From Opitutales bacterium (GTDB taxonomy: Bacteria > Verrucomicrobiota > Verrucomicrobiia > Opitutales > Seribacteraceae), in the NCBI GenBank assembly GCA_028101545.1, contig JAOHKZ010000008.1, forward strand, positions 1-64,000: a stretch of 64,000 bases of DNA, written 5' to 3'. Below the pieces are notes generated by a model. That model was not told where the DNA came from. It saw nothing but the letters and a program-made list of their open reading frames with translations, and made no database searches. This document shows, one piece after another, positions 1 to 64,000 of this stretch. A program made the translations under genes and the position numbers. The first letter of the stretch is position 1, and every line of letters begins with the position of its first letter.

Positions 1-877
1 GGAGGGTGCATTGATGGCTCTTAATTATATGCACGACGCTAATGTTGTGGACCAACTCCTTGAGGGATTTTCGAAAATGAAGGATTCGGATATTAAACAA
101 AGAGTGGCTAAGACCTTGATCCGACTCGCGAACCGGGAAAAGGTTTATGATGGGGAGACCTGGTGGAGTACCCGCCCGGATACCCGTGGACCCTACTATT
201 ATCCGACAGCCTGGGAGAAAACGGAGAAGATTTCCAAAGTGTTGGTGAATGCGGCCAAGAATGGATCCGCCGATTTGAAATATGTGATTTCAGAACTGGC
301 AATCAAGGACCGGGTGGATTTGCCCGGTCTCCCCAAGACCGAGGATGTTCAGGTTGTTGCCAGAAATGAACCAAAAGTAAACCTCAAGAAGATTATGGAC
401 AAGCAGGGCCAGGTGGGTGAAATGAGTATCGAGGATGTCACCATCGCTCTGGGTAAGACCAAGGGGAGTATGAGTAAGGGGAAGGCCTTGTTTGCCCAGC
501 AGGGATGTGTTGCCTGCCATGCCTTAAATAAGGACGAGGTGCAAAAGGGACCTTATCTTGGACAGATCGGAGGGATTATGGATGCGGACCGGATTGCCAT
601 GAGTATTCTTCGTCCGGAGCAGGAAATTTCTCAGGGTTTTAAAACCGTTTCAATCACCACCAAAAAGGGAGGTGCTCATGTGGGCTTTGTCACCAACCGC
701 CTGAGTGATCAAATTGAAATGAGAGACATTGCCGGAACAGTTACCACATTGAAGACATCCGACATCGCCAACGAGACACTGCTGCCTATCTCCATGATGC
801 CAGCTGGCCTGGCCAATGGAATGTCCATGAATGATTTTGCCTCGCTCGTTCATTACCTAGCAGCTCAGAAAAACTAA
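1..877 (+). CDS. PVC-type heme-binding dehydrogenase, C-terminal part (5' truncated by window edge)
   Basis: The reading frame is already open at the first bases (Glu-Gly-Ala before Leu-Met), so only the C-terminal ~290 residues are present. They contain a helical, HEAT-like stretch and then a cytochrome c-type domain with a CVACH heme-binding motif (Cys at about 166 and 169 of the visible part). The downstream GPYLGQIGG, ILRPEQEISQGF and MMPAG segments are typical of the Pirellula/Verrucomicrobium heme-binding domain (TIGR02603 type). Family members are usually large periplasmic proteins with an N-terminal sugar-dehydrogenase-like propeller, thought to oxidise sugars and pass electrons to a c-type heme; that propeller lies outside this window. 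The stop is 15 bases before the next sulfatase, whose strong Shine-Dalgarno (AAGGAGAGGG) lies in the gap, so they are probably co-transcribed. The domain call is firm; the substrate is unknown. Confidence 0.85.
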   Translation, partial: EGALMALNYMHDANVVDQLLEGFSKMKDSDIKQRVAKTLIRLANREKVYDGETWWSTRPDTRGPYYYPTAWEKTEKISKVLVNAAKNGSADLKYVISELAIKDRVDLPGLPKTEDVQVVARNEPKVNLKKIMDKQGQVGEMSIEDVTIALGKTKGSMSKGKALFAQQGCVACHALNKDEVQKGPYLGQIGGIMDADRIAMSILRPEQEISQGFKTVSITTKKGGAHVGFVTNRLSDQIEMRDIAGTVTTLKTSDIANETLLPISMMPAGLANGMSMNDFASLVHYLAAQKN

Positions 878-892
878 AAGGAGAGGGAATTT

Positions 893-2269
893 ATGAATGC
901 ATCTTGGTTAATGGTTTTTTCCTTTTTTATTTTTAACATAGGACTTTTCCTGTCTGCTCAAACTCAACCAAATGTGGTGATCTTATTGGCTGATGATTTA
1001 GGGTACAAAGATGTTGGTTGTTATGGTGGTCCTGTTAAAACTCCGGCGATTGATCAGTTGGCTAAGGATGGAGTGCGGTTTACTGATTTTTATTCCGGCT
1101 GTGCCGTCTGTTCTCCTTCGCGTGCGACCCTTTTAACGGGAAGACATCATATAAGAACGGGTGTCTACAGTTGGATACACGATGAAGGTCAAAACTCTCA
1201 TTTGCTTCTTAGTGAGCGTACAATTGCAGAAATTTTAAAGGATCGAGGATATTCCACTGCCCACATTGGAAAATGGCATTTGGGTTTGCCGACAAAGAAC
1301 CGGTCCAAACCCACCCCAAGCCATCATGGTTTTGATTACTGGTTCACCACATGGAATAATGCATCTCCCAGTCATAAGAATCCGAATAATTTTATTCGAA
1401 ACGGACAGGCTGTTGGACCTTTGGAAGGATACTCCTGCCAGTTGGTGGCCGATGAAGCTATTGATTGGTTGGATAATCATCGGCATCCCAAGGCACCTTT
1501 CTTTTTGAATCTTTGGTTCCATGAACCGCATGCTCCAATTGCCGCACCAGACAAGATTGTTTCCACTTATGGGGAACTCAAAGACAGAGCAGCTGTTTAC
1601 TCCGGTACGATTGACAATACCGATCGGGCGATCAGTCGGGTAGTCGAAAAATTAAATCAAATGGGAGTTAGGGAAAATACTCTTATTATTTATGCATCGG
1701 ATAATGGAAGCTACCGTGACGATCGTGTAGGAAATTTAAAGGGAAGGAAGGGCTCAAATTGGGATGGAGGAATTCGTGTGCCGGGTATCTTCTCATGGCC
1801 CGCTGTAATTCCAAAAAATAGAGTGGAGAAACATCCGGCCGGTCTGGTTGACGTACTTCCGACCTTGTGCGGGTTATTAAATTTGGAAGTACCGCAGGAT
1901 CGAATGATTGATGGTTCTGATTTATCCCCGTTGCTGAAAGGGAAACCAGACAACTTTAAACGCCATCAGCCTATGTTTTGGCATCTGCAAAAGTCCCGTC
2001 CAATTGTGGCCATGCGAGACGGAGATTTCTCACTGGTGGCAAATCCAAATTATGAAATTCCTGCGACAAATATGTTTCAGGAACGCTGGATACCGAGAGT
2101 AAAAAATGGTGGATATAAGGATTTTCAACTATTTGATCTGTCAAAAGATCCAGGGCAGACACAAAACATTGCCTCCGATAATCCCGAGCTACTTAAAAAC
2201 TTAAAAGCTAAGTTATTACAAATTAATCAAAGCGTAATGGCGGACGGAACAGATTGGCATCTCCAGTAA
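893..2269 (+). CDS. Secreted type I sulfatase (CSPSR)
   Basis: A 458-residue arylsulfatase-type enzyme of the alkaline phosphatase superfamily, predicted to hydrolyse sulfate esters on a glycan after export. Residues 1-22 form a hydrophobic signal peptide. The metal-binding DD is at about 34-35 and the formylglycine site CSPSR begins at Cys73, followed by ATLLTGRHHIRTG. Further family landmarks are GKWHLG, FHEPHAP (metal and sulfate pocket) and YASDNGS. The length is normal for family S1. The ATG is preceded by AAGGAGAGGG at good spacing, which fixes the start. It lies 15 bases after the dehydrogenase and 8 bases before the metallophosphatase, so the three look like one transcript. Maturation needs a formylglycine-generating enzyme, which is not in this window. 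The class is certain; the sulfated sugar it acts on cannot be read from sequence alone. Confidence 0.95.
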   Translation: MNASWLMVFSFFIFNIGLFLSAQTQPNVVILLADDLGYKDVGCYGGPVKTPAIDQLAKDGVRFTDFYSGCAVCSPSRATLLTGRHHIRTGVYSWIHDEGQNSHLLLSERTIAEILKDRGYSTAHIGKWHLGLPTKNRSKPTPSHHGFDYWFTTWNNASPSHKNPNNFIRNGQAVGPLEGYSCQLVADEAIDWLDNHRHPKAPFFLNLWFHEPHAPIAAPDKIVSTYGELKDRAAVYSGTIDNTDRAISRVVEKLNQMGVRENTLIIYASDNGSYRDDRVGNLKGRKGSNWDGGIRVPGIFSWPAVIPKNRVEKHPAGLVDVLPTLCGLLNLEVPQDRMIDGSDLSPLLKGKPDNFKRHQPMFWHLQKSRPIVAMRDGDFSLVANPNYEIPATNMFQERWIPRVKNGGYKDFQLFDLSKDPGQTQNIASDNPELLKNLKAKLLQINQSVMADGTDWHLQ

Positions 2270-2277
2270 TTTATTAA

Positions 2278-3360
2278 ATGAAACTTGTATTACTAATTAT
2301 TTCCACTTGGTTTGTTTCTGGGCTAGGTGTATTCGCAAAGGAAACAAAACCTTGGAGCTTTGTAAGTATTCCCGATTTTCTTAATTTCGATATTGAGTAT
2401 CCACAGGAGGGATGGGAAGACGCCCTCGGGTTCATTATGGATTCCATGAAGAAAGAAAACCCTGCGTTTGTGATGGTACCGGGTGATTTGGTTATGGGGC
2501 ATTGGGGTACACAAAAGGAAGAAATTAACAAATGGGCGGATAAATATTATCCCGGATGGATCCAGCGATTTAAGGATCATGATCTCAAGGTATACGCAGC
2601 ATTGGGTGATCATGAAATTCGAGATAATCCATGGCGCGGAGCTCAGGCGGATGCTGTGCCGTTTTACAAGGATGCATTTCGGAGGCATTTAAAGATGCCA
2701 TTGAATGGGCCTGATCATATGAAGGGAACAGCCTTTTACTGGCTTCATGAGAACGCACTGTTCATATCGGTCGATGTCTTTGAAAAGGGTAAAAGTCGAC
2801 AAGGTGAGATTGCCGCAGGGGTAACGGGCAAACAACTGGTATGGTTCGAACAGGTGCTCAGCCAGCACAGGGATCAGGTCGATCACATTATAGTAATGGG
2901 GCACACTCCGATTCTTAGACCGGTCCGAACCTTCAGTTCCTCAGGAATGTTAACGGAAAATGGGAGGGATTCTGAGTTCTGGAGGGTGATGGTTAAATAT
3001 GATATCGACTTATATCTTTGCGGGGAGGTGCATGCCGTCACCTGTACGCAACGCGACGGCATTCAGCAAATCGCCCACGGTGGTCTCATCGGTCGCACCA
3101 CCAAGCCCAACTACCTGCTGGTGACTGTTCGCAAGGACAAGCTAGAACTCAATCTCAAGGAGATCGATCTTGCCAACGGCAAGGGCCGGCTCTGGCAAAG
3201 GGACAAAAGCAAGGGCCCGTGGGATACCATCACTATCACTCCAGAACGAAAAAAACAGGGCTTTACCTCGATCGGGAAGGTCACCCTAAACAAAGGAACC
3301 GCTGCCAAAAAGTTCGAAACTCAAACCGGCTTTTTCAACGAGAAAAACAACCCTAAGTAG
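2278..3360 (+). CDS. Secreted calcineurin-like metallophosphoesterase
   Basis: A 360-residue protein with a signal peptide (about 1-20, ending near VFA) and the ordered motifs of a calcineurin-like binuclear metallophosphoesterase: VPGDLV, LGDHE (the GNHE position), VMGHTP, and CGEVHA where GHxH is usual. It should hydrolyse a phosphate mono- or diester in the periplasm; the substrate is unknown. It starts 8 bases after the sulfatase stop, so the two are probably co-transcribed. Oddly, base and codon usage change within the gene. Up to about base 3030 codons end mostly in A/T, while from 3030 to the stop they are rich in C-ending codons such as GCC, ACC, CTC and AAC. This suggests recombination between diverged alleles or a replaced 3' end. 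Confidence 0.85.
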   Translation: MKLVLLIISTWFVSGLGVFAKETKPWSFVSIPDFLNFDIEYPQEGWEDALGFIMDSMKKENPAFVMVPGDLVMGHWGTQKEEINKWADKYYPGWIQRFKDHDLKVYAALGDHEIRDNPWRGAQADAVPFYKDAFRRHLKMPLNGPDHMKGTAFYWLHENALFISVDVFEKGKSRQGEIAAGVTGKQLVWFEQVLSQHRDQVDHIIVMGHTPILRPVRTFSSSGMLTENGRDSEFWRVMVKYDIDLYLCGEVHAVTCTQRDGIQQIAHGGLIGRTTKPNYLLVTVRKDKLELNLKEIDLANGKGRLWQRDKSKGPWDTITITPERKKQGFTSIGKVTLNKGTAAKKFETQTGFFNEKNNPK

Positions 3361-3490
3361 ATTTTGTTTGTCTTGCAGGTTAACCTAGAGCAGATCCAGC
3401 GGGCTTACTATGCAAAAAGATTTCTTTTCGCCCTCCGTCCTTCGACTCCTGAGCGCTAGCGGGTTGGTCAGCACCACCTTGTTGTGCCTT

Positions 3491-3898
3491 TTAAATTCCT
3501 TCGCCTTTGTGACCCTTCGCAGATCTCTGGTGGGCGTCTAGGATCGCTTTCAAAGTCTTCGAGCTGTCGCCTCCACGATAATATTTCCCTTCGACGGAAA
3601 ATACGCCTGGACCACTTACTGGTATCCACATCTTCACCTCCAGCGACTTCCCGTCCTTCTTCATGATTGTCGCATCAGCCAGTCTTTCATAGAGAGCAGG
3701 TTTCGGATCTATTCTTGCGGGCAACATATGGGGACGAATCTACTTCCAGTCTTCAGCGGTTGCCCGGAATTTGAGATCCTTGCCATTCTCTACCTTAATC
3801 AAGACTGCCTTAACTTCATCCGCAGGCGGTATCACCTGAGCAATGACGCTGGTGGTGAGGAGAACAAATAGTGACGATATTTGGAGTAATTTTTTCAT
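3491..3898 (-). pseudogene. Small secreted protein gene interrupted by an in-frame TAG
   Basis: From the ATG at 3898 the frame encodes a clear signal peptide (MKKLLQISSLFVLLTTSVIA) and then about 30 residues ending TAEDWK, where a TAG occurs at 3742-3740. The same frame then continues without further stops for another 82 codons (IRPHMLPARIDPKPALYERL and on) to 3491, giving 135 residues if the stop is ignored. The downstream half has natural protein composition, including a VPVSGPGVFSVEGKYYRG-like stretch read as PVSGPGVFSVEGKYYRGG. The simplest reading is a nonsense mutation in a formerly intact secreted-protein gene; a sequencing error is the main alternative. A start at the ATG 3727 would give a leaderless 78-residue fragment, which is less convincing. 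I do not recognise the family. Confidence 0.55.
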
Positions 3899-4057
3899 TT
3901 TTGTTTGGATAAATTTGGACTGGTTTAATATTAATCCTACTCCAGTTCTGTCGTAGTTCATCTGGATAGCGATACAACTAAAAAACAAGATGGAAGAAGA
4001 ATTCTTTATTCAGTATCATGAAATTATTGGACCAAGAAAAATGCCGCATTAGATACA

Positions 4058-4336
4058 ATGAAACACATAAAGAAAAAACATACGCCGGAAGAAATTCTTA
4101 ACCTAGTTAATGGTCACCTGGAAAAAGGTGAGGGATCCAAAGCTAGATACATAATGACCTTGACTACAGGTCTTGGAATCAAGGAAAAAAAGGATGTCCT
4201 TCAAGGTTTACGTAAATTAAAAGTAGAAGACATAACTAAGACCGATCTAACGGATATTAACAAATTTGGTTGCAGTTTTGGTGCTGCGGCCGTGCTGCTT
4301 GTTTCTTGTTCAATCATTTACAATCTTGTTTTTTAA
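4058..4336 (+). CDS. Small hypothetical protein with C-terminal membrane segment
   Basis: A 92-residue protein, not recognised. The first ~70 residues are charged and rich in Lys and Glu (KKKHTPEEILNLVNGHLEKG), predicted helical and cytoplasmic. The last ~23 residues (from FGCSFGAAAVLLVSC) form one hydrophobic helix, so it may be a tail-anchored membrane protein. The ATG follows AT-rich intergenic sequence and no strong Shine-Dalgarno is visible. It is one of two small orphan genes between the phosphoesterase and sulfatase blocks, 76 bases before the next gene. Coding status rests on length, amino-acid composition and the clean C-terminal helix. Confidence 0.5.
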   Translation: MKHIKKKHTPEEILNLVNGHLEKGEGSKARYIMTLTTGLGIKEKKDVLQGLRKLKVEDITKTDLTDINKFGCSFGAAAVLLVSCSIIYNLVF

Positions 4337-4412
4337 AGTGGTATCTAACAATGCTCGGCACTTAACAATGGATTCTGTACATTGGAAAACTTAAGATCGA
4401 TAGGAACTCCTT

Positions 4413-4898
4413 ATGAAAAAACTTCTAATTAGTGTCGCGTTTGTCGGACTTGCCTTAGCCACACTTTATCCCATTCGCGGAATGTTTCCCCCATTCTACT
4501 ATCAAGAGTTCAACGCCGTGCAAAAGAGGTTGGGTAATATTGGTGGCTTACGGATTCGCGATTCTTGGCAACATAAAGATGTGCGATTAGAGGATTGTGG
4601 ATTTGATGTTGAAATAGGGGGTAGGCAGGTCTCGCTTACTTTTTCGGATCATCAGGACTGGGTTGCCTTGTTCGACAAAATGGACGGAATTCGTCTTCCT
4701 AGGGACGGTCATCAACGCCTGGTAACTTGCGAACAAATGAATTCCGCCGGCATCAAAATCGATGGCCTATCCGACATCCTCGAGAACCTAGGTTCTTTCA
4801 TTGAATTTTGTTCGGATCAAGCAAACCTCAACCTGGTGTCCGATGAACAATACGATTATCAGGATCATTTAAACTATGCTGTAATTGAATTCCTTTAA
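4413..4898 (+). CDS. Hypothetical signal-anchored protein
   Basis: A 161-residue protein of unknown family. It begins with MKK and a hydrophobic segment (LLISVAFVGLALATLYPI) that could be a signal peptide without a clear cleavage site or a membrane anchor, so the remainder is probably extracytoplasmic. The soluble part is mixed alpha/beta in composition, with two cysteines (EDCGFDV, VTCEQM) and an acidic C-terminus. GGAACTCCTT before the ATG offers a partial Shine-Dalgarno. The stop is 25 bases before the preferred ATG of the following sulfatase, so they may share a transcript. I see no recognisable catalytic motif. Confidence 0.6.
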   Translation: MKKLLISVAFVGLALATLYPIRGMFPPFYYQEFNAVQKRLGNIGGLRIRDSWQHKDVRLEDCGFDVEIGGRQVSLTFSDHQDWVALFDKMDGIRLPRDGHQRLVTCEQMNSAGIKIDGLSDILENLGSFIEFCSDQANLNLVSDEQYDYQDHLNYAVIEFL

Positions 4899-4923
4899 TT
4901 CCGTATCCAATTTACAAAAAGTC

Positions 4924-6462
4924 ATGAAATTCCGTTTTGTAGTCACTTTATGGCTGATGGCAATCACGCCCTTTGGCTCTTATGCTGTACCCGAGGACGA
5001 GCAACCAAGCCATGGTTTGGTCGGGCTTCGTCCCTTGCCCCGTACTGCAAAAATGGATCATGGTCACAACCACGGCGAATCCTGTGGCCCTAAGGAAAGA
5101 AAGGCTTTGCCCACGGAAGTATCGCTGAAACCTTCTTCGAAACAAAGCCGCCCCAATGTGTTACTCATTTTCACGGACGACATGGGTTATTCGGATCTAC
5201 CGAAGTTTGGGAAATCCGAAATCCCCACTCCGAATATCGATCGCCTCGCGAAAGAAGGGACTTTGTTCACCGATGCCTATGTCACTGCCCCGATCTGCGT
5301 GGCTTCGCGGATGGGGTTGATGACCGGGCAAAACCAGCAGCGATTTGGTGTTTACTGTAATATGTATGGCTTAGATAAAATCCGACTTTTTCTTCGTCAG
5401 ACTCTGATGCCGGCAACTTTTCAGGAGGGCGGCTATCGCACTGCATTAGTCGGCAAATGGCATCTGGGTGGCAATATGAATTTGCATTACAAGCAGGGTG
5501 GTCCCTGCGATCGTGGCTTTGATGAATTTGTGGGCATTCGAGGCGGGCATGCAGATTTTTGGAAGGGCACACAAGTCTTTAGGGAGAATACCCGATTTCC
5601 AGCACCTGAATATTTAACAGACCTCTGGGGAAGTGAGGCGTGTGCATTTATCGATCGTAATTATCTGAATCCATTTTTTCTTTATCTCGCGTTCAATGCG
5701 GTTCATGCCCCAATGCACTCACTAGATAAAGATCGTGCGAAGTTTCTTAACATTAAAGACGAGAATCGTCGTACCTACGACGGTATGTTGCTTGCGATGG
5801 ACCGATCTATCGGGCACGTTCTTGACCGACTCGACAAAAAGGGGATTGCGGATAACACGATCGTTCTTTTTCTCAATGATAACGGAGGTGGTGGAAACAC
5901 TACCCAATACGCGTCTCACTCGCGTAATTTTGCCAATAATAAGCCGTTGAGAGGAAACAAGTTTGATATCCTGGAAGGGGGTGTACGTGTACCCATGCTC
6001 ATGCGCTGGCCGAAACAGATCCCTGCCGGAGAGGTGTATGGCGAGATGGTTTCCAGTACGGATGTATACCCGACCTTAGTGGCCGCGGCCGGTTTACAGA
6101 TGCCCGAAGGTCAACCAACTGACGGTGTAAATCTGCTTCCCTTTATTAATGGAAAGAACACATCTAAACCGCACGAATGGCTCTGCTGGCAGAATCGTAG
6201 CTGGATACCCCGGGAAAAAGGTGGCCCAGTCAAACCCAGACCCAAAGTTCATAATTCTGCTATCCGAAAGGGAAATTGGAAACTCGTTCGTATGAATGAA
6301 AAAATCGCTTCGAAGGCTCCACCGCCCCCATGGAAACTATACGACCTAAGTAAAGATATCGGAGAGCACAAAGACCTTTCCAAACAGCACAGGAATGTGG
6401 TCAAGGAGCTGGGCTCACTCTTCAATAAATGGCGATCGTCCATGCATCCCACTGTTGAGTAG
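4924..6462 (+). CDS. Secreted type I sulfatase with CVASR site and His-rich N-terminal linker
   Basis: A 512-residue sulfatase starting at ATG 4924; an in-frame TTG at 4885 would add 13 residues before an otherwise normal signal peptide, so I reject it. Between the signal peptide (about 1-21) and the catalytic core (from about 76) is an unusual linker of ~55 residues containing DHGHNHGESC, a plausible metal-binding patch. The core has the DD pair at 85-86, the formylglycine motif as CVASR (Cys125), GKWHLGG, FNAVHAPMH and LNDNGGGGN. CxAxR is a known but less common variant of CxPxR that formylglycine-forming enzymes can accept. Family membership is certain and the substrate unknown. It is followed after 77 bases by a DUF1080 gene. 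Confidence 0.93.
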   Translation: MKFRFVVTLWLMAITPFGSYAVPEDEQPSHGLVGLRPLPRTAKMDHGHNHGESCGPKERKALPTEVSLKPSSKQSRPNVLLIFTDDMGYSDLPKFGKSEIPTPNIDRLAKEGTLFTDAYVTAPICVASRMGLMTGQNQQRFGVYCNMYGLDKIRLFLRQTLMPATFQEGGYRTALVGKWHLGGNMNLHYKQGGPCDRGFDEFVGIRGGHADFWKGTQVFRENTRFPAPEYLTDLWGSEACAFIDRNYLNPFFLYLAFNAVHAPMHSLDKDRAKFLNIKDENRRTYDGMLLAMDRSIGHVLDRLDKKGIADNTIVLFLNDNGGGGNTTQYASHSRNFANNKPLRGNKFDILEGGVRVPMLMRWPKQIPAGEVYGEMVSSTDVYPTLVAAAGLQMPEGQPTDGVNLLPFINGKNTSKPHEWLCWQNRSWIPREKGGPVKPRPKVHNSAIRKGNWKLVRMNEKIASKAPPPPWKLYDLSKDIGEHKDLSKQHRNVVKELGSLFNKWRSSMHPTVE

Positions 6463-6539
6463 GGAAGAATTGGCAAGGACGATAAAGTGTACGGGGTCTA
6501 TTTCATGAATATCGAACATAAATAAACTAAAAAAAAAAT

Positions 6540-7238
6540 ATGAAAAAATTAATGAGACTAACAATATTATCCGTTCTGGTGGCTATAGTAAGTTCTTATG
6601 GAACGAATGTCATTGCCGCTGAATGGAACACGATCTTTAACGGCAAAGACATCAAGGGCTGGGAGAAGAAGGGGGGCGAAGCTGACTACAGGGTCGAAGA
6701 CGGTTGCATAGTCGGAACTACCAAGCCGAAGACTCCCAATACTTTTTTGTGTCCACCAAAAAAATATGGCAACTTTGAACTGATTTTTGAAGTGAAGTGT
6801 GATCCTGCTCTCAACTCGGGCGTCCAAATACGATCGATTTCCAACGCCAATGAAATCCCAGCCGACCTTTCTGAAGCAGATGCAGTGAAGGCAAAGAAGA
6901 AAGCCGACGGGAAATCGCTTTTCGGACCGCAGGTGGAAATCGCGGCAAACGGCAATGCAGCTGGAGTTTGGTTTGAAGGTGTCGGCGGCTGGCTACTGGC
7001 TCCCAAAAAGGAAATCACGAACAAGGCATACAAAAAAGAGGGCTGGAACGTCTATCGGGTTCTTGCCAAGGATGAACACATCCGCGTATGGATCAACGGA
7101 ACAAAAATTTCCGATGGTAAAGACACCCGAACACGCTTTACGAAAGGACGGTTAGGTTTCCAGGTTCATGGAGTTGGTAATAAAACCGAACCTCTTTCCG
7201 TCCGCTGGAAAAACATCAGAATTCGTCAAGTTAAATAG
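6540..7238 (+). CDS. Secreted DUF1080 protein (3-keto-glycoside hydrolase-like, LamG fold)
   Basis: A 232-residue single-domain DUF1080 protein. A signal peptide (about 1-27, ending VIAA) is followed by the family pattern W..IFNGKDIKGWEKKGG, VEDGCIVGTT, NFELIFEVKCDPALNSGVQIRS, GPQVEI, GWNVYRVLAKDEHIRVWINGTKI and RLGFQVHG. Some DUF1080 proteins cleave 3-keto-disaccharides made by sugar 3-dehydrogenases, so a role with the window's heme-linked dehydrogenases is plausible but inferred. The ATG is preceded by a run of A with no good Shine-Dalgarno. It follows the CVASR sulfatase by 77 bases. A DUF1080 domain also occurs fused to the large dehydrogenase at 51087-54671. Confidence 0.88.
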   Translation: MKKLMRLTILSVLVAIVSSYGTNVIAAEWNTIFNGKDIKGWEKKGGEADYRVEDGCIVGTTKPKTPNTFLCPPKKYGNFELIFEVKCDPALNSGVQIRSISNANEIPADLSEADAVKAKKKADGKSLFGPQVEIAANGNAAGVWFEGVGGWLLAPKKEITNKAYKKEGWNVYRVLAKDEHIRVWINGTKISDGKDTRTRFTKGRLGFQVHGVGNKTEPLSVRWKNIRIRQVK

Positions 7239-7491
7239 GCGAGTCTTACCAATGAGAATGTAGTGCAGGAACAGGCTAATTAGCAAATTACTGGTCGTTT
7301 GATGTTTGGATCATTACTTAATAGTTAGTCCCTTCACGCCTTAATTTTGCCCCAAAGTATAAATAATGAAGAAAGAAGAGGAGAACTGATTTTTAATATA
7401 AAACAAAATTCGCTGTTTGTACCGCTAAATAAGCATGAATTTTATCTCTAATGTGTTGTGTTTTCTACATTGCTGAATTAAAGTTTTAATT
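7239..7491. other. Longest intergenic stretch (253 bases), no feature identified
   Basis: AT-rich sequence between the DUF1080 gene and the HMA-domain gene. I looked for a hairpin with a T tract, a tRNA, a short ORF with a ribosome site and TTGCAA-type metal operators and found none that I would defend. It presumably holds the terminator of the first gene and the promoter of the second. Confidence 0.5.
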
Positions 7492-7941
7492 ATGAAATTC
7501 CATCCAATATTATTTTTCACAGTTACCGCAATCTTTACATCACATTTTTCCGTGGCGGATGAAGATAAAGAGGAAGCGCGACCTGAAGTAAGATTGGCCG
7601 CAGCAAAAAAAACCCTGTCTCTTTCTCCCAATATTTCATTGGTTTATGTTAAAGGTTTGGTTTGTCCTTCATGTGCCATCGGAATTCGTAAAAACCTTTC
7701 TAAAATGAAAGGAGTGGACAAAAAACGATTTAAAGATGGTATTGATATGAATCCAGAGACCCAACTTGTATCAATTGCTCTCAAGGAGAATGCTATAATA
7801 AACAAGAAGGATTTAATCGAAAGGGTAGATGATGCAGGATATATAGCCGTGGAAGAGTACAAAATGCACGATGACCACCTTGATTCTCTTAAGTTTAAGC
7901 ATGATGCAACAATCGAAGTTGTCCATCATACTCACAATTAA
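7492..7941 (+). CDS. Secreted heavy-metal-associated (HMA) domain protein
   Basis: A 149-residue protein with a signal peptide (about 1-22, ending SVA) and one HMA-like domain. LVYVKGLVCPSCAIGIRKNL carries the metal-binding CxxC (Cys58, Cys61), followed by a ferredoxin-like beta-alpha-beta pattern (MNPETQLVSIALKE, DLIERVDDAGYIAVEEY). The C-terminal tail is His-rich (MHDDHLDS, HDATIEVVHHTHN). HMA domains bind Cu(I), Zn(II) or similar ions; here it is exported rather than part of a P-type ATPase. The downstream outer-membrane barrel begins 11 bases after its stop, so the two are almost certainly co-transcribed and may form a metal-handling or metal-sensing pair. The domain is clear; the specific metal is not. 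Confidence 0.82.
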   Translation: MKFHPILFFTVTAIFTSHFSVADEDKEEARPEVRLAAAKKTLSLSPNISLVYVKGLVCPSCAIGIRKNLSKMKGVDKKRFKDGIDMNPETQLVSIALKENAIINKKDLIERVDDAGYIAVEEYKMHDDHLDSLKFKHDATIEVVHHTHN

Positions 7942-7952
7942 ACCTGATTACA

Positions 7953-8777
7953 TTGCGTAAAAACTTTTTTCTATTGGGAAGCATTTTTGCATGCTTATTC
8001 TCCGGTTCTGGGGTTCTTGCTGATGACCCGATAATGAATATGATGCCCCGCTGGTCCGGTGGGTGGGGCTATCAAGTCCATTACGAATATGTAAATGAGT
8101 CTGACCTTTTATTGGGAAGTAATAAGTTGCACGAGGGCTTTACCGAAGATGTAAATATTTTACACTTGGAAGGTGTATACACCTGGAAGAAAGAAGTTCG
8201 TATCACGGTCAAATTGCCTTATGTGTTGGATGCGGAACGCGAAATGCCTGACGGTTCGGGTGGGAAATTGATCCAAAAAGATAGCGGTTGGGGCGATCTC
8301 AATCTCGGACTGCCATTAAAAAAGTATTTTAATTTAGATGGAAAAAGCGGTTCGACTACATTCAAGCCTATGCTACGAATTCCTCTTTCCAGCAAGGATG
8401 AATACGATATTTACTATAAGGAATTCGGTGTGGGATTGGGATTCGGTCATGAGTTTGAAACCGCAGATTACTATTTTGGAATAGGTACCGCTGGGTGGGT
8501 TTTTGATGGTAACCGGCCTGCCGAATTACATACCTCTATTGATCTAGGATATAATTTTGAGACTAAAAGTTCCAATGGATCAATCTTTTGGGAAACAGAT
8601 TTCCATTTCGAGGATGATGAATCCAAAACTTTGTCATCTGGCCCGGCCTTCTATTTTAACCATAATGACACCATCCATTCCAGAATCGAATGGAAGCATG
8701 ATATTATTGACCACCAAGCTATTCTTGACCACGGCAACGGTAACCATTTTAAGATTGGGATCGGTTGGGTATTTTAA
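7953..8777 (+). CDS. Putative outer-membrane beta-barrel protein (MetA-deg/transporter-like)
   Basis: A 274-residue protein starting at TTG 7953, the only start that keeps the whole signal peptide (MRKNFFLLGSIFACLFSG, ending VLA). The rest alternates polar and aromatic residues in many short strands (WGYQVHYEYV, GVYTWKKEVRITVKLPYVL, FGVGLGFGHEF) and ends in a terminal aromatic (IGWVF), as in outer-membrane beta-barrels. The layout recalls the phenol-degradation MetA-like 'transporter' barrel family, but I would not name a substrate. It lies 11 bases after the secreted HMA protein, so an outer-membrane role in metal trafficking is a reasonable guess. The barrel assignment is moderate and the function unknown. 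Confidence 0.65.
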   Translation: MRKNFFLLGSIFACLFSGSGVLADDPIMNMMPRWSGGWGYQVHYEYVNESDLLLGSNKLHEGFTEDVNILHLEGVYTWKKEVRITVKLPYVLDAEREMPDGSGGKLIQKDSGWGDLNLGLPLKKYFNLDGKSGSTTFKPMLRIPLSSKDEYDIYYKEFGVGLGFGHEFETADYYFGIGTAGWVFDGNRPAELHTSIDLGYNFETKSSNGSIFWETDFHFEDDESKTLSSGPAFYFNHNDTIHSRIEWKHDIIDHQAILDHGNGNHFKIGIGWVF

Positions 8778-8890
8778 AATTAGTTAGTAATAATTTCAGT
8801 ATTCAAACTAATTGGAGCTTGGGTACTTCGAATAAACTAATGATAACATAATTATTGCTTCTAGTTGGCTTTTTCGTTCAGTTTAAAAAC

Positions 8891-9937
8891 ATGCGAGCCC
8901 AATTTTTTCTTTTCCTTTTTTTATCTGTATTTACTGCAAAATTAACAAGTGAATCTATTTCAAAGTTTAAAATTGCCTTTGGTTCATGCGGGAAACAAAC
9001 CCATCCTCTTCCCATATTCAACGAAGTTGTTAAACAAAATCCAAATGTATTCATTTTCTTAGGTGATAATATTTATGGTGACACCCATGATATGGATGTC
9101 CTTAAAAAAAAATACCAGGAATTAGGGGCCAAGGAAACTTATCAGCACTTGATTAAACACACAGAGGTACTGGCAACCTGGGATGATCATGATTATGGCC
9201 AAAATGATGCCGGTAAGCATTATCCGCATAAAGTGGAATCGAAGGAAATCTTTTTGGAATTTTTTAAGGAACCTAAAAATTCTGAGAGGTATAAACACCA
9301 AGGGATTTATCATTCAGTTTATAAAAAAGCAGGCAATAAGATCATTCAGATCATTCTCTTGGATAATCGTACTTTCAGGGATGATCTAGTTCGATTTCCG
9401 AAAGGGCAAAAGATCCCGGGTCGTTTTTTTTACCGACCTGATTATATTCCCCATACGGATGACTCCAAAGCATTTCTTGGTGAAGAACAATGGATGTGGC
9501 TTGAAGGTGAGCTCAAAAAAAATGCTGACATTCGAATTATTGCTTCAGGATCCCAATTTTCTCATGAATATAACGGATATGAATCCTGGACTAATTTTCC
9601 ACATGAACAGGAACGCCTCATTCAACTGATTAGAAAAACCAAGGCAAACCATTTACTTTTTATTAGTGGTGATGTTCACTATGCTGAAGTTTCGAAATTT
9701 GAACATCCTGATTGCTATCCAATTTATGATGTCACCTCCAGTGGACTGTCCAGTACATGGAAGTTTGCGACTCCCAATAAGAATCGATTAGAGGGCCCAA
9801 TTATGGAAAACCATTTCGGATTATTGACTGTTAATTTTGAGCATGATGTTCCCTTTGTATTAGCTGAGGTATGGGATATTCGAGGTAATCAGCGCGTGGA
9901 ATTTTCTATTCCTTTATCCGAGATAGGCTTTAATTGA
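8891..9937 (+). CDS. PhoD-like phosphatase/phosphodiesterase
   Basis: A 348-residue secreted enzyme starting at ATG 8891; the in-frame upstream start at 8855 would add residues before a good signal peptide (MRAQFFLFLFLSVFTAKL). PhoD-family landmarks in order: IAFGSCGKQ, FIFLGDNIYGDTHD, TWDDHDYGQND, IILLDNRTFRDD, IIASGSQFSHEYNGYESWTNFPHE, LLFISGDVHYAE and DVTSSGL. These supply the Asp, His and Tyr ligands of a calcium/iron or similar metal centre. Family members hydrolyse phosphomono- or diesters outside the cytoplasm. It stands alone between the barrel gene and the next sulfatase, with hairpin-forming sequence after it. A second, longer PhoD-like protein is at 55561-57387. Confidence 0.88.
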   Translation: MRAQFFLFLFLSVFTAKLTSESISKFKIAFGSCGKQTHPLPIFNEVVKQNPNVFIFLGDNIYGDTHDMDVLKKKYQELGAKETYQHLIKHTEVLATWDDHDYGQNDAGKHYPHKVESKEIFLEFFKEPKNSERYKHQGIYHSVYKKAGNKIIQIILLDNRTFRDDLVRFPKGQKIPGRFFYRPDYIPHTDDSKAFLGEEQWMWLEGELKKNADIRIIASGSQFSHEYNGYESWTNFPHEQERLIQLIRKTKANHLLFISGDVHYAEVSKFEHPDCYPIYDVTSSGLSSTWKFATPNKNRLEGPIMENHFGLLTVNFEHDVPFVLAEVWDIRGNQRVEFSIPLSEIGFN

Positions 9938-9975
9938 GAACGATTACTGTTCTGTAAAAAATATCCATGGATGAA

Positions 9976-10000
9976 GAATTTTCATTGTGGATGAAAATTC
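9976..10000. repeat. Perfect 10-bp inverted repeat, 5-nt loop
   Basis: GAATTTTCAT-TGTGG-ATGAAAATTC forms a perfect ten-pair stem. It lies between the PhoD-like gene (ends 9937) and the sulfatase starting at 10037. There is no T tract after it on the + strand, so it is not a textbook intrinsic terminator; a dyad operator or mRNA-stabilising hairpin is possible. Confidence 0.5.
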
Positions 10001-10036
10001 AAACAGATACTTATTAAATGCCTTCGGGCTTTTATT

Positions 10037-11473
10037 ATGAAAAACTTGATTCAGTTACTTATTTTCCTTTGTGCCGGATGGTTTTTGGCATCAGCAAAAA
10101 AATCAAAACCGAATGTTTTGTTTTTTATGTCCGATGACCTTAATACCGCATTGAGCGGATTTGGGCATCCACAATGTAAAACACCTGAACTCGATAAGCT
10201 TGCCCGTCGTGGCGTACGCTTCGAGAATATGCATTGCCAATACCCTGTTTGTGGAGCATCCCGTGCTTCGTTGATGTCAGGACTTTATCCCTACACCAAT
10301 GGGACACTTGGAAATGCAGGAACTTTGCGTGGTAATATGCCAGATGTGATAACCATGTCTCAATTGTTCAGAAAAAATGGTTACCGGGTGGGACGAGTCA
10401 GTAAGATTTACCACATGGGTATTCCGCCTGAAATCCTTGAGGGAACTGCAATCCGTGATGATCCTCAATCCTGGGATGAAGTCGTGAATATAAAGGCTCC
10501 AGAACAAAATGCACCCGGAGAGAAAACCAACTGGTCACCAAAGAACAAGAGTTCACAATCTTTTACTGGGGTTGTGGCTGAAGGTGATGATCTGGTACAC
10601 GCAGACGGCATGGCTGCTAGCCACGCAATTGACTTTCTTAAGCGAAATAAGGATAAGCCCTTCTTTCTTGCATGTGGTTTCGTTCGTCCGCATGTCCCAC
10701 TGGTTGCACCAGCAAAATATTTTGATCTCTATGACCGTGATGCGATGGAAGCACCGGAGGTGCCTGAAGATGACCTTGAGGATGTTCCGCAAATTATCCG
10801 TAATTACAAAAGTAATAGCGCATCCTACGGGGTAACACCTGATCTCCATAAGGGGTTACTTGAAGCCTATTACGCCAGTATTTCTTACATGGATGCACAA
10901 GTGGGACGCGTGCTTGATGTTCTGGATGAACTGGAATTGTCCGAAAACACCATTGTGGTATTTACCAGTGATCATGGATATATGCTGGGGGAACATCATA
11001 AGTTTCAGAAACAACACTTGTTTGAGGAATCCACCCGTGTTCCATTTATTTTCAGTGTTCCGTGGATGAAGAAGCAACATGGCAAGGCAACCAATCACAT
11101 TACCGAGCTGCTCGATTTATACCCAACATTGGCCAACTTGGCAGAACTTGAGGCTCCTAAAGGACTTCAAGGTAAGAGTATGGTATCCATCCTTAAAGAT
11201 CCCGCTTCCAAGAAATGGAAAAAGGAGTTGGCATTTACCATCAGTCGGAATGGAGGAGAATCAATTCGAACGCATGACTGGCGTTTTACGCAATGGGGTT
11301 ATGGCAATGCGGGCATGGAACTGTATGACTTGAAGAATGATCCGAGAGAATTTACCAACCTTGCCAGTAATCCCAAATATTCTGAACCCCTCAAGAAATT
11401 GCAGCAGAAGCTTGAATTAAAAAGAACAGCGGCAGGGTATTCAGCCAAGCGGTTCGGAGGAAAGAAGAAGTGA
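10037..11473 (+). CDS. Secreted sulfatase, iduronate-2-sulfatase-like (CGASR)
   Basis: A 478-residue sulfatase resembling the iduronate-2-sulfatase-like group. A signal peptide (about 1-20) is followed by PNVLFFMSDDLNTAL with the metal DD, a CQYPVCGASRASLMSGLYP active-site block (Cys72, CxAxR variant), GKI/KIYHMG in place of the usual GKWHLG, FVRPHVPLVAP, and FTSDHGYMLGEHHKF. These KIYH, RPHVP and SDHG elements are typical of the group, shared with the gene at 13422. It is predicted to remove a sulfate from a uronic-acid- or sugar-containing glycan in the periplasm. The N-terminal ATG is clear. It is followed after 94 bases by the next sulfatase. The class is firm; the exact substrate is not. 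Confidence 0.93.
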   Translation: MKNLIQLLIFLCAGWFLASAKKSKPNVLFFMSDDLNTALSGFGHPQCKTPELDKLARRGVRFENMHCQYPVCGASRASLMSGLYPYTNGTLGNAGTLRGNMPDVITMSQLFRKNGYRVGRVSKIYHMGIPPEILEGTAIRDDPQSWDEVVNIKAPEQNAPGEKTNWSPKNKSSQSFTGVVAEGDDLVHADGMAASHAIDFLKRNKDKPFFLACGFVRPHVPLVAPAKYFDLYDRDAMEAPEVPEDDLEDVPQIIRNYKSNSASYGVTPDLHKGLLEAYYASISYMDAQVGRVLDVLDELELSENTIVVFTSDHGYMLGEHHKFQKQHLFEESTRVPFIFSVPWMKKQHGKATNHITELLDLYPTLANLAELEAPKGLQGKSMVSILKDPASKKWKKELAFTISRNGGESIRTHDWRFTQWGYGNAGMELYDLKNDPREFTNLASNPKYSEPLKKLQQKLELKRTAAGYSAKRFGGKKK

Positions 11474-11567
11474 CGATCACAAAGACGCAAGTAAGGTTTA
11501 CCTCAAAGAACATCTGCTCATTTGTAAGCGTCATGCCAAGCTTTACATCATAAACATCTTGTAAACC

Positions 11568-13370
11568 ATGAAACCTTTTCTCGCTTTCACACTCTTTGTA
11601 GCCGCCTTCGGCTTGGCTGCAATTTCTTCGCTCCGGGCGGCCAAGCCCAATATCGTGTGGATCGTTATCGAAGATGCATCCCCGCACATCGGTTGCTATG
11701 GCGAAACCCTTATTAAGACTCCGAATATCGACCGGATGGCCAGGGAAGGTATTCGTTGCCAAAACGCCTTCGTCACTTCACCGGTTTGTTCTTCGAGCCG
11801 CTCAGCGATGATAAGTGGAATGTACCAGACCACTCTTGGTGTTCATAATCATCGTAGCCAGACCTCATCCGGTAAAGGGGGGGGCAACGCGGCCTACTAC
11901 GACAGCTACAAAGTGCCCAAGTCGGTCAAGCTGATCCCTGAGCTCTTCCGTGATGCTGGGTACTTTGTGACAAACAGGAACAAGACCGATTACAACTTTA
12001 TCCCGACGAGCAAGCTCTATCATGGCAACGATTGGAAGAAGGCACCTGCCGATCAACTCATCTTTGCCCAATTCCAACTCAGTGGGGGAAAGAACCGCAA
12101 AGCTAAAAGTCATACCGATCCCGATAAGGTAGTCTTACCACCATATTACCCAGATGACCCCGTCCTTCGCGAGGACTGGGCCAAGTATTTGGATTCCTGG
12201 GTGAATACCGATGAAGCAGTCGGCCAAATTCTGAAGGCTCTTGAGAAAGCTGGACGATTGGATTCAAGTGCAGTCTTCCTTTGGACTGACCATGGAGTCA
12301 GCCACCTGCGCGGCAAACAATTCCTCTACGAAGAGGGCATCCGTGTCCCAATGATCATCCGGTTGCCGAAGAAACAATTAGCCGGTACCGCGCGGGACGA
12401 CCTCATCGAGCACATCGATGTCGCCGCGTGCTCGCTGAAACTTGCTGGAATTAAGATACCCGAACACATACAGGGTCACGACTTTTTATCATCCGACTAC
12501 AAGCCCCGGAGATTTGTCTTCGCGGCACGGGACCGTTGTGACGAGACAGTCGATATTCTACGCTGTGTACGAGATTCCCGCTATAAGTATATTAGGAACT
12601 TTATGTCGCATCTTCCCCATACCCAGCCCAGTCAGTATAAGGATGGAAAGAAGATTATTCAGGTCATTCGGGGCTTGTACAGCGAAGGCAAGCTGAACGA
12701 TCAACAGTCACTACCTTTTGCTCACCGCCGTCCATCGGAAGAGCTTTATGACCTGCAGAGGGACCCGCATGAAATGGTCAATCTTGCCATAGATTCCAAA
12801 CATCACGAGCGTTTGGTTGCTATGCGAAAGGTTCTCCAGCAGCGAATGATGGCAACGCGTGATATGGGTCTGATTCCCGAACCGATCCTCGAGGATGTCG
12901 GGCGGGAAGCAGGTAACAAGTACTTGGCTTTTCTCAAGAAGGACCGAGGCAAGCAAACCCGGCGCTTGATCGATGTGATTACTGCTGGGGAAGCAAACGA
13001 GAGCGAAAAGCTAATGGGCTTCGCCAAATCTCCGGATCCATCTACTCGTTACTGGGCGGCCGTTTGGTTGGGGGTCAACAAGACGGCGGAAAGTAAATCA
13101 ACCCTGCTTGAGCTTACTAATGATTCAGTCCCCACCGTCCGCGTTGCGGCAGCTCGGGCTCTGTGTGAATTCGGTGACCTGAGCCACTTGAATTTATTGG
13201 TTGAACATATTCAGGATCCAAACTTGTTGGTCGGGATGTTTGCCCTGCGGGCCATTGAGGAACTGGGTAATGCCGGGAAAAAGCATCGCGATGCGATTGA
13301 TAATGCTCAGAAATCGAAGTACGAATTTTCCCGTCGCATCGCCAAACGATTGACTGGTAAATGGCGCTAA
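11568..13370 (+). CDS. Secreted sulfatase with CSSSR site and C-terminal HEAT repeats
   Basis: A 600-residue protein. A signal peptide (about 1-24) precedes a sulfatase core with IVIEDASPHIGCYG (ED instead of DD), the active-site block SPVCSSSRSAMISGMYQTT (Cys74; CxSxR rather than CxPxR), WTDHGVSHLRGK and LYDLQRDPHE. This pattern recalls the heparan-N-sulfatase-like group common in planctomycetes and verrucomicrobia. From about residue 470 the chain turns into HEAT-like helical repeats (STRYWAAVWLGVNK, VPTVRVAAARALCEFGD, LVGMFALRAIEELGNAG), which probably act as a protein- or substrate-binding scaffold. The gene is richer in G+C than its neighbours, perhaps reflecting separate acquisition. 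A sulfatase-HEAT relative is at 30091-31953. Confidence 0.92.
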   Translation: MKPFLAFTLFVAAFGLAAISSLRAAKPNIVWIVIEDASPHIGCYGETLIKTPNIDRMAREGIRCQNAFVTSPVCSSSRSAMISGMYQTTLGVHNHRSQTSSGKGGGNAAYYDSYKVPKSVKLIPELFRDAGYFVTNRNKTDYNFIPTSKLYHGNDWKKAPADQLIFAQFQLSGGKNRKAKSHTDPDKVVLPPYYPDDPVLREDWAKYLDSWVNTDEAVGQILKALEKAGRLDSSAVFLWTDHGVSHLRGKQFLYEEGIRVPMIIRLPKKQLAGTARDDLIEHIDVAACSLKLAGIKIPEHIQGHDFLSSDYKPRRFVFAARDRCDETVDILRCVRDSRYKYIRNFMSHLPHTQPSQYKDGKKIIQVIRGLYSEGKLNDQQSLPFAHRRPSEELYDLQRDPHEMVNLAIDSKHHERLVAMRKVLQQRMMATRDMGLIPEPILEDVGREAGNKYLAFLKKDRGKQTRRLIDVITAGEANESEKLMGFAKSPDPSTRYWAAVWLGVNKTAESKSTLLELTNDSVPTVRVAAARALCEFGDLSHLNLLVEHIQDPNLLVGMFALRAIEELGNAGKKHRDAIDNAQKSKYEFSRRIAKRLTGKWR

Positions 13371-13421
13371 TTTGTCTGTCAGAAAGAAGAAGTAATCATT
13401 AAGAAATCCAAAATTTAAATT

Positions 13422-14834
13422 ATGAAAGTATTAACCATCCTATTATCTTTATTCATGTTTCAGTCATTGATTGCAGGTGCGACAGAGAAACCCAATGTTC
13501 TCCTCATTTCGATTGATGACTTGAACGATTGGGTCGGTTGTATGGGTGGACACCCCCAGGCCAAAACTCCAAATATCGACCGAGTAGCCAAGATGGGAAC
13601 CCTTTTCAATAATGCTCACTGCCAGTCCCCGGTTTGTAATCCTTCGCGGGCAAGTATGATGACCGGACGCTATCCCCATACCAGTGGAGTTTACTTTTTA
13701 AGTCCTGATCTCAAGGAAGCTCCGGTTCTTAAAAACCTGAAAACCATGCCAGAAGTTTTCGCGGATAATGGATATAAAACCATGGCCGCGGGAAAAATCT
13801 ATCATACCCGCGATCATCGTTTTTTTCAGAGTTACAAGCCAACCGGTGGATTTGGGCCACGACCACAAAAGAAGATTTCACAACCGCATGGACATCCTTT
13901 ATGGGACTGGGGAATCTTCCCGGATGATGACAATTTGATGCCTGATATGAAATGTGCCAAATGGGCAGTCGATCAATTGAGCCAGAAGCATGATAAACCA
14001 TTTTTTATGGGAGTTGGTTTTTATCGTCCGCATGTTCCCATGTTTGCCACAAAGAAGTGGTTTGATATGCACCCGAAAGATAAAATTAAGCTGCCCGCTG
14101 TCCCTAGTGATGACCTCAAGGACCTTAGTCAGTATGCCATTGATCTAACGAATTTAGAACATGTTTCCCCAACTCATGAATGGGTGACTGGAGCGGGGCA
14201 GTGGGAGCATGCAGTTCAATCCTATCTTGCTTCAGTAACTTTTGCTGACCATTGCCTTGGGCTTGTGCTCGATGCCCTTGAGAAAAGTGAATATGCAGAC
14301 AATACCATCATCGCCTTGTTTTCTGATCATGGATTCCATCTTGGAGAAAAGGAACGCTGGGCGAAGCGTTCCCTATGGGAGGACGGAACACGGGTGCCAG
14401 TGGTTGTTGCAGCACCAGGACATAAGGCTGCTCAAAAGACAGATCGTCCAGCTGAACTTTTGGATATCTTTCCCACCTTGCTCGAACTGGCCGGTTTGCC
14501 AAAAGATGAAAATCAGGAAGGTCAGAGCCTTGTACCCCTCATGAAAAAACCTCAGCGAGAATGGAAGCATGCCGCCATCACCAGTTTCGGACTGGGGAAT
14601 TATTCGGTTCGGTCTACCAACTATCGGTTTATCCAGTACTTTGACGGTTCCCGTGAGCTTTACGATCTGAAAGACGATCCTCATGAATGGAAGAACCTCA
14701 TCGGTGATCCAAAGATGAAAAAAGTTATTCAGGAACATGCATCCTTTATTCCACAAAAACAACATCCTATACTTCACGGGAACTCGACTGGGCATAAGGC
14801 TTATGCCGCTGCGAAACAGAAATTGAATAAATAA
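13422..14834 (+). CDS. Secreted sulfatase, iduronate-2-sulfatase-like (CNPSR)
   Basis: A 470-residue sulfatase of the same group as the gene at 10037. A signal peptide (about 1-21) is followed by PNVLLISIDDLNDWVGCMGG, the canonical active-site block CQSPVCNPSRASMMTGRYPHTSGVY (Cys72), AGKIYHTRDH, FYRPHVPMFA and FSDHGFHLGEKERWAKRSLWEDGTRVP. The last ~60 residues carry the usual LYDLKDDPHEW segment. It starts 51 bases after the previous stop and ends 26 bases before the next ATG, consistent with one long transcript of sulfatases. The enzyme class is certain; the glycan is unknown. Confidence 0.94.
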   Translation: MKVLTILLSLFMFQSLIAGATEKPNVLLISIDDLNDWVGCMGGHPQAKTPNIDRVAKMGTLFNNAHCQSPVCNPSRASMMTGRYPHTSGVYFLSPDLKEAPVLKNLKTMPEVFADNGYKTMAAGKIYHTRDHRFFQSYKPTGGFGPRPQKKISQPHGHPLWDWGIFPDDDNLMPDMKCAKWAVDQLSQKHDKPFFMGVGFYRPHVPMFATKKWFDMHPKDKIKLPAVPSDDLKDLSQYAIDLTNLEHVSPTHEWVTGAGQWEHAVQSYLASVTFADHCLGLVLDALEKSEYADNTIIALFSDHGFHLGEKERWAKRSLWEDGTRVPVVVAAPGHKAAQKTDRPAELLDIFPTLLELAGLPKDENQEGQSLVPLMKKPQREWKHAAITSFGLGNYSVRSTNYRFIQYFDGSRELYDLKDDPHEWKNLIGDPKMKKVIQEHASFIPQKQHPILHGNSTGHKAYAAAKQKLNK

Positions 14835-14860
14835 AAAGACCATTCCTTAAAAGTACAAAA

Positions 14861-16369
14861 ATGGTTTTACGACTGTCTCTTATTTTACTGAGCCTTTTTT
14901 CAGCTCTTTCTTTTGTTCATGCAAATAAACCCAATATTGTCCTTATCCTGGCCGATGATGTCAGTGCCGATATGTTTTCGTGCTACGGACAAAAAGGATC
15001 TGCAAAAACACCAAATATTGATCGAATAGCAAAGGAAGGGGTTCAGTTTAAAACATGCTTTGCCCCAGCAATATGCGCACCTTCACGTGCTTTGTTTATG
15101 ACGGGTGTATATGCCAACCGTACGGGTGTTTTTCGAAATGACATGTGGGCATTTGATTCAAGGGGTAAATTGTTTACGAACCGACCCAGTTGGTCGAAGC
15201 TTTTACAAGATGGGGGATATGAAACTGCGATTGCTGGTAAGTGGCATTGTGGAAGTCGTGAACCGTGGGATGAGAATGTTGGTTTTGATGAGTATTGTTT
15301 ATGGGAGAGTCCGGAAAAGATTAAGTCTCATCTTGGGGTCAACCCGATTGCTTCCGGTTTGCGAAAGGATCTAGGACTTGAGGACTTGCGCTATTGGCAT
15401 CCATCAACCGTTGAGAATGGCAAATACCTTGAAGTGACGAGTGATGACTTCGGTCCCGATCAACGTTGTGATTTCCTTTTGGATTTCATGGAAAGAATGA
15501 CCAGGAAAGAGAAACATTTCATTGCCTATTGGCCCACGGTGATTCCTCACGGCCCTTATTCAACCACCCCTGATCATGGAAAACCACTGGATTTGGAATT
15601 GGAGAAGCCCGATTTTAAGGGACTGAGTAAAGAGGAAAAAGAAAAGGCAGTGGCAAAATATGAAAAAAAGCGTGCGCAACGATTTGCTCGACTAATTGAA
15701 TATATGGATAAACTTATCGGGAAACTCATAACAAAAGCGGAAGATTTAGGTATTTATGAGAATACCTACTTTATTTTTTGTGCGGATAACGGAACCGCTG
15801 TCACCGCAAAGGATCGTGGGGTGGAGAGAGGCGTTCATGTTCCGTATGTGGTGCGAGGTCCGGGAATTAAACCTCTAGGAATTACGAATGAGCTAACTGA
15901 CTTCTCTGATGTTGCTCCTACTCTGTTGGAAATGGCGGGCATTTCTAAACCTGATGATCTTTATTTCGATGGTACGAGCCAAGTTCCGTTTTTGACAGGT
16001 AAGACTAAGTCTCACCGCAAATGGATATATGCATACACCGGTTCGGTTCAGGTATTGAGAAGCAAGAAGTATTTGCTGGAGGCTAGGTCTCATTTGTTAG
16101 GCACACCGGAAGGTCGATTTTATTTTACCGGTAATTATCGTTTTGGTCGCGGATATGAACGAGCCGAAGGATTACCTAAACATGCCCCAACACTTTCTCT
16201 TTTCAAGAGAGTACTGGATTCGATGCCATCGCACCTTGAAAAAAATCATCCTTTTTGGGATTCGAAATACGGTAAACGTTGGATCCAAAATAATCCAAAT
16301 CTTGAAGAGCTTTCGAACAAGCAGCTTTATAACCACCCTGATTATTCACGATATGATGAATCCGATTAA
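14861..16369 (+). CDS. Secreted type I sulfatase (CAPSR)
   Basis: A 502-residue sulfatase. A signal peptide (about 1-21, ending VHA) leads into PNIVLILADDVSADMFSCYG and the formylglycine block APAICAPSRALFMTGVYANRTG (Cys72). The later motifs are AGKWHCGSRE, YWPTVIPHGPYS, FCADNGTAV and RGVHVPYVVRGPG. A Lys/Glu-rich helical insertion of roughly 40 residues (KGLSKEEKEKAVAKYEKK region) sits between the two halves of the core. It lies 26 bases after the previous sulfatase, and its 3' end overlaps the next gene's start by 14-17 bases, so translation of the two is probably coupled. The substrate is unknown. Confidence 0.94.
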   Translation: MVLRLSLILLSLFSALSFVHANKPNIVLILADDVSADMFSCYGQKGSAKTPNIDRIAKEGVQFKTCFAPAICAPSRALFMTGVYANRTGVFRNDMWAFDSRGKLFTNRPSWSKLLQDGGYETAIAGKWHCGSREPWDENVGFDEYCLWESPEKIKSHLGVNPIASGLRKDLGLEDLRYWHPSTVENGKYLEVTSDDFGPDQRCDFLLDFMERMTRKEKHFIAYWPTVIPHGPYSTTPDHGKPLDLELEKPDFKGLSKEEKEKAVAKYEKKRAQRFARLIEYMDKLIGKLITKAEDLGIYENTYFIFCADNGTAVTAKDRGVERGVHVPYVVRGPGIKPLGITNELTDFSDVAPTLLEMAGISKPDDLYFDGTSQVPFLTGKTKSHRKWIYAYTGSVQVLRSKKYLLEARSHLLGTPEGRFYFTGNYRFGRGYERAEGLPKHAPTLSLFKRVLDSMPSHLEKNHPFWDSKYGKRWIQNNPNLEELSNKQLYNHPDYSRYDESD

Positions 16370-17816
16370 ACTGACGCACACTTTACTAATCTGCCTTGCG
16401 ACTTGGTCTGCTGATGGCGAGACTTTGCCCAACATGGTGTTTCTGATGACGGATGACCAGGGTTGGGGGGATGTCGGATACAATGGCCATCCAAAGATCA
16501 AGACACCACACCTCGACGACATGGCAAAGTCCTGTCTGCGCTTCGATCGTTTCTATGCCGGTGCATCTGTCTGCAGTCCGACCCGAGCGTCCTGTATGAC
16601 GGGTCGCTGCAATTGGCGGCTAAGTATCAACGATCCCTCCCGTGCGGATGAGGAGCATTTACCGCAGGAAGAAATTACTTTACCAGAGGCTTTGAAGGAA
16701 AAAGGATATGCCACCGGCCACTTCGGTAAGTGGCACTTGGGTGGTTTCGATGAAAAAATGGCGAAAGGGCCAGTTCATGTGATGCCGCCATGGAAAGCAG
16801 GTTTTGAAGAGTGTTTTTCAACTTTCAATGTTCTAGTAACTCATGACCCGTATACCAAAATCGGTAAACATGGAATCGAGGGCTTGTATTGGCATAACGG
16901 CCGGAACATCCCGTTCGAGGAGGGGCAGAAGGATCCCACCTTGCGGGGTGACGACGCGGCCATCGTGATGAACAAAGCGATTCCTTTCATCCGTGAGCAG
17001 GCAAAGGCAAAGAAACCCTTTCTTGCCGTGATTTGGTTCCACAATGTGCACACCCCTCTGGGTAAGAACCCCGAGCTGATGAAGCAATACTCGGACTGTT
17101 CGGTAAAGGAGCAGATCTACTACAGCAACATCACCGCGGTGGACACCCAAGTGGGGGCCTTGCGTAAGGCACTTCGTGAGCTAGGCATAGCCGAAAATAC
17201 CATGGTCTGGTTTACCAGCGACAATGGCCCCAACCTGAAGGAAAAGAAAGATGTTATGCACGGAGAAGCTCAGGATGGAAAGTTTACATACACCCCATTA
17301 GGTTCGACCGGTGCGTATCGTGGATGGAAACGTTATCTTTACGAGGGAGGTATTCTTATGCCCGGCATTCTCGAGTGGCCCGCCCGGATCAGGACGCCAT
17401 TCTCCACCGACCTGCCCGCGGTTACCAGTGACTATTTCCCAACTTCTCTGGCTGCTGCTGGTATTCCTCTACCGGATGATCGGGAATATGATGGCATCAA
17501 TTTGTTACCTTTAATTGATGGAAAGATGAAAAAGCGCAAGGGGATCGGTTTTCATTGCAGGGGTATGGATGCCTGGATCGAGAAGAAATATAAAATCATT
17601 CGTATTTCCAGTAAAAAGGAACAGAAAAATCCATGGGAACTCTACGATCTCTTGAAAGATCCTTATGAAGAGAATGATTTAGCCAAAAAATTCCCAGCTG
17701 TGGTGGAAAGAATGAATCAGGAATTTATGGTTTGGGCGACCTCCGTTCAGGCAGATGAGCAAAAGGTCTTGGAAAAATATCATTTATCCAAAACGAAAAC
17801 GAAAAAATCAAAATGA
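16353..17816 (+). CDS. Secreted type I sulfatase (CSPTR)
   Basis: A 487-residue sulfatase starting at ATG 16353 (a second ATG follows at 16356). The frame is open far upstream into the previous gene, but the added residues are its out-of-frame shadow, while the chosen start gives a normal signal peptide (THTLLICLATWSADG). Motifs: MTDDQGWGDVGYNG, GASVCSPTRASCMTGR (Cys74), FGKWHLGGF, WFHNVHTPLG, FTSDNGPN and YLYEGGILMPGI. It overlaps the upstream sulfatase by 17 bases and its own TGA overlaps the next ATG (ATGA), so three sulfatases in a row are translationally linked. Codon use is patchy, with a C-rich block near 17100-17250. Confidence 0.94.
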   Translation: MMNPIKLTHTLLICLATWSADGETLPNMVFLMTDDQGWGDVGYNGHPKIKTPHLDDMAKSCLRFDRFYAGASVCSPTRASCMTGRCNWRLSINDPSRADEEHLPQEEITLPEALKEKGYATGHFGKWHLGGFDEKMAKGPVHVMPPWKAGFEECFSTFNVLVTHDPYTKIGKHGIEGLYWHNGRNIPFEEGQKDPTLRGDDAAIVMNKAIPFIREQAKAKKPFLAVIWFHNVHTPLGKNPELMKQYSDCSVKEQIYYSNITAVDTQVGALRKALRELGIAENTMVWFTSDNGPNLKEKKDVMHGEAQDGKFTYTPLGSTGAYRGWKRYLYEGGILMPGILEWPARIRTPFSTDLPAVTSDYFPTSLAAAGIPLPDDREYDGINLLPLIDGKMKKRKGIGFHCRGMDAWIEKKYKIIRISSKKEQKNPWELYDLLKDPYEENDLAKKFPAVVERMNQEFMVWATSVQADEQKVLEKYHLSKTKTKKSK

Positions 17817-19369
17817 TGACTAAGATTTATTCTCTACTTGTATTCTTCTCTTTGATCCTCTCCGTTGGTGCAAAAAAGAAACCTAATTTTCTTTTCATCA
17901 TTGTGGATGATCAGTCTCCACTTGATTTGAGGATATATAATTCCCGGTCAACTCTTGATACTCCAAATATCGAACGGTTGGCAAAGGAGGGAATGGTTTT
18001 TGATCGTGCCTTTCATATGGGTGCGTGGGTAGGTGGGGTTTGTACGCCTTCTCGCCATATGGTGATGTCCGGGAGGACGGTTTGGCATATTCCTGATAAA
18101 CCCGGTCGGGTAATGAATCCCCATGTGAACGATCCAAAGATGGTGCCTCCCCATTTGGCCCAATATAGTTTACCGGCGGTTTTCAATGCTGCGGGATACG
18201 ATACCATGCGTACCTGTAAGAATGGGAACAGTTTTGAGGCTGCCAATAAACTTTTCACTGTTCGATACGATGGTACCCGGCGTGGGGGAACGGACGAAAA
18301 GGGAAGTCACTGGCATGGGGAACAGGTCATGAATTACCTTAAGGAAAGGGAGCAATCCAAGGATACGGATCCGTTTCTAATTTATTATGGATTCAGTCAT
18401 CCGCATGATGTTCGAGATGGTAAACCGGAATTACTTAAAAAATATGGAGCCACCAATCATACGGACCGTAATCGTCTTCCCTCGGTACACCCGAAGCATC
18501 CAAGGCTTCCAGTTAATTGGCTACCCGCTCATCCATTTGACCATGGTCATACATCCGTTCGGGATGAGGTGGCGGTAAAGGGGGTTTGGCAAAACCGGGA
18601 TGAAGTCACCATTCGTAATGAAATGGGCCGTGAATATGCCTGTAGTGAAAATATTGATATTCAGGTAGGGAGAGTGCTGGATAAACTCGAGGAGATGGGA
18701 GAGTTGGAGAATACCTACATCATTTACACAGCGGATCATGGAATGGCTATTGGTCGGCATGGTTTGCAGGGAAAGCAAAACCTTTACGATCACACCTGGC
18801 GGGTACCCTTCATTGTCAAGGGACCAGGGATCAAATCGGGAAGTCGTGTGCCTGGTAATATTTATCTTTTGGACATGCTTGCCAGCCTTTGTGAGTTGTC
18901 AAATATTGAAGTCCCTGCAACATCCGAGGGCTTAAGTTTTATGCCTATATTGATGGGTAAGAAAGATCAGGTAAGAGAGACTGTTTATGGGGTTTATTGT
19001 GGAGGGGGGCGTCCGGGGATGCGTAGTGTTCAAAAGGGAGATTGGAAGTTGATAAAGTATGAGACTTCCAAAAACGGAGAGAAGCATACACAGCTTTTTA
19101 ATCTGAAGGATAATCCCATGGAATTTATTAAGGAACATCATAATCCCGATGTGATTGCATCGACTGGAGTAAAGCCCAAGAAGCATCAGATCAATTTAGC
19201 GGATTCCCCAAAGCATTCATCTAAATTAAAAGAGATGGAAGCCTTGTTATTGAAACAAATGAGGGAGCATGATGATCCTTATCGTTTTTGGAATCAGCCT
19301 ACTGATGGTTTGGTTGAACCAGTACTGAATGAAAAAATCGCTAAACCTGCTAAAAAAAAGAAGAATTAG
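17813..19369 (+). CDS. Secreted type I sulfatase (CTPSR)
   Basis: A 518-residue sulfatase whose ATG overlaps the previous stop (ATGA). A signal peptide (about 1-20) is followed by PNFLFIIVDDQSPLDLRIYN, the active-site block GVCTPSRHMVMSGRTVWH (Cys77), GFSHPHDVRDG, and YTADHGMAIGRHGLQGKQNLYDHTWRVPF. The TCKNGNSF-type segment replaces the usual GKWH motif, a pattern seen in a verrucomicrobial/lentisphaeral sulfatase subgroup. The C-terminus is Lys-rich (KPAKKKKN), as in several other sulfatases here. It ends the eight-sulfatase + strand series and is followed after 53 bases by an SGNH esterase. The substrate is unknown. Confidence 0.94.
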   Translation: MMTKIYSLLVFFSLILSVGAKKKPNFLFIIVDDQSPLDLRIYNSRSTLDTPNIERLAKEGMVFDRAFHMGAWVGGVCTPSRHMVMSGRTVWHIPDKPGRVMNPHVNDPKMVPPHLAQYSLPAVFNAAGYDTMRTCKNGNSFEAANKLFTVRYDGTRRGGTDEKGSHWHGEQVMNYLKEREQSKDTDPFLIYYGFSHPHDVRDGKPELLKKYGATNHTDRNRLPSVHPKHPRLPVNWLPAHPFDHGHTSVRDEVAVKGVWQNRDEVTIRNEMGREYACSENIDIQVGRVLDKLEEMGELENTYIIYTADHGMAIGRHGLQGKQNLYDHTWRVPFIVKGPGIKSGSRVPGNIYLLDMLASLCELSNIEVPATSEGLSFMPILMGKKDQVRETVYGVYCGGGRPGMRSVQKGDWKLIKYETSKNGEKHTQLFNLKDNPMEFIKEHHNPDVIASTGVKPKKHQINLADSPKHSSKLKEMEALLLKQMREHDDPYRFWNQPTDGLVEPVLNEKIAKPAKKKKN

Positions 19370-19422
19370 AAACTTCTTTCATAATTCCTGAAATCCCAAA
19401 ACTTTCTATCAAATCCATTAAA

Positions 19423-20661
19423 ATGAAAAAATTAACAATCATTACTCTATCTTTCTCGCTCTCCTGCTTTTTCCATTTAGTGACTCTGGCAAATGATAAT
19501 CCATTGAAAGTATTCATTCTCTGTGGACAGTCCAATATGGAAGGGCATGCCAAAATAAGCACATTTGAGGCGATGAAAGTGGATTCGGTTACGAAGCCTA
19601 TTTATAAGCAAATGGTCGATTCAAAAGGGAAGCCGATTACCTGTGATAATGTGTGGATTTCTTATTTTACCGGCGGGCGTGACAACATGGGAGAAGGGTT
19701 CGGTAAACTTACTGCCGGCTATGGTTCACGGCGGGTGCCTGCGGAGATGGGTGAAAAAATCGGGCCTGAATTTACTTTTGGAATTTATGCCCAGAAAGCT
19801 TTGAAAGAACCGATTCTAATTATCAAAACAGCATGGGGAGGAAAATCGATCCATACTGATTTTCGCCCTCCTTCAGCCGGTCCCTATGTCTTCAATGAAA
19901 ATGAACTGGAAAACTTCAAACGCCGGGGAAAGGATATTAAGGAAGTGAAGGCTGAAAAAGCTGAGCAAACCGGAAGATTTTATGGCCTGATGATGGACCA
20001 TGTGAAGAAGGTACTTGCGGATATCAAACGGGTTTATCCTCAATATAACGAAAAGAAAGGATATGAGGTTGCTGGGTTTGCCTGGTTTCAGGGGTGGAAT
20101 GATATGGTGGCGAGTGGAACATATCCGAACCGGGATAAGCCGGGGGGATATGATGCCTACACTGATTGCTTGGCTCATTTCATAAGGGATGCCAGGAAGG
20201 ATCTCAAAGCACCAAAGATGAAGTTTGTAATTGGAGTAATGGGAGTGGGTGGACCCTTGGACAAATACGCCAGTCCCCGTTATGTGCCCATCCACGGGAA
20301 CTTTCGCAATGCGATGGCTGCTCCAGCAGAGATGCCAGAGTTTAAAGGTAATGTATTTGCGGTGAGAACGGCTAAATTTTGGGATATGCGGTTGAAAGAA
20401 TTGGAGGATAAACAAACACAGGTCAAACAGATGGCAGGGTTCTTGAAAAGTAAGCATCAGGAACACGCGAATAAGGATGGCTCAATGTCAGCGGTAGATC
20501 AAAAAGAGTATCTTGAGAAGTACCGGAAAAAGTTGATTTCGGTAGAGGAAGAAGCCTATGCTCAAATCGCCCGTTCCAATGGGGGCTATCACTACTACGG
20601 GAGTGCCAAGACGATGGCCCAAATTGGGAAGGCATTTGCTGAAGCTTTAGTGGGGAAGTAA
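19423..20661 (+). CDS. Secreted SASA-family carbohydrate esterase (sialate O-acetylesterase-like)
   Basis: A 412-residue SGNH-type hydrolase. After the signal peptide (about 1-23, ending TLA) comes VFILCGQSNMEGHAK with the nucleophile Ser37 in GQSNM, then [26 protein letters not shown] and the block [10 protein letters not shown], and near the C-terminus NGGYHYYGSAKT with the probable catalytic His. This is the SASA (DUF303) family, whose members remove O-acetyl groups from sialic acid, xylan or other glycans. The length exceeds the core because of a helical insertion at about 320-385. A shorter paralogue sharing GQSNM, TAWGGKS and FRPPSAG is at 25005-25973. It probably de-acylates the same glycan the sulfatases work on. 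Confidence 0.85.
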   Translation: MKKLTIITLSFSLSCFFHLVTLANDNPLKVFILCGQSNMEGHAKISTFEAMKVDSVTKPIYKQMVDSKGKPITCDNVWISYFTGGRDNMGEGFGKLTAGYGSRRVPAEMGEKIGPEFTFGIYAQKALKEPILIIKTAWGGKSIHTDFRPPSAGPYVFNENELENFKRRGKDIKEVKAEKAEQTGRFYGLMMDHVKKVLADIKRVYPQYNEKKGYEVAGFAWFQGWNDMVASGTYPNRDKPGGYDAYTDCLAHFIRDARKDLKAPKMKFVIGVMGVGGPLDKYASPRYVPIHGNFRNAMAAPAEMPEFKGNVFAVRTAKFWDMRLKELEDKQTQVKQMAGFLKSKHQEHANKDGSMSAVDQKEYLEKYRKKLISVEEEAYAQIARSNGGYHYYGSAKTMAQIGKAFAEALVGK

Positions 20662-20707
20662 TCAAAGGAAGTTTTAGCCTAGAGGCTTACCCTTTATTTT
20701 TAATCGA

Positions 20708-21634
20708 ATGAAATTTATTGATTCCCATACAGGTGGTGAACCAACGAGGGTAATCATTGAGGGAGGTCCAGATCTTGGTGATGGTGACTTACAAGAAAGG
20801 TTGGTGAATCTTAGAAATCATCACGATGACTTTCGTTCATCTGTTATCAATGAACCACGAGGGTGGGATGCCATGGTGGGTGCTTTGCTTTGTGAACCTC
20901 ATGATAAAACATGTGATGCCGGGGTAATTTTCTTTAATAATGTTGGCTACTTAGGGATGTGTGGCCATGGAACGATTGGTTTGGCGGTCACTCTGTATGA
21001 AATAGGAAGAGTAGGGATTGGTAATCTTAAGTTGGAAACCCCGGTCGGTGTGGTCGATGTAGAGCTGGAAAGTGCGAATCGAGTTTCAATCCGAAATGTT
21101 CCGAGCTATCGATATAAAAAGGGTGTGGATGTACCGGTAGATGGGTTTGGGACCGTTTCTGGAGATATCGCATGGGGTGGGAATTGGTTTTTTCTCATCG
21201 AGGAAAGCCCCGTTACCTTGAATAAATCTAATCTAAAGGAACTGACTGGTTTCTGCCTTAAAGTAAGAAGTTCGTTGGAGGAAAATCGTATCAGAGGAGA
21301 AGGGCAGGGCGAGATTGATCATATTGAATTGTCCGGTTCTTCTAATACAGCCGGATTGAATTCAAAGAACTTTGTGCTTTGCCCTGGAGGAGCATATGAT
21401 CGTTCTCCCTGTGGGACGGGTACAAGTGCTAAACTTGCATGTCTTGCAGCGGATGGAAAACTGGAACCGGGTGAAAACTGGTCGCAGGAAAGCATCATTG
21501 GAAGCGTGTTTGATGGATCCTATCAGTGGGTCGATAAATCAAGGATCTTGCCTACGATTACGGGTTCTGCATATCTCTCTTCACGAGGAGAACTTCTCTG
21601 GCAGGAAGGAGACCCTTTCGGTAAAGGCATTTAA
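20708..21634 (+). CDS. 4-hydroxyproline 2-epimerase (proline racemase family)
   Basis: A 308-residue cytoplasmic enzyme (no signal peptide) converting trans-4-hydroxy-L-proline to cis-4-hydroxy-D-proline, the first step of bacterial hydroxyproline use. It begins FIDSHTGGEPTRV and has both catalytic cysteines: Cys85 in MCGHGTIG and Cys235 in SPCGTGTSAKLACL. The pair of Cys distinguishes epimerases from the related trans-3-hydroxyproline dehydratases, in which the first Cys is replaced. GGAYDRSPCGTGTS fits the 4-hydroxyproline branch rather than proline racemase. The next gene, an FAD oxidoreductase, starts 12 bases downstream, and the deaminase follows, giving the canonical pathway order. Confidence is high from motifs plus context; kinetics on proline itself cannot be excluded. 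Confidence 0.9.
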   Translation: MKFIDSHTGGEPTRVIIEGGPDLGDGDLQERLVNLRNHHDDFRSSVINEPRGWDAMVGALLCEPHDKTCDAGVIFFNNVGYLGMCGHGTIGLAVTLYEIGRVGIGNLKLETPVGVVDVELESANRVSIRNVPSYRYKKGVDVPVDGFGTVSGDIAWGGNWFFLIEESPVTLNKSNLKELTGFCLKVRSSLEENRIRGEGQGEIDHIELSGSSNTAGLNSKNFVLCPGGAYDRSPCGTGTSAKLACLAADGKLEPGENWSQESIIGSVFDGSYQWVDKSRILPTITGSAYLSSRGELLWQEGDPFGKGI

Positions 21635-21646
21635 ATTAGCAATCAA

Positions 21647-22897
21647 TTGAGTAAGAATCAAAAAGTGGTGATTGCCGGTGCTGGAATTATCGGTATTGCA
21701 TGTGCACACTATTTAAATGAGGCCGGTTTTGAAGTCGTGATTTTTGATCGTGCTAAAGCAGGTGGAGCCTGTTCACGGGCGAATTGCGGATACATTTGTC
21801 CAAGCCATATTCCACCCCTTACGGAACCCGGGGCGATTGGTGTTGCCCTGAAGTCAGTCTTCAATCGAAATTCTCCCTTTCATCTGAAGTTCCGCCCGAG
21901 TCCTGCCCTTTGGCAATGGATGTGGCAGTTTGCCAAGCGTTGCACACATCAGCAGGTACTCGATTCAGGTCGACACCTACAGAGTATTCTTGATGCATCG
22001 ATGGAGGAGTATCATAGATTAATGAAACTATTTTCTTCCAATTGCGAATTGCAGGAGCGTGGCTTACTTTATGTATATGAATCCGAAAAAGGGCTCGATG
22101 CGTTTGCACAGACCGATCAGATGCTGGAAGAAAATTTTGGAGTCTCGGCAAAAAGATTGAATGGAGAGCAACTGGTCGAGATGGAACCTGGACTGAGAGA
22201 GGGACTTGCAGGTGCTTTTCATTATCCATCAGATACCTCCTTGAATCCAGAGTCGCTAAATAAATCTTGGGTTTCCGATCTAAAGCGTAGGGGGGTGGAA
22301 TTTATTGAAGAATGTGAACTCCAAAAGATTGAAAAACAGAATGGCCGGGTAATGCAAATAAAGACTTCAGCGGGCGAATTGGACGCTGATCATTTTGTTT
22401 TTTCTCTTGGTGCATGGAGCCCAAAATGGTCGGACGCATTGGAATGCAAATTGCCCATTGAGCCCGGCAAAGGGTATTCACTAACCATGAGTCGACCCGA
22501 GGGAGCACCGGTACATCCAATGCTTTTTCCGGAGAAAAAGATTGGAGTCTCTCCCTTTGAGAATGGTTTTCGGTTGGGCTCGATGATGGAATTTGTTGGT
22601 TATGATGAAACAATCCCGGACCACCGGTTAAAGTTACTGCGTGATTCTGCTAGACCATTTCTTCAAACTTCTGTTGATGGACCTGCTCAAGATACTTGGT
22701 ACGGTTGGCGTCCGATGACCTGGGATAGTTTGCCGATTGTAGGTCGGGTACCCGAACTGAAAAATGTTTTTTTGGCAACCGGGCATAATATGCTTGGACT
22801 TAGTCTCGCTCCCTCAACGGGTAGATTGATCAAAGAGATGATTTGTGGGGATGAAACTCATATTGATCCCTCTGCTTATTCTCCTCTTAGGTTCTAG
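21647..22897 (+). CDS. FAD-dependent D-hydroxyproline dehydrogenase (DAO family)
   Basis: A 416-residue FAD oxidoreductase, predicted to oxidise cis-4-hydroxy-D-proline to 1-pyrroline-4-hydroxy-2-carboxylate. The start is TTG 21647, giving VVIAGAGIIGIACAHYL with the dinucleotide-binding GxGxxG at 11-16. A GTG a few codons in would cut close to the first beta strand, so TTG is preferred. The acidic end of the Rossmann unit is EVVIFDR. The C-terminus has GWRPMTWDSLPIVGRVPEL and ATGHNMLGLSLAPSTGRL, typical of D-amino-acid dehydrogenases such as DadA. It sits directly between the epimerase (12-base gap) and the DapA-family deaminase (48-base gap). The role comes from family plus position; the electron acceptor is unknown. 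Confidence 0.87.
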   Translation: MSKNQKVVIAGAGIIGIACAHYLNEAGFEVVIFDRAKAGGACSRANCGYICPSHIPPLTEPGAIGVALKSVFNRNSPFHLKFRPSPALWQWMWQFAKRCTHQQVLDSGRHLQSILDASMEEYHRLMKLFSSNCELQERGLLYVYESEKGLDAFAQTDQMLEENFGVSAKRLNGEQLVEMEPGLREGLAGAFHYPSDTSLNPESLNKSWVSDLKRRGVEFIEECELQKIEKQNGRVMQIKTSAGELDADHFVFSLGAWSPKWSDALECKLPIEPGKGYSLTMSRPEGAPVHPMLFPEKKIGVSPFENGFRLGSMMEFVGYDETIPDHRLKLLRDSARPFLQTSVDGPAQDTWYGWRPMTWDSLPIVGRVPELKNVFLATGHNMLGLSLAPSTGRLIKEMICGDETHIDPSAYSPLRF

Positions 22898-22945
22898 TTT
22901 TTAAAATTGATCGTTCCCGATAATGAGTCGTAAAGTAATCACATT

Positions 22946-23893
22946 ATGACCGACTGCGCTCAAAATATTTTCCGGGGATGTATACCTGCTCTGATGACTC
23001 CCTGTTCCAATGATCGTAAACCCGATTATGATGCGTTGGTGAAAACCGCTGGGCATTTGGTGCAATCTGGAATGAACGGAGTTGTCTATTGTGGTTCAAT
23101 GGGTGACTGGCCATTACTTTCGGATATGCAGAGGCAGGAAGGAGTGACGCGTTTAGTGGAAGCGGGTATCTCCACCGTTGTGGGAACGGGTGCCCAAAAC
23201 CCGCAGGGTGCGGTATCTCATGCTGCACATGCTCGAGAAGTAGGAGCCGCCGGGTTGATGATTATCCCCAGAGTTCTTTCTCGCGGAATTTCCCCGATTG
23301 CACAGGAAGTCCATTTTTCATCTGTTCTTGAAGCGGGAGGAGATCTTCCTGCGGTGATTTATAATAGTCCATACTACGGATTTGAAACCAAGGCGGATTT
23401 GTTTTTTAAATTGCAAAAAAAATACTCCAACTTGGTGGGTTTTAAGGAATTTGGCGGTGCAGATTCTCTCACTTATGCAGCTGAACACATTACCAGCGTA
23501 GATCAGCGACTGGCCCTGATGGTTGGAGTCGATACCCAGGTCTTTCACGGATTTGTAAATTGTGGAGCGGTTGGAGCAATCACCGGAGTGGGGAATGCCC
23601 TGCCTAAACAGGTTTTGCGATTAATTGAACTTTGCCGGGAAGCGGCCGAGGGGAATGTGGAGTCACGCCGGCTGGCTATTGAGTTGGATTCAGCGATGTC
23701 AGTGCTTTCGAAATTTGATGAGGGGCCTGATTTGGTTTTATTCTATAAGGAACTTATGGTTCTTGAAGGCTTTGAGGAATATGCACTTCAGCTCAATCCA
23801 TCGGATGAATTGAGTCCGTCCCAGCGACAGTTTTTACATACGCAATGGGACTTATTTAAGAACTGGTGGAAGAATTGGTCAGGATCAAAATAA
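22946..23893 (+). CDS. 1-pyrroline-4-hydroxy-2-carboxylate deaminase (DapA/NAL family)
   Basis: A 315-residue class I aldolase-like protein with a TIM barrel. It has the Schiff-base lysine Lys167 in [10 protein letters not shown], the catalytic tyrosine Tyr139 in [10 protein letters not shown], and [11 protein letters not shown] at the substrate carboxylate loop. This GSMGDWPLL variant and the hydroxyproline gene neighbourhood point to the deaminase that turns 1-pyrroline-4-hydroxy-2-carboxylate into 2-oxoglutarate semialdehyde and ammonia, rather than to dihydrodipicolinate synthase. The product needs a semialdehyde dehydrogenase to reach 2-oxoglutarate; none is encoded in this window. The ATG at 22946 is the only good start. 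The stop is 11 bases before the next gene's ATG. Confidence 0.88.
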
Positions 23894-23904
23894 ATTTACA
23901 GACA

Positions 23905-25008
23905 ATGAAAATTTCTAAAATTACCGTTTGGCAAGTGGACCTGCCTCTGCATGAAGGCGATTACAAATGGTCCGGAGGAAAGTCGGTAGAAACTTTTGAT
24001 TCCACCATTGTCGGAGTGGAGACGGATGAGGGAGTTATTGGTTATGGTGAAGTCTGTCCTCTCGGACCGGTTTACTTGGCCTCCTATGCAAAAGGCGTGC
24101 GGGTGGGGGTTGAGGAACTGGGCCCGAGTCTTCTTGGGGAGAACCCTTTACACTTAGAAAAACTAAATCGTCTTATGGATCAGGCGATGAAAGGACATCC
24201 TTATGTGAAATCGGCCATCGATGTCGCGTGTTGGGATATTCTTGGGAAAGTCTCGGGTTTACCAGTCAGTTCATTACTGGGTGGTGCCTATGGAGAGAAC
24301 TTTGTTCTTTATCGTGCAATTTCCCAGGAAAGTCCGGATGAAATGGCAAAAAAGATTGCAGGGTATCGGGAGGAAGGATACAGGCGCTTTCAGTTAAAGG
24401 TGGGAGGTGACCCGGATACGGATATCAAAAGAATAAGCCAGGCATCCGCTCAGTTGCAACCCGGAGATAAACTGGTGGCTGATGCCAACACTGGCTGGCT
24501 TAAGCATGAGGCAATGCGCGTAGTGGAGGCAGTGAGAGATATCGATGTTTATATCGAGCAACCCTGCTTACGATATGAGGACTGCCTGTCGGTTCGGAAG
24601 CATACGAATCTTCCCTTTGTTTTAGATGAAGTGATTGATGGAATGCCTGAAATCCTAAAGGCTTCCCATGATCTGGCCATGGATGTGGTTAACATCAAGA
24701 TCAGTAAATTTGGAGGTTTAACAAGGGCCAAGCAGGCAAGAGATCTATGTGTGTCTCTTGGCGTTGCGATGACTTTGGAAGATACCTGGGGCGGAGATAT
24801 TGTAACCTCGGCAATTGCTCATCTTGCCCACAGTACACCGACAGATTTTTTGTTCACGGCTACAGATTTTAACAGTTATGTTACCCAGCCTCTAGCCAAT
24901 GGTGCTCCGCAGCGGATAAATGGACGAATGGCTTCATCCATGGCACCAGGACTAGGTATCGAGCCCATGATGGATGTGCTGGGTGATCCTGAATTTGTGA
25001 TTTCATGA
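23905..25008 (+). CDS. cis-3-hydroxy-L-proline dehydratase-like enolase superfamily enzyme
   Basis: A 367-residue mandelate racemase/muconate lactonizing-type protein starting at ATG 23905; the frame is open 13 codons upstream into the deaminase gene but has no better start. The N-terminus [20 protein letters not shown] closely matches my recollection of cis-L-3-hydroxyproline dehydratase. Active-site elements: Lys165 in FQLKVGG, the metal ligands Asp193 (VADANTGW), Glu218 (YIEQP) and Asp241 (VLDE), and Lys265 in NIKISKFGG. The enzyme would convert cis-3-hydroxy-L-proline to 1-pyrroline-2-carboxylate. A related possibility is hydroxyproline-betaine epimerase. Its stop overlaps the next gene's ATG (ATGA), tying it to the following SASA esterase. 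Family certain, substrate likely. Confidence 0.82.
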
Positions 25009-25973
25009 GAGTACAGCCTGTCTTTTGTCTTTTAGTTTTGCTGGGCATGCTTCAACTAAGTGCTAAAGAAACGGACAGTAATATATTTCATGTGTTTTTA
25101 TTAGCTGGTCAGTCCAATATGCAAGGGCAGGGGGTTGTGGATATGGATCATCCTAAATTTTACAACGGTGGGAAGGGTACCCTGGTTCGAATTATAGAAC
25201 ATACGAAGAAACCCAGTCTATTTAACCACTTGCGGGATAGTGAGGGTCGATGGGTTGAGCGGGAGGATGCTTTTATTCGATATAAAAATAAGCAGGGAGT
25301 AATGGCTGGGGGGGTCGGCATCGGGTTCACCGGATATGGAAGTATGAATAGTCGTCATCATATTGGACCTGAGCTTCAGATCGGGCATCGACTTGGTAAT
25401 TATTTTAAAGAACCTGTTCTTCTGATCAAGACTGCGTGGGGAGGAAAGAGTTTATATAAAGATTTTCGCCCCCCTTCCGCCGGCGGAGAGCCGGGAGAGT
25501 ATTACCAAAAAATGTTGGTCGAAGTTAAGGAAGCCCTCGATCATTACAGGGATGAATTTCCCGCCCTGCAAAACCGTATGCCGAAATGGGGAGGATTTAT
25601 TTGGTTTCAGGGTTGGAATGATATGTTTGATCAGGATGCCTTGGCTGGTTACGAGAACAACCTAGTCCATTTGATCAAGGATTTACGGGTCCATTTTAAA
25701 CAGCCTAATCTACCCGTTGTTGTGGGTGAACTGGGGAACATGGGCGAAGATGCAGGTGATAAGATGAAGGCGATTAGGATGGCTCAACGGAGAGCCTGCG
25801 AGCGAAGAGAATGGAAGGGCACAGTCTCCTTTGTGAAAACTACTTCATTTGCCCGTCCGAAGGAAGAATCGCCCAATGTCGGACATGGACACCATTGGTT
25901 CGGAAATGCGGAAAGCTATTTTTTAATCGGGGATGCCCTGGGTAAGAGAATGGTTAGTTTGCTAGGGAAATAA
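25005..25973 (+). CDS. Secreted SASA-family carbohydrate esterase (short paralogue)
   Basis: A 322-residue SGNH hydrolase starting at the ATG that overlaps the dehydratase stop by four bases. A signal peptide (about 1-20, ending LSA) precedes [14 protein letters not shown] (Ser37), then [50 protein letters not shown] and [19 protein letters not shown] with the probable catalytic His. It is a paralogue of the enzyme at 19423-20661 but lacks that protein's C-terminal insertion. Translational coupling of an exported esterase to a cytoplasmic hydroxyproline enzyme is unusual, and it is direct evidence that amino-acid use and glycan de-acylation are expressed together. Confidence 0.85.
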
Positions 25974-26073
25974 GTTTTTGCTTAAGTTTGTTGAATATAG
26001 TTAACGAGGTAGGCACAGATTCTCTGGGGTTCCTTGCATTTTATTTTATGCCATCGTCAGTTTGCAAGGATGC

Positions 26074-27057
26074 TTATGGTATCCAAGCAAACCGACCATA
26101 ATGCGGAGTTTGAGGAGGAACGATAAGCAATTCTTTCGATTTGTTTTTAGTTTCAATCATGATTTTTGGCCCGCCCTTTTGAGGGTCTGGGAAAGACCGG
26201 GTTACAAATCCGTCGGGAGACCATGTTGGATCGTCACCATGACCCACTTTTCGTTTATTTTTCCCGTCAGTTCGAACCACCCATACATTCCAACTATCGC
26301 TTATCAATTTGTCTTTTTGATGATTTTGTATCCCAGTAAACTTGCTCATATGAATCATTTCCACCCCTTCCCAATGAGCAATCCAATTACCATCAGGTGA
26401 CCAGGCGGGGACTTTTTGTTCAATGGGCAATTTGAGAATATCGTGTTGCCTAGTGAATGTAGGTGTAATGGATTTTGCATCACTTCCATCAAGGTTGCTT
26501 ACCCAAACCCTATACTTTCCTTCACGATTTGAAACAAATGCCACCTGTTTTCCTTTGGGTGATACTACAGGCATGGAATTGCTGAATTTGATTTGCTGAG
26601 GGTCGCTGAACAGTCGCCTTGATTCTATGGTCTCCGTATTCATGATATGTAATTGGCTATTCTCAGCAGGATCTTTTCCCGGTTTAAAAATCATCCATAC
26701 GATGTGTTTGGAGTCTGGAAACCAGGAAGGTATTAAATTTCTTCCTGGTTTCGTGAGAGCTTTCGAGTTTTTACCATCTATATCGGACAGGCAGATGCTC
26801 ATTCCATTATTGTTTTTTTCTAAATATATAATTTTTCTACCATCAGGAGACACAGCAGGCTGTAGGCACCCATGAATAGAATTAGTTATTTGGAACCTCG
26901 ATGACCCATCCTCATAAACATAATATAGCTGAAGTATGTTATTCTCGTCTGTATGGCTAACAACAATCTTTCGCAACTGAGACTTCGTAGCAAACAAATC
27001 ATTTGAAAAAGAAGCAATCGGAAGAAAAGACAAGATTACTATGGCGAGTATTTTCAT
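26074..27057 (-). CDS. TolB-like WD40/PD40 beta-propeller protein, secreted
   Basis: A 327-residue protein with a signal peptide (about 1-19, ending SFS) and a series of PD40-type propeller repeats, each with a variant of SPDGRKIIYLEKN: QPAVSPDGRKI, IPSWFPDSKHIVWM, MPVVSPKGKQVAFVSN, VPAWSPDGNWIAHWE and DPTWSPDGF. Such propellers mediate protein or glycan binding in the periplasm and occur in TolB and many PVC secreted proteins; no catalytic residues are evident. It lies 16 bases downstream of the DUF3604 gene on the same strand, so the two form a likely operon. The function beyond binding is unknown. Confidence 0.8.
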   Translation of the reverse strand: MKILAIVILSFLPIASFSNDLFATKSQLRKIVVSHTDENNILQLYYVYEDGSSRFQITNSIHGCLQPAVSPDGRKIIYLEKNNNGMSICLSDIDGKNSKALTKPGRNLIPSWFPDSKHIVWMIFKPGKDPAENSQLHIMNTETIESRRLFSDPQQIKFSNSMPVVSPKGKQVAFVSNREGKYRVWVSNLDGSDAKSITPTFTRQHDILKLPIEQKVPAWSPDGNWIAHWEGVEMIHMSKFTGIQNHQKDKLISDSWNVWVVRTDGKNKRKVGHGDDPTWSPDGFVTRSFPDPQKGGPKIMIETKNKSKELLIVPPQTPHYGRFAWIP

Positions 27058-27073
27058 TATCGCCTAATAAGAC

Positions 27074-29668
27074 TTATTTTCTTGTGACCCAGACTGGCGA
27101 GGACCACGCCATGTTTCCGTCTCTTTGAATCACCCGGACATAATAGCGGTTTTCCCCGTCGAGCATCTTTGGATCTGAGAAGGTTTTTTCAAAAACTTTT
27201 CCTTCGAATTCGTTGAAGTGCTTCCAATCCTTTTCGTTACGGACAATGGTGATTCTTTTGAAATCGGATGTTCCGTCAACTTTGACCCAAAAATTGGGTG
27301 CTTTTTCGGTATTTATGAAGGAACCCAAAGGCTTTTCATTGCAGGTGAAATTAAGGTAGATTTTGTCGGTGGCCGCAATAGTGCGTCGGTTATCCATCCC
27401 TTCAATGATTCCTTCCCTAGTGAAATCCTTACAGTAAACACCGCCATAGCTGGCATGCTGGGAAATATGATCGGAACTGGCAAAGACCCCAAGGTTATGA
27501 CCTTCGCTCAATGCTGTTTGATAAGTACCATTCGCATATTTCCCAAAATCTACGATGGGCACGGATGGTGAACTAACTACCCGACCAGTTGGATTTAAGT
27601 GAGTGTTTGGACTAAATCCAACGGATGGTTGCGGTGCCCCTGCACCCTCGTAAGAAACCCGGGCTCCCTGAAAGATTTCAACCACATTTTCCGAACTGTA
27701 ATCAAATCTTTCATATTTCTTCCAGTCTGTTCCCATACCAGTTGCACCTGTGTGGCTCAGCGCCGCGACTGGTTTACCATATTTTTTGAGCAGATCCCAA
27801 AGTTCATAGGGGGAGATTTCTGCGGCTCCTTTGGGATCAACGGGCAGGCTCTTTTGCCATGGTGAATTGAGATAGAGTTCACGCTTGATGTAAACAACGG
27901 GACCCCCTCGCTGAGCGAAAACAATATTACGATGTCCCCATGGCCATCTCTGTTCTCTTTCATATACATATACGGTATTAAACTCTCCAGGGCTGTGTAG
28001 GGCATCATGCATGCGCTGATTATGCCACCATTCGTACGGGTGATAAATCTTTCCAATATCAGTGTGGTCGGATGTCCCCAGAAAGTCAATTTTACCGAGA
28101 TCATAGGCATATCTAAAATGATCGACGATACATCCATCGAAACCTGTCCTGCAGTTGGAAACATCGGTGTGACGATGAACATCCCCCCAGTAAAGACCGT
28201 AGGTTTCTCCTTCCACCTTCCATTTATGCCGGTCATACGCCGGACGTTCCGGTGTCTTGTGTGAATGAGGAAGGTCGGATGCCTTGCCCACCGATAAAGG
28301 CTTGGGGGGCAGGGCGTCGGGTAAAGATTTGGAAGAGGGTAGGTTAGCCACCATTATTCTGACAGTTTGATGTGCTTTATGTGGACGTTCATCTGATGGC
28401 CAGCAAATGCGTATGTCTCCTTTACTATGTGGAGGGAGAAAAGAAACGGATCGGTCCTGTCCGTAACTGCTTGATGGAAGCCTTCTCCTTGAACTCCATG
28501 TCTTGTTTTCCTGGCGATAGCAAGTCACAGCGATTCTCCAAAGTGCGGAATTAAAATAGCGGTAGGCCACCCAGGGATTACCATCCTTACCAACGCCAAC
28601 CATCGGCCGGTTTACCGGGAGTCCAGCCTCTCCTGCTGGTCCCAAAGGGATTTCAGTAAATTTCTCGGAATTAATTCCAAACTTTCCGAACATAATTCTT
28701 TTTTGGGCATTAATTCCGGTTTCATTGCCGTGTCCACGATAATCCAATCCATGCTTTTCTTTTCCCCGTTCTGCAGTAATCCAGAATCCATCTCGTGCTG
28801 GGGTGGCCGCAATCGATGCTCTGGCTTCATACTTCGAGCTGTGTCCGATCGGGTATTCGGTGACATTACCATTCTCTTCTACCTTTGCTAGATAAATGTT
28901 GAATTCATTACCACGCGAACTGTCATATGCAATCCAGGCATTCCCTTGTTTGTCGAAAGCAATACTTGGTGCCCAGTCTCCTCCTTGTTTTGTGGAAACC
29001 GGAATTTCTTGTGACCATTTTCCGTTTCCTGGGTCAAAGTAGCGTGCGTAGACATCTGCTTCTCCGGCCCTCATCGATTGCCAAGTTGCCCAGACCCGTC
29101 CTTTCGAATCAGTACCGGCATCGACGAATGCTTCCGCTGCCTTAGAATTGGCAAGAGTTTTCGTTCGGCCAAATAATGTCTGATTTTTTCCACGCGTCCA
29201 TGATCTTGCCATAAGATCGACCGTGGTATCTTTCTGAGTACTTCCCCAAAATACCCACACTGTGCCTTGGCCATCAATTGTAATGGCCGGTTGATGAAGA
29301 ATTCCTTTTGCGAAAAGCCCTGAAAGTCTAACCAACCCATCATCCGTTTCCTTTGAAAGTACCAAGCGATCCTCTATTCCATCCCAAATAAGATGGGTAA
29401 TTAGGGCATGGCCATCTTTATCGACTGTCGCATCGGGCAGATCGTATTGAAGATCATCCTTAGCAAGTTTTTGGAGATCACCTGAAAGTGTTATGGCAGT
29501 ATTAAGAAAGCGAACCTGTTTTTTATTAAAAAATTTGGTTTTTGCTTTCGTTTTGGCTGGTTGCTTAACAGTTGTCTTAGGTTCTGTTTTTTCAATTTTC
29601 TTTTGTGCATTTATATTGAAACAAATGGACAGGGAAAGTAACGCTGAAAGGATGTGGGTCTTGATCAT
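27074..29668 (-). CDS. Secreted beta-propeller + DUF3604 (PHP-like) protein
   Basis: An 864-residue protein. A signal peptide (about 1-22, ending INA) is followed by a Lys/Thr/Pro-rich linker and an N-terminal propeller (about 60-460) with BNR/sialidase-like repeats such as QPAITIDGQGTVWVFWGS, KGRVWATWQSMRAG and APSIAFDKQGNAWIAYDS. From about 490 it becomes a DUF3604 domain: YWGDVHRHTDVSNCRTGFDG, FLGTSDHTDIGK, AALSHTG and FASSDHISQHASYGG. The clustered His/Asp motifs match a PHP-like metal-dependent hydrolase centre. Members are found beside sulfatases and glycosidases in marine bacteria, but their reaction is unknown to me. It is divergent from the ogt gene across a 111-base gap and is followed by the TolB-like gene. 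Confidence 0.82.
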   Translation of the reverse strand: MIKTHILSALLSLSICFNINAQKKIEKTEPKTTVKQPAKTKAKTKFFNKKQVRFLNTAITLSGDLQKLAKDDLQYDLPDATVDKDGHALITHLIWDGIEDRLVLSKETDDGLVRLSGLFAKGILHQPAITIDGQGTVWVFWGSTQKDTTVDLMARSWTRGKNQTLFGRTKTLANSKAAEAFVDAGTDSKGRVWATWQSMRAGEADVYARYFDPGNGKWSQEIPVSTKQGGDWAPSIAFDKQGNAWIAYDSSRGNEFNIYLAKVEENGNVTEYPIGHSSKYEARASIAATPARDGFWITAERGKEKHGLDYRGHGNETGINAQKRIMFGKFGINSEKFTEIPLGPAGEAGLPVNRPMVGVGKDGNPWVAYRYFNSALWRIAVTCYRQENKTWSSRRRLPSSSYGQDRSVSFLPPHSKGDIRICWPSDERPHKAHQTVRIMVANLPSSKSLPDALPPKPLSVGKASDLPHSHKTPERPAYDRHKWKVEGETYGLYWGDVHRHTDVSNCRTGFDGCIVDHFRYAYDLGKIDFLGTSDHTDIGKIYHPYEWWHNQRMHDALHSPGEFNTVYVYEREQRWPWGHRNIVFAQRGGPVVYIKRELYLNSPWQKSLPVDPKGAAEISPYELWDLLKKYGKPVAALSHTGATGMGTDWKKYERFDYSSENVVEIFQGARVSYEGAGAPQPSVGFSPNTHLNPTGRVVSSPSVPIVDFGKYANGTYQTALSEGHNLGVFASSDHISQHASYGGVYCKDFTREGIIEGMDNRRTIAATDKIYLNFTCNEKPLGSFINTEKAPNFWVKVDGTSDFKRITIVRNEKDWKHFNEFEGKVFEKTFSDPKMLDGENRYYVRVIQRDGNMAWSSPVWVTRK

Positions 29669-29779
29669 TACACTATAAGAAAACCACTGGGAATTTAGGT
29701 CAATGTGTATTACAAGAATAGTGAATTAAATTTAATCGACTGACCCTCTATTTTTAAATGGCATAATTAATTTTTAAAA

Positions 29780-30094
29780 TTGAAACATGAATCATCAAGG
29801 TCCTTTGAACAGGATTGTTATAAGCTCTTACTCAAAATCCCTGAAGGTAAGGTTACCACTTACAAGGAAATCGCTCACGCATTGGGTGAAAAGGGATATC
29901 GTGCTGTGGGACGGGCAATGAATCGAAATCCAAATCTTATTGATGTTCCCTGCCATCGAGTAGTCAAAAGCAACGGCGAAGTTGGGGGCTATGCCACAGG
30001 TTCGTGCAGGAAGTTAGAGTTACTAAGACAAGAGGGAGTTTATGTCAGTGAGGATGGGCAGGTAGATCTTTCCAAATATCGTTATGTTTTTTAG
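29780..30094 (+). CDS. ogt: Methylated-DNA--protein-cysteine methyltransferase, single domain
   Basis: A 104-residue protein consisting only of the DNA-binding/active-site domain of O6-alkylguanine-DNA alkyltransferase. It has TTYKEIAHALG, the winged-helix segment RAVGRAMNRNPN with the arginine finger, and the acceptor Cys58 in VPCHRVV. Cysteine rather than tryptophan at this position argues for true alkyl transfer and against an ATL protein. The frame opens at TTG 29780; the nearby ATG at 29786 is in another frame. It lacks the N-terminal domain of full-length Ogt. Its 3' end overlaps the convergent sulfatase gene by four bases. It looks like a housekeeping repair gene unrelated to the glycan genes. 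Confidence 0.85.
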   Translation: MKHESSRSFEQDCYKLLLKIPEGKVTTYKEIAHALGEKGYRAVGRAMNRNPNLIDVPCHRVVKSNGEVGGYATGSCRKLELLRQEGVYVSEDGQVDLSKYRYVF

Positions 30095-31953
30095 GGCTGG
30101 TTTAAGATGCGGACCTTGTAGCGATTTACAATATCCTTTAGAAGTCCTTTCTTGGGTAGCTTATTTTCAGGAATATTGGAAAGTATGGAAAAGCTAGCCT
30201 GATCCATCCAGTCTAAGACATTGGCAAGCATCTTATTTTCAGGATTTTGTAGGATTTCTTTCAGCATCCATTGCTTTGCAAAATTTTCTGACCCCGCTTT
30301 GAAAATTGCCCAAGCAGCCAGTGCGGGGATTTCATCGTGGTCATCGAGTACTTTCTTTAAATTGGGGATGGCGGGTTTAGCTGTTTTTTCTAGGAGAAGT
30401 AAACCCACGACTGACCAATATCGGATCACCGGGTCATCATCAGATAAATTTTTGGTGAATGTTTTCAGGTGCTTCTTTTTTCGTTCCAGTGCAAAGTTTG
30501 CATAATCGAGGTATTTTGCGAGTGGATATAGTTTGGGGTCCCGAACAAAAGCATAGACCGTTGTTTTCTTTTCCTTGATCATTCGATTTCTCATTTCTTC
30601 GGGCATTAAACCCGAGTCAAAATATTTCAACTGTTGCCTTCGGAGTTCTTTCTTCAGTTCCTTGATTTTGGACTGGTGCAGTGGGTCGTCGATTTGGTTA
30701 TCGATATTGTGGAAGTCTTTGAAGTTGTCATAAAATTCCTCAGATGGTCTGGGTCTGAAAAAACGACCAGTTACTGCATCGGTTTTTTCCGCCTGATGAT
30801 GTCTTTCCCATGCCCCGGTTGCTTTCATGTTGTGCATGTAAGCCAGATATTGGCCGTTGGGAGCAAAGGGTGCGTAGTTCTTATGATAAGCGAATTGTTC
30901 GTCACGCATCACCCGTACATTGTCAAACCGTTCATCCGCCCGTTCACGCCACGAGAAATGATAGCGGGATTCAGGTTCGGTATCAGGACCGAGAAATATT
31001 CTTCCCTGAAAATTTTCTGTCACTTTCGCCCCAGTTAGACTTAACCAAGTCTTGGGCATATCAATAAAACTTACAATTCTGTCAATGGTGGAACCAGGCT
31101 TTTTCCCTTCTGGGTAGAGATGTTTCCACTTTTCAGGGATTCGCACAATCAGGGGACAATGGATTCCGCTGGAATATAGAAATCGTTTGCTGCGGGCAAG
31201 AACACCTCCGTGGTCCGAGTTGTAGACAATAATGGTGTCATCATATAATTTATCATTCTTCAGATTCTCGATCGCTTGACCGACCAATGCATCCATCTTG
31301 GATATTGCACTGGCATATTTGGCATAAGTGTTCCGCATTTCAGGCAGATCCGGATGGTAGGGTGCCAGTATCATTTTCTGGGGATCGATTGATTCGTCGT
31401 TATGGTCTCCAAATGCTCTGGATTCATGGCTTTCTCCAATGTTGTAGACTGTGAAAAAGGGCTGATCTTTCTCCCGTTTTTTCCATGTGTCCGCATAATC
31501 CTTCTCTGAGTAGTTCCAAAATGATTTAGGGTTACGACCATTGGGTCCTCGGAGGTTGTAGTCTGTTTTTGAGCAGTTACTGGTGAAGTAACCTGCTTCT
31601 TGGAGGAGTTCGTTGTAGAATTTAATCGATTCCGGGATTTCAAAACCGCTACGCATGGGTTGTGTTCCATTTGAAATAGAGTGCATGCCGGTAATCCAGG
31701 AGGAACGGGTAGGGGCGCAGACGGCACCATTGTCAAAACAGTAAAGGTAACGAAATCCTTCCTTTGCCAGTTGATCAATATTTGGAGTTTGGGCGTTTTT
31801 GCTATCGTAGCAACCGACCCACTCAATGCTGTTATCCTCGCTGGTAATCCAGAGAATGTTGGGCTTTATAACTTTTCCTATTAAGGGGAGCGTGCAAGAT
31901 ACAAAAAATGCCAGAAATGCAATTTTGTTTAGAAGGCGGGTCTTTGTAGTCAT
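30091..31953 (-). CDS. Secreted sulfatase with C-terminal HEAT repeats (CAPTR)
   Basis: A 620-residue protein, the last gene of the eight-gene - strand operon, starting 6 bases after the preceding frameshifted sulfatase. A signal sequence (about 1-27) leads to PNILWITSEDNSIEWVGCYD, the active-site block NGAVCAPTRSSWITGMHS (Cys79), TSNCSKTDYNLRG, YNIGESHESRA and YNSDHGGVLARSKRF. After about residue 480 it carries HEAT-like repeats (DDPVIRYWSVVGLLLLEK, IPALAAWAIFKAGSENF), as does the sulfatase at 11568. It belongs to the same N-sulfatase-like group but has the canonical CxPxR. Its stop overlaps the convergent ogt gene, so the operon terminator must lie inside or beyond ogt. Confidence 0.92.
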   Translation of the reverse strand: MTTKTRLLNKIAFLAFFVSCTLPLIGKVIKPNILWITSEDNSIEWVGCYDSKNAQTPNIDQLAKEGFRYLYCFDNGAVCAPTRSSWITGMHSISNGTQPMRSGFEIPESIKFYNELLQEAGYFTSNCSKTDYNLRGPNGRNPKSFWNYSEKDYADTWKKREKDQPFFTVYNIGESHESRAFGDHNDESIDPQKMILAPYHPDLPEMRNTYAKYASAISKMDALVGQAIENLKNDKLYDDTIIVYNSDHGGVLARSKRFLYSSGIHCPLIVRIPEKWKHLYPEGKKPGSTIDRIVSFIDMPKTWLSLTGAKVTENFQGRIFLGPDTEPESRYHFSWRERADERFDNVRVMRDEQFAYHKNYAPFAPNGQYLAYMHNMKATGAWERHHQAEKTDAVTGRFFRPRPSEEFYDNFKDFHNIDNQIDDPLHQSKIKELKKELRRQQLKYFDSGLMPEEMRNRMIKEKKTTVYAFVRDPKLYPLAKYLDYANFALERKKKHLKTFTKNLSDDDPVIRYWSVVGLLLLEKTAKPAIPNLKKVLDDHDEIPALAAWAIFKAGSENFAKQWMLKEILQNPENKMLANVLDWMDQASFSILSNIPENKLPKKGLLKDIVNRYKVRILNQP

Positions 31954-31959
31954 GATAAT

Positions 31960-33382
31960 TTACTTTGAGGTTTTTTGGATTTTGCGTCGCTTGCCCTTAT
32001 CTTTCTTAGTTTTGGGTGCTGTTTCTAATGGAGGGGTGGTTGATTCCCCACAGTCGGTCATTAATTTCTTGAGCTTCGCCTTGAGCGTGACGATTCTTTT
32101 CTGGTTTTCGGGAAGATTGGAAAGGTCTTTGATTTCGTATGGATCGTTCACGATATTATACAGTTCGAAGGCTTTGGGCTGAAGGATATGATCAACTTTG
32201 CGGGCCACTCTTTCATTATTCTTGGCCTTCTCTATCCATTCTATCCAAGGCTTGGCGAAAAATTTACTTTTAGATGTGAAGTTACTGAAGATATGCTCTT
32301 TTTCCGGATGCCCGGTCCAGATCAATTTATAGGAATCGGTGACAATGGCCTTTTGCCAGAATGGGTGGACATTGGAGATCAGGATTTCTTTACGGTGGTT
32401 GTTGATCTTCTCACTGGTCCATAGTTTCCTGAGTGATTTACCGTCCAGACCGGGATTCCCCCCCCCCTGCAAAGTCGATCAATGTGGGAACGATGTCGCA
32501 GTACATGGCGAGGGCATCGGTCTTGCGTGAGAGGATTTTTCCCTTCCACTGGGCAAGGCAAATGGCTCGCGATCCGTGTTCGTAGGGGGACCATTTTCCC
32601 CGGGGCATGGCTATTCCCTGCTCGCTCAGGAAAATCAGAATAGTGTCTTTTTCCAAGTCCATCTTCTTCATCAGTTCGCGGGTCTCGCGAACTTGTTGAT
32701 CGAGCACTTCGACTTCGGCTGCATGTTTGGCAACCGCCTGCCGGGCGGTCGGTGTGTCAATGTAGTGGGGACGTAAATTTACTTTTCCCACAGGGTAATT
32801 GGATTCTTTTCCATGATCCCATGGATGGTGTGCGTGAGTCGCCCCAATAACCACACAAAACGAGTTTCCTTCCTTCTTTGCTTGGGAAATATAATCTTCG
32901 ACTCCATCGAATGAATGGATCTGGTTTGATCCATTCGCATTGGAGGGAAATCCGGGGATCTCATCGATCTTGGCAGTGCCTAAGCCAAAGTGTTTCTTTC
33001 CAGATAGTCCGACCTTGTACCCAAGCGGATTCAAATGATCGGCGACATTTTTAATCCCTGTGCGTTTTTCTTTCCTCGCATTGGCAAGTACGCCGTTGTT
33101 CATTGGGAATAGACCGGTGTAAAGCTCGGCCCGAAGGGGAGCACATTGGGAAACGCTGCAGTATAGACGAGTCATCATGGTTGATTCGTTTGCTAACTGA
33201 TCGATCGCCGGAGTTCTTGCCTCTTTCATTCCTGTGCATCCGAAGGCATCCCATCCCACATCGTCTCCTATGATAATGATAAAGTTGGGCTTTGTTTGTT
33301 CAGCCACAAGAATTTGGCACAAAAGGGCAAATCCAAGTAGGGGAAATAAATTTATGAGACGAGTCGATAATGTAGAAATCAT
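31960..33382 (-). pseudogene. Secreted sulfatase (CAPLR) frameshifted at a ten-G tract
   Basis: The ATG at 33382 overlaps the previous stop (ATGA). The first frame encodes a signal peptide, PNFIIIIGDDVGWDAFGC, the formylglycine block SVSQCAPLRAELYTGLFP (Cys80), SGKKHFG, IGATHAHHPWDHG and FLSEQGIAMPRGKWSPYEHGSR, then shifts within a run of ten G (32467-32458 on this strand) and stops at 32438. The other frame continues from the tract with NPGLDGKSLRKLW, TDSYKLIWTGHP and LYNIVNDPYEIKDLSN to the stop at 31960. Removing one G gives a clean 473-residue sulfatase. This could be a sequencing error, a recent mutation, a phase-variable gene, or one rescued by transcriptional slippage on the G run. Confidence 0.88.
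32458..32467 (-). repeat. Homopolymeric G10 tract inside sulfatase coding sequence
   Basis: Ten consecutive C on the + strand (ten G in the coding strand) lie exactly where the sulfatase frame breaks. Nine G would restore the frame. Runs of this length are prone to replication slippage, transcriptional slippage and base-calling error. Confidence 0.95.
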
Positions 33383-34941
33383 TTTTTATTTAAGAAGGTT
33401 AAATAGTTATCTAATTCATGATCGTTGGTTTTTTGCAAAACCTGTTTCATGCGATTCCTAAAATCCTTCAAGGTAGTTTGATGATTATTATGGTTGGATA
33501 GATTTGTACGACAGCCAGGATCCTTGGATAAATCGTACAATTCTTCCCGCGTTCTAAATTCAATAAAATTTTTTCTTTCAATATAATCTCCGTAGGCTAA
33601 ATTAGTCTTCTTCCCTGCCAGTTTTGTTACGATCCAGTGAAATTCTCCGAGCATGGTTCTCGGTAAGGATCGATTGCCATCAGCCCACCCATTCCATATA
33701 TAACTGAAATCTTTGTTGTTTAAGGAGCGAGATGGACGGTATTGTTCAAATTTTTCAGGTAAACCAGAAGGAAAAGAATCAATCGAATTATCGATTTCAG
33801 GGCTATTGTTCATGTAATTGAAGCAACTGAATGCACTGGAGCGTTTCCATTTTGACTGTCGTTTTTTCAATAAAGAAGAAAAAGATTTTCCATCGGTTTT
33901 AGTCATGGGGGATAATCCACAAAGTTCCGCAATGGTGGGAGCAATATCAACGACTGAAACAATGGATTGTGAATCAATTTGTCCGGCTTTTACTTGTGCG
34001 GGCCAACGAATAAGGATTGGGGTGCGGACCCCGGATGGATAAAGGGACCACTTGCTTAAATCCCACGCCATCCCATGATCGGAGAGAAAGAGTACGAGGG
34101 TGTTCTTGGCCAGTCCGCTTTCTTCTAGTGCTTGTAGGACCCCTCCGACAACCTGGTCCATTCGATTGACTGAGTCGTAGTAAGTGGCCAGGGATTCTTT
34201 TAATTTTGGTACACTGGGATAGGCGGGTGGGACAGGGCATTGCTCGGGTATAAATCTGGACTTAGGATCGGGGTAAGGTTTGCCATTGAGCAGGCGTTCC
34301 CATGGTTCATCTCCCATCATTTGATTGATCCATTTAGATGTTTCATCTGGATGCCTTGCCCAGTAGCGATGCGGGTCATGGGCATTGGCGGCGAGGAAGA
34401 AAGGCTTCTTTTCTTCTTTTGCCCGGGCAAGAAACTGACGGGTGTAGTCGAAGTATTTTTCCGGATTTCGTCCCATTCCGGATTGATCGTTTCGTCCGTG
34501 TGGGGGAAGACTGAATTGACACCATTCGGATCCGTGTTTTCCGATCATTCCACTGAGGTATCCATCCTGTAGCAGTAGGGATGTGATTGATTGAGTTCCT
34601 GCATTGCTCCTATTTAATTTCCACCAATTAGGAGGTTGGACTCCGTGTCCCATAAGTCCAGTGCTCTGTGGAAACCTTCCGGTGTAAAGAGCCTGGCGGG
34701 AAGGCCCGCAAATGGGGGTTGCCACATAGCAGTGCTTGATAAGTAAGCCTTCGGAGGCAAGACGATCCAAGTTTGGGGACAATCCTTCAAGGGGGTTCCC
34801 CATGCAACCCAATGAATCCCATCCTAGATCGTCGGCGGTGATGAGAAGAATGTTGGGTTTTGGGGCTGCGGTGGACTCCAACCAAATGAAAAGAAAGATC
34901 AAAAAACAGCTGGAGCGATAGACTGATTTCAGGAGTTTCAT
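33379..34941 (-). CDS. Secreted type I sulfatase (CGPSR)
   Basis: A 520-residue sulfatase. The ATG at 34941 is one base after the symporter stop (TAA-A-ATG); the frame is open 46 codons further upstream, but those codons lie inside the symporter gene. A signal peptide (about 1-26) is followed by PNILLITADDLGWDSLGCMG, the active-site block ATPICGPSRQALYTGRFPQSTG (Cys78), GKHGSEW, LAANAHDPHRYWA and FLSDHGMAWDLSKWSLYPSGVRTP. The chain ends with LYDLSKDPGCRTNLS and a helical tail. Its TGA overlaps the next sulfatase ATG. The tight link to the symporter suggests that the released desulfated sugar is what the symporter imports. Confidence 0.94.
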   Translation of the reverse strand: MKLLKSVYRSSCFLIFLFIWLESTAAPKPNILLITADDLGWDSLGCMGNPLEGLSPNLDRLASEGLLIKHCYVATPICGPSRQALYTGRFPQSTGLMGHGVQPPNWWKLNRSNAGTQSITSLLLQDGYLSGMIGKHGSEWCQFSLPPHGRNDQSGMGRNPEKYFDYTRQFLARAKEEKKPFFLAANAHDPHRYWARHPDETSKWINQMMGDEPWERLLNGKPYPDPKSRFIPEQCPVPPAYPSVPKLKESLATYYDSVNRMDQVVGGVLQALEESGLAKNTLVLFLSDHGMAWDLSKWSLYPSGVRTPILIRWPAQVKAGQIDSQSIVSVVDIAPTIAELCGLSPMTKTDGKSFSSLLKKRQSKWKRSSAFSCFNYMNNSPEIDNSIDSFPSGLPEKFEQYRPSRSLNNKDFSYIWNGWADGNRSLPRTMLGEFHWIVTKLAGKKTNLAYGDYIERKNFIEFRTREELYDLSKDPGCRTNLSNHNNHQTTLKDFRNRMKQVLQKTNDHELDNYLTFLNKK

Positions 34942-34942
34942 T

Positions 34943-36670
34943 TTATTCAGTGAGGCGTACCACTTCTTTTTTATACCATCTCCATACCAAAAGAGCACCC
35001 GTGAATGAAATGGCGGAGCAGATACCACAGGCAGGAAAGTTAAGAAGAATTGCATAGGCGATGGCCAGAGATAATCCATAGCAGAGCATGACTCCTCCTA
35101 TGACATCGAGCCAACTGGATAGGGTGAGGGTGGATCCAGAAACTTTACCCACTGCTTTACGGATTGGCCCCCAGGCACCACCCGGTCGAACCTGGCGGTA
35201 AAATGTAATCAGTTTTTCTTTGGATACCGGTTGGGTCAGAAAAGTAACAAGAATACTGAGTGGGAAGATTACACTGACTAAAATAGCCACTTTGAATTCC
35301 CAGGCGAAGCTGCCCCATGGTTGTCCCCAAATAATCAAGTCGGAATCAAGTAGTTTAAAAAGAATGCCTCCAAGTAATCCTCCAACCAAAGCGGTTAACT
35401 CGGTGAACGCATTAATCCGCCACCAAAACCATCGAAGTACTGAGGCAATACCTCCGGGGATCATCAGATACGCGAGCCATTCCATTACCCCACTGACCGA
35501 TTCGACTTGGGTGGCAATGATTGCACCTGCGATCATCAGTAAAACCATAAATAATTTGGAAGCCCGCACGTAATGAGCTTCAGTCGCATCTTTCCGGTAA
35601 AACCGTTTGTACAAATCAATGGTTAGGAAAGAAGCTCCCCAATTGAGGTGCGTGTCTATAGTGGACATAAAAGCGGCGAGGAAAGCGGTGATTAGAAGTC
35701 CCTTCAGCCCAATCCCTAGGTATTTATTGATCACCATTGGATACGCCTTGCTGTGATCGGATAGGGCAGGGAAGGCCACAATGGAAACAAGCCCCACCAC
35801 TACCCAAAGCCAGGGGCGACATGATTGGAAAATGGAATAAAATAAGGTTGCCCGAATGGCATCTTTTTCATTTCGGCAGGCAGACATTCTTTGCATGTTA
35901 TATCCATTGGCATCGCTCCACCAGACCAGGGTGAAAATCACCAGCATTTTGATAACATCTGAATTGAAGGACGAAAAATTGGGGAAGAGGGAGAGGGTTT
36001 TTTCACCGTATTCAGGCATCGATCGAATCCCGGTAAGAATAGAGTCCAGTCCCCCCGCTTGGCTTACGGCAATACAGGCAAGGGCAAGCATGCTTCCCAT
36101 AGTGATGAAGAATTGAACCACATCGGTGGTCACGACTCCATAGAATCCGGAAAAGGTGGCGTAAAAAAGGGCCACGGCCATAAGCACTACGATTGCTTGT
36201 GTCTGGTCAAAAGGGGTGAGCACTTCAATTACCGTACTCATTCCAAAAGTGACCCAGCCAATGGTTAATAGATTTTGTAAAATTCCTCCGTAACACGCCC
36301 GGACTCCACGCAAGATTGCCGCGGATTTCCCCTCGTACCGAAATTCAAAAAATTCAGCATCCGTAATCAGGTTCGTTCTTCTCCATAGTCTGGAAAAAAG
36401 AAAAATACCGATGATCAGGGGAAGGACTGAAACAATGACCCACCACATTCTTTCGAGACCGTCTTTTCTGGTCACCTCCGTCACCCATATTGGAGTATCC
36501 GATGCGAAACTAGTGGCAATCATGGATAAACAAATTGCCCACCACGGAAGGGATCTTCCGCCTAGAAAAAAGGATTCAGAATTTTTGGATGCTTTACCAG
36601 AGAAAAAAACACCTACTCCAATCGCAAATGCGATGTAGAGAAAAATGATACTGTAGTCGATCCAGTGCAT
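34943..36670 (-). CDS. Sodium:solute symporter (SSS family)
   Basis: A 575-residue integral membrane protein with about 13-14 hydrophobic helices, starting MHWIDYSIIFLYIAFAIGVGVFFSGK. Family signatures include ESFFLGGRSLPWWAICLSMIA near the N-terminus, the WVTEVTRKDG region, and GLLITAFLAAFMSTIDTHLNWGASFLTIDLYKRF, the conserved SSS motif around helix 8. It is predicted to import a sugar or sugar acid with Na+ across the inner membrane. It is flanked at 4 bases by the alpha/alpha-barrel glycosidase gene and at 1 base by a sulfatase. It is the only obvious small-solute importer in the window; no SusC/SusD pair or ABC importer accompanies it. The substrate is inferred from the operon only. Confidence 0.93.
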   Translation of the reverse strand: MHWIDYSIIFLYIAFAIGVGVFFSGKASKNSESFFLGGRSLPWWAICLSMIATSFASDTPIWVTEVTRKDGLERMWWVIVSVLPLIIGIFLFSRLWRRTNLITDAEFFEFRYEGKSAAILRGVRACYGGILQNLLTIGWVTFGMSTVIEVLTPFDQTQAIVVLMAVALFYATFSGFYGVVTTDVVQFFITMGSMLALACIAVSQAGGLDSILTGIRSMPEYGEKTLSLFPNFSSFNSDVIKMLVIFTLVWWSDANGYNMQRMSACRNEKDAIRATLFYSIFQSCRPWLWVVVGLVSIVAFPALSDHSKAYPMVINKYLGIGLKGLLITAFLAAFMSTIDTHLNWGASFLTIDLYKRFYRKDATEAHYVRASKLFMVLLMIAGAIIATQVESVSGVMEWLAYLMIPGGIASVLRWFWWRINAFTELTALVGGLLGGILFKLLDSDLIIWGQPWGSFAWEFKVAILVSVIFPLSILVTFLTQPVSKEKLITFYRQVRPGGAWGPIRKAVGKVSGSTLTLSSWLDVIGGVMLCYGLSLAIAYAILLNFPACGICSAISFTGALLVWRWYKKEVVRLTE

Positions 36671-36674
36671 AGAA

Positions 36675-38648
36675 TTAGAGTTGGAAGTCGACCACGATAT
36701 TCTCGCAAATTAGCTGACCTTTAATTCTTTCCAAGGGTTTATCCGCTGGGGTGGAGACAAGCATGATTGCCTGTTTGGCAGGAATTTCAAAGTTCTGTGA
36801 ACCGTGAACGGATGAATAAATGGTTTTATTGCTAAGTGCGTCGTACACCCGTACCGCATGTTTTCCACAATTCCAATGAATGGTTTTTGTTTTAGGGAAG
36901 GGATTATAGAGTAGACGAGTGGGGAATGCGTCTGGGTTTATGATATCGGTTGCCACTGGGTCAATCGCAAGAATCCCTTCAATATTGGTCGGTTCAATCA
37001 ATGCGGCAAGGTAGCCGATATTGGATCCACCATAGAGTCCGAGGTCAGTCTCACCCCACCCATGAATAGTGGCATCTCCACCGACATGGGGCGGATTGGG
37101 TAATCTGGTTTCCACCACTAGATCCTGGACCTGAATTACCTCACCGGGTTGTAGTCCTTTGGCCATCACCACCACTTCAATCATTCCTTTTCCCTTAAAG
37201 GAAAGCTTTTGGTGATCCGATTTTTGGGCGAGATAATTGATCTGATTGGTGGGGTTTCCTTGGATGAAGACTTGAATTTCGTTTTCGATTTTTCTATGCC
37301 TGATCACTGCAATCAGGGAATGAACCATTCCGGTGGGTAAGTTAATCTCTCCCTCGTAGTGAACTTCACCCTCATGGTTTGCGGTCAGGAGCATGTCTTT
37401 ATCGGGGTTGGTTGATTCTCCCAATTTGAGAGTGCCCAATTTCATACGGTCTCCTTCGGGATAATTTCGAATGGTTCCCTGTTTTCTAATTCCTTCGTAG
37501 GGAATGCAAAAGGTGGGATCATGTTCATGGGCCCATTTGTAACTGGTCTGCTGTTCAGGGGACCATGCATTTGGGTAAAAGTATCGACTATTGGAAGAAA
37601 CATTTAGAATCCACTTGGCTAAATCCCGGGCAAACTTGTCTTCATAGCGAGCAATGGGTGCCATGATACCAACTGCCTGGAAGGTGTTCATAGCAAAGGC
37701 ATATTCATAATTTGGATATACACTGCCAATTAGTCCATGAACCGGGATTCCGTTCCATGATTCAAACATGGCACCCCATTTTCTAGGATTATCTCCAGCG
37801 AGGACCCATTCAATAAATTTTGCAGTCTGGTGAGTGCCGTTCCGTTCTGCATTATAAAGCGCGGATACATAAGCACCATAGGGGGCAAGACATTCGTAGT
37901 AAGGATTGGTTTTTCTTCGGTCCATCCAATTAAGGCATTTTTTACTCATCTCCAAAAAGGATTGGTTCCGCGTTTTCTTCCATCCAATATATTGTAAGCA
38001 AGCCAGACCTGCAACGATATCTGCTTCCGACCATCCGCGGTTTACCGGTAGTTTCGTGTAAAAATCATATCCAGTATGATCAAAATTGTTACCCAGTTGC
38101 TCAGCAATCTGCTCCCATGTACTAATAGTTAAATGGAACTGTTCTGCTAGAACCGATGTTTGTGGGTAGTGATGGTAAAGATGAACGAATAAAAGACTGG
38201 GTAAAAGGTCATACCAGAAACTATCTCCTCTTGTGCCCACCTGATTAAGGTACAATCCAATACCATTTTTTTGGTGGAAATGAGTAGCAAGCATGGGAAC
38301 ATATGTTGACTTGTCTTCTCCTAGTAAGGTGCCATTCAGGACCGATGCCATACCAGTGATTGCTTCATGTAAACCGGTTTTCGGGTTTTGTCGTGAGTCT
38401 CCCACATAAGTGGGAAGGCCAAAACCATTGGATGGATTTACCTTTTTCGAATCGTCCATCCAAATAAGGGGAAGGAATTTTCCGGTCCGGTTCTGATCAA
38501 AGACCAGGGTATCGTAATCGAGGGCAGTTTTTTTCCAATCCCGTAAAGAATAATCAGGAGGGAAGTCTGGGAATTTCGTAATGCTTGGCAAGTTTTGAGC
38601 TTGGCACAAGCACCCGAAAAATAAACTTATGATCAGAAGCAGGCGCAC
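36675..38648 (-). CDS. Putative secreted alpha/alpha-barrel glycoside hydrolase-like protein
   Basis: A 657-residue protein if translation starts at GTG 38648, one base after the DUF1861 stop (TGA-G-GTG). This start yields a clean signal peptide (RLLLIISLFFGCLCQAQ). The longer ATG start at 38708 overlaps DUF1861 by 59 bases and puts 20 odd residues before the signal, so I reject it. Residues ~60-400 are helix-rich with Trp/Tyr/His-rich segments (GDSFWYDLLPSLLFVHLYHHYP, AGLACLQYIGWKK, WGAMFESWNGIPVHGLIGSVYPNYEYAFAMN), like an alpha/alpha six-hairpin glycosidase fold. The last ~200 residues are beta-rich. No exact CAZy family is recognised. It lies between the GH130/DUF1861 pair and the symporter, so cleavage of the imported glycan is its likely role. 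Confidence 0.7.
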   Translation of the reverse strand: MRLLLIISLFFGCLCQAQNLPSITKFPDFPPDYSLRDWKKTALDYDTLVFDQNRTGKFLPLIWMDDSKKVNPSNGFGLPTYVGDSRQNPKTGLHEAITGMASVLNGTLLGEDKSTYVPMLATHFHQKNGIGLYLNQVGTRGDSFWYDLLPSLLFVHLYHHYPQTSVLAEQFHLTISTWEQIAEQLGNNFDHTGYDFYTKLPVNRGWSEADIVAGLACLQYIGWKKTRNQSFLEMSKKCLNWMDRRKTNPYYECLAPYGAYVSALYNAERNGTHQTAKFIEWVLAGDNPRKWGAMFESWNGIPVHGLIGSVYPNYEYAFAMNTFQAVGIMAPIARYEDKFARDLAKWILNVSSNSRYFYPNAWSPEQQTSYKWAHEHDPTFCIPYEGIRKQGTIRNYPEGDRMKLGTLKLGESTNPDKDMLLTANHEGEVHYEGEINLPTGMVHSLIAVIRHRKIENEIQVFIQGNPTNQINYLAQKSDHQKLSFKGKGMIEVVVMAKGLQPGEVIQVQDLVVETRLPNPPHVGGDATIHGWGETDLGLYGGSNIGYLAALIEPTNIEGILAIDPVATDIINPDAFPTRLLYNPFPKTKTIHWNCGKHAVRVYDALSNKTIYSSVHGSQNFEIPAKQAIMLVSTPADKPLERIKGQLICENIVVDFQL

Positions 38649-38649
38649 C

Positions 38650-39516
38650 TCAGTTTTCGTATTGAAGGAAGGGGTCGGGTAATTCAATGAAGCCTGCCTC
38701 TGCATCACTTAGACCTGTAAAGAGGAGGGATTTTCCATTTTTTTGCCGTTGGATCCCTCCTGAAAAGATGACATCCTCAAGATCTTGGCGCTTAGACTCT
38801 CCATCCGGAAAATCAGAACGCCTGGCAATAATTTTAGGCTGAGTAGAGGTTCCTTTTTCTGGATCAATTGCGAATACCATCGAGTAGTAGTGACGATTTT
38901 GATCTTCGTCAAATTCGGCAATGTGACCCAGTACACCAATCCTGCCGTTTTTTAGATTATGAGCCTCATTTGCCCCGACCCATAATTTTTCTGCACAGTG
39001 ATCAAAAAGGGGAGCCTGATCAATTACATCGTGGGTTGCGTCTGCGAGGGAATCCACAATGCAAAATCCAATTTTACCCCGACCCCCTTTCTCTCCTTGT
39101 GGTCTGGTTAAGATAAATATTCGGTGATCCGGAAGTTGAAGAAAGCGAACATCTTTCATTTTAGGTGGTCCGGTCAGAACCTTTTCAAACTTGCCTTCCT
39201 CATTCTCGATGAAGAATTCCATCTGCCAGGCATTTTGATCATCGCCGCTGATCACGGGGAAGCGTACCCCGCCAAGCAATAGATTTCCATTTATCCTGGT
39301 AACACAAGGATCCTGCAGTCCAGAAAAAACCGGCGCATTTGGAACTGGAGTCCAACCGTAGGCAGATTTTTCGAATATTACAATTTGAGAGAGTTCTTCG
39401 GTTCTTTTTTCAACCCGTCCAGCGATTACATCTCGTCCCATCCAATGAAAAGGGGCAGTTATATTATATATGTCATGATCAGGGAAGCCTTCAAAAATTA
39501 ATTTTTCGGATTTCAT
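38650..39516 (-). CDS. DUF1861 family beta-propeller protein
   Basis: A 288-residue protein without a signal peptide, starting at the ATG that overlaps the GH130 stop (ATGA). The sequence KLIFEGFPDHDIYNITAPF, IAGRVEKR, LQDPCVTRINGNLLLGGVRFPV, and LFTGLSDAEAGFIELPDPF fits DUF1861, a five-bladed propeller family related in fold to GH32/43/130-type enzymes. DUF1861 genes commonly travel with GH130 mannoside phosphorylases. I know of no assigned reaction. With no leader peptide it should act in the cytoplasm beside the GH130, on the oligosaccharide after import. Family assignment is fairly confident; function open. Confidence 0.75.
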   Translation of the reverse strand: MKSEKLIFEGFPDHDIYNITAPFHWMGRDVIAGRVEKRTEELSQIVIFEKSAYGWTPVPNAPVFSGLQDPCVTRINGNLLLGGVRFPVISGDDQNAWQMEFFIENEEGKFEKVLTGPPKMKDVRFLQLPDHRIFILTRPQGEKGGRGKIGFCIVDSLADATHDVIDQAPLFDHCAEKLWVGANEAHNLKNGRIGVLGHIAEFDEDQNRHYYSMVFAIDPEKGTSTQPKIIARRSDFPDGESKRQDLEDVIFSGGIQRQKNGKSLLFTGLSDAEAGFIELPDPFLQYEN

Positions 39517-40553
39517 AAGGTTTTAAGTATTTCCGAAATGGAAAATTCGGCGGAACAAATTACACTATCGGAAGCACCATAATAAAGAATAAGTTGATCG
39601 TCTTTCACAATGTGACCATTTGTAAAGACAACATTTCCAAAAAAACCTTCTTTTTCGTAGTCGGCAGTGGGTACCATAATCGGTTTTTTGCTCCTTCCTA
39701 CTACTTTACTTGGATTGTTTTTATCAAGTAATATAGCACCCAGGCAGTATCTGTTTTGATGGTCTGCTCCATGGTAAATTGCCATCCATCCCCGCTCGGT
39801 TTTAATCGGGGCCGCTCCCGCACCAATTCGAGAACAATCCCACATGCCTTCGCGAGTTTTTGCGAGGCATCTATGGTTTCCCCAATGGGATAAGTCCGGA
39901 GAGGATGCCAGCCAAATATAGTGACCACCTAGGCCCACTCCGCTTGGTCTGTGAAAACAAAAATATTCTCCTTTGATTTTCTTTTCGAAGATTGCACAGT
40001 CTTTGTTGGCGGGCGGAAGTATCATCCCAAATTCCTCATGTGTTTTCCAATCGTAGGTTCGGCGCAATCCAACACCGTATCCATTTTCGGAAGTGGCGGT
40101 ATAAGTAAGTAGAAAAGAACCATCCTCCATCGAAGCAACCCGACAGTCTTCAATTCCGTAGCTTTCCAAATCACCTTTTCCAAACAAGTTAGGCCAACCC
40201 GCATCTTTAAAATGAACCCCGTCTTCGCTGTTGAATAATCTTAAGTGTGAAAGGGTTGATAGGTAGGTTACACCATTATAACGGGGTTCCCTTGGATCAC
40301 TTACATCTAATAACGGATCATCTAATCCAAAGGATACAATTTCTACCGATCCGTTTTTAATTATCGGAAATGAAATTTCCCCTTCTTTTTGTTCTGGCCG
40401 TTCAGCGACCCGGACAACTAACCAGGTCATTTCCTGGAATTGAAAAACACCCGGATTCAATAGGCATTCTACTTCCGTATTAGGATGGTATGAGTTAACC
40501 TGAGAAGGAGTAATTAACGGATTAAGAGGGTTGCGTTGGGCAAGGTCTGTCAT
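39513..40553 (-). CDS. GH130 family glycoside phosphorylase/hydrolase
   Basis: A 346-residue five-bladed propeller enzyme starting at ATG 40553 (a TTG at 40556 precedes it), 4 bases after the stop of the upstream ThuA-dehydrogenase gene. It has the GH130 landmarks NPGVFQFQEMTWLVVRVAER, ESYGIEDCRVASMEDG with the likely proton-donor Asp136 (the family usually has EDPR, here EDCR), HRPSG, WDCSRIGAGAAPIKTERGWMAIYHGADH and GNVVFTNGHIVKDDQLILYYGASD. GH130 enzymes act on beta-mannosides, many as phosphorylases that release mannose-1-phosphate. There is no signal peptide, so it is cytoplasmic. A mannose-containing substrate is therefore the best guess for this operon, though the subfamily cannot be fixed here. 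Confidence 0.88.
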   Translation of the reverse strand: MTDLAQRNPLNPLITPSQVNSYHPNTEVECLLNPGVFQFQEMTWLVVRVAERPEQKEGEISFPIIKNGSVEIVSFGLDDPLLDVSDPREPRYNGVTYLSTLSHLRLFNSEDGVHFKDAGWPNLFGKGDLESYGIEDCRVASMEDGSFLLTYTATSENGYGVGLRRTYDWKTHEEFGMILPPANKDCAIFEKKIKGEYFCFHRPSGVGLGGHYIWLASSPDLSHWGNHRCLAKTREGMWDCSRIGAGAAPIKTERGWMAIYHGADHQNRYCLGAILLDKNNPSKVVGRSKKPIMVPTADYEKEGFFGNVVFTNGHIVKDDQLILYYGASDSVICSAEFSISEILKTL

Positions 40554-40557
40554 CAAA

Positions 40558-43500
40558 TCATTTCACAAGGAAAGCATAGCCCCAGTCCGCGTGGTCACCT
40601 TCTGGTTTCCCATCCTGACCATTGGTAACTACGAGCTTGAGTTCGTTTGCTCCCTTAATGGAGATATCCAATACCTTGGCAGGTTCTCCTTTTGTCATAT
40701 TTCCACTGTCAAAAACTTTTTTGTCGTCCACATGAACCTCAAAAGTCAGGTAGGTATCCTGTCCACCGTCGTTGTGCCCCACCATGCTATAAAATCGTCG
40801 ATATCCTTTTCCATTCAGATCATAGGTGATTTCACTGTGTGCATGAGTGCCAATACCATGGGTAAACTTTTGGCCTGCCACTTTTAGCTCGCCTCCAGTC
40901 ACAGATCGATTCTGTTTAGCGGTGCCCCAGCCAACTTGGACTTTTTTTGCGTTACTAAGTTGGAGGTAATGACGGTTGGAAGGTTTGTACTGATCAACAT
41001 CACCCATGCCAGGACCAATTATTTCGAGTTTGTACAATTGCCACCAACTATTTTTTTCCTCCAGGCTGGTGATCCGAACTTTTTTAGCCACCACCATGTC
41101 GAATAGAATCGTAGTTACCTGGGATCCCTGAACCTGATCTGCGACTGTAATCCAGGAATCTCCGTTCTCGGATGTTTCCACTTTTAGCATACCCGGGTAA
41201 TCCCCACCTTTGGCAGTAAGAATGAGTTTGAATACATTCCTTTGATGAGGGAAGTCGGCCTCGATCCAAGTGCCTACTTTTAAGGCCGCCTTGGTCGCAA
41301 AGGTCGTCTTTTCGTCCTTATCCTGGAGGAATTGCAGATGCTTTTGTCCATGGCTTGCCGAAAGTTTCCAAAGTTTGATTTCGCTCCCTGAATTGAGCAG
41401 AATTTCACGGAGAGAGGCCTCCGTGTAGGCCTGAGTCATACTCGCGGTTTCCTCACGAGCTTGTGCAACCTCCTCCGTTTTAATCATTCCTGCTTTATTA
41501 CCAAAGCTGTTGCGTATGTAAGTTAACACGGAAGCGATGTATTGATCGTCGTTTGTCTTCAAAGGCATCATGAACCCTCCCATATAAGATTTTCCGCGTA
41601 AAGGTCCGGAAATTCCTTGGAGGGCGACTTTTGCAAGTACATCTTTGGAGCCGATCACGGTGGGATTGTTAACGAAAGAGGGAGCCATTTTCATTTTGCC
41701 TTCTGGAGTCTTGACTCCAGTTCCATCCGGGGCATGGCAGGTGGCACAAAGTGCTTCGAAATGTTTTTTGCCTGTATTGAGTAAGGCCACTTCTTCTGCC
41801 TCTAACTGGGCCAATTCTTTTTGCCGTGCCACTTCCGCAAAATAATCCTTATTCAATTCATCATCAATTTCCTTGAGGTATGTATTGGATGGATTTTCTG
41901 CCAAAACGGAACCAGCCAGTGCCCGAGTTTCAGGTGAAACTTTGGTAGAGGCAGAGAGTAAAAGTTGAATAGCAACATCGTGATGTGGATCACTTACCAA
42001 AGATTGAAGGGTAGAAATGGTACTTATTTCTTGATGAAAGAATGGTTCAGTCATCCGAATGGCTGCCGCCCGAATTGTCGGATCATTATCCTGATAAACG
42101 GTTTTAAGAAAATCCAAGTCAATTGCATTTAATCCCTCTATTGTCCAGAGTGCATGCAGTCGGGCAAGTGGGTTTGCAGAGCTTTTCACCAGTTGGCGCA
42201 GTGCGGGAAGCACATTCTGGTCTCCCTTGATAATGATTAATTTCTGAGCCTCATCCCGCCACCATCCGTTCGGGTGGGAAAGATGGCTAACCAGTTCACT
42301 AGATGTTTCGTTGAGCATGTTGGGACGCGCTCCGGGTGTGAAGCCAGAGTGACGGACCCGATAAATTCGTCCGCGTTGTATATTTTGATCGAGTCCATAG
42401 TGCTTAATGGAGGAGTGAATGAAGGAACCCTTCGGAACCCAGGCAGATTCCTGTACCACTCCACGGTGCATATCGACGATATATAAAGTACCGTCCGGTC
42501 CTGTTGCAGAATTGACCGGTCTGAAATTGGCATCCGAACTGGTTACAAATTCGTCTTCTATATAAGCATTATGAAGCACGCGCCGACCCATGGAGTCCGT
42601 TTTGATTTTTGCCCGACGGGTCAGGCGTCCAACTGGTTCATGAAAGAATAAATTACCAATTAAATCTTTGGGCAAACGATCCCCCCTAAAGATGGTCTGT
42701 CCACAAGTTGCGGTGAAACTCTTGGCAGAGTTATTGGCCCGCATGCTACCAAACCCGCCCTGCGAATCCGCAATGTTATCAATGGGAAAGACTTCCCTGA
42801 AACCTTCCGCCATAACCCACTTGGGGTGCCATTTTGTGTAAATATTTGGAAATAGTGGGTGGACGGGACCGATGCCGGCACCGGCATCCACATACATGAC
42901 TTTTCCGGCATTATCCTGAGTTAGTCCCCATTGACCCCGGTTTCCCTTGGTCTCGCCCTTAATTACTTTACCGTCATGCAAACGAAGTCGGTAGTCGCTG
43001 TATGTCAGGTAGAGCCAATTGTCCATGCTCCAAATTAATCCTGATGGTTGGTGTTCGACATTACCACCGCGTTTTCCACCCTCGAACCAAATCTTTTTCT
43101 CCTCAGCGACTCCGTCATTATCACGGTCGAAGTATTCAAAAATATCATTGGTGTTGGACTCTGCGATAAGAACAGAATCGAGCAGGGGTAGGATCATTCG
43201 CGGGAGGAGCAGGTCTTTTGCGAAGACCGTTTTGTGATCCATCACCCCATCCCCATTTTTGTCCTCTAGACGAACGACCTGGCTGACCGGATCATTGGTG
43301 CCGGTACCATTTATGTCCTGCATGTAGGTGCGCCACTCGGCCACATACATTCTCCCATTTCCATCCCATACACAGACGGTTGGTTCGGTGACCATGGGAT
43401 TGTCCGCCACGAGCTCAAGGGAATATCCCGGTTGAACCTTGAACGATTCCTGGCTCTCCTCCGGGCTTTTGAAACGAACGATGGGGTCCTGTCCTCCCTC

Positions 43501-44400
43501 TTTAGGCGGTAGGGCATAACTTGGCTTTTGTATAGATTCAGTCTCTGCATCAAGTTCCCCGAGAACAAATCGAAAACCCTGATACCACATCTTAAGGATA
43601 TCCTTGTTCCAGTAGATGTGATGATTGTGCCCCGGGCTGGATACAAAGACTCGACCCTTGCCAAATTCTTTGACCCAGGCCATTGCGTAGTCATTGTCCT
43701 CCCTCTTTCGTCCACCCCGATGATTTTCAAATTTCGACATATCGACTGAAAGTAATACCCTCACTTTTTTTCGATCGAAGTCTTTGTATTGATACAACTC
43801 ATCATTGAGATTAAAGCTCTGTTTACCATCAAAGATTCCACTCACAATCGGATGCTTTGGATCCTCATTGCAGATACAGTAAGTTCCTTTATGTCCCCAT
43901 GGATGCCCATCGAAATCCCCTCCCACCATATCAGTATATCCGGGCCATCCGCCATCCGTGGCCGCATGAATAGCAACCAAACCACCACCGTTTCTTACAT
44001 ATTCAATAAATTCATTCCGCATTTTTTCAGTGGTCAGGCCTCTTTCAATACTGGTTGAATTATTCAAGTAGACTGTGTCGTAATTTTTCAGGTTCTCAGC
44101 ACTAAGATCCTTTGGGTCATCAGTGAAATCAGCTTCAAAGAGACCGGTTTTTTCACCCATTTGGCGGGCCATCTCTTTTGCTACTGCGATAGAGCTGTGG
44201 TAATAAGTAAATGCTTTGGAGAAAACCAAAACCTTGTATTTCTTTGCAGATTGGATAGTTGCGGGAATAGCTTCGGTAATTTTCTGAATCTCCTCAGGGG
44301 TTGCTTTTTTAGCCGCGGTCAGGCTTACACTTACACAGCTAAATAGAATTAGCGTGGTGTAGTGTAAAATAACTTTAATGGTATTGAATGGGTATTTCAT
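40558..44400 (-). CDS. Giant secreted ThuA / heme-dehydrogenase / cytochrome c / discoidin / NPCBM protein
   Basis: A 1280-residue multidomain protein heading the - strand operon. Order: signal peptide (about 1-29); ThuA-like amidotransferase-fold domain (about 54-285; KVLVFSKAFTYYHSS, GGGLVAIHAATDGG, GRVFVSSPGHNHHIYWN); PVC-type sugar-dehydrogenase propeller (about 310-690) with Ca-loop-like DKNGDGVMDHK and DRDNDGVAEEK; HEAT repeats (to about 850); cytochrome c with CATCH near 885-890; discoidin/F5-8C-like domain (about 985-1120); and a C-terminal NPCBM sugar-binding domain with ASHGIGTHAHSEI-like GIGTHAHSEITYDL. It should bind a glycan, oxidise it outside the inner membrane and deliver electrons to a c-heme. 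The fusion of an oxidative unit with two binding modules suggests a committed polysaccharide oxidase. The reaction is unproven. Confidence 0.88.
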   Translation of the reverse strand: MKYPFNTIKVILHYTTLILFSCVSVSLTAAKKATPEEIQKITEAIPATIQSAKKYKVLVFSKAFTYYHSSIAVAKEMARQMGEKTGLFEADFTDDPKDLSAENLKNYDTVYLNNSTSIERGLTTEKMRNEFIEYVRNGGGLVAIHAATDGGWPGYTDMVGGDFDGHPWGHKGTYCICNEDPKHPIVSGIFDGKQSFNLNDELYQYKDFDRKKVRVLLSVDMSKFENHRGGRKREDNDYAMAWVKEFGKGRVFVSSPGHNHHIYWNKDILKMWYQGFRFVLGELDAETESIQKPSYALPPKEGGQDPIVRFKSPEESQESFKVQPGYSLELVADNPMVTEPTVCVWDGNGRMYVAEWRTYMQDINGTGTNDPVSQVVRLEDKNGDGVMDHKTVFAKDLLLPRMILPLLDSVLIAESNTNDIFEYFDRDNDGVAEEKKIWFEGGKRGGNVEHQPSGLIWSMDNWLYLTYSDYRLRLHDGKVIKGETKGNRGQWGLTQDNAGKVMYVDAGAGIGPVHPLFPNIYTKWHPKWVMAEGFREVFPIDNIADSQGGFGSMRANNSAKSFTATCGQTIFRGDRLPKDLIGNLFFHEPVGRLTRRAKIKTDSMGRRVLHNAYIEDEFVTSSDANFRPVNSATGPDGTLYIVDMHRGVVQESAWVPKGSFIHSSIKHYGLDQNIQRGRIYRVRHSGFTPGARPNMLNETSSELVSHLSHPNGWWRDEAQKLIIIKGDQNVLPALRQLVKSSANPLARLHALWTIEGLNAIDLDFLKTVYQDNDPTIRAAAIRMTEPFFHQEISTISTLQSLVSDPHHDVAIQLLLSASTKVSPETRALAGSVLAENPSNTYLKEIDDELNKDYFAEVARQKELAQLEAEEVALLNTGKKHFEALCATCHAPDGTGVKTPEGKMKMAPSFVNNPTVIGSKDVLAKVALQGISGPLRGKSYMGGFMMPLKTNDDQYIASVLTYIRNSFGNKAGMIKTEEVAQAREETASMTQAYTEASLREILLNSGSEIKLWKLSASHGQKHLQFLQDKDEKTTFATKAALKVGTWIEADFPHQRNVFKLILTAKGGDYPGMLKVETSENGDSWITVADQVQGSQVTTILFDMVVAKKVRITSLEEKNSWWQLYKLEIIGPGMGDVDQYKPSNRHYLQLSNAKKVQVGWGTAKQNRSVTGGELKVAGQKFTHGIGTHAHSEITYDLNGKGYRRFYSMVGHNDGGQDTYLTFEVHVDDKKVFDSGNMTKGEPAKVLDISIKGANELKLVVTNGQDGKPEGDHADWGYAFLVK

Positions 44401-44416
44401 AAGCTAACTAAATTAA

Positions 44417-44430
44417 TCGAAATTTATACA
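44417..44430. promoter_or_regulatory. Operator candidate, copy 1 of TCGAAATTTATACA
   Basis: A perfect copy of a 14-bp sequence that recurs 98 bases away. This copy lies 17-30 bases upstream of the first operon gene. Probable AraC half-site, by position and repetition only. Confidence 0.6.
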
Positions 44431-44514
44431 TAGCCAAATTCTAGGAATCAAAGTTTCATTATTTTCAAATAAAGACCTAATGAAAAGCGAATTTAGTTTT
44501 GAATATCAATGGTT

Positions 44515-44528
44515 TCGAAATTTATACA
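44515..44528. promoter_or_regulatory. Operator candidate, copy 2 of TCGAAATTTATACA
   Basis: The second perfect copy, in the same orientation, 41-54 bases upstream of the AraC ATG at 44569. Its position argues that the AraC gene starts at 44569, not at the ATG 44509, which would place the repeat inside coding sequence. Confidence 0.6.
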
Positions 44529-44568
44529 AGTAGTTGACTTTCTCTTTTTCGGAATCATTCTTTATTTC

Positions 44569-45483
44569 ATGTCGGGTAATAAGTTAGATGTGTGGAGAGA
44601 TTTTAGACCAGAACCTGGGCGGCAGCATATTACCTTTGAAAAAGATAGTTTGCTCCTTCCTGAATTGGCTATTCTCGGTTGGCTTCACTTTAGTAAAGCT
44701 TTTGGTCAAGCGCTGGAGGAGGATGCACATCCCTATGAGTATGAAATCCATTATATTGTAAATGGGGAAGTGAATTGGTGGGTGGAGGAAAGTAATTATA
44801 TTTTACGGGCGGGTACCATGTTGGTGATTCGTCCAGGCGAACGTCACGGAAGTCGTACTGGTGCCCTTGAGCCCTGTGAACATTTTTGGCTACGGATAGC
44901 ATTGAATGAAGAGAGTGCATTACCTGGCATTGATTTGAAGCAGACCCAAAAAATAAAGTCCGCTTTGGATAGTTTTGAAATTAGGGCATTCCCTGTTTCT
45001 CGTAAAATAGGGGGGCAGTTTCAGGATATAGTAGACGAACACCAGACTCCGAACGAACATTCACGAATGGTTTGTCGAGCTCTTCTTCATCACTTACTTG
45101 TCAGTGTAATCCGGGATTATACGGCGGAGGGTGGGAATTTGGGCCAATCGGATATTTCAGAGGATATACAGAATTGCATAAAAGAAATTACTCAGAACTT
45201 GGATAATCCACCCACGATTGAACAGCTTGCAAAATCAATGAGTATTTCAGAGACTGCGTTTCGTAAAATTTTTCGTCAGCAGGTCGGATATTCTCCCTTG
45301 GATTTTATTAATCGTCAGCGTGTTCGCGAGGCCGAGCAATTACTGAGTCAGGGTTCATGGCATATTAAAGAAGTATCCCATCGCCTGGGTTTTTCATCTA
45401 GTCAGTATTTTTCGACCGTTTTTAAACGGGTGACCGGACTGAGTCCCGGAGAGTTTCTAAAAAAGTTAAAGAGCCAGGCTTAA
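44569..45483 (+). CDS. AraC-family transcriptional regulator
   Basis: A 304-residue cytoplasmic regulator starting at ATG 44569. An upstream in-frame ATG (44509) would add 20 residues with a hydrophobic stretch (VVDFLFFGIILYF) out of place in this family. The N-terminal half is a cupin-like ligand-binding domain (EYEIHYIVNGEVNWWVEESNYILRAGTMLVIRPGERHGS, FWLRIAL). The C-terminal ~100 residues contain two helix-turn-helix units: PTIEQLAKSMSISETAFRKIFRQQVGYSPLDFINRQRVREAEQLL and WHIKEVSHRLGFSSSQYFSTVFKRVTGLSPGEF. It is divergent from the glycan operon, which it presumably activates in response to a sugar. The 3' end overlaps the convergent DNPH1-like gene by 18 bases. Confidence 0.92.
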   Translation: MSGNKLDVWRDFRPEPGRQHITFEKDSLLLPELAILGWLHFSKAFGQALEEDAHPYEYEIHYIVNGEVNWWVEESNYILRAGTMLVIRPGERHGSRTGALEPCEHFWLRIALNEESALPGIDLKQTQKIKSALDSFEIRAFPVSRKIGGQFQDIVDEHQTPNEHSRMVCRALLHHLLVSVIRDYTAEGGNLGQSDISEDIQNCIKEITQNLDNPPTIEQLAKSMSISETAFRKIFRQQVGYSPLDFINRQRVREAEQLLSQGSWHIKEVSHRLGFSSSQYFSTVFKRVTGLSPGEFLKKLKSQA

Positions 45484-45888
45484 AAAATCGGTTATTTTTT
45501 GTTTAGCCTGGGATAAAGATTGGTAGTGGTAATTTTGAAAATTTGAATTGCCCGCCAGCATTGCGGATAATGTTTGATCCTTCTTGCCTTCATTAAAAAG
45601 GCAAAGGGTGGGTTTGTTAAGTTTTTCGGCTACTCCTAATTCATAGCCAACTCCAAGGGAAGGGGTGGTGACTTCAGCAATCACAGCATCGGCTTCCTCG
45701 AGCCATTCTATGTCACGCTCGTAGATTGCAATGTCATCCAGAGCATCCTCTCCGATTTTTCCAATTGAGTGGGACCCGACATGTTCGGTAAGAACTTCTG
45801 CTTTGGTCGAGATAAAATCGATTAACTTTAAATACTTTTGCTGATCTTCCCGGCCTCCCCGGATCGAGCCTGCGAAGTACACTTTCAC
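45466..45888 (-). CDS. 2'-deoxynucleoside 5'-phosphate N-hydrolase (DNPH1/Rcl)-like protein
   Basis: A 140-residue cytoplasmic protein of the nucleoside 2-deoxyribosyltransferase superfamily. The start MKVYFAGSIRGGREDQ, the VLTEHVGSH strand, RDIEWLEEADAVIAEVTTPSLGVGYELGVAEKL and KPTLCLFNEG match the DNPH1/Rcl pattern. The conserved Glu in GYELG is the likely nucleophile. The enzyme cleaves the N-glycosidic bond of a deoxynucleoside monophosphate. Its ATG overlaps the DUF1501 stop (ATGA), so it is co-translated with secreted PSD1/DUF1501 proteins, an odd partnership. It overlaps the AraC gene at the convergent 3' ends. Family fairly sure; role in this operon unclear. Confidence 0.82.
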   Translation of the reverse strand: MKVYFAGSIRGGREDQQKYLKLIDFISTKAEVLTEHVGSHSIGKIGEDALDDIAIYERDIEWLEEADAVIAEVTTPSLGVGYELGVAEKLNKPTLCLFNEGKKDQTLSAMLAGNSNFQNYHYQSLSQAKQKITDFLSLAL

Positions 45889-47291
45889 GCGATCAAGGGA
45901 GTAACTACTTTTCCGTGAACATCGGTGAGACGGAAGTCACGGCCAGCGTAGCGGTAAGTCAGTTTCTCATGATCAAAACCAAGCAAATGTAGGATGGTGG
46001 CATGCAGGTCATGTACATGTACCGGATCTTCCACGGCCTTGAAGCCAAAGGGGTCGGTAGCTCCGTGAATATACCCGGGTTTTACGCCCCCGCCAGCCAT
46101 CCACATGGTGAATCCATGGTGATTGTGATCTCTTCCAGATGCTGTGCCTGCATTGGCACCTCCGGGTAATTCAACAGTGGGTGTACGTCCAAATTCTCCA
46201 CCCCATAGGACAAGAGTCTCTTCGAGCATCCCTCTCTCTTTCAAATCTTGCAGAAGTGCTCCAATGGCCTGATCGCATTGGGCAGCCAATCTACTATGGT
46301 TCTTTTCGATTTGATCGTGACTATCCCAGGGTTGGTCTTTGCCATGCCATAGTTGTACGAACCTCACTCCTCGCTCAACCAAACGACGGGCCATAAGACA
46401 TTGTTTGGCATGAACTCCGGATCCATACATTTCGCGTACTTTGGGAGATTCTTTGTTAGTATCAAAAGCATCACTTGCTTCCATTTGCATACGATAGGCG
46501 AGTTCAAAGGAGCGAATCCTTGAGTCGAGTTGATCATCACCATCCCGGGTGTTTTGATGAGCCCGATTTAATTTTTGCAGAAACTGGAGTTGCTTTGATT
46601 GGCGCGTACTTGACCGTGCTGGTTTAAGATTGGGGATGATTGCTTCTTCAGCTTTTTGTGCCGGATTAACATAAGTGCCCTGAAAAATTCCCGGCAGGAA
46701 AGCGGAACGCCAGTTTTGAGTTTCGGTGACGGGGTATCCATTTGGACATAGGACCACAAATCCGGGCAGATTCTGGTTTTCAGTTCCAAGACCATATGTG
46801 ACCCATGAACCCATGCTTGGGCGAACCAATCTGCCATCTCCGCAGTTCATTAACATGAGGGATGGTTCGTGGTTGGGCACATCCGCACGCATGGATCGTA
46901 TTACGCAAAGATCGTCGGCATGCTTGGCTACATGTGGAAACAGCTCGCTTACGGGTAATCCGGATTGGCCGTGTTTCTTAAAGGTAAAGGGAGACCTGTA
47001 TGCAGTTCCGGTTTTACGTTCGGTGTTGAGACGATTTTCGTCAGGAAGAGTTTTTCCGTGCCATTTGGTAAGTTCAGGCTTGGGGTCGAAGGTGTCGACA
47101 TGAGAGGGACCTCCATTCATGAATAAGTGGATCACTCTTTTTGCTTTGGGTGCAAAGTGAGGGCCTTTAGGGAGCATCGGATTTCCTTGTCCATTGAGCA
47201 ATGGAGCAAGTGCGGATAAACCCATACCCATTCCGCAACTGGCAAGAAAATTTCTTCTCGGAATGTTTAAATTATGTAAAAAAGGGTGCAT
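45885..47291 (-). CDS. DUF1501 secreted protein (sulfatase-fold)
   Basis: A 468-residue DUF1501 protein. The N-terminus NIPRRNFLASCGMGMGLSALAPLL is a Tat-type signal with RRNF. Core landmarks include RVIHLFMNGGPSHVDTFDPKPEL, GLPVSELFPHVAKHADDLCVIRSM, VQLWHGKDQPWDSHDQIEKNHS, LVLWGGEFGRTPT and GRDHNHHGFTMWMAGGG. DUF1501 proteins share the alkaline phosphatase/sulfatase fold but lack the formylglycine motif, and are characteristically co-encoded with PSD1 genes. Its ATG overlaps the PSD1 stop by one base (TGATG), and its own stop overlaps the DNPH1-like ATG. The cellular role is not established. Confidence 0.92.
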   Translation of the reverse strand: MHPFLHNLNIPRRNFLASCGMGMGLSALAPLLNGQGNPMLPKGPHFAPKAKRVIHLFMNGGPSHVDTFDPKPELTKWHGKTLPDENRLNTERKTGTAYRSPFTFKKHGQSGLPVSELFPHVAKHADDLCVIRSMRADVPNHEPSLMLMNCGDGRLVRPSMGSWVTYGLGTENQNLPGFVVLCPNGYPVTETQNWRSAFLPGIFQGTYVNPAQKAEEAIIPNLKPARSSTRQSKQLQFLQKLNRAHQNTRDGDDQLDSRIRSFELAYRMQMEASDAFDTNKESPKVREMYGSGVHAKQCLMARRLVERGVRFVQLWHGKDQPWDSHDQIEKNHSRLAAQCDQAIGALLQDLKERGMLEETLVLWGGEFGRTPTVELPGGANAGTASGRDHNHHGFTMWMAGGGVKPGYIHGATDPFGFKAVEDPVHVHDLHATILHLLGFDHEKLTYRYAGRDFRLTDVHGKVVTPLIA

Positions 47292-49666
47292 CAGTCGGTG
47301 AAGAAAAATTCATTTGAAACGAGTAGAGTTTGTGCAAGATCCTCAAGGTTGGCAAGTTTTGCATCGGTTCCGATGAATTCAACTGCCAGTTTACTTTCAT
47401 CTTTTTTTGGGTCTCTCGACAGAATTTGACGGTAAAGAAATTCAACCCTGGAGGAAGGATTGGCAGTTTTAGAATCGAATGCTTTCTTTGCCAAGGTGAC
47501 AGACCTATCAATAACGAATGGATGATTGAATGCAAATAGAGCCTGCTGGGGAACTGTGGTCTCCACCCGTTGGGGTGCATGGATGTTAGGATTGGCAAAG
47601 TCAAAGGAGTTAAGTGTTGGGGAAATATTCTGCCGGTCAATGTAACCATAGACTGCTCTTCTCTTGGAGTAGGGGTTGGAATGAAGTTTTTGGGAGGGGC
47701 CATGCATGGTCAGGTCGAGTTCTCCTGATACCTGGAGCATACCATCCCTCATTGCTTCAAAGTTCAGCCGTTTTCTATTCATGGAAGAGAGATAAAGATT
47801 ATCGGGATCTTTTACGGGAAGTTTTCGAGTTTCCTGGCGATAGGTCTTACTCAAAACTATGGTGCGTATCATCTTTTTAATACTCCACCCGTTTCCCATG
47901 AAAGATTTGGCCAAGTGATCGAGCAGTTCGGGATGGGTTGGTCTTTTTCCCATCAATCCAAAGTCACTGGGTGTCCGGACAATCCCTTTCCCAAAAAGAT
48001 GTTTCCAAATTCGGTTTGCCATCACCCGTGAGGTTAGGGGGTTGGATGGATCTATGATGGATTCAGCCAGTTCACTGCGTCCACTCCCTTTTTTGTAATT
48101 TGTTCTTTCCTTTCCACTGGGAGAAAGAGCCACAGGAAAGCGACGGGGAACACGATCTCCACGGGCACCAAATGTACCGCGTAAAAAAACATACGGTTCC
48201 TGAATATTTTCTTTGTCTATCAGAGACATTGCCCGTGGAGGGGCACCTGGATGAGTGGACTCATGATTTGCCACTTTTTTACGGAGGCTATTTTTATGAT
48301 TACGATCTTTTTGACTGAAATACTTCTCAATTCCTTCAATTTTTATATTGGCCGGAAAACCATTTGCTGAAACGGCGAAGAGAAGCCCTTTCTTTTCCAC
48401 AGCGGTCTTAGACTCAATCAGTGCTTCGTGCAATGCCTCTGCATACCAGGAAATAATATCGCTCAGCTCTGCGGCGTCGTTTCCGTTAATTTTCTTTCGT
48501 AAAAAAGAGGGGAAGTCAGCTTGTTCGGATGACTTCCATTTATTGTAAATATCTGCCTGAGATGTTGATTTTGCAAAGTTCAATAGTGGTTTAATAAAGC
48601 TATGCTCAACTTTATCTTTTCCTTTAAGATAATCCCTCCAACGATTGGCCAGTTTGGGATAGAGTTTTCGCTTACCTGCTAATGCTTCGAAATCATTTTT
48701 TGGGGTCTCATAGCCATCAAGTGCCACTTTAATGTACTCTTCGATTCCTTTCTTGGATTGAGCGATATCAAGTTTGGATTGCAGATATTGATCCACCTTT
48801 GCCTCCAGCTCATTAAGTTTCTTTTTGAATTCTATGTAGGCGGTGGAGTTTTCATCAGGCTTTCCGATTAATGGGAGCTGGGTTGGCTTGATAGAAGCGT
48901 CAAATATTCCGTAGAGTGAATAGTAGTCGGCCGTGGGGATAGGATCATGGAAATGATCATGGCACCGAGCACAGGCAACCGTGAATCCCATGAGTCCACG
49001 GGTTACCAAATCGATCTGGTCATCAATAATTAACTGCCTGCGGTTTAAAAAAACAGGGCCTGCAGTCAGAAATCCAAGTGCTGCGAGGTCTGGATGGTTT
49101 GGCTGTTCAGTCAGGAAATCCGCCGCCATTTGTTTCCTGATAAATTCATCGTAGGGGAGGTCTTTATTGAATGCCTTGATCACCCAGTCCCGGTAAGTGT
49201 AGGCGTAGGGATAAGCACGGCTTTCTCCACCTGCAAGATACCCTTTTGTGTCTGCATAGCGCGCAACATCAAGCCAATGCCTGCCCCATTTTTCGCCAAA
49301 GTGTGGGGACGCAAGTAATTGATCCACTAAGTTGGCGTAAGCTTTTGGATTCGTATTATCCACAAACTTTTTGATCTCTTCATAGGTTGGCTTGAGTCCG
49401 GTCAGGTCGTGATAAAGACGACGGATTATCGTTTGCCGATTTGCAGGGTTGGCGAAGTCAAGAGAGTGTACCCGTAGTTTCTGTTCCACGAAAGCGTCAA
49501 TCGGGTTATGTAGTCTGGATTCAGGAATGGGTACATTTATAATGGGTTGAAATGCCCAATGGGTAAGACTTTCTTTATATTCATTAGCAAAATCTGCAAG
49601 TACCGCAAAAGGAATATAAAAAAAGAAAGACCAAAAAAATCTTTTTACTTTCGAAATAAGAAACAC
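47291..49666 (-). CDS. PSD1 family protein (DUF1549/DUF1553), secreted
   Basis: A 791-residue protein beginning at GTG 49666, with a hydrophobic leader (RFFWSFFFYIPFAVLA). The N-terminal half is DUF1549: NPIDAFVEQKLRVHSL, RRLYHDLTGLKPTYEE, WGRHWLDVARYADTKGY and a CARCHDHFHDPI heme-type motif. The C-terminal half is DUF1553: NPLTSRVMANRIWKHLFGKGIVRTPSDFGLMG, LLDHLAKSFMGNGWSIKKMIRTIVLSKTYRQ, and APQRVETTVPQQALFAFNHPFV. The usual N-terminal cytochrome c domain (PSCyt1) is missing, so only the CARCH site remains as a possible heme ligand. It heads a three-gene operon with DUF1501 and the DNPH1-like gene. The function of the family is unknown; it is a PVC hallmark. Confidence 0.9.
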   Translation of the reverse strand: MFLISKVKRFFWSFFFYIPFAVLADFANEYKESLTHWAFQPIINVPIPESRLHNPIDAFVEQKLRVHSLDFANPANRQTIIRRLYHDLTGLKPTYEEIKKFVDNTNPKAYANLVDQLLASPHFGEKWGRHWLDVARYADTKGYLAGGESRAYPYAYTYRDWVIKAFNKDLPYDEFIRKQMAADFLTEQPNHPDLAALGFLTAGPVFLNRRQLIIDDQIDLVTRGLMGFTVACARCHDHFHDPIPTADYYSLYGIFDASIKPTQLPLIGKPDENSTAYIEFKKKLNELEAKVDQYLQSKLDIAQSKKGIEEYIKVALDGYETPKNDFEALAGKRKLYPKLANRWRDYLKGKDKVEHSFIKPLLNFAKSTSQADIYNKWKSSEQADFPSFLRKKINGNDAAELSDIISWYAEALHEALIESKTAVEKKGLLFAVSANGFPANIKIEGIEKYFSQKDRNHKNSLRKKVANHESTHPGAPPRAMSLIDKENIQEPYVFLRGTFGARGDRVPRRFPVALSPSGKERTNYKKGSGRSELAESIIDPSNPLTSRVMANRIWKHLFGKGIVRTPSDFGLMGKRPTHPELLDHLAKSFMGNGWSIKKMIRTIVLSKTYRQETRKLPVKDPDNLYLSSMNRKRLNFEAMRDGMLQVSGELDLTMHGPSQKLHSNPYSKRRAVYGYIDRQNISPTLNSFDFANPNIHAPQRVETTVPQQALFAFNHPFVIDRSVTLAKKAFDSKTANPSSRVEFLYRQILSRDPKKDESKLAVEFIGTDAKLANLEDLAQTLLVSNEFFFTD

Positions 49667-49766
49667 TCAATACATTCTATAAATCCCTTTCTTCAGGTCA
49701 ATCGTTGGGGATATTGAAATGAAATTTTTTCCCAGGAAAGTGGTCTTTAAGACTCCTATAATGGAC

Positions 49767-50507
49767 TTACATAATTTCGAGCAATTCGCATTCGAAAATT
49801 AGCATGTCACCGGGCTTGATCTTTCCTCCGGGGCGTGGGTTATCTCCATATCCGAGTTCGCTTGGAATGTAAATTTTTACTTTCCCTCCGACATTTGTCT
49901 TAGTCAGACCACCAGAGAAACCTTTAATAACACCGTTCATGGGGAAACTTGCAGGTTGGCCCCGGTCGACCGAACTATCAAAAACAGTACCATCAATCAA
50001 AGTGCCGTGGTAATGTAAACGGACAGTGTCCTTCATAGTGGGGCTTGGTCCTTTTCCTTCACGCAGGATTTCGTAGTAAAAGCCGGAGGGGTCTTTTTTG
50101 ACTTTTTCATCGGTCGCCAGCAGGGTGAGATATTCCTTTGATTTTGCTTTGTTCTCCGCGGCTAGTCCTTTCATCCCTTCCTGCTCTGCCGCCCGGGCGA
50201 TTTTCATCTTTTCCATCATGATTTGTTGAACCTTGGGCATCAGAGCCTGAGCTTCCGGAGGCATTTTCCCAAGTGTGATTCCCTTTTTCATACCCGCTAA
50301 AATCAGATCGATCTGTTCATCGGTAAACTTCATTTTTGCCAATCCGGATCCTTCGGCAAACATCATTCCAATCGCCCCGTAAATTTCCGCGTCCTCAATT
50401 TTTTTATCATCCTGGCCAAAAAGTGAACCAGAAAGAATAATCATACTCGTTAGTAATAATCCAGCTTTTGTCACTCTGGCGATCGGTTGAATTTTATTGA
50501 TTTTCAT
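49767..50507 (-). CDS. FKBP-type peptidyl-prolyl cis-trans isomerase, secreted (Mip/FkpA-like)
   Basis: A 246-residue protein. A signal peptide (about 1-31, ending SLFG) precedes an N-terminal helical dimerisation-type domain (DAEIYGAIGMMFAEGSG, then helices rich in Met, Lys and Glu to about 135). The C-terminal FKBP domain (about 140-246) has VRLHYHGTLIDGTVFDSSVDRGQPASFPMNGVIKGF, VGGKVKIYIPSELGYGD and GDMLIFECELLEI. It should assist folding of exported proteins by proline isomerisation, useful in a cell exporting many sulfatases. It is a single gene, divergent from the DCC-family gene across 122 bases. Confidence 0.92.
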   Translation of the reverse strand: MKINKIQPIARVTKAGLLLTSMIILSGSLFGQDDKKIEDAEIYGAIGMMFAEGSGLAKMKFTDEQIDLILAGMKKGITLGKMPPEAQALMPKVQQIMMEKMKIARAAEQEGMKGLAAENKAKSKEYLTLLATDEKVKKDPSGFYYEILREGKGPSPTMKDTVRLHYHGTLIDGTVFDSSVDRGQPASFPMNGVIKGFSGGLTKTNVGGKVKIYIPSELGYGDNPRPGGKIKPGDMLIFECELLEIM

Positions 50508-50629
50508 CCATTGAAATTCCTTCCGGAGCCATTTAAGTCAACTGAAATGTCGAGATCATGATACTTTACTAAACGCGGGTCTTTTTTAAAAAGGGTTGGC
50601 AATGAAATTCAACCAGTTAGTTTGTAGCT

Positions 50630-51040
50630 GTGTCAATTGGACAAAAAGAGGATAGGCAACAGGTCGTTTTATTTGATGGTGTATGCGGTATGTGTAATGC
50701 ATCAGTCGATTTTATTCTCAACCGTGATCGGGATAAAAAGTTTTTATTTTCTGCCCTTCAGGGGAAATTTGCCAATGAACAGTTTCCTCAAGAGTGTAAG
50801 GATTTAAATACAATTATTTATTTTAGAAACGGAAAGATCTTACGAAGATCATCTGCGGTTTTACAAATTCTCGTTGATTTGGGAGGGCCTTGGGTTGTAG
50901 TTTGGCCACTCCTTCTAATACCCGCTTTTCTGAGGGATTTATTTTATCGTATAATCGCAAATAGTCGTCATTTGATTTCTAAAAAGAGAGCCACTTGCCG
51001 ACTTCCTTCTCCAGAAGAAAAGGATCGCTTTTTAGACTAA
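50630..51040 (+). CDS. DCC-family thiol-disulfide oxidoreductase-like protein (DUF393)
   Basis: A 136-residue protein starting at GTG 50630. The N-terminus VVLFDGVCGMCNASVDFIL contains the DxxCxxC motif (Asp16, Cys19, Cys22) that names the DCC family. It continues with FSALQGKFANEQF, TIIYFRNGKILRRSSAVLQIL and a hydrophobic stretch (WPLLLIPAFLRDLFYRIIA) near the C-terminus. Members are thioredoxin-like proteins of unsettled function. No signal peptide is evident. It lies 46 bases before the large dehydrogenase gene but need not be functionally linked to it. Confidence 0.87.
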   Translation: MSIGQKEDRQQVVLFDGVCGMCNASVDFILNRDRDKKFLFSALQGKFANEQFPQECKDLNTIIYFRNGKILRRSSAVLQILVDLGGPWVVVWPLLLIPAFLRDLFYRIIANSRHLISKKRATCRLPSPEEKDRFLD

Positions 51041-51086
51041 AGGGTTTGTGGTTTCATACCCCGTTGAGTAAATAACAAATTTGATT

Positions 51087-54000
51087 ATGAAAAAGATTAT
51101 TATTCTCCCTTTCCTCTGCCTGCTCGTTTCTATTTCTGCCGCTCCGACCAGGGAAGCTTTTGCCTTGGAGGAAAGATCCATTAGTGGCGTCCCAACTGAT
51201 GCCTTTGAACTTGGCGATGTTAACCTCACAATTGAGTTGTGGGCCCGTTCCCCTATGATTTATTCTCCTGTGGCGATGGACTTTGATGCTCAGGGACGCC
51301 TGTGGGCGACCGAAGGGATTGACTACCAAAGAGGGATGAGAATCAAGGAAGGCCGATCGATCATCGTATTGGAGGATAAGGATTGGGATGGAAAAGCTGA
51401 CTCTTCCCATGTCTTTGTAACAGAAAAGGAAATCCGCCACGCCGCCCTCGGAATTGCAGTTTTTGACAACCGAATCGTTCTTTCTTCCACCCCATCGATT
51501 ATCGTGTACACCGATGTTAATCGGAATGCGGTGTTTGATGAGGGTGTTGATAAAAGGGAAGTTTTCTTAACTGGGTTTCGCGATGCCAGCCATGATCACA
51601 CCCTCCATGCGGTGGTGGGTGCCCCCAGTGGACAGTGGCATTTTTCCTATGGTAATCGTGGAGCGGATATTAAAACCAAGGATGGAAGGCATCATATTTC
51701 GGGCTGTTATTATGGTTACAGTGACGGGATCGGGAAAAAGAGTTCCGACGGTGAGGTCTATGTGGGTGGAATGACCATGCGTATCAACCCGGATGGTACC
51801 GGGTTATCGCCTACCGGAGAGAATATGCGTAATTCCCACGACATGTTCGTAAGTTCCTTTGGGGATATTTACCAGAGTGATAATGATGATCCTGCCCATG
51901 CTCGGATCAGTTGGGTAATGGAACATGCCAACATGGGATACGCCGACCTGACTGATGGATGCCGGTCATGGGAGGAAGTCGCCAAGTCATGGGAGGAGCC
52001 GGCGGGTTGGAGTAAGAGCCTTCGTTTTTCCCGTTCCCACTGGCGTGAAAATTATCCGGGAGCTTTTCCACCAGGCACGATTTACGGTGCTGGTTCACCC
52101 ACCGGAAATGTACTGATTGAGGATGAAACTCTCGGGCTGGCGGGCACCTACTTGGTAGCCTGTATGGTACGCAAGGAAGTAATGGCAGTTACCCCGAAAT
52201 GGAAGGATGCACAGGTTGAGATGGGGGAGCACAAACCTTTCATTCGGTTAAAGAAAGACCGGAAAAGAGAATTTTTTCTTCCCACCGATCTGGCATTAGC
52301 GCCTGATGGATCACTTTTTCTTTCTGATTTCTACAACGATACTAGTCGGGGAACAAATCAGGTAAGCGGAAGCATTTATCGAATTACCCGTAAGGACAAA
52401 AAGAAAATGATACTGTCTGAAGTTAATTTTTCCACTACTCTCGGACTTCTCAACGCATTAAAGAATCCGGCCGTAAATGTTCGGTCTCATGCCGCCCATC
52501 TGCTGGTGAAAAAAGGAAAAGAAGTTATTCAACCGACACAAGATTTTCTTAGAGAAACAACGGGAGAGCAAGTTCTCCAAGCCCGTGCCCTATGGGTACT
52601 TGCTCAAATCGGAGACAGTAAAGTAGTGGAGAAATTTCTTGAGGATGAAAAAAATGATAAATTACAGGTGGTCGCTTACCGTGCCCTTCGGCATGCCGAT
52701 CCCGTGGGCACTCTTGCCCGTGCAAAGAAGTATGCAGACTCGAAGAATTTATCTTTATTAAGGGAGATAGCTGTAAGCCTTCGTGGTATTGCTTTTGAGG
52801 ATTGTCGCTCCATCCTTGAAAAACTGATCGATGGGTACGACGGGAGAAATCGTTTCTACTTGGAAGCTTTGGGGGTAGCATTTCACGCTAAGGAAAAACA
52901 AGTATACGATAAAATTGTATCCAACCTTTTTCCTGATCCTATAAACTGGGACTGGAAAGCGAAGAATATCGCTTGGAGACTCCATACATCGAAAGCAATT
53001 CGGGACTTGGATGTTTGTATCCGTTCGCAAAAGCCACCGGTTGATGAATTCCGTTTTCTTGCGATGGCTTTTGCCAGTTTTCGCAATGATGATGAAAGAA
53101 AAGAACGTGCAAGTCGATTGAAGTCACTTGCTCAGTTGCCTGCCTTTGCGGCTGATTACTATCAAATAACTGTTGATGAGATTATAGAAAAAGACCTCAA
53201 TGATTTGCAGGGTGAAATGATGGAAACGAGTTACCTTATTCCCCAGCAACTCGGGCAAATGACTAAGGTTTCGAATCCAGAGGAAATTGCCAAGCTTAAA
53301 GGAGATGCCACCCGGGGGAAAGGGGTGGCGGCAAAGTGTTACCTCTGCCATAAGATTGAGGGAATTGGGGTCGGGTTTGGCCCCAACCTTACTCATTGGG
53401 GGAAAGAACGTACCGTGGAGGAAATTGTGAAGGAGATTGTTTATCCCGATGAGAAACTTGCTCACGGGTACGACAAGCCGGTCCGCCTGGTTTCCAAAAA
53501 GACCGGGAAGACCGCTGAGGGCCTGCTATCCAATTACAGTTGGCACGCCGGTTCTCTCAAGCTGAAGGTGCTGGGGGGGCAAACCCGCAAGATTCTTTTT
53601 CGTCGGGCAGCAGCCAAGATCCATTATTTGAATGAGTCCTGGATGCCCTCCGCGTCGGAGATGGGAATGTCTGATCAGGATCTTGCTGACCTAGCGGTGT
53701 ACATGCAATCTACCGGTTCGGGGGAAGACGATTCCATCTCTGGAGATTCTGGTGAACCGGTTCCTCCTATCGGTAATGAGCCCGGGTGGAAGGTGGTCAC
53801 CGGGGATGACTTTGTTAATGTGAATTGCTTCCCCGATACCTGGCGTTGGGAGGGAGGACATGCCTACTGTACCGGTAATCCCACTGGGGTCATCCGTTAC
53901 CGTGAGCCTCTGAAAAATTTTGAACTTCTGCTCGAATGGATGCACAAAAAGAACGCCGGAAATTCGGGCGTCTTTGTTTGGGCAACCCCGCAAAGTATCT

Positions 54001-54671
54001 CTAAATTAGCCGCAGGGCATGGCCGGTTGCCCCACGGGATCGAGGTGCAGGTACTCGATCTCGGGTACGCCGAGCACTATACCAAACGGCATAAAAAACC
54101 AGCCGACTGGTTTACCAGTCACGGGGATGTGTTTCCCGTGGGTCCGGTAAAAATGAATCCTTTTCCTCCCGTCGCACCCAATGGAAAGCGTAGTTTTCCG
54201 AGCAAGGAAACCACCAAGGGAATTAATCAATGGAACCGGTATTATGTCCGGGCTGTGGACGGTGAGGTTCGTCTATGGGTCAACGGAGAAGAGGTTTCGG
54301 GCGGGGACGGAATTGAACCCGCTTCCGGGTATTTTTGTCTGGAGTCCGAGGGAGCTCCGATCGAATTTCGCAATATTCGTCTACGCAAACTGTCTGAAGC
54401 TAATGAGGATAAACTTCCAGTGTATAAACCTTCCATTATGGTTACCCTTAAAGGGCATCCCGCACTGGGAGTATGGAAGTATCTTAATGGATATTCCCGT
54501 GAGATTGCAGAAGATGGACAGGTTACCTTGCGGCTTGGAAATAATATCGTTTGGAAACGCCGTTGTATTTCTAAGTCCGAAAATGAATTCGTACTCGAGG
54601 GAAATCTCGTTCACAAGCTTATTGGAGATACCCTTCATATCGAAGGTAAGTACAAAGCAAGGAAGGAATAG
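51087..54671 (+). CDS. Large secreted PVC-type dehydrogenase with cytochrome c and C-terminal DUF1080
   Basis: A 1194-residue protein starting at ATG 51087 (a TTG two codons earlier is less likely). A signal peptide (about 1-20) is followed by a dehydrogenase propeller (about 30-440; SPVAMDFDAQGRLWATEGIDYQRG, Ca-loop-like DKDWDGKADSS, HDHTLHAVVGAPSG, NSHDMFVSSFGDIYQSDNDDP). Next come HEAT repeats (about 450-600), a cytochrome c domain with CYLCH near residue 750, then a DUF1080 domain (about 920-1110; NSGVFVWAT, GIEVQVLDLGY, RYYVRAVDGEVRLWVNG) and a short tail. Fusing a putative sugar dehydrogenase to a DUF1080 keto-sugar-cleaving domain supports a 3-keto-glycoside route: oxidise, then cleave. 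It precedes a protease gene by 36 bases. Confidence 0.88.
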   Translation: MKKIIILPFLCLLVSISAAPTREAFALEERSISGVPTDAFELGDVNLTIELWARSPMIYSPVAMDFDAQGRLWATEGIDYQRGMRIKEGRSIIVLEDKDWDGKADSSHVFVTEKEIRHAALGIAVFDNRIVLSSTPSIIVYTDVNRNAVFDEGVDKREVFLTGFRDASHDHTLHAVVGAPSGQWHFSYGNRGADIKTKDGRHHISGCYYGYSDGIGKKSSDGEVYVGGMTMRINPDGTGLSPTGENMRNSHDMFVSSFGDIYQSDNDDPAHARISWVMEHANMGYADLTDGCRSWEEVAKSWEEPAGWSKSLRFSRSHWRENYPGAFPPGTIYGAGSPTGNVLIEDETLGLAGTYLVACMVRKEVMAVTPKWKDAQVEMGEHKPFIRLKKDRKREFFLPTDLALAPDGSLFLSDFYNDTSRGTNQVSGSIYRITRKDKKKMILSEVNFSTTLGLLNALKNPAVNVRSHAAHLLVKKGKEVIQPTQDFLRETTGEQVLQARALWVLAQIGDSKVVEKFLEDEKNDKLQVVAYRALRHADPVGTLARAKKYADSKNLSLLREIAVSLRGIAFEDCRSILEKLIDGYDGRNRFYLEALGVAFHAKEKQVYDKIVSNLFPDPINWDWKAKNIAWRLHTSKAIRDLDVCIRSQKPPVDEFRFLAMAFASFRNDDERKERASRLKSLAQLPAFAADYYQITVDEIIEKDLNDLQGEMMETSYLIPQQLGQMTKVSNPEEIAKLKGDATRGKGVAAKCYLCHKIEGIGVGFGPNLTHWGKERTVEEIVKEIVYPDEKLAHGYDKPVRLVSKKTGKTAEGLLSNYSWHAGSLKLKVLGGQTRKILFRRAAAKIHYLNESWMPSASEMGMSDQDLADLAVYMQSTGSGEDDSISGDSGEPVPPIGNEPGWKVVTGDDFVNVNCFPDTWRWEGGHAYCTGNPTGVIRYREPLKNFELLLEWMHKKNAGNSGVFVWATPQSISKLAAGHGRLPHGIEVQVLDLGYAEHYTKRHKKPADWFTSHGDVFPVGPVKMNPFPPVAPNGKRSFPSKETTKGINQWNRYYVRAVDGEVRLWVNGEEVSGGDGIEPASGYFCLESEGAPIEFRNIRLRKLSEANEDKLPVYKPSIMVTLKGHPALGVWKYLNGYSREIAEDGQVTLRLGNNIVWKRRCISKSENEFVLEGNLVHKLIGDTLHIEGKYKARKE

Positions 54672-54707
54672 ATTGACCTTCCTGAAAGTCATCTTCGTTA
54701 TGGTTGT

Positions 54708-55556
54708 ATGGTAAGAATTTTAATCCTGAGCCTTTTCTTTTTCCATTGGCTTAGCCTTTCTGTTTTGTTGGCCGAGCAAAAATATTTTAATGATTACAAA
54801 ATCCGCTCTGATTTTCAAAAAGGGTTGGAGAAATTATTTGATGGTAACCAATCGGTTAGCCTCTCCGATTTAAAAAAACAACTTACTCAAAAGCATTCGC
54901 AGGTTGAACTCGGTGATATTTCTATCCCCCCGGTTTCACCAAATAAACTGTATGATCAGATATCTAAATCTGTTTTGGTAATGGGCAGGCTTTATAATTG
55001 TGGGAAATGTTCAAAATGGCATACCTCAACGGCATCCGCATTTGCTATCGCGAAAGATGGTATCATCGTAACCAATTATCATGTTTTGGAAAAAGATGAG
55101 GGTGAAATCTTGGGAGCTATGGATTATAAAGGGAATGTATATTCCATCGCTAATGTGCTTGCCGCCAGCGAAGAGGATGATCTGGCTATTTTAAAACTAC
55201 GAAATGCTGAGTTAACCCCGATGGCTCTTGGTAAGCCTGCCAATGTTGGATCTAATGTCTGGGTACTCAGTCACCCGGATAGGAAGATGTACATGATGAC
55301 CAATGGTATGGTTTCCCGTTACAACATGGTGCTGGTAAATAAACAAAAGCTAGGGCGCAGAATGTCGATTACCGCTGACTATGCCAAAGGATCAAGCGGT
55401 GCCCCCGTATTCAATCGTAATGGACAGGTAGTAGGGGTTGTATCCTCTACCAATTCGATTTACTACAACACTGAAAATGGAAAGAAAGAAAACTTACAGA
55501 TGGTGGTCAAAAACTGTATCCCGGTTGAATCAATCCATAAATTAATTGAGCAATAA
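54708..55556 (+). CDS. Secreted trypsin-like serine protease (S1 family)
   Basis: A 282-residue protein with a signal peptide (about 1-22, ending LLA) and a chymotrypsin-fold protease domain. The catalytic triad is readable as His125 in IIVTNYHVL, Asp158 in SEEDDLAIL and Ser230 in YAKGSSGAPVF. A CGKC pair (Cys98, Cys101) lies just before the domain. The arrangement resembles DegP/HtrA-like S1C proteases, but no PDZ domain follows; the protein ends with IPVESIHKLIEQ. It starts 36 bases after the large dehydrogenase gene, possibly co-transcribed, and is convergent with the PhoD-like gene (4-base gap). Confidence 0.87.
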   Translation: MVRILILSLFFFHWLSLSVLLAEQKYFNDYKIRSDFQKGLEKLFDGNQSVSLSDLKKQLTQKHSQVELGDISIPPVSPNKLYDQISKSVLVMGRLYNCGKCSKWHTSTASAFAIAKDGIIVTNYHVLEKDEGEILGAMDYKGNVYSIANVLAASEEDDLAILKLRNAELTPMALGKPANVGSNVWVLSHPDRKMYMMTNGMVSRYNMVLVNKQKLGRRMSITADYAKGSSGAPVFNRNGQVVGVVSSTNSIYYNTENGKKENLQMVVKNCIPVESIHKLIEQ

Positions 55557-55560
55557 ATAT

Positions 55561-57387
55561 TCATCTTGAAGTGGAAATCGCTTCAGCATATTCCAATTCC
55601 CCGCTGTTTCCGTTGTAGTATTGAAAAACCACCTGTGGGTGAGGGTAGGCGACCCAACGTTTATCTCCGAGTTTCTTGGGCATGTTGTATACATTGTTTA
55701 CCTTTACCACGGCGTAGTAAGGATAGAGTCGATCCGTACGTTCCAGGTCGGGAAGGATGTAACTGCTCCAACGGATATCGCATTCCCGAGGTCCAAATTT
55801 ATACTTTCCGGTGGCGGGGCGGTCCATTTCATCGTTCTTGGGTACATGATTAACACTGTTGTGTGGACCGCAGCAAAATTCCCAGACATTTTCGGTGATC
55901 TTGATCGCAAAACTGTTGTGAAGATCTCCCGTCATTACAAAAACCTTTTTACCCATCTTTTCCCATTCCTTGATGAGAATTTCCCGTTCGTCAAAAAAGG
56001 CGGTCCATGCTTCTTCCTTATTGGCTGCAGCTTCGAATCCCCCAGCACCGCTGTGAGGTATCATGAAGGGTACGGAAGAGATAACAAAAAAGAAATCAGC
56101 ATCACTTTCCTTCATCGATTTCAATAACCAGTCGCGTTGGGTTTTGCCCAGCATAGAAAGACCTTCTTTTCCACGGTCTGAGGTGTCGTGCATATCACGG
56201 GATCCACGCGTATCAAGCAGGAAGTACTCGCAGTTGCTTACCTTGAAACTTCCGTAGCTCCGTCGGCCAATGGAGTAGGTAATTTCATCGGATACTTTGG
56301 CGGGCATGTGAAGTTGAAGGGTGTGCTTATCCAACACTTTCTCGATATCGTAGACATAGGAGTTGGGATGTCCGAGGGACAAGTCATCATAGGTGAGGTC
56401 ATTAACCCCTGCCTGTGGGGTATTCCAGTGAACATGAAGATTGAGCATCTCGTCCAAAGGAAGCTTGGTGAAATCCGTTTTTTTATCGATTAGGAGTTTA
56501 CTTCCCTTTTTCATTTTTGCCCGGGCAAAGTGGACGGGGTGATTAAAAGTCGTAGGATTTGCCCAGCCCAGATAATTATAAAATGCATGGGTCCCGATAT
56601 CGCGAAACACTGCCCGCCTGTCCCGTCGGCCCGCCGTGGCTGCACCCCAGATATCATTTACCAGTTCATGGTCATCGAAGGTGAAAAAACTGGGGACATT
56701 CCGGTGCCATTGGGAAAGGGAGATTCCCCGGCTGAGATAAAGTTTGTAGTTTTCCCATACTCCAACGACTGTCGGCATAAGATTTACTACGGAGGGTAGG
56801 GCATCGATACCAGCTCGCAACCTCCAGGCTTCTACAGGATACTCACGCAGTTCCTCGTAGAGCCAGTCTCCATTCATGATATGAAAATTTGTTTTGTGAG
56901 CCCAGTCTTGATTGAGGTTTTCGTAAGTCTTAGCCCGATGTCCATTTCCATGAATGGGGTTTTGATTGGCACAGGATCCAATTTGAAAGCGAAAGTTGAA
57001 AAGTCCCTTGGGGTTATGTTCCGCGTTTCGGGTATATTCAGCATTGGGCAAGGTAAGGAACGAGCCGGGCAGACCATGGGGGCGGTCCTTAATATGTATT
57101 TGATAATGATAGGTCTGATCAGGTTTCAGGTTTCGAAGAATGGCATAACCGGTGTTATCATTGGAAATACTGGTGGTGGTTGGCTCAGATACTTGGTCAA
57201 GTTTACCCTCGATTGTTCCATAACGAACGGAGAATTCTCCAGGATCGGAGGTTCTTCCCCATACCCGTACTGAATCAGAGGTGGGATTGCCAAGCATCGG
57301 ACCGTGCGTTAACCGCATCGGGTCGCGGGCGGCGTGTATCCCAAGAGATAGTGAAACAAAAGAAATGAATGATAGAAGGTGTCGCAT
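55561..57387 (-). CDS. PhoD-like phosphatase, secreted, long form
   Basis: A 608-residue protein. A signal peptide (about 1-19, ending IHA) leads to an N-terminal fibronectin-like PhoD_N domain (THGPMLGNPTSDSVRVWGRTSDPGEFSVRYG), then the metallophosphatase core: FRFQIGSCANQNPIHG, HIMNGDWLYEELREYP, FFTFDDHELVNDIWG, FLLDTRGSRD, FFFVISSVPFMIPHSG, KVFVMTGDLHNSFAIK and GPHNSVNH. It should hydrolyse phosphoesters outside the cytoplasm using a metal centre. It is the second gene of a two-gene operon, starting 10 bases after the esterase stop. A shorter relative is at 8891-9937. Confidence 0.88.
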   Translation of the reverse strand: MRHLLSFISFVSLSLGIHAARDPMRLTHGPMLGNPTSDSVRVWGRTSDPGEFSVRYGTIEGKLDQVSEPTTTSISNDNTGYAILRNLKPDQTYHYQIHIKDRPHGLPGSFLTLPNAEYTRNAEHNPKGLFNFRFQIGSCANQNPIHGNGHRAKTYENLNQDWAHKTNFHIMNGDWLYEELREYPVEAWRLRAGIDALPSVVNLMPTVVGVWENYKLYLSRGISLSQWHRNVPSFFTFDDHELVNDIWGAATAGRRDRRAVFRDIGTHAFYNYLGWANPTTFNHPVHFARAKMKKGSKLLIDKKTDFTKLPLDEMLNLHVHWNTPQAGVNDLTYDDLSLGHPNSYVYDIEKVLDKHTLQLHMPAKVSDEITYSIGRRSYGSFKVSNCEYFLLDTRGSRDMHDTSDRGKEGLSMLGKTQRDWLLKSMKESDADFFFVISSVPFMIPHSGAGGFEAAANKEEAWTAFFDEREILIKEWEKMGKKVFVMTGDLHNSFAIKITENVWEFCCGPHNSVNHVPKNDEMDRPATGKYKFGPRECDIRWSSYILPDLERTDRLYPYYAVVKVNNVYNMPKKLGDKRWVAYPHPQVVFQYYNGNSGELEYAEAISTSR

Positions 57388-57397
57388 GGTATGATAT

Positions 57398-58309
57398 CTA
57401 TTTTTTTAGGTGGGTAATCAAAAAGCTAGTGGTGTTGTGATGCACCGTTTTCGGTCCGGTTGGGTAATAAAGTTCACAATGAACTCCTTTTGCTAAGCAA
57501 TGTTCCAGAAGTTTGAGACCAAAGTTGGATGTGTGGGTTGGGTCTCTCTGGGCTTGGCCAATCGCAGGTGGTGTTTTGTATTCAAGAAAAACAGGAGGAT
57601 CGTCACTGCTTACATTTGCATAGGGTGAGTATTCCTTGATCCATGGCAGTATTTTTTTACGACTTTCAAGAAACTTGTCGAAAGGGTGCATTCCAAAGGC
57701 ATGTCCACCGTACTTGCTGTTGGGTGTCCATTCTTTCATTTGTTTTGGGTCGAGTGTTGTCTGTGCCCCGGTCACTGCAGCACATTGTAACCTGCTGGAT
57801 TCACGCAAAACAGGATCTTTACTTTTAGGATTCGCCAGATCGTCATGGAAAGCAAGCCAAAGACTTGAGCAGGCACCGGCAGATCCTCCAGCGGCTCCGA
57901 TGCGGGTTTTATCAATATTCCATTCTTTGGCTTTACTTCGAATGAATTGTAAGGCACGGGCAGCATCATGCAACGGAGCTTTTACGGGAGGCGATTCGTC
58001 ATCCGTAACATAGCGGTAGTTGATCGCAACCACGGAAATTTCTGCTTTGAGCAAAGCATTTGCATCCGCAAACCGGCTTAGCCTTTCCTTGGATCCACCT
58101 TTCCAGCCACCCCCATGAATCACAAAGGCGACTGGAGTTGGTCTATTTGATTTCGCTTTCCAGAAATCAAGGACATTTCGATCGTGCTTGCCATAGCGGA
58201 CTTCAGAGTAGGTCGGTTTCGGAATTTCCGGAGTGTACTGGACAGCATTACTTTTGGAAAAAGCAAACTGAGTCAAAAAGCAAATGATAGCGATGTGAGC
58301 AATTTTCAT
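57398..58309 (-). CDS. Secreted alpha/beta-hydrolase esterase
   Basis: A 303-residue esterase/lipase of the BD-FAE or hormone-sensitive-lipase-like type. A signal peptide (about 1-18) is followed by the oxyanion-hole motif FVIHGGGWKGGSKERLS, the nucleophile block IGAAGGSAGACSSLWLA (Ser143), DDPPVFLEYKT with the probable catalytic Asp nearby, and the C-terminal PKTVHHNTTSF with the catalytic His. Such enzymes de-acylate glycans or small esters; the substrate here is unknown. It is followed after 10 bases by the PhoD-like gene and is divergent from the metal-linked secreted protein gene across a ~130-base promoter region. Confidence 0.87.
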   Translation of the reverse strand: MKIAHIAIICFLTQFAFSKSNAVQYTPEIPKPTYSEVRYGKHDRNVLDFWKAKSNRPTPVAFVIHGGGWKGGSKERLSRFADANALLKAEISVVAINYRYVTDDESPPVKAPLHDAARALQFIRSKAKEWNIDKTRIGAAGGSAGACSSLWLAFHDDLANPKSKDPVLRESSRLQCAAVTGAQTTLDPKQMKEWTPNSKYGGHAFGMHPFDKFLESRKKILPWIKEYSPYANVSSDDPPVFLEYKTPPAIGQAQRDPTHTSNFGLKLLEHCLAKGVHCELYYPTGPKTVHHNTTSFLITHLKK

Positions 58310-58384
58310 GAAAAGATAATAGTATTATAAATTTTTATATTCATTCCTCATAGCTTTAAATATGTCCAAGCAAAAAATAAAACC

Positions 58385-58390
58385 TATAAC
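58385..58390 (+). promoter_or_regulatory. Possible -10 hexamer (TATAAC) upstream of the metal-linked genes
   Basis: TATAAC lies 10 bases before the TTGCAA operator. A transcript starting just after it would begin within or immediately before the operator, which suits repression. The -35 element is not clear, so this is tentative. Confidence 0.3.
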
Positions 58391-58400
58391 CTTTTTCTTA

Positions 58401-58417
58401 TTGCAAGTTCATTGCAA
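58401..58417. promoter_or_regulatory. Fur-family (Nur/Zur-like) operator candidate
   Basis: TTGCAA-GTTCA-TTGCAA is a perfect dyad of two self-complementary hexamers with a 5-base spacer. As I recall it, the Streptomyces Nur box is tTGCaa-N5-ttGCAA, the same layout. It sits 22 bases upstream of the start of a Cys/His-rich secreted protein and upstream of a His-rich TonB receptor. Confidence 0.65.
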
Positions 58418-58438
58418 AAAAATAAGTTATGGAATTTC

Positions 58439-58780
58439 ATGCGTTTTCTAAGCACAGTTTGTCTGCTAATCATAAGTTGTTTGACCATATCCGTGGTCTC
58501 TCCAGAAGTTCATTCATCTCTTTTCCACGGAGATCAGCAATGCTCTCATGGAAAGACAGGATTGCCTTGTTCTTCTGAAGGTAGTGAATCTTCAGAAAAT
58601 ACAAATGGTCTATGCGCAGTCGTGCTGTATGGGGAATCTTCTGAGCCTACATTCTTTCAACTTTCTTATTCAAGTTCTTTACTTTTGGATTTGGGAATTT
58701 CAAGAATGGAAGTGTTTAAGGAATTCCGAGCTGATTCAACAGGAATTAAATGGGCCCGAGGTCCTCCCGAGCAGGTTTAA
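58439..58780 (+). CDS. Small secreted Cys/His-containing protein next to a TonB receptor
   Basis: A 113-residue protein starting at ATG 58439; the in-frame TTG at 58412 lies inside the operator dyad, so I reject it. It has a signal peptide (about 1-24, FLSTVCLLIISCLTISVV) and a mid-section with FHGDQQCSHGKTGLPCSSEG and GLCAVVLYG, giving a cluster of His and three Cys that could bind a metal ion. I do not recognise the family. Similar short Cys/His-rich secreted proteins are often found just before metal TonB receptors. The operator upstream and the receptor 116 bases downstream support a metal-uptake role. The gene's reality rests on the leader, the operator and the position. Confidence 0.6.
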   Translation: MRFLSTVCLLIISCLTISVVSPEVHSSLFHGDQQCSHGKTGLPCSSEGSESSENTNGLCAVVLYGESSEPTFFQLSYSSSLLLDLGISRMEVFKEFRADSTGIKWARGPPEQV

Positions 58781-58801
58781 CCTACTTTACAAAAATTTCT
58801 G

Positions 58802-58821
58802 ACTCTCTCAGGAGAGTTTTA
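58802..58821 (+). terminator. Short hairpin plus TTTT between the small protein gene and the TonB gene
   Basis: ACTCTC-TCAG-GAGAGT, a six-pair stem with a 4-base loop, is followed by TTTTAT. It resembles a weak intrinsic terminator or attenuator that would lower TonB receptor expression relative to the upstream small protein. Confidence 0.45.
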
Positions 58822-58896
58822 TGTTTCCCTGCTATTTAGTTCATTACGGAATTATTAAGATGTCTAAAAATAATTCCTCACCATTAAAAAACGATT

Positions 58897-61038
58897 ATGA
58901 AAATTTTATCTGTCCCTATTTTATTAGCCTCTTCCTTTGCCTTTGCACAGGAAAACTCAAATAAAGATGCCGTCAGGGTGTTAGATGCCCTTACTGTAGA
59001 ATCCTCGCCTCTTGGAACTAAGACAACGGATGTCACTCAGGCTTGGAGTGTTCTCTCCGGTGATGAGCTGCAAAGATCTAAAGGTCTTACTATTGCAGAG
59101 ACGTTGTCTAATGTTCCTGGCGTAAGTCAGACTCAATTCGGCCCCACCGCAAACCGGCCGATTATACGCGGAATGGACAAATTTCGGGTAAGGGTCTTGC
59201 AGAATGGAACTGATTCCTTCGATGTTTCCGCACAATCCGAAGACCATGCGGTTCCCATCGACCCTTTAATGGTCGATCGGATTGAAATCCTTCGTGGATC
59301 ATCCGCGCTGTTACATGGAGGAAGTGCCATCGGGGGTGTTGTTAATGTAATCGATCGAAGTATTCCTACCAGTCCATATGATTCTCCGGGTGCATCACTT
59401 CGTTCCAGTTATAACAGCGTCAACGACGGTTGGAATTACGGAGCGATGGCATTTGGAGGTTCTGATAAACTCAGTTTTCAAATCAATGGGTTTAAGCGTG
59501 ATTACAATGATTACGACGCTCCTACCTTCTACACCGAGGACCATCATGATGGATCTGTTGAAGGTCCATTTAATAAAGTTAAAAATAGTCACGGCGTTAG
59601 CTCTTCGGTTGGGTTGGGAGGTTCTTACTTATTGGACTCAGGCTTTGCAGGATTTAGCTTTTCTAAATATCAAAATGATTACGGCGTTCCAGGAGAACAT
59701 GCTGAAAGTGATACTCTGATTGAAATGGAAAGCGATCGTTTCGAGTTTCGCACTGAAATTGAGATTAATGATTCTGATTGGTTAACCGGCGTAGAATTAA
59801 ACATTGGTTATGGAGACTACAAGCATAGCGAAAGCGGTTTTGAAGAGGAAAACGGTACAAGAGATTGGCATACTCACTCGACTTATCTACGCGAAGGCTT
59901 TGAAGGCAGAATTGCCTTTAATCATGAAATCGGGGATTTACGCGGAGTTTTTGGCCTTCATGGGATCTTTGATGAATTTAAAATCCAAGGAGAAGAAAGT
60001 ATCCTTGGTGGTCTTTCAAAACCAACTGCCAACAACCCGCCAATAAGTTCCGAGGATTCGAGCAAGATCGCACTTTTCTTGATTGAAGAATACGACTTGA
60101 ATGAAGATACGACTCTGAACGCGGGGATTCGTTGGGAAAATATTGAACGCGATTATGAAAGTACTATTTCTGATCGGGAGGACACCACTTTCAGTGCAAG
60201 CGGAGGCGTTTCCCACGATCTCAGCGAGATTTGGAATATAAGTGGAAACCTAAGCTACTCTGAACGGACTCCGGACACCGCCGAATTGTACTCGGACGGG
60301 GCACACCATGCTACGGAAAGTTTTGAAATTGGAAATCCTAATCTAGACACTGAATCTGCGGTGGGAGTAGAAGTAATTATTCGCAAAACTGTGGGTAAAG
60401 TAACAGGTCAATTTTCCGCTTTCCATACAAAATACAATGATTATGTTTTTCTTGAAGATGCTGAACAAGTTCGCGACGGAGAAGGCAATTTAGGAGATCA
60501 ACCGGGCCCTAACGGAACTTTAGGTGATGAAGATGATACATTCGCTTCAGGTGCAGAGGGGCTTCCCGTAAAAAATTACGAGGCGGTAAAAGCGGAGTTT
60601 CAAGGCATAGAGGTCGAAGTTGATTGGCTGGCTATGGAAAGTCCTAGTTGGAATCTCATGTTATCCGCTTATGGCGACATGGTCCGAGGAAAGAACAAAA
60701 CGGAAAGTACTAATTTAGCGAGGATTCCAGCAGCGAGACTTGGGATTGGATTTGAAGTCCAACAAGAAAAATTAGATTTTGGAATGAAGCTTACTCGGTC
60801 ATTGAAACAGGACAGAGTTGCTGCACATGGAGATCATAGTGAGGAACCAACTGCAGCATACACTGTGGTTAATGCATTCGCATCTTATGATGTTGATTTT
60901 GGAGACTCCGTTGGAGAGTTTTTTATTAAAGGGAATAATTTGACCGATGAACATGCTTACAACCACTCTTCTGTTCTTAAGCAGTATGCACCTCTTCCAG
61001 GTCGTAGCGTAGAGCTTGGTCTAAAGTTTGATTTCTAA
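58897..61038 (+). CDS. TonB-dependent outer-membrane receptor, probable metal (Zn/Ni) uptake, ZnuD-like
   Basis: A 713-residue receptor. A signal peptide (about 1-17) is followed by a TonB-box-like DALTVESSP, a plug domain (about 35-155; GLTIAETLSNVPGVSQTQFGPTANRPIIRG, VDRIEILRGSSALLHGGSAIGGVVNVID) and a 22-strand-type barrel ending GRSVELGLKFDF. Extracellular-loop candidates are rich in His and acids: TEDHHDGSVEG, YGVPGEHAESD, DWHTHSTY, DGAHHATESF and AAHGDHSEE. The plug, the YGVPG segment and the PLPGRS end recall ZnuD-type zinc receptors. Together with the Fur-family-like operator upstream, uptake of Zn, Ni or a related ion is the best hypothesis. There is no SusD partner. It is convergent with DUF6807 (4-base gap). 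Confidence 0.88.
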   Translation: MKILSVPILLASSFAFAQENSNKDAVRVLDALTVESSPLGTKTTDVTQAWSVLSGDELQRSKGLTIAETLSNVPGVSQTQFGPTANRPIIRGMDKFRVRVLQNGTDSFDVSAQSEDHAVPIDPLMVDRIEILRGSSALLHGGSAIGGVVNVIDRSIPTSPYDSPGASLRSSYNSVNDGWNYGAMAFGGSDKLSFQINGFKRDYNDYDAPTFYTEDHHDGSVEGPFNKVKNSHGVSSSVGLGGSYLLDSGFAGFSFSKYQNDYGVPGEHAESDTLIEMESDRFEFRTEIEINDSDWLTGVELNIGYGDYKHSESGFEEENGTRDWHTHSTYLREGFEGRIAFNHEIGDLRGVFGLHGIFDEFKIQGEESILGGLSKPTANNPPISSEDSSKIALFLIEEYDLNEDTTLNAGIRWENIERDYESTISDREDTTFSASGGVSHDLSEIWNISGNLSYSERTPDTAELYSDGAHHATESFEIGNPNLDTESAVGVEVIIRKTVGKVTGQFSAFHTKYNDYVFLEDAEQVRDGEGNLGDQPGPNGTLGDEDDTFASGAEGLPVKNYEAVKAEFQGIEVEVDWLAMESPSWNLMLSAYGDMVRGKNKTESTNLARIPAARLGIGFEVQQEKLDFGMKLTRSLKQDRVAAHGDHSEEPTAAYTVVNAFASYDVDFGDSVGEFFIKGNNLTDEHAYNHSSVLKQYAPLPGRSVELGLKFDF

Positions 61039-61042
61039 AGAA

Positions 61043-61996
61043 CTAGTTCTTTATCCATTCTTTCCAGGAACCCTCGATCACTTCTCGATCGGGGGTTCCG
61101 TCGTATGTGATGCAGCGGAATTTTGAAATATAGGGCTTGCCTGACTCGATGGTGAAGGGCTCCTCGACCATGGGCGCGTATACAAAGTAGGGCATTGTTG
61201 GATGTAAGCGTACCCATTGAGGGAAACGGAAATTGTCCGGGTGGTTCATGACCACTACCCCGCAAATTTCTCCATCTATCGGCCCATACATGGCGACCCA
61301 ACGAGGGCGTGAGTGATTTCCATTCTCCCGTTTTTTTTCTTCCGAGGTGATCATTTTGCCGAGAGGTTTACCGTCCTCGCCTTTTCTCATCCACTGGTCA
61401 TTACCGCGAATGGCCATTCCTCCATAATGATACTTTTCGATCACAAGGGGATCATCCGAGGCACAGGACTGGGTGGAAATAAGATCAAATTGATAATAAT
61501 CGTTTTGTTTGGTCGGAATTTCGATGCGCCAGGTTTCGGTAAGAATAGCTTCATTTGAATCCTTGCCAGTCGTGAAAATCTGCTCAGATTCGAAAATGAT
61601 TTTGCCTGATTTGTCTGTCTTCCATTCAGATCCTTGGTGTCGAATATCACCGAGTTGCTTTTTCTGGTTCCAAAATTCCGTCGGCTTGCCTCGAAAACTT
61701 GATTTGGTCCATGCAAAGAACAATCCGTGTTGATGGGGGTGGTCAGGTGCATAGTCTCCGGTGATGATTTTTCCCGATGGAGAATAAAGAGGATGGATAT
61801 ATCCCGTGCGAGAGTAATGGGGTGCATGGAGTTTGGCTTCCTTTGAGGGTTTTTTAAGGTATTTGAAAATCGGTCTTCCACTCGAGTCGCGAACCGTGAC
61901 TGAACCCGCTGTTTCACGAACCGTAGGATTTACATCTTTTGAACCTGAAAAGAGGCTCGATAGAAAGAGAAAAAAAGAGATGATAAGTAATTTCAT
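61043..61996 (-). CDS. DUF6807 (PmoA-like) secreted protein
   Basis: A 317-residue protein with a signal peptide (about 1-18) and a DUF6807 domain: GSVTVRDSSGRPIFKYL, RTGYIHPLYSPSGKIITGDYAPDHPHQHGLFFAWT, KYHYGGMAIRGNDQW, RPRWVAMYGPIDG and VRLHPTMPYFVYAPM. The family was formerly annotated as methane-oxygenase PmoA and is unrelated to real PmoA. Its HPHQHG cluster is conserved and probably binds a metal or substrate. Members occur widely in planctomycete and verrucomicrobial sugar-use loci. Its start is 46 bases from the divergent NTF2-like gene. The reaction is unknown. Confidence 0.88.
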   Translation of the reverse strand: MKLLIISFFLFLSSLFSGSKDVNPTVRETAGSVTVRDSSGRPIFKYLKKPSKEAKLHAPHYSRTGYIHPLYSPSGKIITGDYAPDHPHQHGLFFAWTKSSFRGKPTEFWNQKKQLGDIRHQGSEWKTDKSGKIIFESEQIFTTGKDSNEAILTETWRIEIPTKQNDYYQFDLISTQSCASDDPLVIEKYHYGGMAIRGNDQWMRKGEDGKPLGKMITSEEKKRENGNHSRPRWVAMYGPIDGEICGVVVMNHPDNFRFPQWVRLHPTMPYFVYAPMVEEPFTIESGKPYISKFRCITYDGTPDREVIEGSWKEWIKN

Positions 61997-62042
61997 TCGA
62001 ATAAGTATGGATCAAAGCAAATCTTTGAATTAAATTGATTGC

Positions 62043-62534
62043 ATGAGCAAGCGAATCGTTTTTTTTGGCACGGTAATATTTTTGGTTCTTGGAGTGCTGG
62101 GGTGGTTGGTTTGGCCAAGTGATGAGGAGCAGATCCAGGCTTTATTCGATGAGCTCTGTGAAGTTGCTTCAAAGACAGAAGATGCATCCACTCTTTCAGA
62201 CGCTATGGTGGTGAAAGACTTTAAGGAATTGTTCGCACCCAAGGTGGTCATTTCCATCCGGAGTAAGGCGAGAATTGCGGGGGAGCACACCAATCAGGGA
62301 CTGGCTCAATTATACGGCCGTTTACGCGTGGCATCGCGTCGGATGGAGCTGCGCTGTGCAGAATTGCAAAAGATTTACATCACGGATAATCATGCGGTGT
62401 GTTCCGTAAAGTTTTTTGCCAGTTGGACGGGCAAAGGCGGGAATGTGGTTCGGGAGAATGCACATTCTAGGGTGGAGCTGAGCAAGGTCGATGGGGACTG
62501 GAAAGTCAGACAAATCGATTATCTAAAAAAGTGA
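62043..62534 (+). CDS. Membrane-anchored NTF2/SnoaL-like hypothetical protein
   Basis: A 163-residue protein with an N-terminal hydrophobic anchor (RIVFFGTVIFLVLGVLGWLVW) and an alpha+beta domain compatible with the NTF2/SnoaL-like fold: an initial helix pair (EEQIQALFDELCEVASKTED), a middle segment (KDFKELFAPKVVISIRS) and C-terminal strands (MELRCAELQKIYI, HAVCSVKFFASWTG, HSRVELSKVDGDWKVRQIDYL). Such domains are often binding or scaffold modules; no catalytic residue is assigned. The ATG at 62043 is the sole good start. It is divergent from DUF6807 and convergent with the next dehydrogenase (13-base gap). Confidence 0.65.
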   Translation: MSKRIVFFGTVIFLVLGVLGWLVWPSDEEQIQALFDELCEVASKTEDASTLSDAMVVKDFKELFAPKVVISIRSKARIAGEHTNQGLAQLYGRLRVASRRMELRCAELQKIYITDNHAVCSVKFFASWTGKGGNVVRENAHSRVELSKVDGDWKVRQIDYLKK

Positions 62535-62547
62535 AGTCCGCCCGTGG

Positions 62548-64000
62548 CTAAAGGTTTTTCAGTTCCTGATCGGTCCACGGTTTATTCCGGTCGGTGTGTT
62601 TCCTTCGAATAGTTGAGACTGTTTCTTTCTCCACACAGTTTCCTTCTTTTCCCCAGGCATAGCGAATGTAGGTAAGCAGTTCCGCGAGCCGATCCTCCCG
62701 TTCAATTCCAAATGCTTTGGCGGGTGCCATATATCCGGCTGAATAATTCTTTCCCTCAATCGGCCCCATCATTCCATGGAAAAAGAGAGGTATTAATTTT
62801 TCCGGATCGCCATGTACCCGTTGGGAATCAACAAGCGACGGAGCCAAGTATTGATCTGTCCCCGGAACCTGAACACCCTTGCCGTCAGCACCGTGACAAG
62901 ATGTGCAGTGCTGGAAATAAAGTGTTTCTCCATTCTGGATCATTTTTCGGTGAGTGGTATCGAAATCCTTGGCGAATTTCATCCCCCGATCCCAGCTGGA
63001 GAGTGCTTTATCCCAATTTAAGTGGACGGTGGCCCTCTTCTCCTGGGGAAGTTTTGCAAAGAGTTTTTTGGTTTTGGCTTCCTGAACAAAGGGAAGTTCT
63101 TTTTTGCCCCAGAGAGAAACAGTAGTGGCCAACATGACTCCTTGGTCGGAAAGGTGAGCGGCGGCAAGAATTTGGATCATTTCCTCGGCTCTGGGCTCAT
63201 CGGATGTGCCAAGAGTGAAAACCAGTTGCTCAGCCACCCGAGAGTCGTGTTCTTTTTCTAAGGGAAGAAGCAGGTCGAGTTCTTTTGGTAATCCCGGTTC
63301 GATGATTTGCACCATCGCCCGACGGAGAATCGGAGAACGATCGGCAAGGGCTTCCTTTTTAATTTCCGGTGACAAGGCTTTCATTCCATCTAGAGTCCAC
63401 AGGGCATGCATCCGGGGGAGGGGGGACTGGGTAAAACGGAACAGTCCTTCCAATAATGGTATCACCTTTTCCCGGTCTTCTCGTAAAAGAATTAGTTTTT
63501 GTGCAGTATCTCGCCACCAGCCGATCGGGTTTTGCAAATGACGCACCAATTCCTCCGTCGATTCCTCTAGCATTTGGGGCTTTTCGATGAAGGGTTGGTG
63601 GTCCTTGTGTCGAATGCGCCAAATTCGGCCCATTTGAATTTGCTTGTTTACACCCGTCTTTCTTGCGAATTCCCGGTTTCCCTCATTGTACCATGGAGCA
63701 TCCTGAATGATTCCACGGTACATGTCAGTGACATAAAGACATCCATCCGGCCCCATCGCAGTATTAATAAAGCGGGAATTGAAATCGGAGGACCGTAGGA
63801 ATTCCATTCCTTCGGGTTCGGCTTTACGAAGCATGAGTTTTCCATCCGGATACTCCACATAAGCCCGCCTAACCACATGAATGGTGGGATCACAGAAAAA
63901 GTAGGCTCCTCGTGAATCATAAGGGAATTTATTTCCCCGATAAATCGATTGGCCACAGGCGGAAGTAAATCCACGAACCGCATCCACCTGACCTCCACGG
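62548..64000 (-). CDS. PVC-type heme dehydrogenase, 5' truncated by window edge
   Basis: The visible C-terminal ~483 residues are open to the window edge (an apparent GTG start at 63987 is internal, being preceded in frame by Arg-Gly-Gly-Gln). They show the end of the dehydrogenase propeller (SACGQSIYRGNKFPYDSRGAYFFCDPT, NTAMGPDGCLYVTDMYRGIIQDAPW, GRIWRIRHKDHQPF), a HEAT region (about 150-320) and a cytochrome c domain with CTSCHGADGKGVQVPG near residue 380, ending LLTYIRYAWGKEGN. It closely parallels the middle of the ThuA-type giant at 40558-44400, so the two are paralogues. It probably oxidises a sugar and reduces its own heme. The substrate is unknown. Confidence 0.88.
   Translation of the reverse strand, partial: RGGQVDAVRGFTSACGQSIYRGNKFPYDSRGAYFFCDPTIHVVRRAYVEYPDGKLMLRKAEPEGMEFLRSSDFNSRFINTAMGPDGCLYVTDMYRGIIQDAPWYNEGNREFARKTGVNKQIQMGRIWRIRHKDHQPFIEKPQMLEESTEELVRHLQNPIGWWRDTAQKLILLREDREKVIPLLEGLFRFTQSPLPRMHALWTLDGMKALSPEIKKEALADRSPILRRAMVQIIEPGLPKELDLLLPLEKEHDSRVAEQLVFTLGTSDEPRAEEMIQILAAAHLSDQGVMLATTVSLWGKKELPFVQEAKTKKLFAKLPQEKRATVHLNWDKALSSWDRGMKFAKDFDTTHRKMIQNGETLYFQHCTSCHGADGKGVQVPGTDQYLAPSLVDSQRVHGDPEKLIPLFFHGMMGPIEGKNYSAGYMAPAKAFGIEREDRLAELLTYIRYAWGKEGNCVEKETVSTIRRKHTDRNKPWTDQELKNL

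Follow-up and report, generated by a model that had tools for sequence, protein, structure and literature searches.

A Hydroxyproline Catabolic Cassette Set in a Sulfatase/Esterase Island of an Opitutales-Type Genus

Introduction

Gene clusters for hydroxyproline catabolism have been described in several bacteria. An Lhp gene cluster with LhpJ is reported for Labrenzia aggregata (PMC5144071), and Labrenzia is listed as growing on cis-3-hydroxy-L-proline (PMC4113996). Genes of four types are annotated together on plasmids of two marine Alphaproteobacteria, Roseibium porphyridii and Ruegeria sp. AD91A, in the order DapA-type deaminase (DHDPS), 4-hydroxyproline 2-epimerase (4HypE), FAD oxidoreductase, and cis-3-hydroxyproline dehydratase-type enolase (c3LHypD). 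Among the 4HypE loci of Verrucomicrobiota, 4HypE–DAO–DHDPS–KGSADH operons are common, where DAO is an FAD-dependent D-amino-acid dehydrogenase. A connection to polymer breakdown has also been drawn. In the available text of a 2015 in silico account of Latescibacteria, algal polysaccharides, sulfatases, and hydroxyproline-rich glycoproteins are joined (PMC4454575), and a cluster of collagenase and 4HypE genes is described in Colwellia (PMC7883544).

Here, we analyze a stretch of 64,000 nucleotides (the window) from a marine-type bacterium, an Opitutales-type Verrucomicrobiota MAG, in which a hydroxyproline cassette lies among sulfatase and esterase genes. The four-gene set is of an already known kind: the predicted proteins are 65% (DHDPS), 56% (4HypE), 28% (FAD dehydrogenase), and 62% (c3LHypD) identical to those of Roseibium. 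The first-pass annotation, which knew of no described system joining these modules, was too strong as to the idea, given the precedents in Latescibacteria, Colwellia, and marine Alphaproteobacteria. For a linked sulfatase–hydroxyproline locus, we found no description in the open-licence literature, nor a paper there on hydroxyproline together with sulfatases in Verrucomicrobia or Verrucomicrobiota; for Planctomycetes, the match was a soil review. We consider it probable that the locus is an ordinary Lhp-type operon plus a c3LHypD enolase, set in a sulfatase/esterase island within one Opitutales-type genus, present or absent by species, and with parts recombining between species.

Organization of the Island

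Profile scans of the window confirmed the four cassette genes, both SASA-type esterases, and eight upstream sulfatases. The plus strand carries SASA1 (19423..20661; PF03629, 54 bits; no solved relative at E ≤ 1e-5), 4HypE, DAO, DHDPS, c3LHypD, and SASA2 (25005..25973; PF03629, 90.6 bits), so that, as first read, an epimerase with both cysteines, an FAD dehydrogenase, a DapA-type deaminase, and a c3LHypD-like enolase are flanked by two SASA esterases. The ATGA overlap of the last cassette gene with the second esterase is read directly at 25005–25008. Upstream lies a run of six consecutive plus-strand sulfatases (10037..19369; starts at 10037, 11568, 13422, 14861, 16143, and 17813; PF00884 each). 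The earlier placement of the cassette directly after eight sulfatases holds for these six; the other two (893–2269 and 4885–6462; PF00884 each) are farther upstream among other genes. The C/S-x-P/A-x-R motif was found in seven of the eight upstream sulfatases, the one lacking it in this search being that at 11568–13370. The opposing half of the island (27074..36670, minus strand) encodes an 864-aa protein, three further sulfatases (30091, 32438, and 33379; PF00884), and an SSF symporter (34943–36670, minus strand; PF00474), bringing the window to 11 sulfatases. No glycan can be named because the sole sulfatase compared with solved structures (17813) gave only distant relatives.

The genes from 10037 to 25973 are co-directional and either overlap or stand 11 to 94 bases apart. 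The earlier description of a hydroxyproline catabolic cassette is supported, and the cassette is tightly spaced and co-directional with the sulfatase and esterase genes. Terminator-like sites on this strand fall within genes and none between them, at a frequency not above that of shuffled sequences. This layout is what one dedicated locus would show, its sulfatases and esterases clearing the glycan from a hydroxyproline-rich glycoprotein that is sulfated and acylated, and its cassette catabolizing the hydroxyproline which that molecule contains. Against it, Pfam scans of 40 of the 50 window ORFs of at least 150 aa named no collagenase and no recognized glycosidase for Hyp-linked arabinose or galactan. 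Weighing this with the distribution data below, we regard a single dedicated locus as unlikely.

The host assembly (2.2 Mb) contains ~103 sulfatase genes, and at most 16% of the assembly is within 2 kb of a sulfatase, and at most 27% within 5 kb, so adjacency alone is weak evidence. The same density favors positional coincidence, namely that genes turn over between SASA1 and the 864-aa gene in a sulfatase-rich genome, and that the cassette sits there without a functional tie. Composition gives no support for the cassette as recent foreign DNA, a candidate we rejected, the GC content of its four genes being 0.451–0.476 against 0.45 for the window.

The Cassette Enzymes and the Predicted Pathway

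The 4HypE gene (20708..21634, plus strand) matches PF05544 (Pro_racemase) with 317.8 bits and scores 445.5 bits against NF052296, 4.5 under the cut-off of 450. Its best solved relative is PDB 2azp (375.9 bits), to which both cysteine motifs, MCGHG and SPCGTGTS, align. The DAO gene (21647..22897, plus strand; PF01266, 221.6 bits) reaches no NCBIfam cut-off (NF001933, 264.5 bits; cut-off 383), and its solved relatives are distant only. It probably encodes a cis-4-hydroxy-D-proline dehydrogenase: 25 of 30 further loci of the phylum have a DAO-type gene at most 6 kb from 4HypE, and the window gene fits in family and position. DHDPS (22946..23893, plus strand; PF00701, 99.8 bits) has three top solved relatives, 4mpq, 5czj, and 2hmc, at 423–430 bits, the next scoring 79 bits; we take 5czj to be the pyrroline-4-hydroxy-2-carboxylate deaminase of Lhp-type clusters. 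Counterparts of the window DHDPS in the phylum loci L274, L293, and L294 are 69% identical to it, against 27–31% in the 19 remaining loci where a match exists.

The enolase gene c3LHypD (23905..25008, plus strand) scores 605.5 bits against NF043002 (cut-off 500), and 4mgg is its best solved relative (513 bits). Its start is most likely ATG 23905 rather than GTG 23866 because the match to the NF043002 model starts at residue 14 when the long form is used. Lys165, Asp193, Glu218, Asp241, and Lys265 are invariant in ten sequences, and we assign them provisionally to the two lysines, two aspartates, and one glutamate named as the catalytic set of c3LHypD enolases in the available text of PMC5144071. 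A loop motif, a criterion of our own with no published standard behind it, reads WSGGKSV in the window and WSGGKS in 69 of the 80 nearest genome loci, with lysine at this place in all 80; elsewhere, it is WSNGNF/Y (the Roseibium, Ruegeria, and 4mgg enolases) or WSGGNV (Gemmatirosa). Enolases of the window type mostly stand apart from Hyp genes: DHDPS lies within 6 kb of c3LHypD in four of these 80 loci, three of them in the genus of the window.

Judging from these families, trans-4-hydroxy-L-proline would be epimerized to cis-4-hydroxy-D-proline, oxidized to pyrroline-4-hydroxy-2-carboxylate, and deaminated to alpha-ketoglutarate semialdehyde, with the enolase as a putative second entry for 3-hydroxylated proline. 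The cassette contains no KGSADH and, among its genes, no hydroxyproline transporter. The final step to alpha-ketoglutarate may fall to a KGSADH homologue, a 519-aa ALDH on contig C24, unlinked to the cassette. Its best solved relatives are 3v4c and 1eyy (456 and 442 bits), and the NCBIfam KGSADH models leave it unclaimed (126 bits; cut-off 750). Of the 30 phylum loci, 22 have a homologue 47–55% identical to it at most 6 kb from 4HypE, and one lies near the Ruegeria operon (46% and 57% identical, in two pieces).

Distribution and Mosaicism Within the Genus

The cassette is embedded in the island in five of 27 genomes of the genus, on a single contig in three (G000, the genome of the window; G010; and G018) and pieced from two contigs in G006 and G013. 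Sulfatase numbers per relative are first-look candidates, with 22 scored per genome. What lies between SASA1 and the 864-aa gene varies, as coincidence would predict: the cassette and SASA2 in G000 and G013, these and an MBOAT pair in G010, the cassette and the MBOAT pair without SASA2 in G018, and neither cassette nor SASA2 in G022. There, the sulfatase run and SASA1 lead straight into the downstream genes, and counterparts of the opposing half are retained, including the SSF symporter, with the 864-aa gene a fragment with stops; an island that persists without the cassette speaks against a dedicated locus. SASA1 adjoins SASA2 with no cassette between them in G016, G019, and G023. Loss of the linkage in close relatives, which the first-pass annotation had named as counting against its proposal, is thus partly borne out, by G022, G016, G019, and G023; the linkage is kept in the five genomes above. 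In favor of the linkage, the different Hyp gene set of G014 also has a sulfatase 2.0 kb away.

Across the 27 genomes, SASA1 and Hyp genes occur together in eight, one without the other in two and two, and not at all in 15 (Fisher p = 0.0007). This co-occurrence favors a dedicated locus, but the test takes no account of relatedness, physical linkage, or incomplete assemblies, and its counts include partial genes (SASA1 of G019 and G023; c3LHypD of G019). On an rpoB tree, the independent pairs (one concordant, three without difference) give no support, and we dropped tree-based co-occurrence as evidence since such pairs are too few. Nor do the cassette bearers form one clade (three changes against a shuffled mean of 3.3), as coincidence would predict, on a tree that holds 21 of the 27 genomes (no match was obtained for G005, G008, G022, and G024; G017 and G019, being split, were omitted), leaves 11 of 18 inner branches open, and places G013 on a long branch.

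On its DNA identities, the cassette is itself recombinant, its nearest relative switching sharply near 22.7 kb. Upstream of this point, G000 is 82–95% identical to G010 and 59–75% to G006/G009; from there to the end of c3LHypD, it is 67–77% identical to G010 and 83–94% to G009/G006. The genes of the cassette keep their order despite the recombination of its parts, and by coordinates the four-base c3LHypD/SASA2 overlap recurs in G010 and G013, hence in three species. Both observations argue against coincidence, which we consider possible but doubtful. Conservation in sister species is a stronger part of the linkage evidence than adjacency.

Linkage Across the Phylum

A survey of genomes for conserved 4HypE–sulfatase linkage, suggested earlier, showed that the linkage is not general. 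A sulfatase lies within 6 kb of 4HypE in at least six of 17 loci of nearer relatives, and in at least one of the 30 further phylum loci, which counts against a dedicated locus and led us to reject the linkage as a general rule. These counts are lower bounds because seven of the 11 window sulfatases served as queries, and several of the 17 nearer contigs are short; one such uncounted sulfatase is SULF9-like and lies close to the Hyp genes of L074. The 30 loci are the best-scoring 4HypE matches minus G000, G059, and G074, the latter two being among the 17. In none of the 30 does c3LHypD lie within 6 kb of 4HypE.

A Possible Route for Dihydroxyproline

Diatom walls and silaffin peptides are reported to contain 3,4-dihydroxyproline. 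To our knowledge, no route for its catabolism has been described, and among the open-licence papers listed on dihydroxyproline and diatoms, none concerns catabolism, judging by titles. The enolase might act on this compound and hand pyrroline-4-hydroxy-2-carboxylate directly to the neighboring deaminase, making the island a diatom-wall glycoprotein locus in which 4-hydroxyproline and dihydroxyproline would meet at one intermediate. In G016, DHDPS and c3LHypD form a pair flanked on both sides by opposite-strand genes, with 4HypE–DAO on another contig; in G023, 28 bases separate a DHDPS match from c3LHypD at the end of a contig, and the pair stands alone in G016 only. No OCD-type pyrroline-2-carboxylate reductase exceeded the cut-off in 14 genomes (three weak sub-threshold matches), several of them incomplete and scanned for the OCD type only; by contrast, such a reductase directly follows c3LHypD in two Poribacteria loci. 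Stereochemistry bears on this reading as well. The 4R form of pyrroline-4-hydroxy-2-carboxylate should arise from trans-4-hydroxy-L-proline. In the available text of PMC5144071, an unrelated c3LHyp dehydratase converts one dihydroxyproline isomer to pyrroline-4S-hydroxy-2-carboxylate, ~300-fold more slowly than it acts on cis-3-hydroxyproline. Since this product is 4S, the deaminase may not accept it. Moreover, LhpJ adjoins the deaminase in Roseibium and Ruegeria too, so this arrangement may be customary for Hyp operons. We hold the dihydroxyproline route to be very improbable.

Implications and Comparison with Known Systems

An Lhp-type operon with an added enolase, set in the island and with parts that recombine between species, remains our preferred reading. 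The placement of the cassette suggests feeding on algal glycoproteins, the putative shared substrate pool being algal detritus in which sulfated glycan and protein bearing hydroxyproline are abundant. If the cassette and sulfatases were co-transcribed or otherwise co-regulated, these Verrucomicrobiota would draw on one algal polymer for its sulfated glycan as well as its protein, the latter being a source of nitrogen that is rarely taken into account for polysaccharide degraders. The dehydratase–deaminase pair is a candidate, open to testing, for what becomes of diatom-wall dihydroxyproline, and the locus documents the shuffling of an amino-acid operon of known type, as a module, into a glycan island.

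Like the Lhp cluster with LhpJ of Labrenzia, Roseibium, and Ruegeria, the window carries 4HypE, an FAD dehydrogenase, a DapA-type deaminase, and c3LHypD on one strand. It differs in gene order, in the enolase loop motif, in its sulfatase/esterase setting, in a DAO of such low identity (28%), and in a cassette without a second proline-racemase gene, a transporter, a GntR regulator, or KGSADH. With the Verrucomicrobiota 4HypE–DAO–DHDPS–KGSADH operons, it shares the epimerase, dehydrogenase, and deaminase steps and the pathway logic, but its KGSADH is unlinked and c3LHypD is added. The Latescibacteria proposal likewise combines, in silico, sulfatases with an attack on hydroxyproline-rich algal glycoproteins; in its available text, it is a genome-wide inventory with Hyp-linked glycans and peptidases, whereas the window holds a linked locus with a Hyp operon (PMC4454575). 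In the Colwellia collagen cluster, as far as the available text describes it, 4HypE, dehydrogenase, and deaminase genes also adjoin polymer-releasing enzymes, there an M9 collagenase and peptidases, and in the window sulfatases and esterases instead (PMC7883544).

Gene Layout and Enzyme Identities

The window's contig (C77) comes from a 2.21 Mb assembly that is 57% complete. Its plus strand carries eight sulfatase genes, the SASA-type esterase SASA1, a four-gene hydroxyproline (Hyp) cassette, and a second such esterase, SASA2. The cassette comprises, all on the plus strand, 4HypE (4-hydroxyproline 2-epimerase, 20708–21634), DAO (FAD-dependent D-amino-acid dehydrogenase, 21647–22897), DHDPS (DapA-type deaminase, 22946–23893), and c3LHypD (cis-3-hydroxyproline dehydratase-type enolase, 23905–25008). 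This is the arrangement described in the first-pass annotation, including the ATGA overlap, and it is borne out. From the sulfatase gene at 10037 to SASA2, the intergenic gaps are 94, 51, 26, −227, −4, 53, 46, 12, 48, 11, and −4 bases, where −227 is a product of the mechanical start given to ORF 16143 and the last value is the ATGA junction between c3LHypD and SASA2. Plus-strand terminator-like sites are located within genes, and promoter-like (14 versus 24.9) and terminator-like sites (9 versus 17.5) are both fewer than in shuffled sequences, a pattern with which a single long transcript would be compatible.

At 31960–33382, the sulfatase ORF 32438–33382 encodes 314 aa, versus 464–536 aa in four relatives (G013, G016, G018, and G022), and adjoins a 170-aa ORF, possibly due to a frameshift or assembly error. 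The 864-aa protein encoded at 27074–29668 has no Pfam match at E ≤ 0.001; its gene adjoins sulfatases in several genus genomes and is a fragment with stops in the cassette-free G022.

c3LHypD scores above its NCBIfam cut-off (605.5 versus 500 bits), while 4HypE falls 4.5 bits short. Among solved structures, the nearest relatives of 4HypE and c3LHypD are 2azp and 4mgg (which we take to be the Labrenzia enzyme), respectively, and those of DHDPS are 4mpq, 5czj (presumably the deaminase), and 2hmc (423–430 bits, the next at 79); for DAO all are distant (best 93.5 bits). The missing final step, α-ketoglutarate semialdehyde dehydrogenase (KGSADH), is probably catalyzed by a 519-aa ALDH on contig C24, judging from gene neighborhoods: 22 of 30 phylum loci have a homologue with 47–55% identity no more than 6 kb from 4HypE, and one lies near the Ruegeria operon. 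The NCBIfam KGSADH models do not recognize this protein (126 versus 750 bits).

Distribution and Mosaicism in the Genus

c3LHypD was found above cut-off in 14 of 92 relatives. The genus is taken to be Verrucomicrobiota of Opitutales type. Among its 27 genomes, the window's own (G000) included, the cassette lies within the sulfatase/esterase island on a single contig in G000, G018, and G010, the last contig stopping just past SASA1, with the preceding sulfatase outside view. In G006, one contig holds SULF8 (the sulfatase before SASA1), SASA1, and the start of 4HypE, and another the end of a SASA1 and 4HypE-DAO-DHDPS. In G013, SULF8-SASA1 occupies one contig, and a second begins within DAO and continues through DHDPS, c3LHypD, SASA2, FKBP, the 864-aa gene, and two sulfatases; this placement is pieced together, the junction itself being outside view. 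A 3.2-kb contig of G009 carries DAO-DHDPS-c3LHypD, with flanks beyond its ends.

The linkage is lost in one close relative, G022, whose 68-kb contig carries the island without cassette or SASA2. There, five of the upstream sulfatases share 80–94% identity with those of the window, while a sixth reaches only 28% with its top match; FKBP comes immediately after SASA1 (88%), followed by a fragment of the 864-aa gene, opposing sulfatases (61–83%), and the symporter SSF (87%). SASA1 adjoins SASA2 with the cassette missing between them in G016, G019, and G023, where some SASA genes form longer fusions or are truncated at contig ends. G014 has a different DHDPS-4HypE-DAO set, 59–69% identical, with a sulfatase 2.0 kb off, despite an rpoB 98% identical to that of G000. 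In G018 and G010, the cassette or SASA2 is succeeded by genes for an MBOAT O-acyltransferase and for a 324–330-aa protein lacking Pfam matches (L061:8163–10645 and L059:9317–11781), which places acyl transfer genes next to acyl esterases.

SASA1 (counted at ~75% identity or more, partial genes included) and Hyp genes occur together in 8 of the 27 genomes, singly in 2 and 2, and neither in 15 (p 0.0007); for the 15 with a completeness of 80% or more, the split is 4/1/1/9 (p 0.017). The assumptions behind both p values are violated by relatedness among genomes, co-location of the genes, and missing contigs, and a tree-based version was uninformative.

Across 20708–25973, DNA identity to G000 changes sharply in the terminal part of DAO, near 22.7 kb: G010 is nearest before this point (82–95%) and G009/G006 after it (83–94%). 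By sequence comparison, the switch looks like inter-species recombination within the cassette. In rpoB, cassette-bearing species do not form one clade.

Loci beyond the Genus and the Role of the Enolase

Counting weak matches, 4HypE gave a match in 20 of 92 relatives and 47 of 387 phylum genomes. Within 6 kb of 30 of the phylum loci lie DAO (25), DHDPS (22), KGSADH (22), and a sulfatase (1), with SASA and c3LHypD at 0/30 each; among 17 nearer-relative loci, two of them island cassettes, a sulfatase accompanies six and c3LHypD two. The best 80 of 574 confirmed c3LHypD loci, nearest to the window's and short contigs included, have DHDPS within 6 kb in four (three in the window's genus), 4HypE in two, an OCD reductase in five, and a window-type sulfatase in 18. 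Enolases of this type thus usually stand apart from Hyp operons, and c3LHypD was apparently recruited by the window's genus.

In other genera of the family (L063, L064, and L065), c3LHypD recurrently lies opposite a second enolase (24–26% identical) and a 339–363-aa gene. In Roseibacillus/Akkermansiaceae (L099, L100, L102, and L103), its neighbors match in size; in L102, the one scanned, the upstream genes encode a solute-binding protein and an ABC permease, and those downstream are of Orn/DAP/Arg decarboxylase and glutamine synthetase type. These neighbors offer a clue to what the enolase normally does.

PMC5144071 gives pyrroline-2-carboxylate as the product of LhpJ, the c3LHypD-type enzyme of Lhp clusters, probably followed by a reductase. 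A search for OCD-type reductases alone found none at cut-off in 14 genomes. G016 carries enolase and deaminase as a separate pair, which would be self-sufficient if the substrate were 3,4-dihydroxyproline, reported in diatom walls (PMC4557024 and PMC5501833). That the enolase, paired with the deaminase, uses this compound is improbable; it counts against this reading that an unrelated enzyme yielded the 4S product in the one dihydroxyproline reaction that has been measured.

Comparison with Known Systems

That sulfatases and cassette act on a shared substrate, proposed in the first-pass annotation as a sulfated, acylated Hyp-rich glycoprotein, is plausible but unproven, and the concept is not wholly new. 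As to the embedding, it is a variant at the level of the genus, present in some genomes, absent from others, and apparently subject to recombination. The cassette itself is of a known kind: Roseibium and Ruegeria plasmids carry the same four gene types together.

Follow-up and report, generated by a model that had tools for sequence, protein, structure and literature searches.

The window analysed here is a 64,000-nucleotide stretch from an Opitutales bacterium (contig JAOHKZ010000008.1 of assembly GCA_028101545.1), in which a palindromic element, a small exported ORF and a gene for a TonB-dependent receptor follow one another. A sequence-only reading of the same DNA had assigned it to a PVC bacterium, which agrees with the host group, Opitutales. 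The features of the locus, in window coordinates, are:

58398..58420, no strand assigned: predicted operator, TTA-TTGCAA-N5-TTGCAA-(AAA), with the core dyad at 58401-58417
58439..58780, + strand: exported CruR/CutF-like (DUF2946-like) candidate leader ORF, 113 aa, with invariant H25, C59, R107, P109 and P110
58757..58768, + strand: RGPP codons three residues ahead of the stop, the proposed arrest site; RxPP is present in every leader found
58781..58896, + strand: intergenic region between leader ORF and receptor, 116 nt, with a terminator-like hairpin at 58801-58818
58897..61038, + strand: ZnuD-like TonB-dependent receptor, 713 aa, with the zinc-ligand equivalents D116, H117, E312 and H470

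The core dyad, TTGCAAGTTCATTGCAA, is the sole exact match to TTGCAA-N5-TTGCAA in the window, where no second copy with zero or one mismatch occurs, and it lies 21 nt ahead of the ATG of the leader ORF and 479 nt ahead of the receptor gene. No promoter resembling the sigma-70 type turned up at the operator in a consensus scan. The host assembly (G000, 2.2 Mb, 57% complete) contains one exact dyad and eight single-mismatch places, and a single exact match per 2 Mb is weak evidence alone; it is conservation that carries the argument. Among 25 regions of upstream DNA of receptor orthologs from relatives (the named receptor-bearing ones being Opitutales/Opitutia MAGs and single cells), 19 contain an exact TTGCAA-N5-TTGCRW and 20 do so when one mismatch is allowed, against a mean of 0.04 and a maximum of 1 in dinucleotide shuffles of the same regions. 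A site is missing where the receptor is the second of a tandem pair, where the contig is truncated, and from one interrupted gene that enters the count twice. Throughout 22 aligned sites, TTGCAA and TTGC are constant (one site is off by one base), the five-base spacer is variable and the palindrome is lengthened by flanking TTA and TAA. A chance origin of the dyad is rejected by the 19/25 against the shuffle mean and by the constant half-sites around a variable spacer; judged by its conservation, the dyad is a real control site maintained by evolution. The perfect dyad reported in the sequence-only reading is thereby confirmed, both in its letters and across relatives, and the half-site TTGCAA named there is the true core, though slightly narrow, the conserved operator being TTATTGCAA-N5-TTGC(A/G)(A/T)TAA.

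The distance from site to receptor is about 500-555 bp where the small ORF stands between them and about 140 bp in G016 and G018, where the receptor is directly next. In these two genomes the operator precedes the first of two tandem receptors and the leader ORF lies between the two, so the leader travels with the receptor and not with the operator. BLAST matches to the divergent esterase gene occur at 10 of the 24 receptor loci, twice as short pieces only, and on this count the gene was rejected as a constant member of the regulon.

Of the 42 genomes of the host family, 26 carry the extended operator TTATTGCAA-N5-TTGCRWTAA and none the reversed control; across Opitutales the operator occurs in 100 of 373 genomes (reversed control, 8). 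A zinc-class gene lies within 1.5 kb at 23 of 30 operator loci and at 1 of 53 control loci, the query proteins having been drawn partly from operator loci; when the count is restricted to ZnuD, COG0523, MerC, ZIP, Zur and ZnuA, it is 13 of 30 operator loci. Within the host genus, a divergent operator stands between an FAD oxidoreductase gene and a cluster encoding an exported protein, an ABC ATPase, a MacB/FtsX permease and a DUF3299 protein, and some genomes carry a second operator ahead of DsrE, HisI and a COG0523 GTPase. The gene content of the ABC/DUF3299 cluster is that of Vibrio zrgACBE (Zrg-type), a cluster that Zur represses and that zinc limitation switches on (PMC9817125). Sites elsewhere in Opitutales adjoin COG0523, a ZIP transporter, HisI, ZnuD-type receptors, a ZnuABC-like cluster and choice_anch_M surface proteins, and a site lies 2-60 bp ahead of the gene in about 13 of 30 MerC loci, another family supplying two of the genomes. 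The merC genes of most same-genus relatives are without the operator. Many of the regions upstream of host-genus merC (L136-L150) share a different element, about TATTCTCTATTTACAGAATA.

ABC-3 transporters were rejected as operator targets, given a site in 0 of 30 loci, and 209 kb around the ABC-3 and zur loci of relatives contain no sites. The host ABC-3 operon adjoins a gene that, judged by eye, is DtxR/MntR-like, so this transporter is probably one for Mn or Fe. In the host assembly, itself 57% complete, no further strong site adjoins a zinc gene. The one promising single-mismatch operator of the host (L241:4004-4020, at G000:C23:38003) lies downstream of a conserved gene; the matching position holds merC in G019 and a truncated merC in G013, merC was not found in the 57% complete host assembly, and the site looks like a relic left by gene loss.

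A conserved palindromic site is thus present before several independent zinc-starvation genes and, going by this genomic company, the operator belongs to a zinc-starvation gene set across Opitutales. The earlier proposal of a metal-responsive uptake locus gains support from the sites at zinc genes and from the ZnuD-like receptor; in the genome scan the motif is not scattered at random, unlinked to transport genes, but tracks zinc genes. The same reading held that such regulons are little described in PVC bacteria, and a literature search gave nothing relevant, with no description of a zinc-starvation regulon in Opitutales; the operator amounts to a concrete, order-wide prediction of one. Two other arrangements of the motif were observed. 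Operator pairs spaced by about 31-34 bp, or three helical turns, are frequent in G361, G353, G263, G251 and G061 (L300, L301, L309, L311 and L122), which suggests the binding of two dimers. A genome of the same order, G066 (1.1 Mb), has 132 exact matches to TTGCAA-N5-TTGCAA (for example L070:1501-1517), often in the form TTGCAACANTGTTGCAA, with none in the reversed control; as far as seen, these are a highly iterated palindrome with no tie to the zinc locus.

The receptor contains 19 His, with the clusters HH, HTH, HH and HGDH, in keeping with the several His-rich loops noted earlier. Its best match among all families of NCBIfam is NF038289, at 334 bits, yet this is below the curated cut-off of 950, and its closest solved relative is Neisseria meningitidis ZnuD (4rdr, E 6e-38; next match 5e-12). 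The homology with ZnuD is full-length, and the principal zinc ligands of that protein, D99, H100, E340 and H499 (PMC4557270, the first printed there as D90), align with D116, H117, E312 and H470 when read using a constant offset of 14. H117 and H470 are found in 32 of 32 alignment rows and D116 and E312 in more than 95%; the principal zinc site of ZnuD, with all four ligands, is therefore kept in the receptor, whereas the score is far under the NCBIfam ZnuD cut-off and the other His loops are unlike those of the meningococcal protein.

That the operator is of a Fur-family type, as had been supposed, is supported by its position relative to Fur-family genes in several families. A site is found immediately upstream of such genes in G080, G263 and G236 and in clusters containing one in G072, G087, G202, G031 and G028, the G072 cluster also including MerC, ZnuD, the leader ORF and a choice_anch_M protein. 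The zur candidate gene of the host family has no site, and autoregulation is seen in other families only. The host encodes two Fur-family proteins, on contigs C29 and C7. The nearest solved relative of the C29 protein is M. tuberculosis FurB/Zur (2o03), with S. coelicolor Zur (3mwm) well above Nur; it shares the HxxE(V/I)FGxCxxC ending and does not have the His found after helix 2 in Nur, PerR and the second host Fur protein, and it reaches no curated Zur cut-off. By its resemblance to solved Zur structures it is a Zur-type Fur protein in the same genome as the operator, and we infer that it may be the protein that binds there. The C7 protein resembles Fur/PerR and has no His cluster. The half-sites of GCAA-N5-TTGC are spaced as in the proteobacterial Zur motif, GTTA-N5-TAAC (PMC4176598), and the known Zur regulons of E. 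coli, Vibrio, Pseudomonas, Caulobacter and actinobacteria have ZnuD, COG0523, the Zrg-type ABC and DUF3299 genes and zur as targets in common with the Opitutales set. They differ in their half-site, which is GTTA(T) instead of TTGCAA, and in their hosts, whereas MerC, choice_anch_M surface proteins and the leader ORF are prominent in Opitutales.

The small ORF encodes an exported protein of 113 aa with 5 Cys and 3 His, as the description of a Cys/His-rich secreted protein implied, but most of these positions are not conserved. In 22 leader sequences H25, C59, R107, P109 and P110 are invariant and S21, H30 and L63 nearly so; in nearly all family members three residues separate the R-x-P-P from the stop, a conserved Cys is found 46-48 residues ahead of it, and the gap to the receptor measures 116-167 nt. 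Relatives of the leader precede ZnuD-like receptors in several Opitutales families. An NCBIfam search left the small protein unmatched, and PF11162 (DUF2946) matches 4 of the 22 leaders weakly, below the cut-off (best E 0.0013), the window member being unmatched. This anatomy recalls CruR of Bordetella pertussis, a DUF2946 leader ORF that likewise precedes a TonB receptor; its RAPP stands three residues from the C terminus, the CXXC is found 45 residues upstream of RAPP, and the gap to the receptor is 162 nt (PMC9426467). According to the published model, RAPP arrests the ribosome and copper on CXXC relieves the arrest, after which Rho terminates transcription (PMC9426467). CutF of Rhodobacter capsulatus follows related principles, and its authors already suspected non-copper members (PMC9973294). 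The window leader shares with CruR its position, that of a small exported ORF ahead of a TonB receptor, and with CruR and CutF the C-terminal R-x-P-P close to the stop, the spacing from Cys to motif and a long intergenic region. It differs from them in having no CXXC or CxxxC (the second Cys of CXXC is missing from the leaders, so that there is no CXXC about 45 residues from the RAPP-like motif), with H-x4-H and one Cys as metal-type residues in its place, in lying under a zinc operator and in matching the Pfam family weakly only. Of 22 intergenic regions, 4 have a terminator-like hairpin, where shuffles average 1.26, and an intrinsic terminator was rejected as a conserved attenuator on these numbers.

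As for the operator, its core spelling and spacing are those of the Streptomyces Nur consensus, tTGCaa-N5-ttGCAA (PMC3919588), and the sequence-only reading had called it a Nur-type box at a locus for Ni or Zn. It is nevertheless very improbable that the dyad is a true Nur box, placing a nickel receptor under a nickel-responsive repressor of the Fur family. No site is present in 19 kb of the host urease/urea ABC transport cluster or in 21 of 23 urtA loci of relatives, and the remaining two have weak single-mismatch sites, about 350 bp before a urea-transporter gene in G012 and about 245 bp before urtA in G001, which differ and cannot be aligned with each other, although they are, besides the spelling, what favours nickel. 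(The UrtA proteins of G012, G001 and G051, at L243-L245, are 90-93% identical across families of the order but share about 45% with other copies from the same genus, which horizontal transfer or contamination likely explains.) The sites are attached to zinc genes and not to nickel genes, the receptor keeps the ZnuD ligands and the host Fur candidate resembles Zur; on these comparisons the likeness to the Nur box is one of spelling only, and of the two metals zinc is favoured over nickel, so that the dyad TTGCAA-N5-TTGCAA should be read with caution, as it does not identify nickel control. Binding by another regulator, be it the second Fur-family protein on C7 or a zinc-answering regulator from outside the Fur family, is unlikely. 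The host does carry two Fur-family genes, and half-sites 11 bp apart, each self-complementary, have a shape that suits several families, but in several families Fur-family genes have a site directly ahead of them or a few kb away at most, the GCAA-N5-TTGC spacing equals that of proteobacterial Zur, and the C7 protein is Fur/PerR-like and has no His cluster.

Regarding the small protein, the operator might answer to zinc and Zur while the protein serves as a periplasmic zinc-capturing factor or chaperone that passes zinc to or from the receptor. Such a function, close to the metal capture suggested earlier, would suit an exported protein with Cys and His that precedes a ZnuD-like receptor throughout, but it is doubtful: the poorly conserved His/Cys positions, set against invariant H25 and C59 and an R-x-P-P whose distance from the stop is fixed, match what CruR-type leaders need and scavengers do not, and neither CruR nor CutF has been detected as a mature protein (PMC9426467, PMC9973294). 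The conserved features of the small protein make a role in scavenging metal unlikely; it appears more like a metal-sensing leader peptide. By analogy with CruR and CutF, the balance tips slightly toward a cis-acting arrest peptide; its metal, in that case, would likely be zinc because of the company it keeps.

Taken together, a Zur-type operator, a ZnuD-like receptor and a zinc-gating leader of the CruR/CutF type form a model that we consider probable as a whole, and it builds on an operator that is conserved and associated with zinc and zur genes, on the zinc ligands of the receptor and on the anatomy of the leader. With ample zinc, Zn-Zur would occupy TTATTGCAA-N5-TTGCRWTAA and block transcription, and repression by Zn-Zur at this predicted operator is very likely. 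Upon zinc starvation, Zur would leave the operator, the leader ORF and the ZnuD-like receptor would be transcribed, and the receptor, together with TonB, would bring zinc through the outer membrane. The small ORF may then act as a second, cis-acting zinc gate, in which the nascent exported peptide would stall at its C-terminal RxPP and zinc on the His/Cys of the leader would alter the pause, setting the expression of the downstream receptor. If CruR is a guide, low metal would lead to stalling and expression, and high metal to release and termination. The chances are about even that such a zinc-sensing nascent-chain switch is a second gate under Zur, at an operator spelled like a Nur box. If this is true, transcriptional and nascent-chain control are stacked on a single receptor and, should the leader sense zinc, co-translational metal sensing, shown for copper, is extended to zinc.

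A small exported ORF of the CXXC type, which offers a contrast to the window leader within one genome, is also present on another contig of the host assembly (L237:2749-3138, G000:C34), where it contains PCSVC and ends in ELPPPRIRA, with genes for a Met/His-rich protein and a TonB receptor coming next; it is probably the copper counterpart of the window leader, with a different C terminus.
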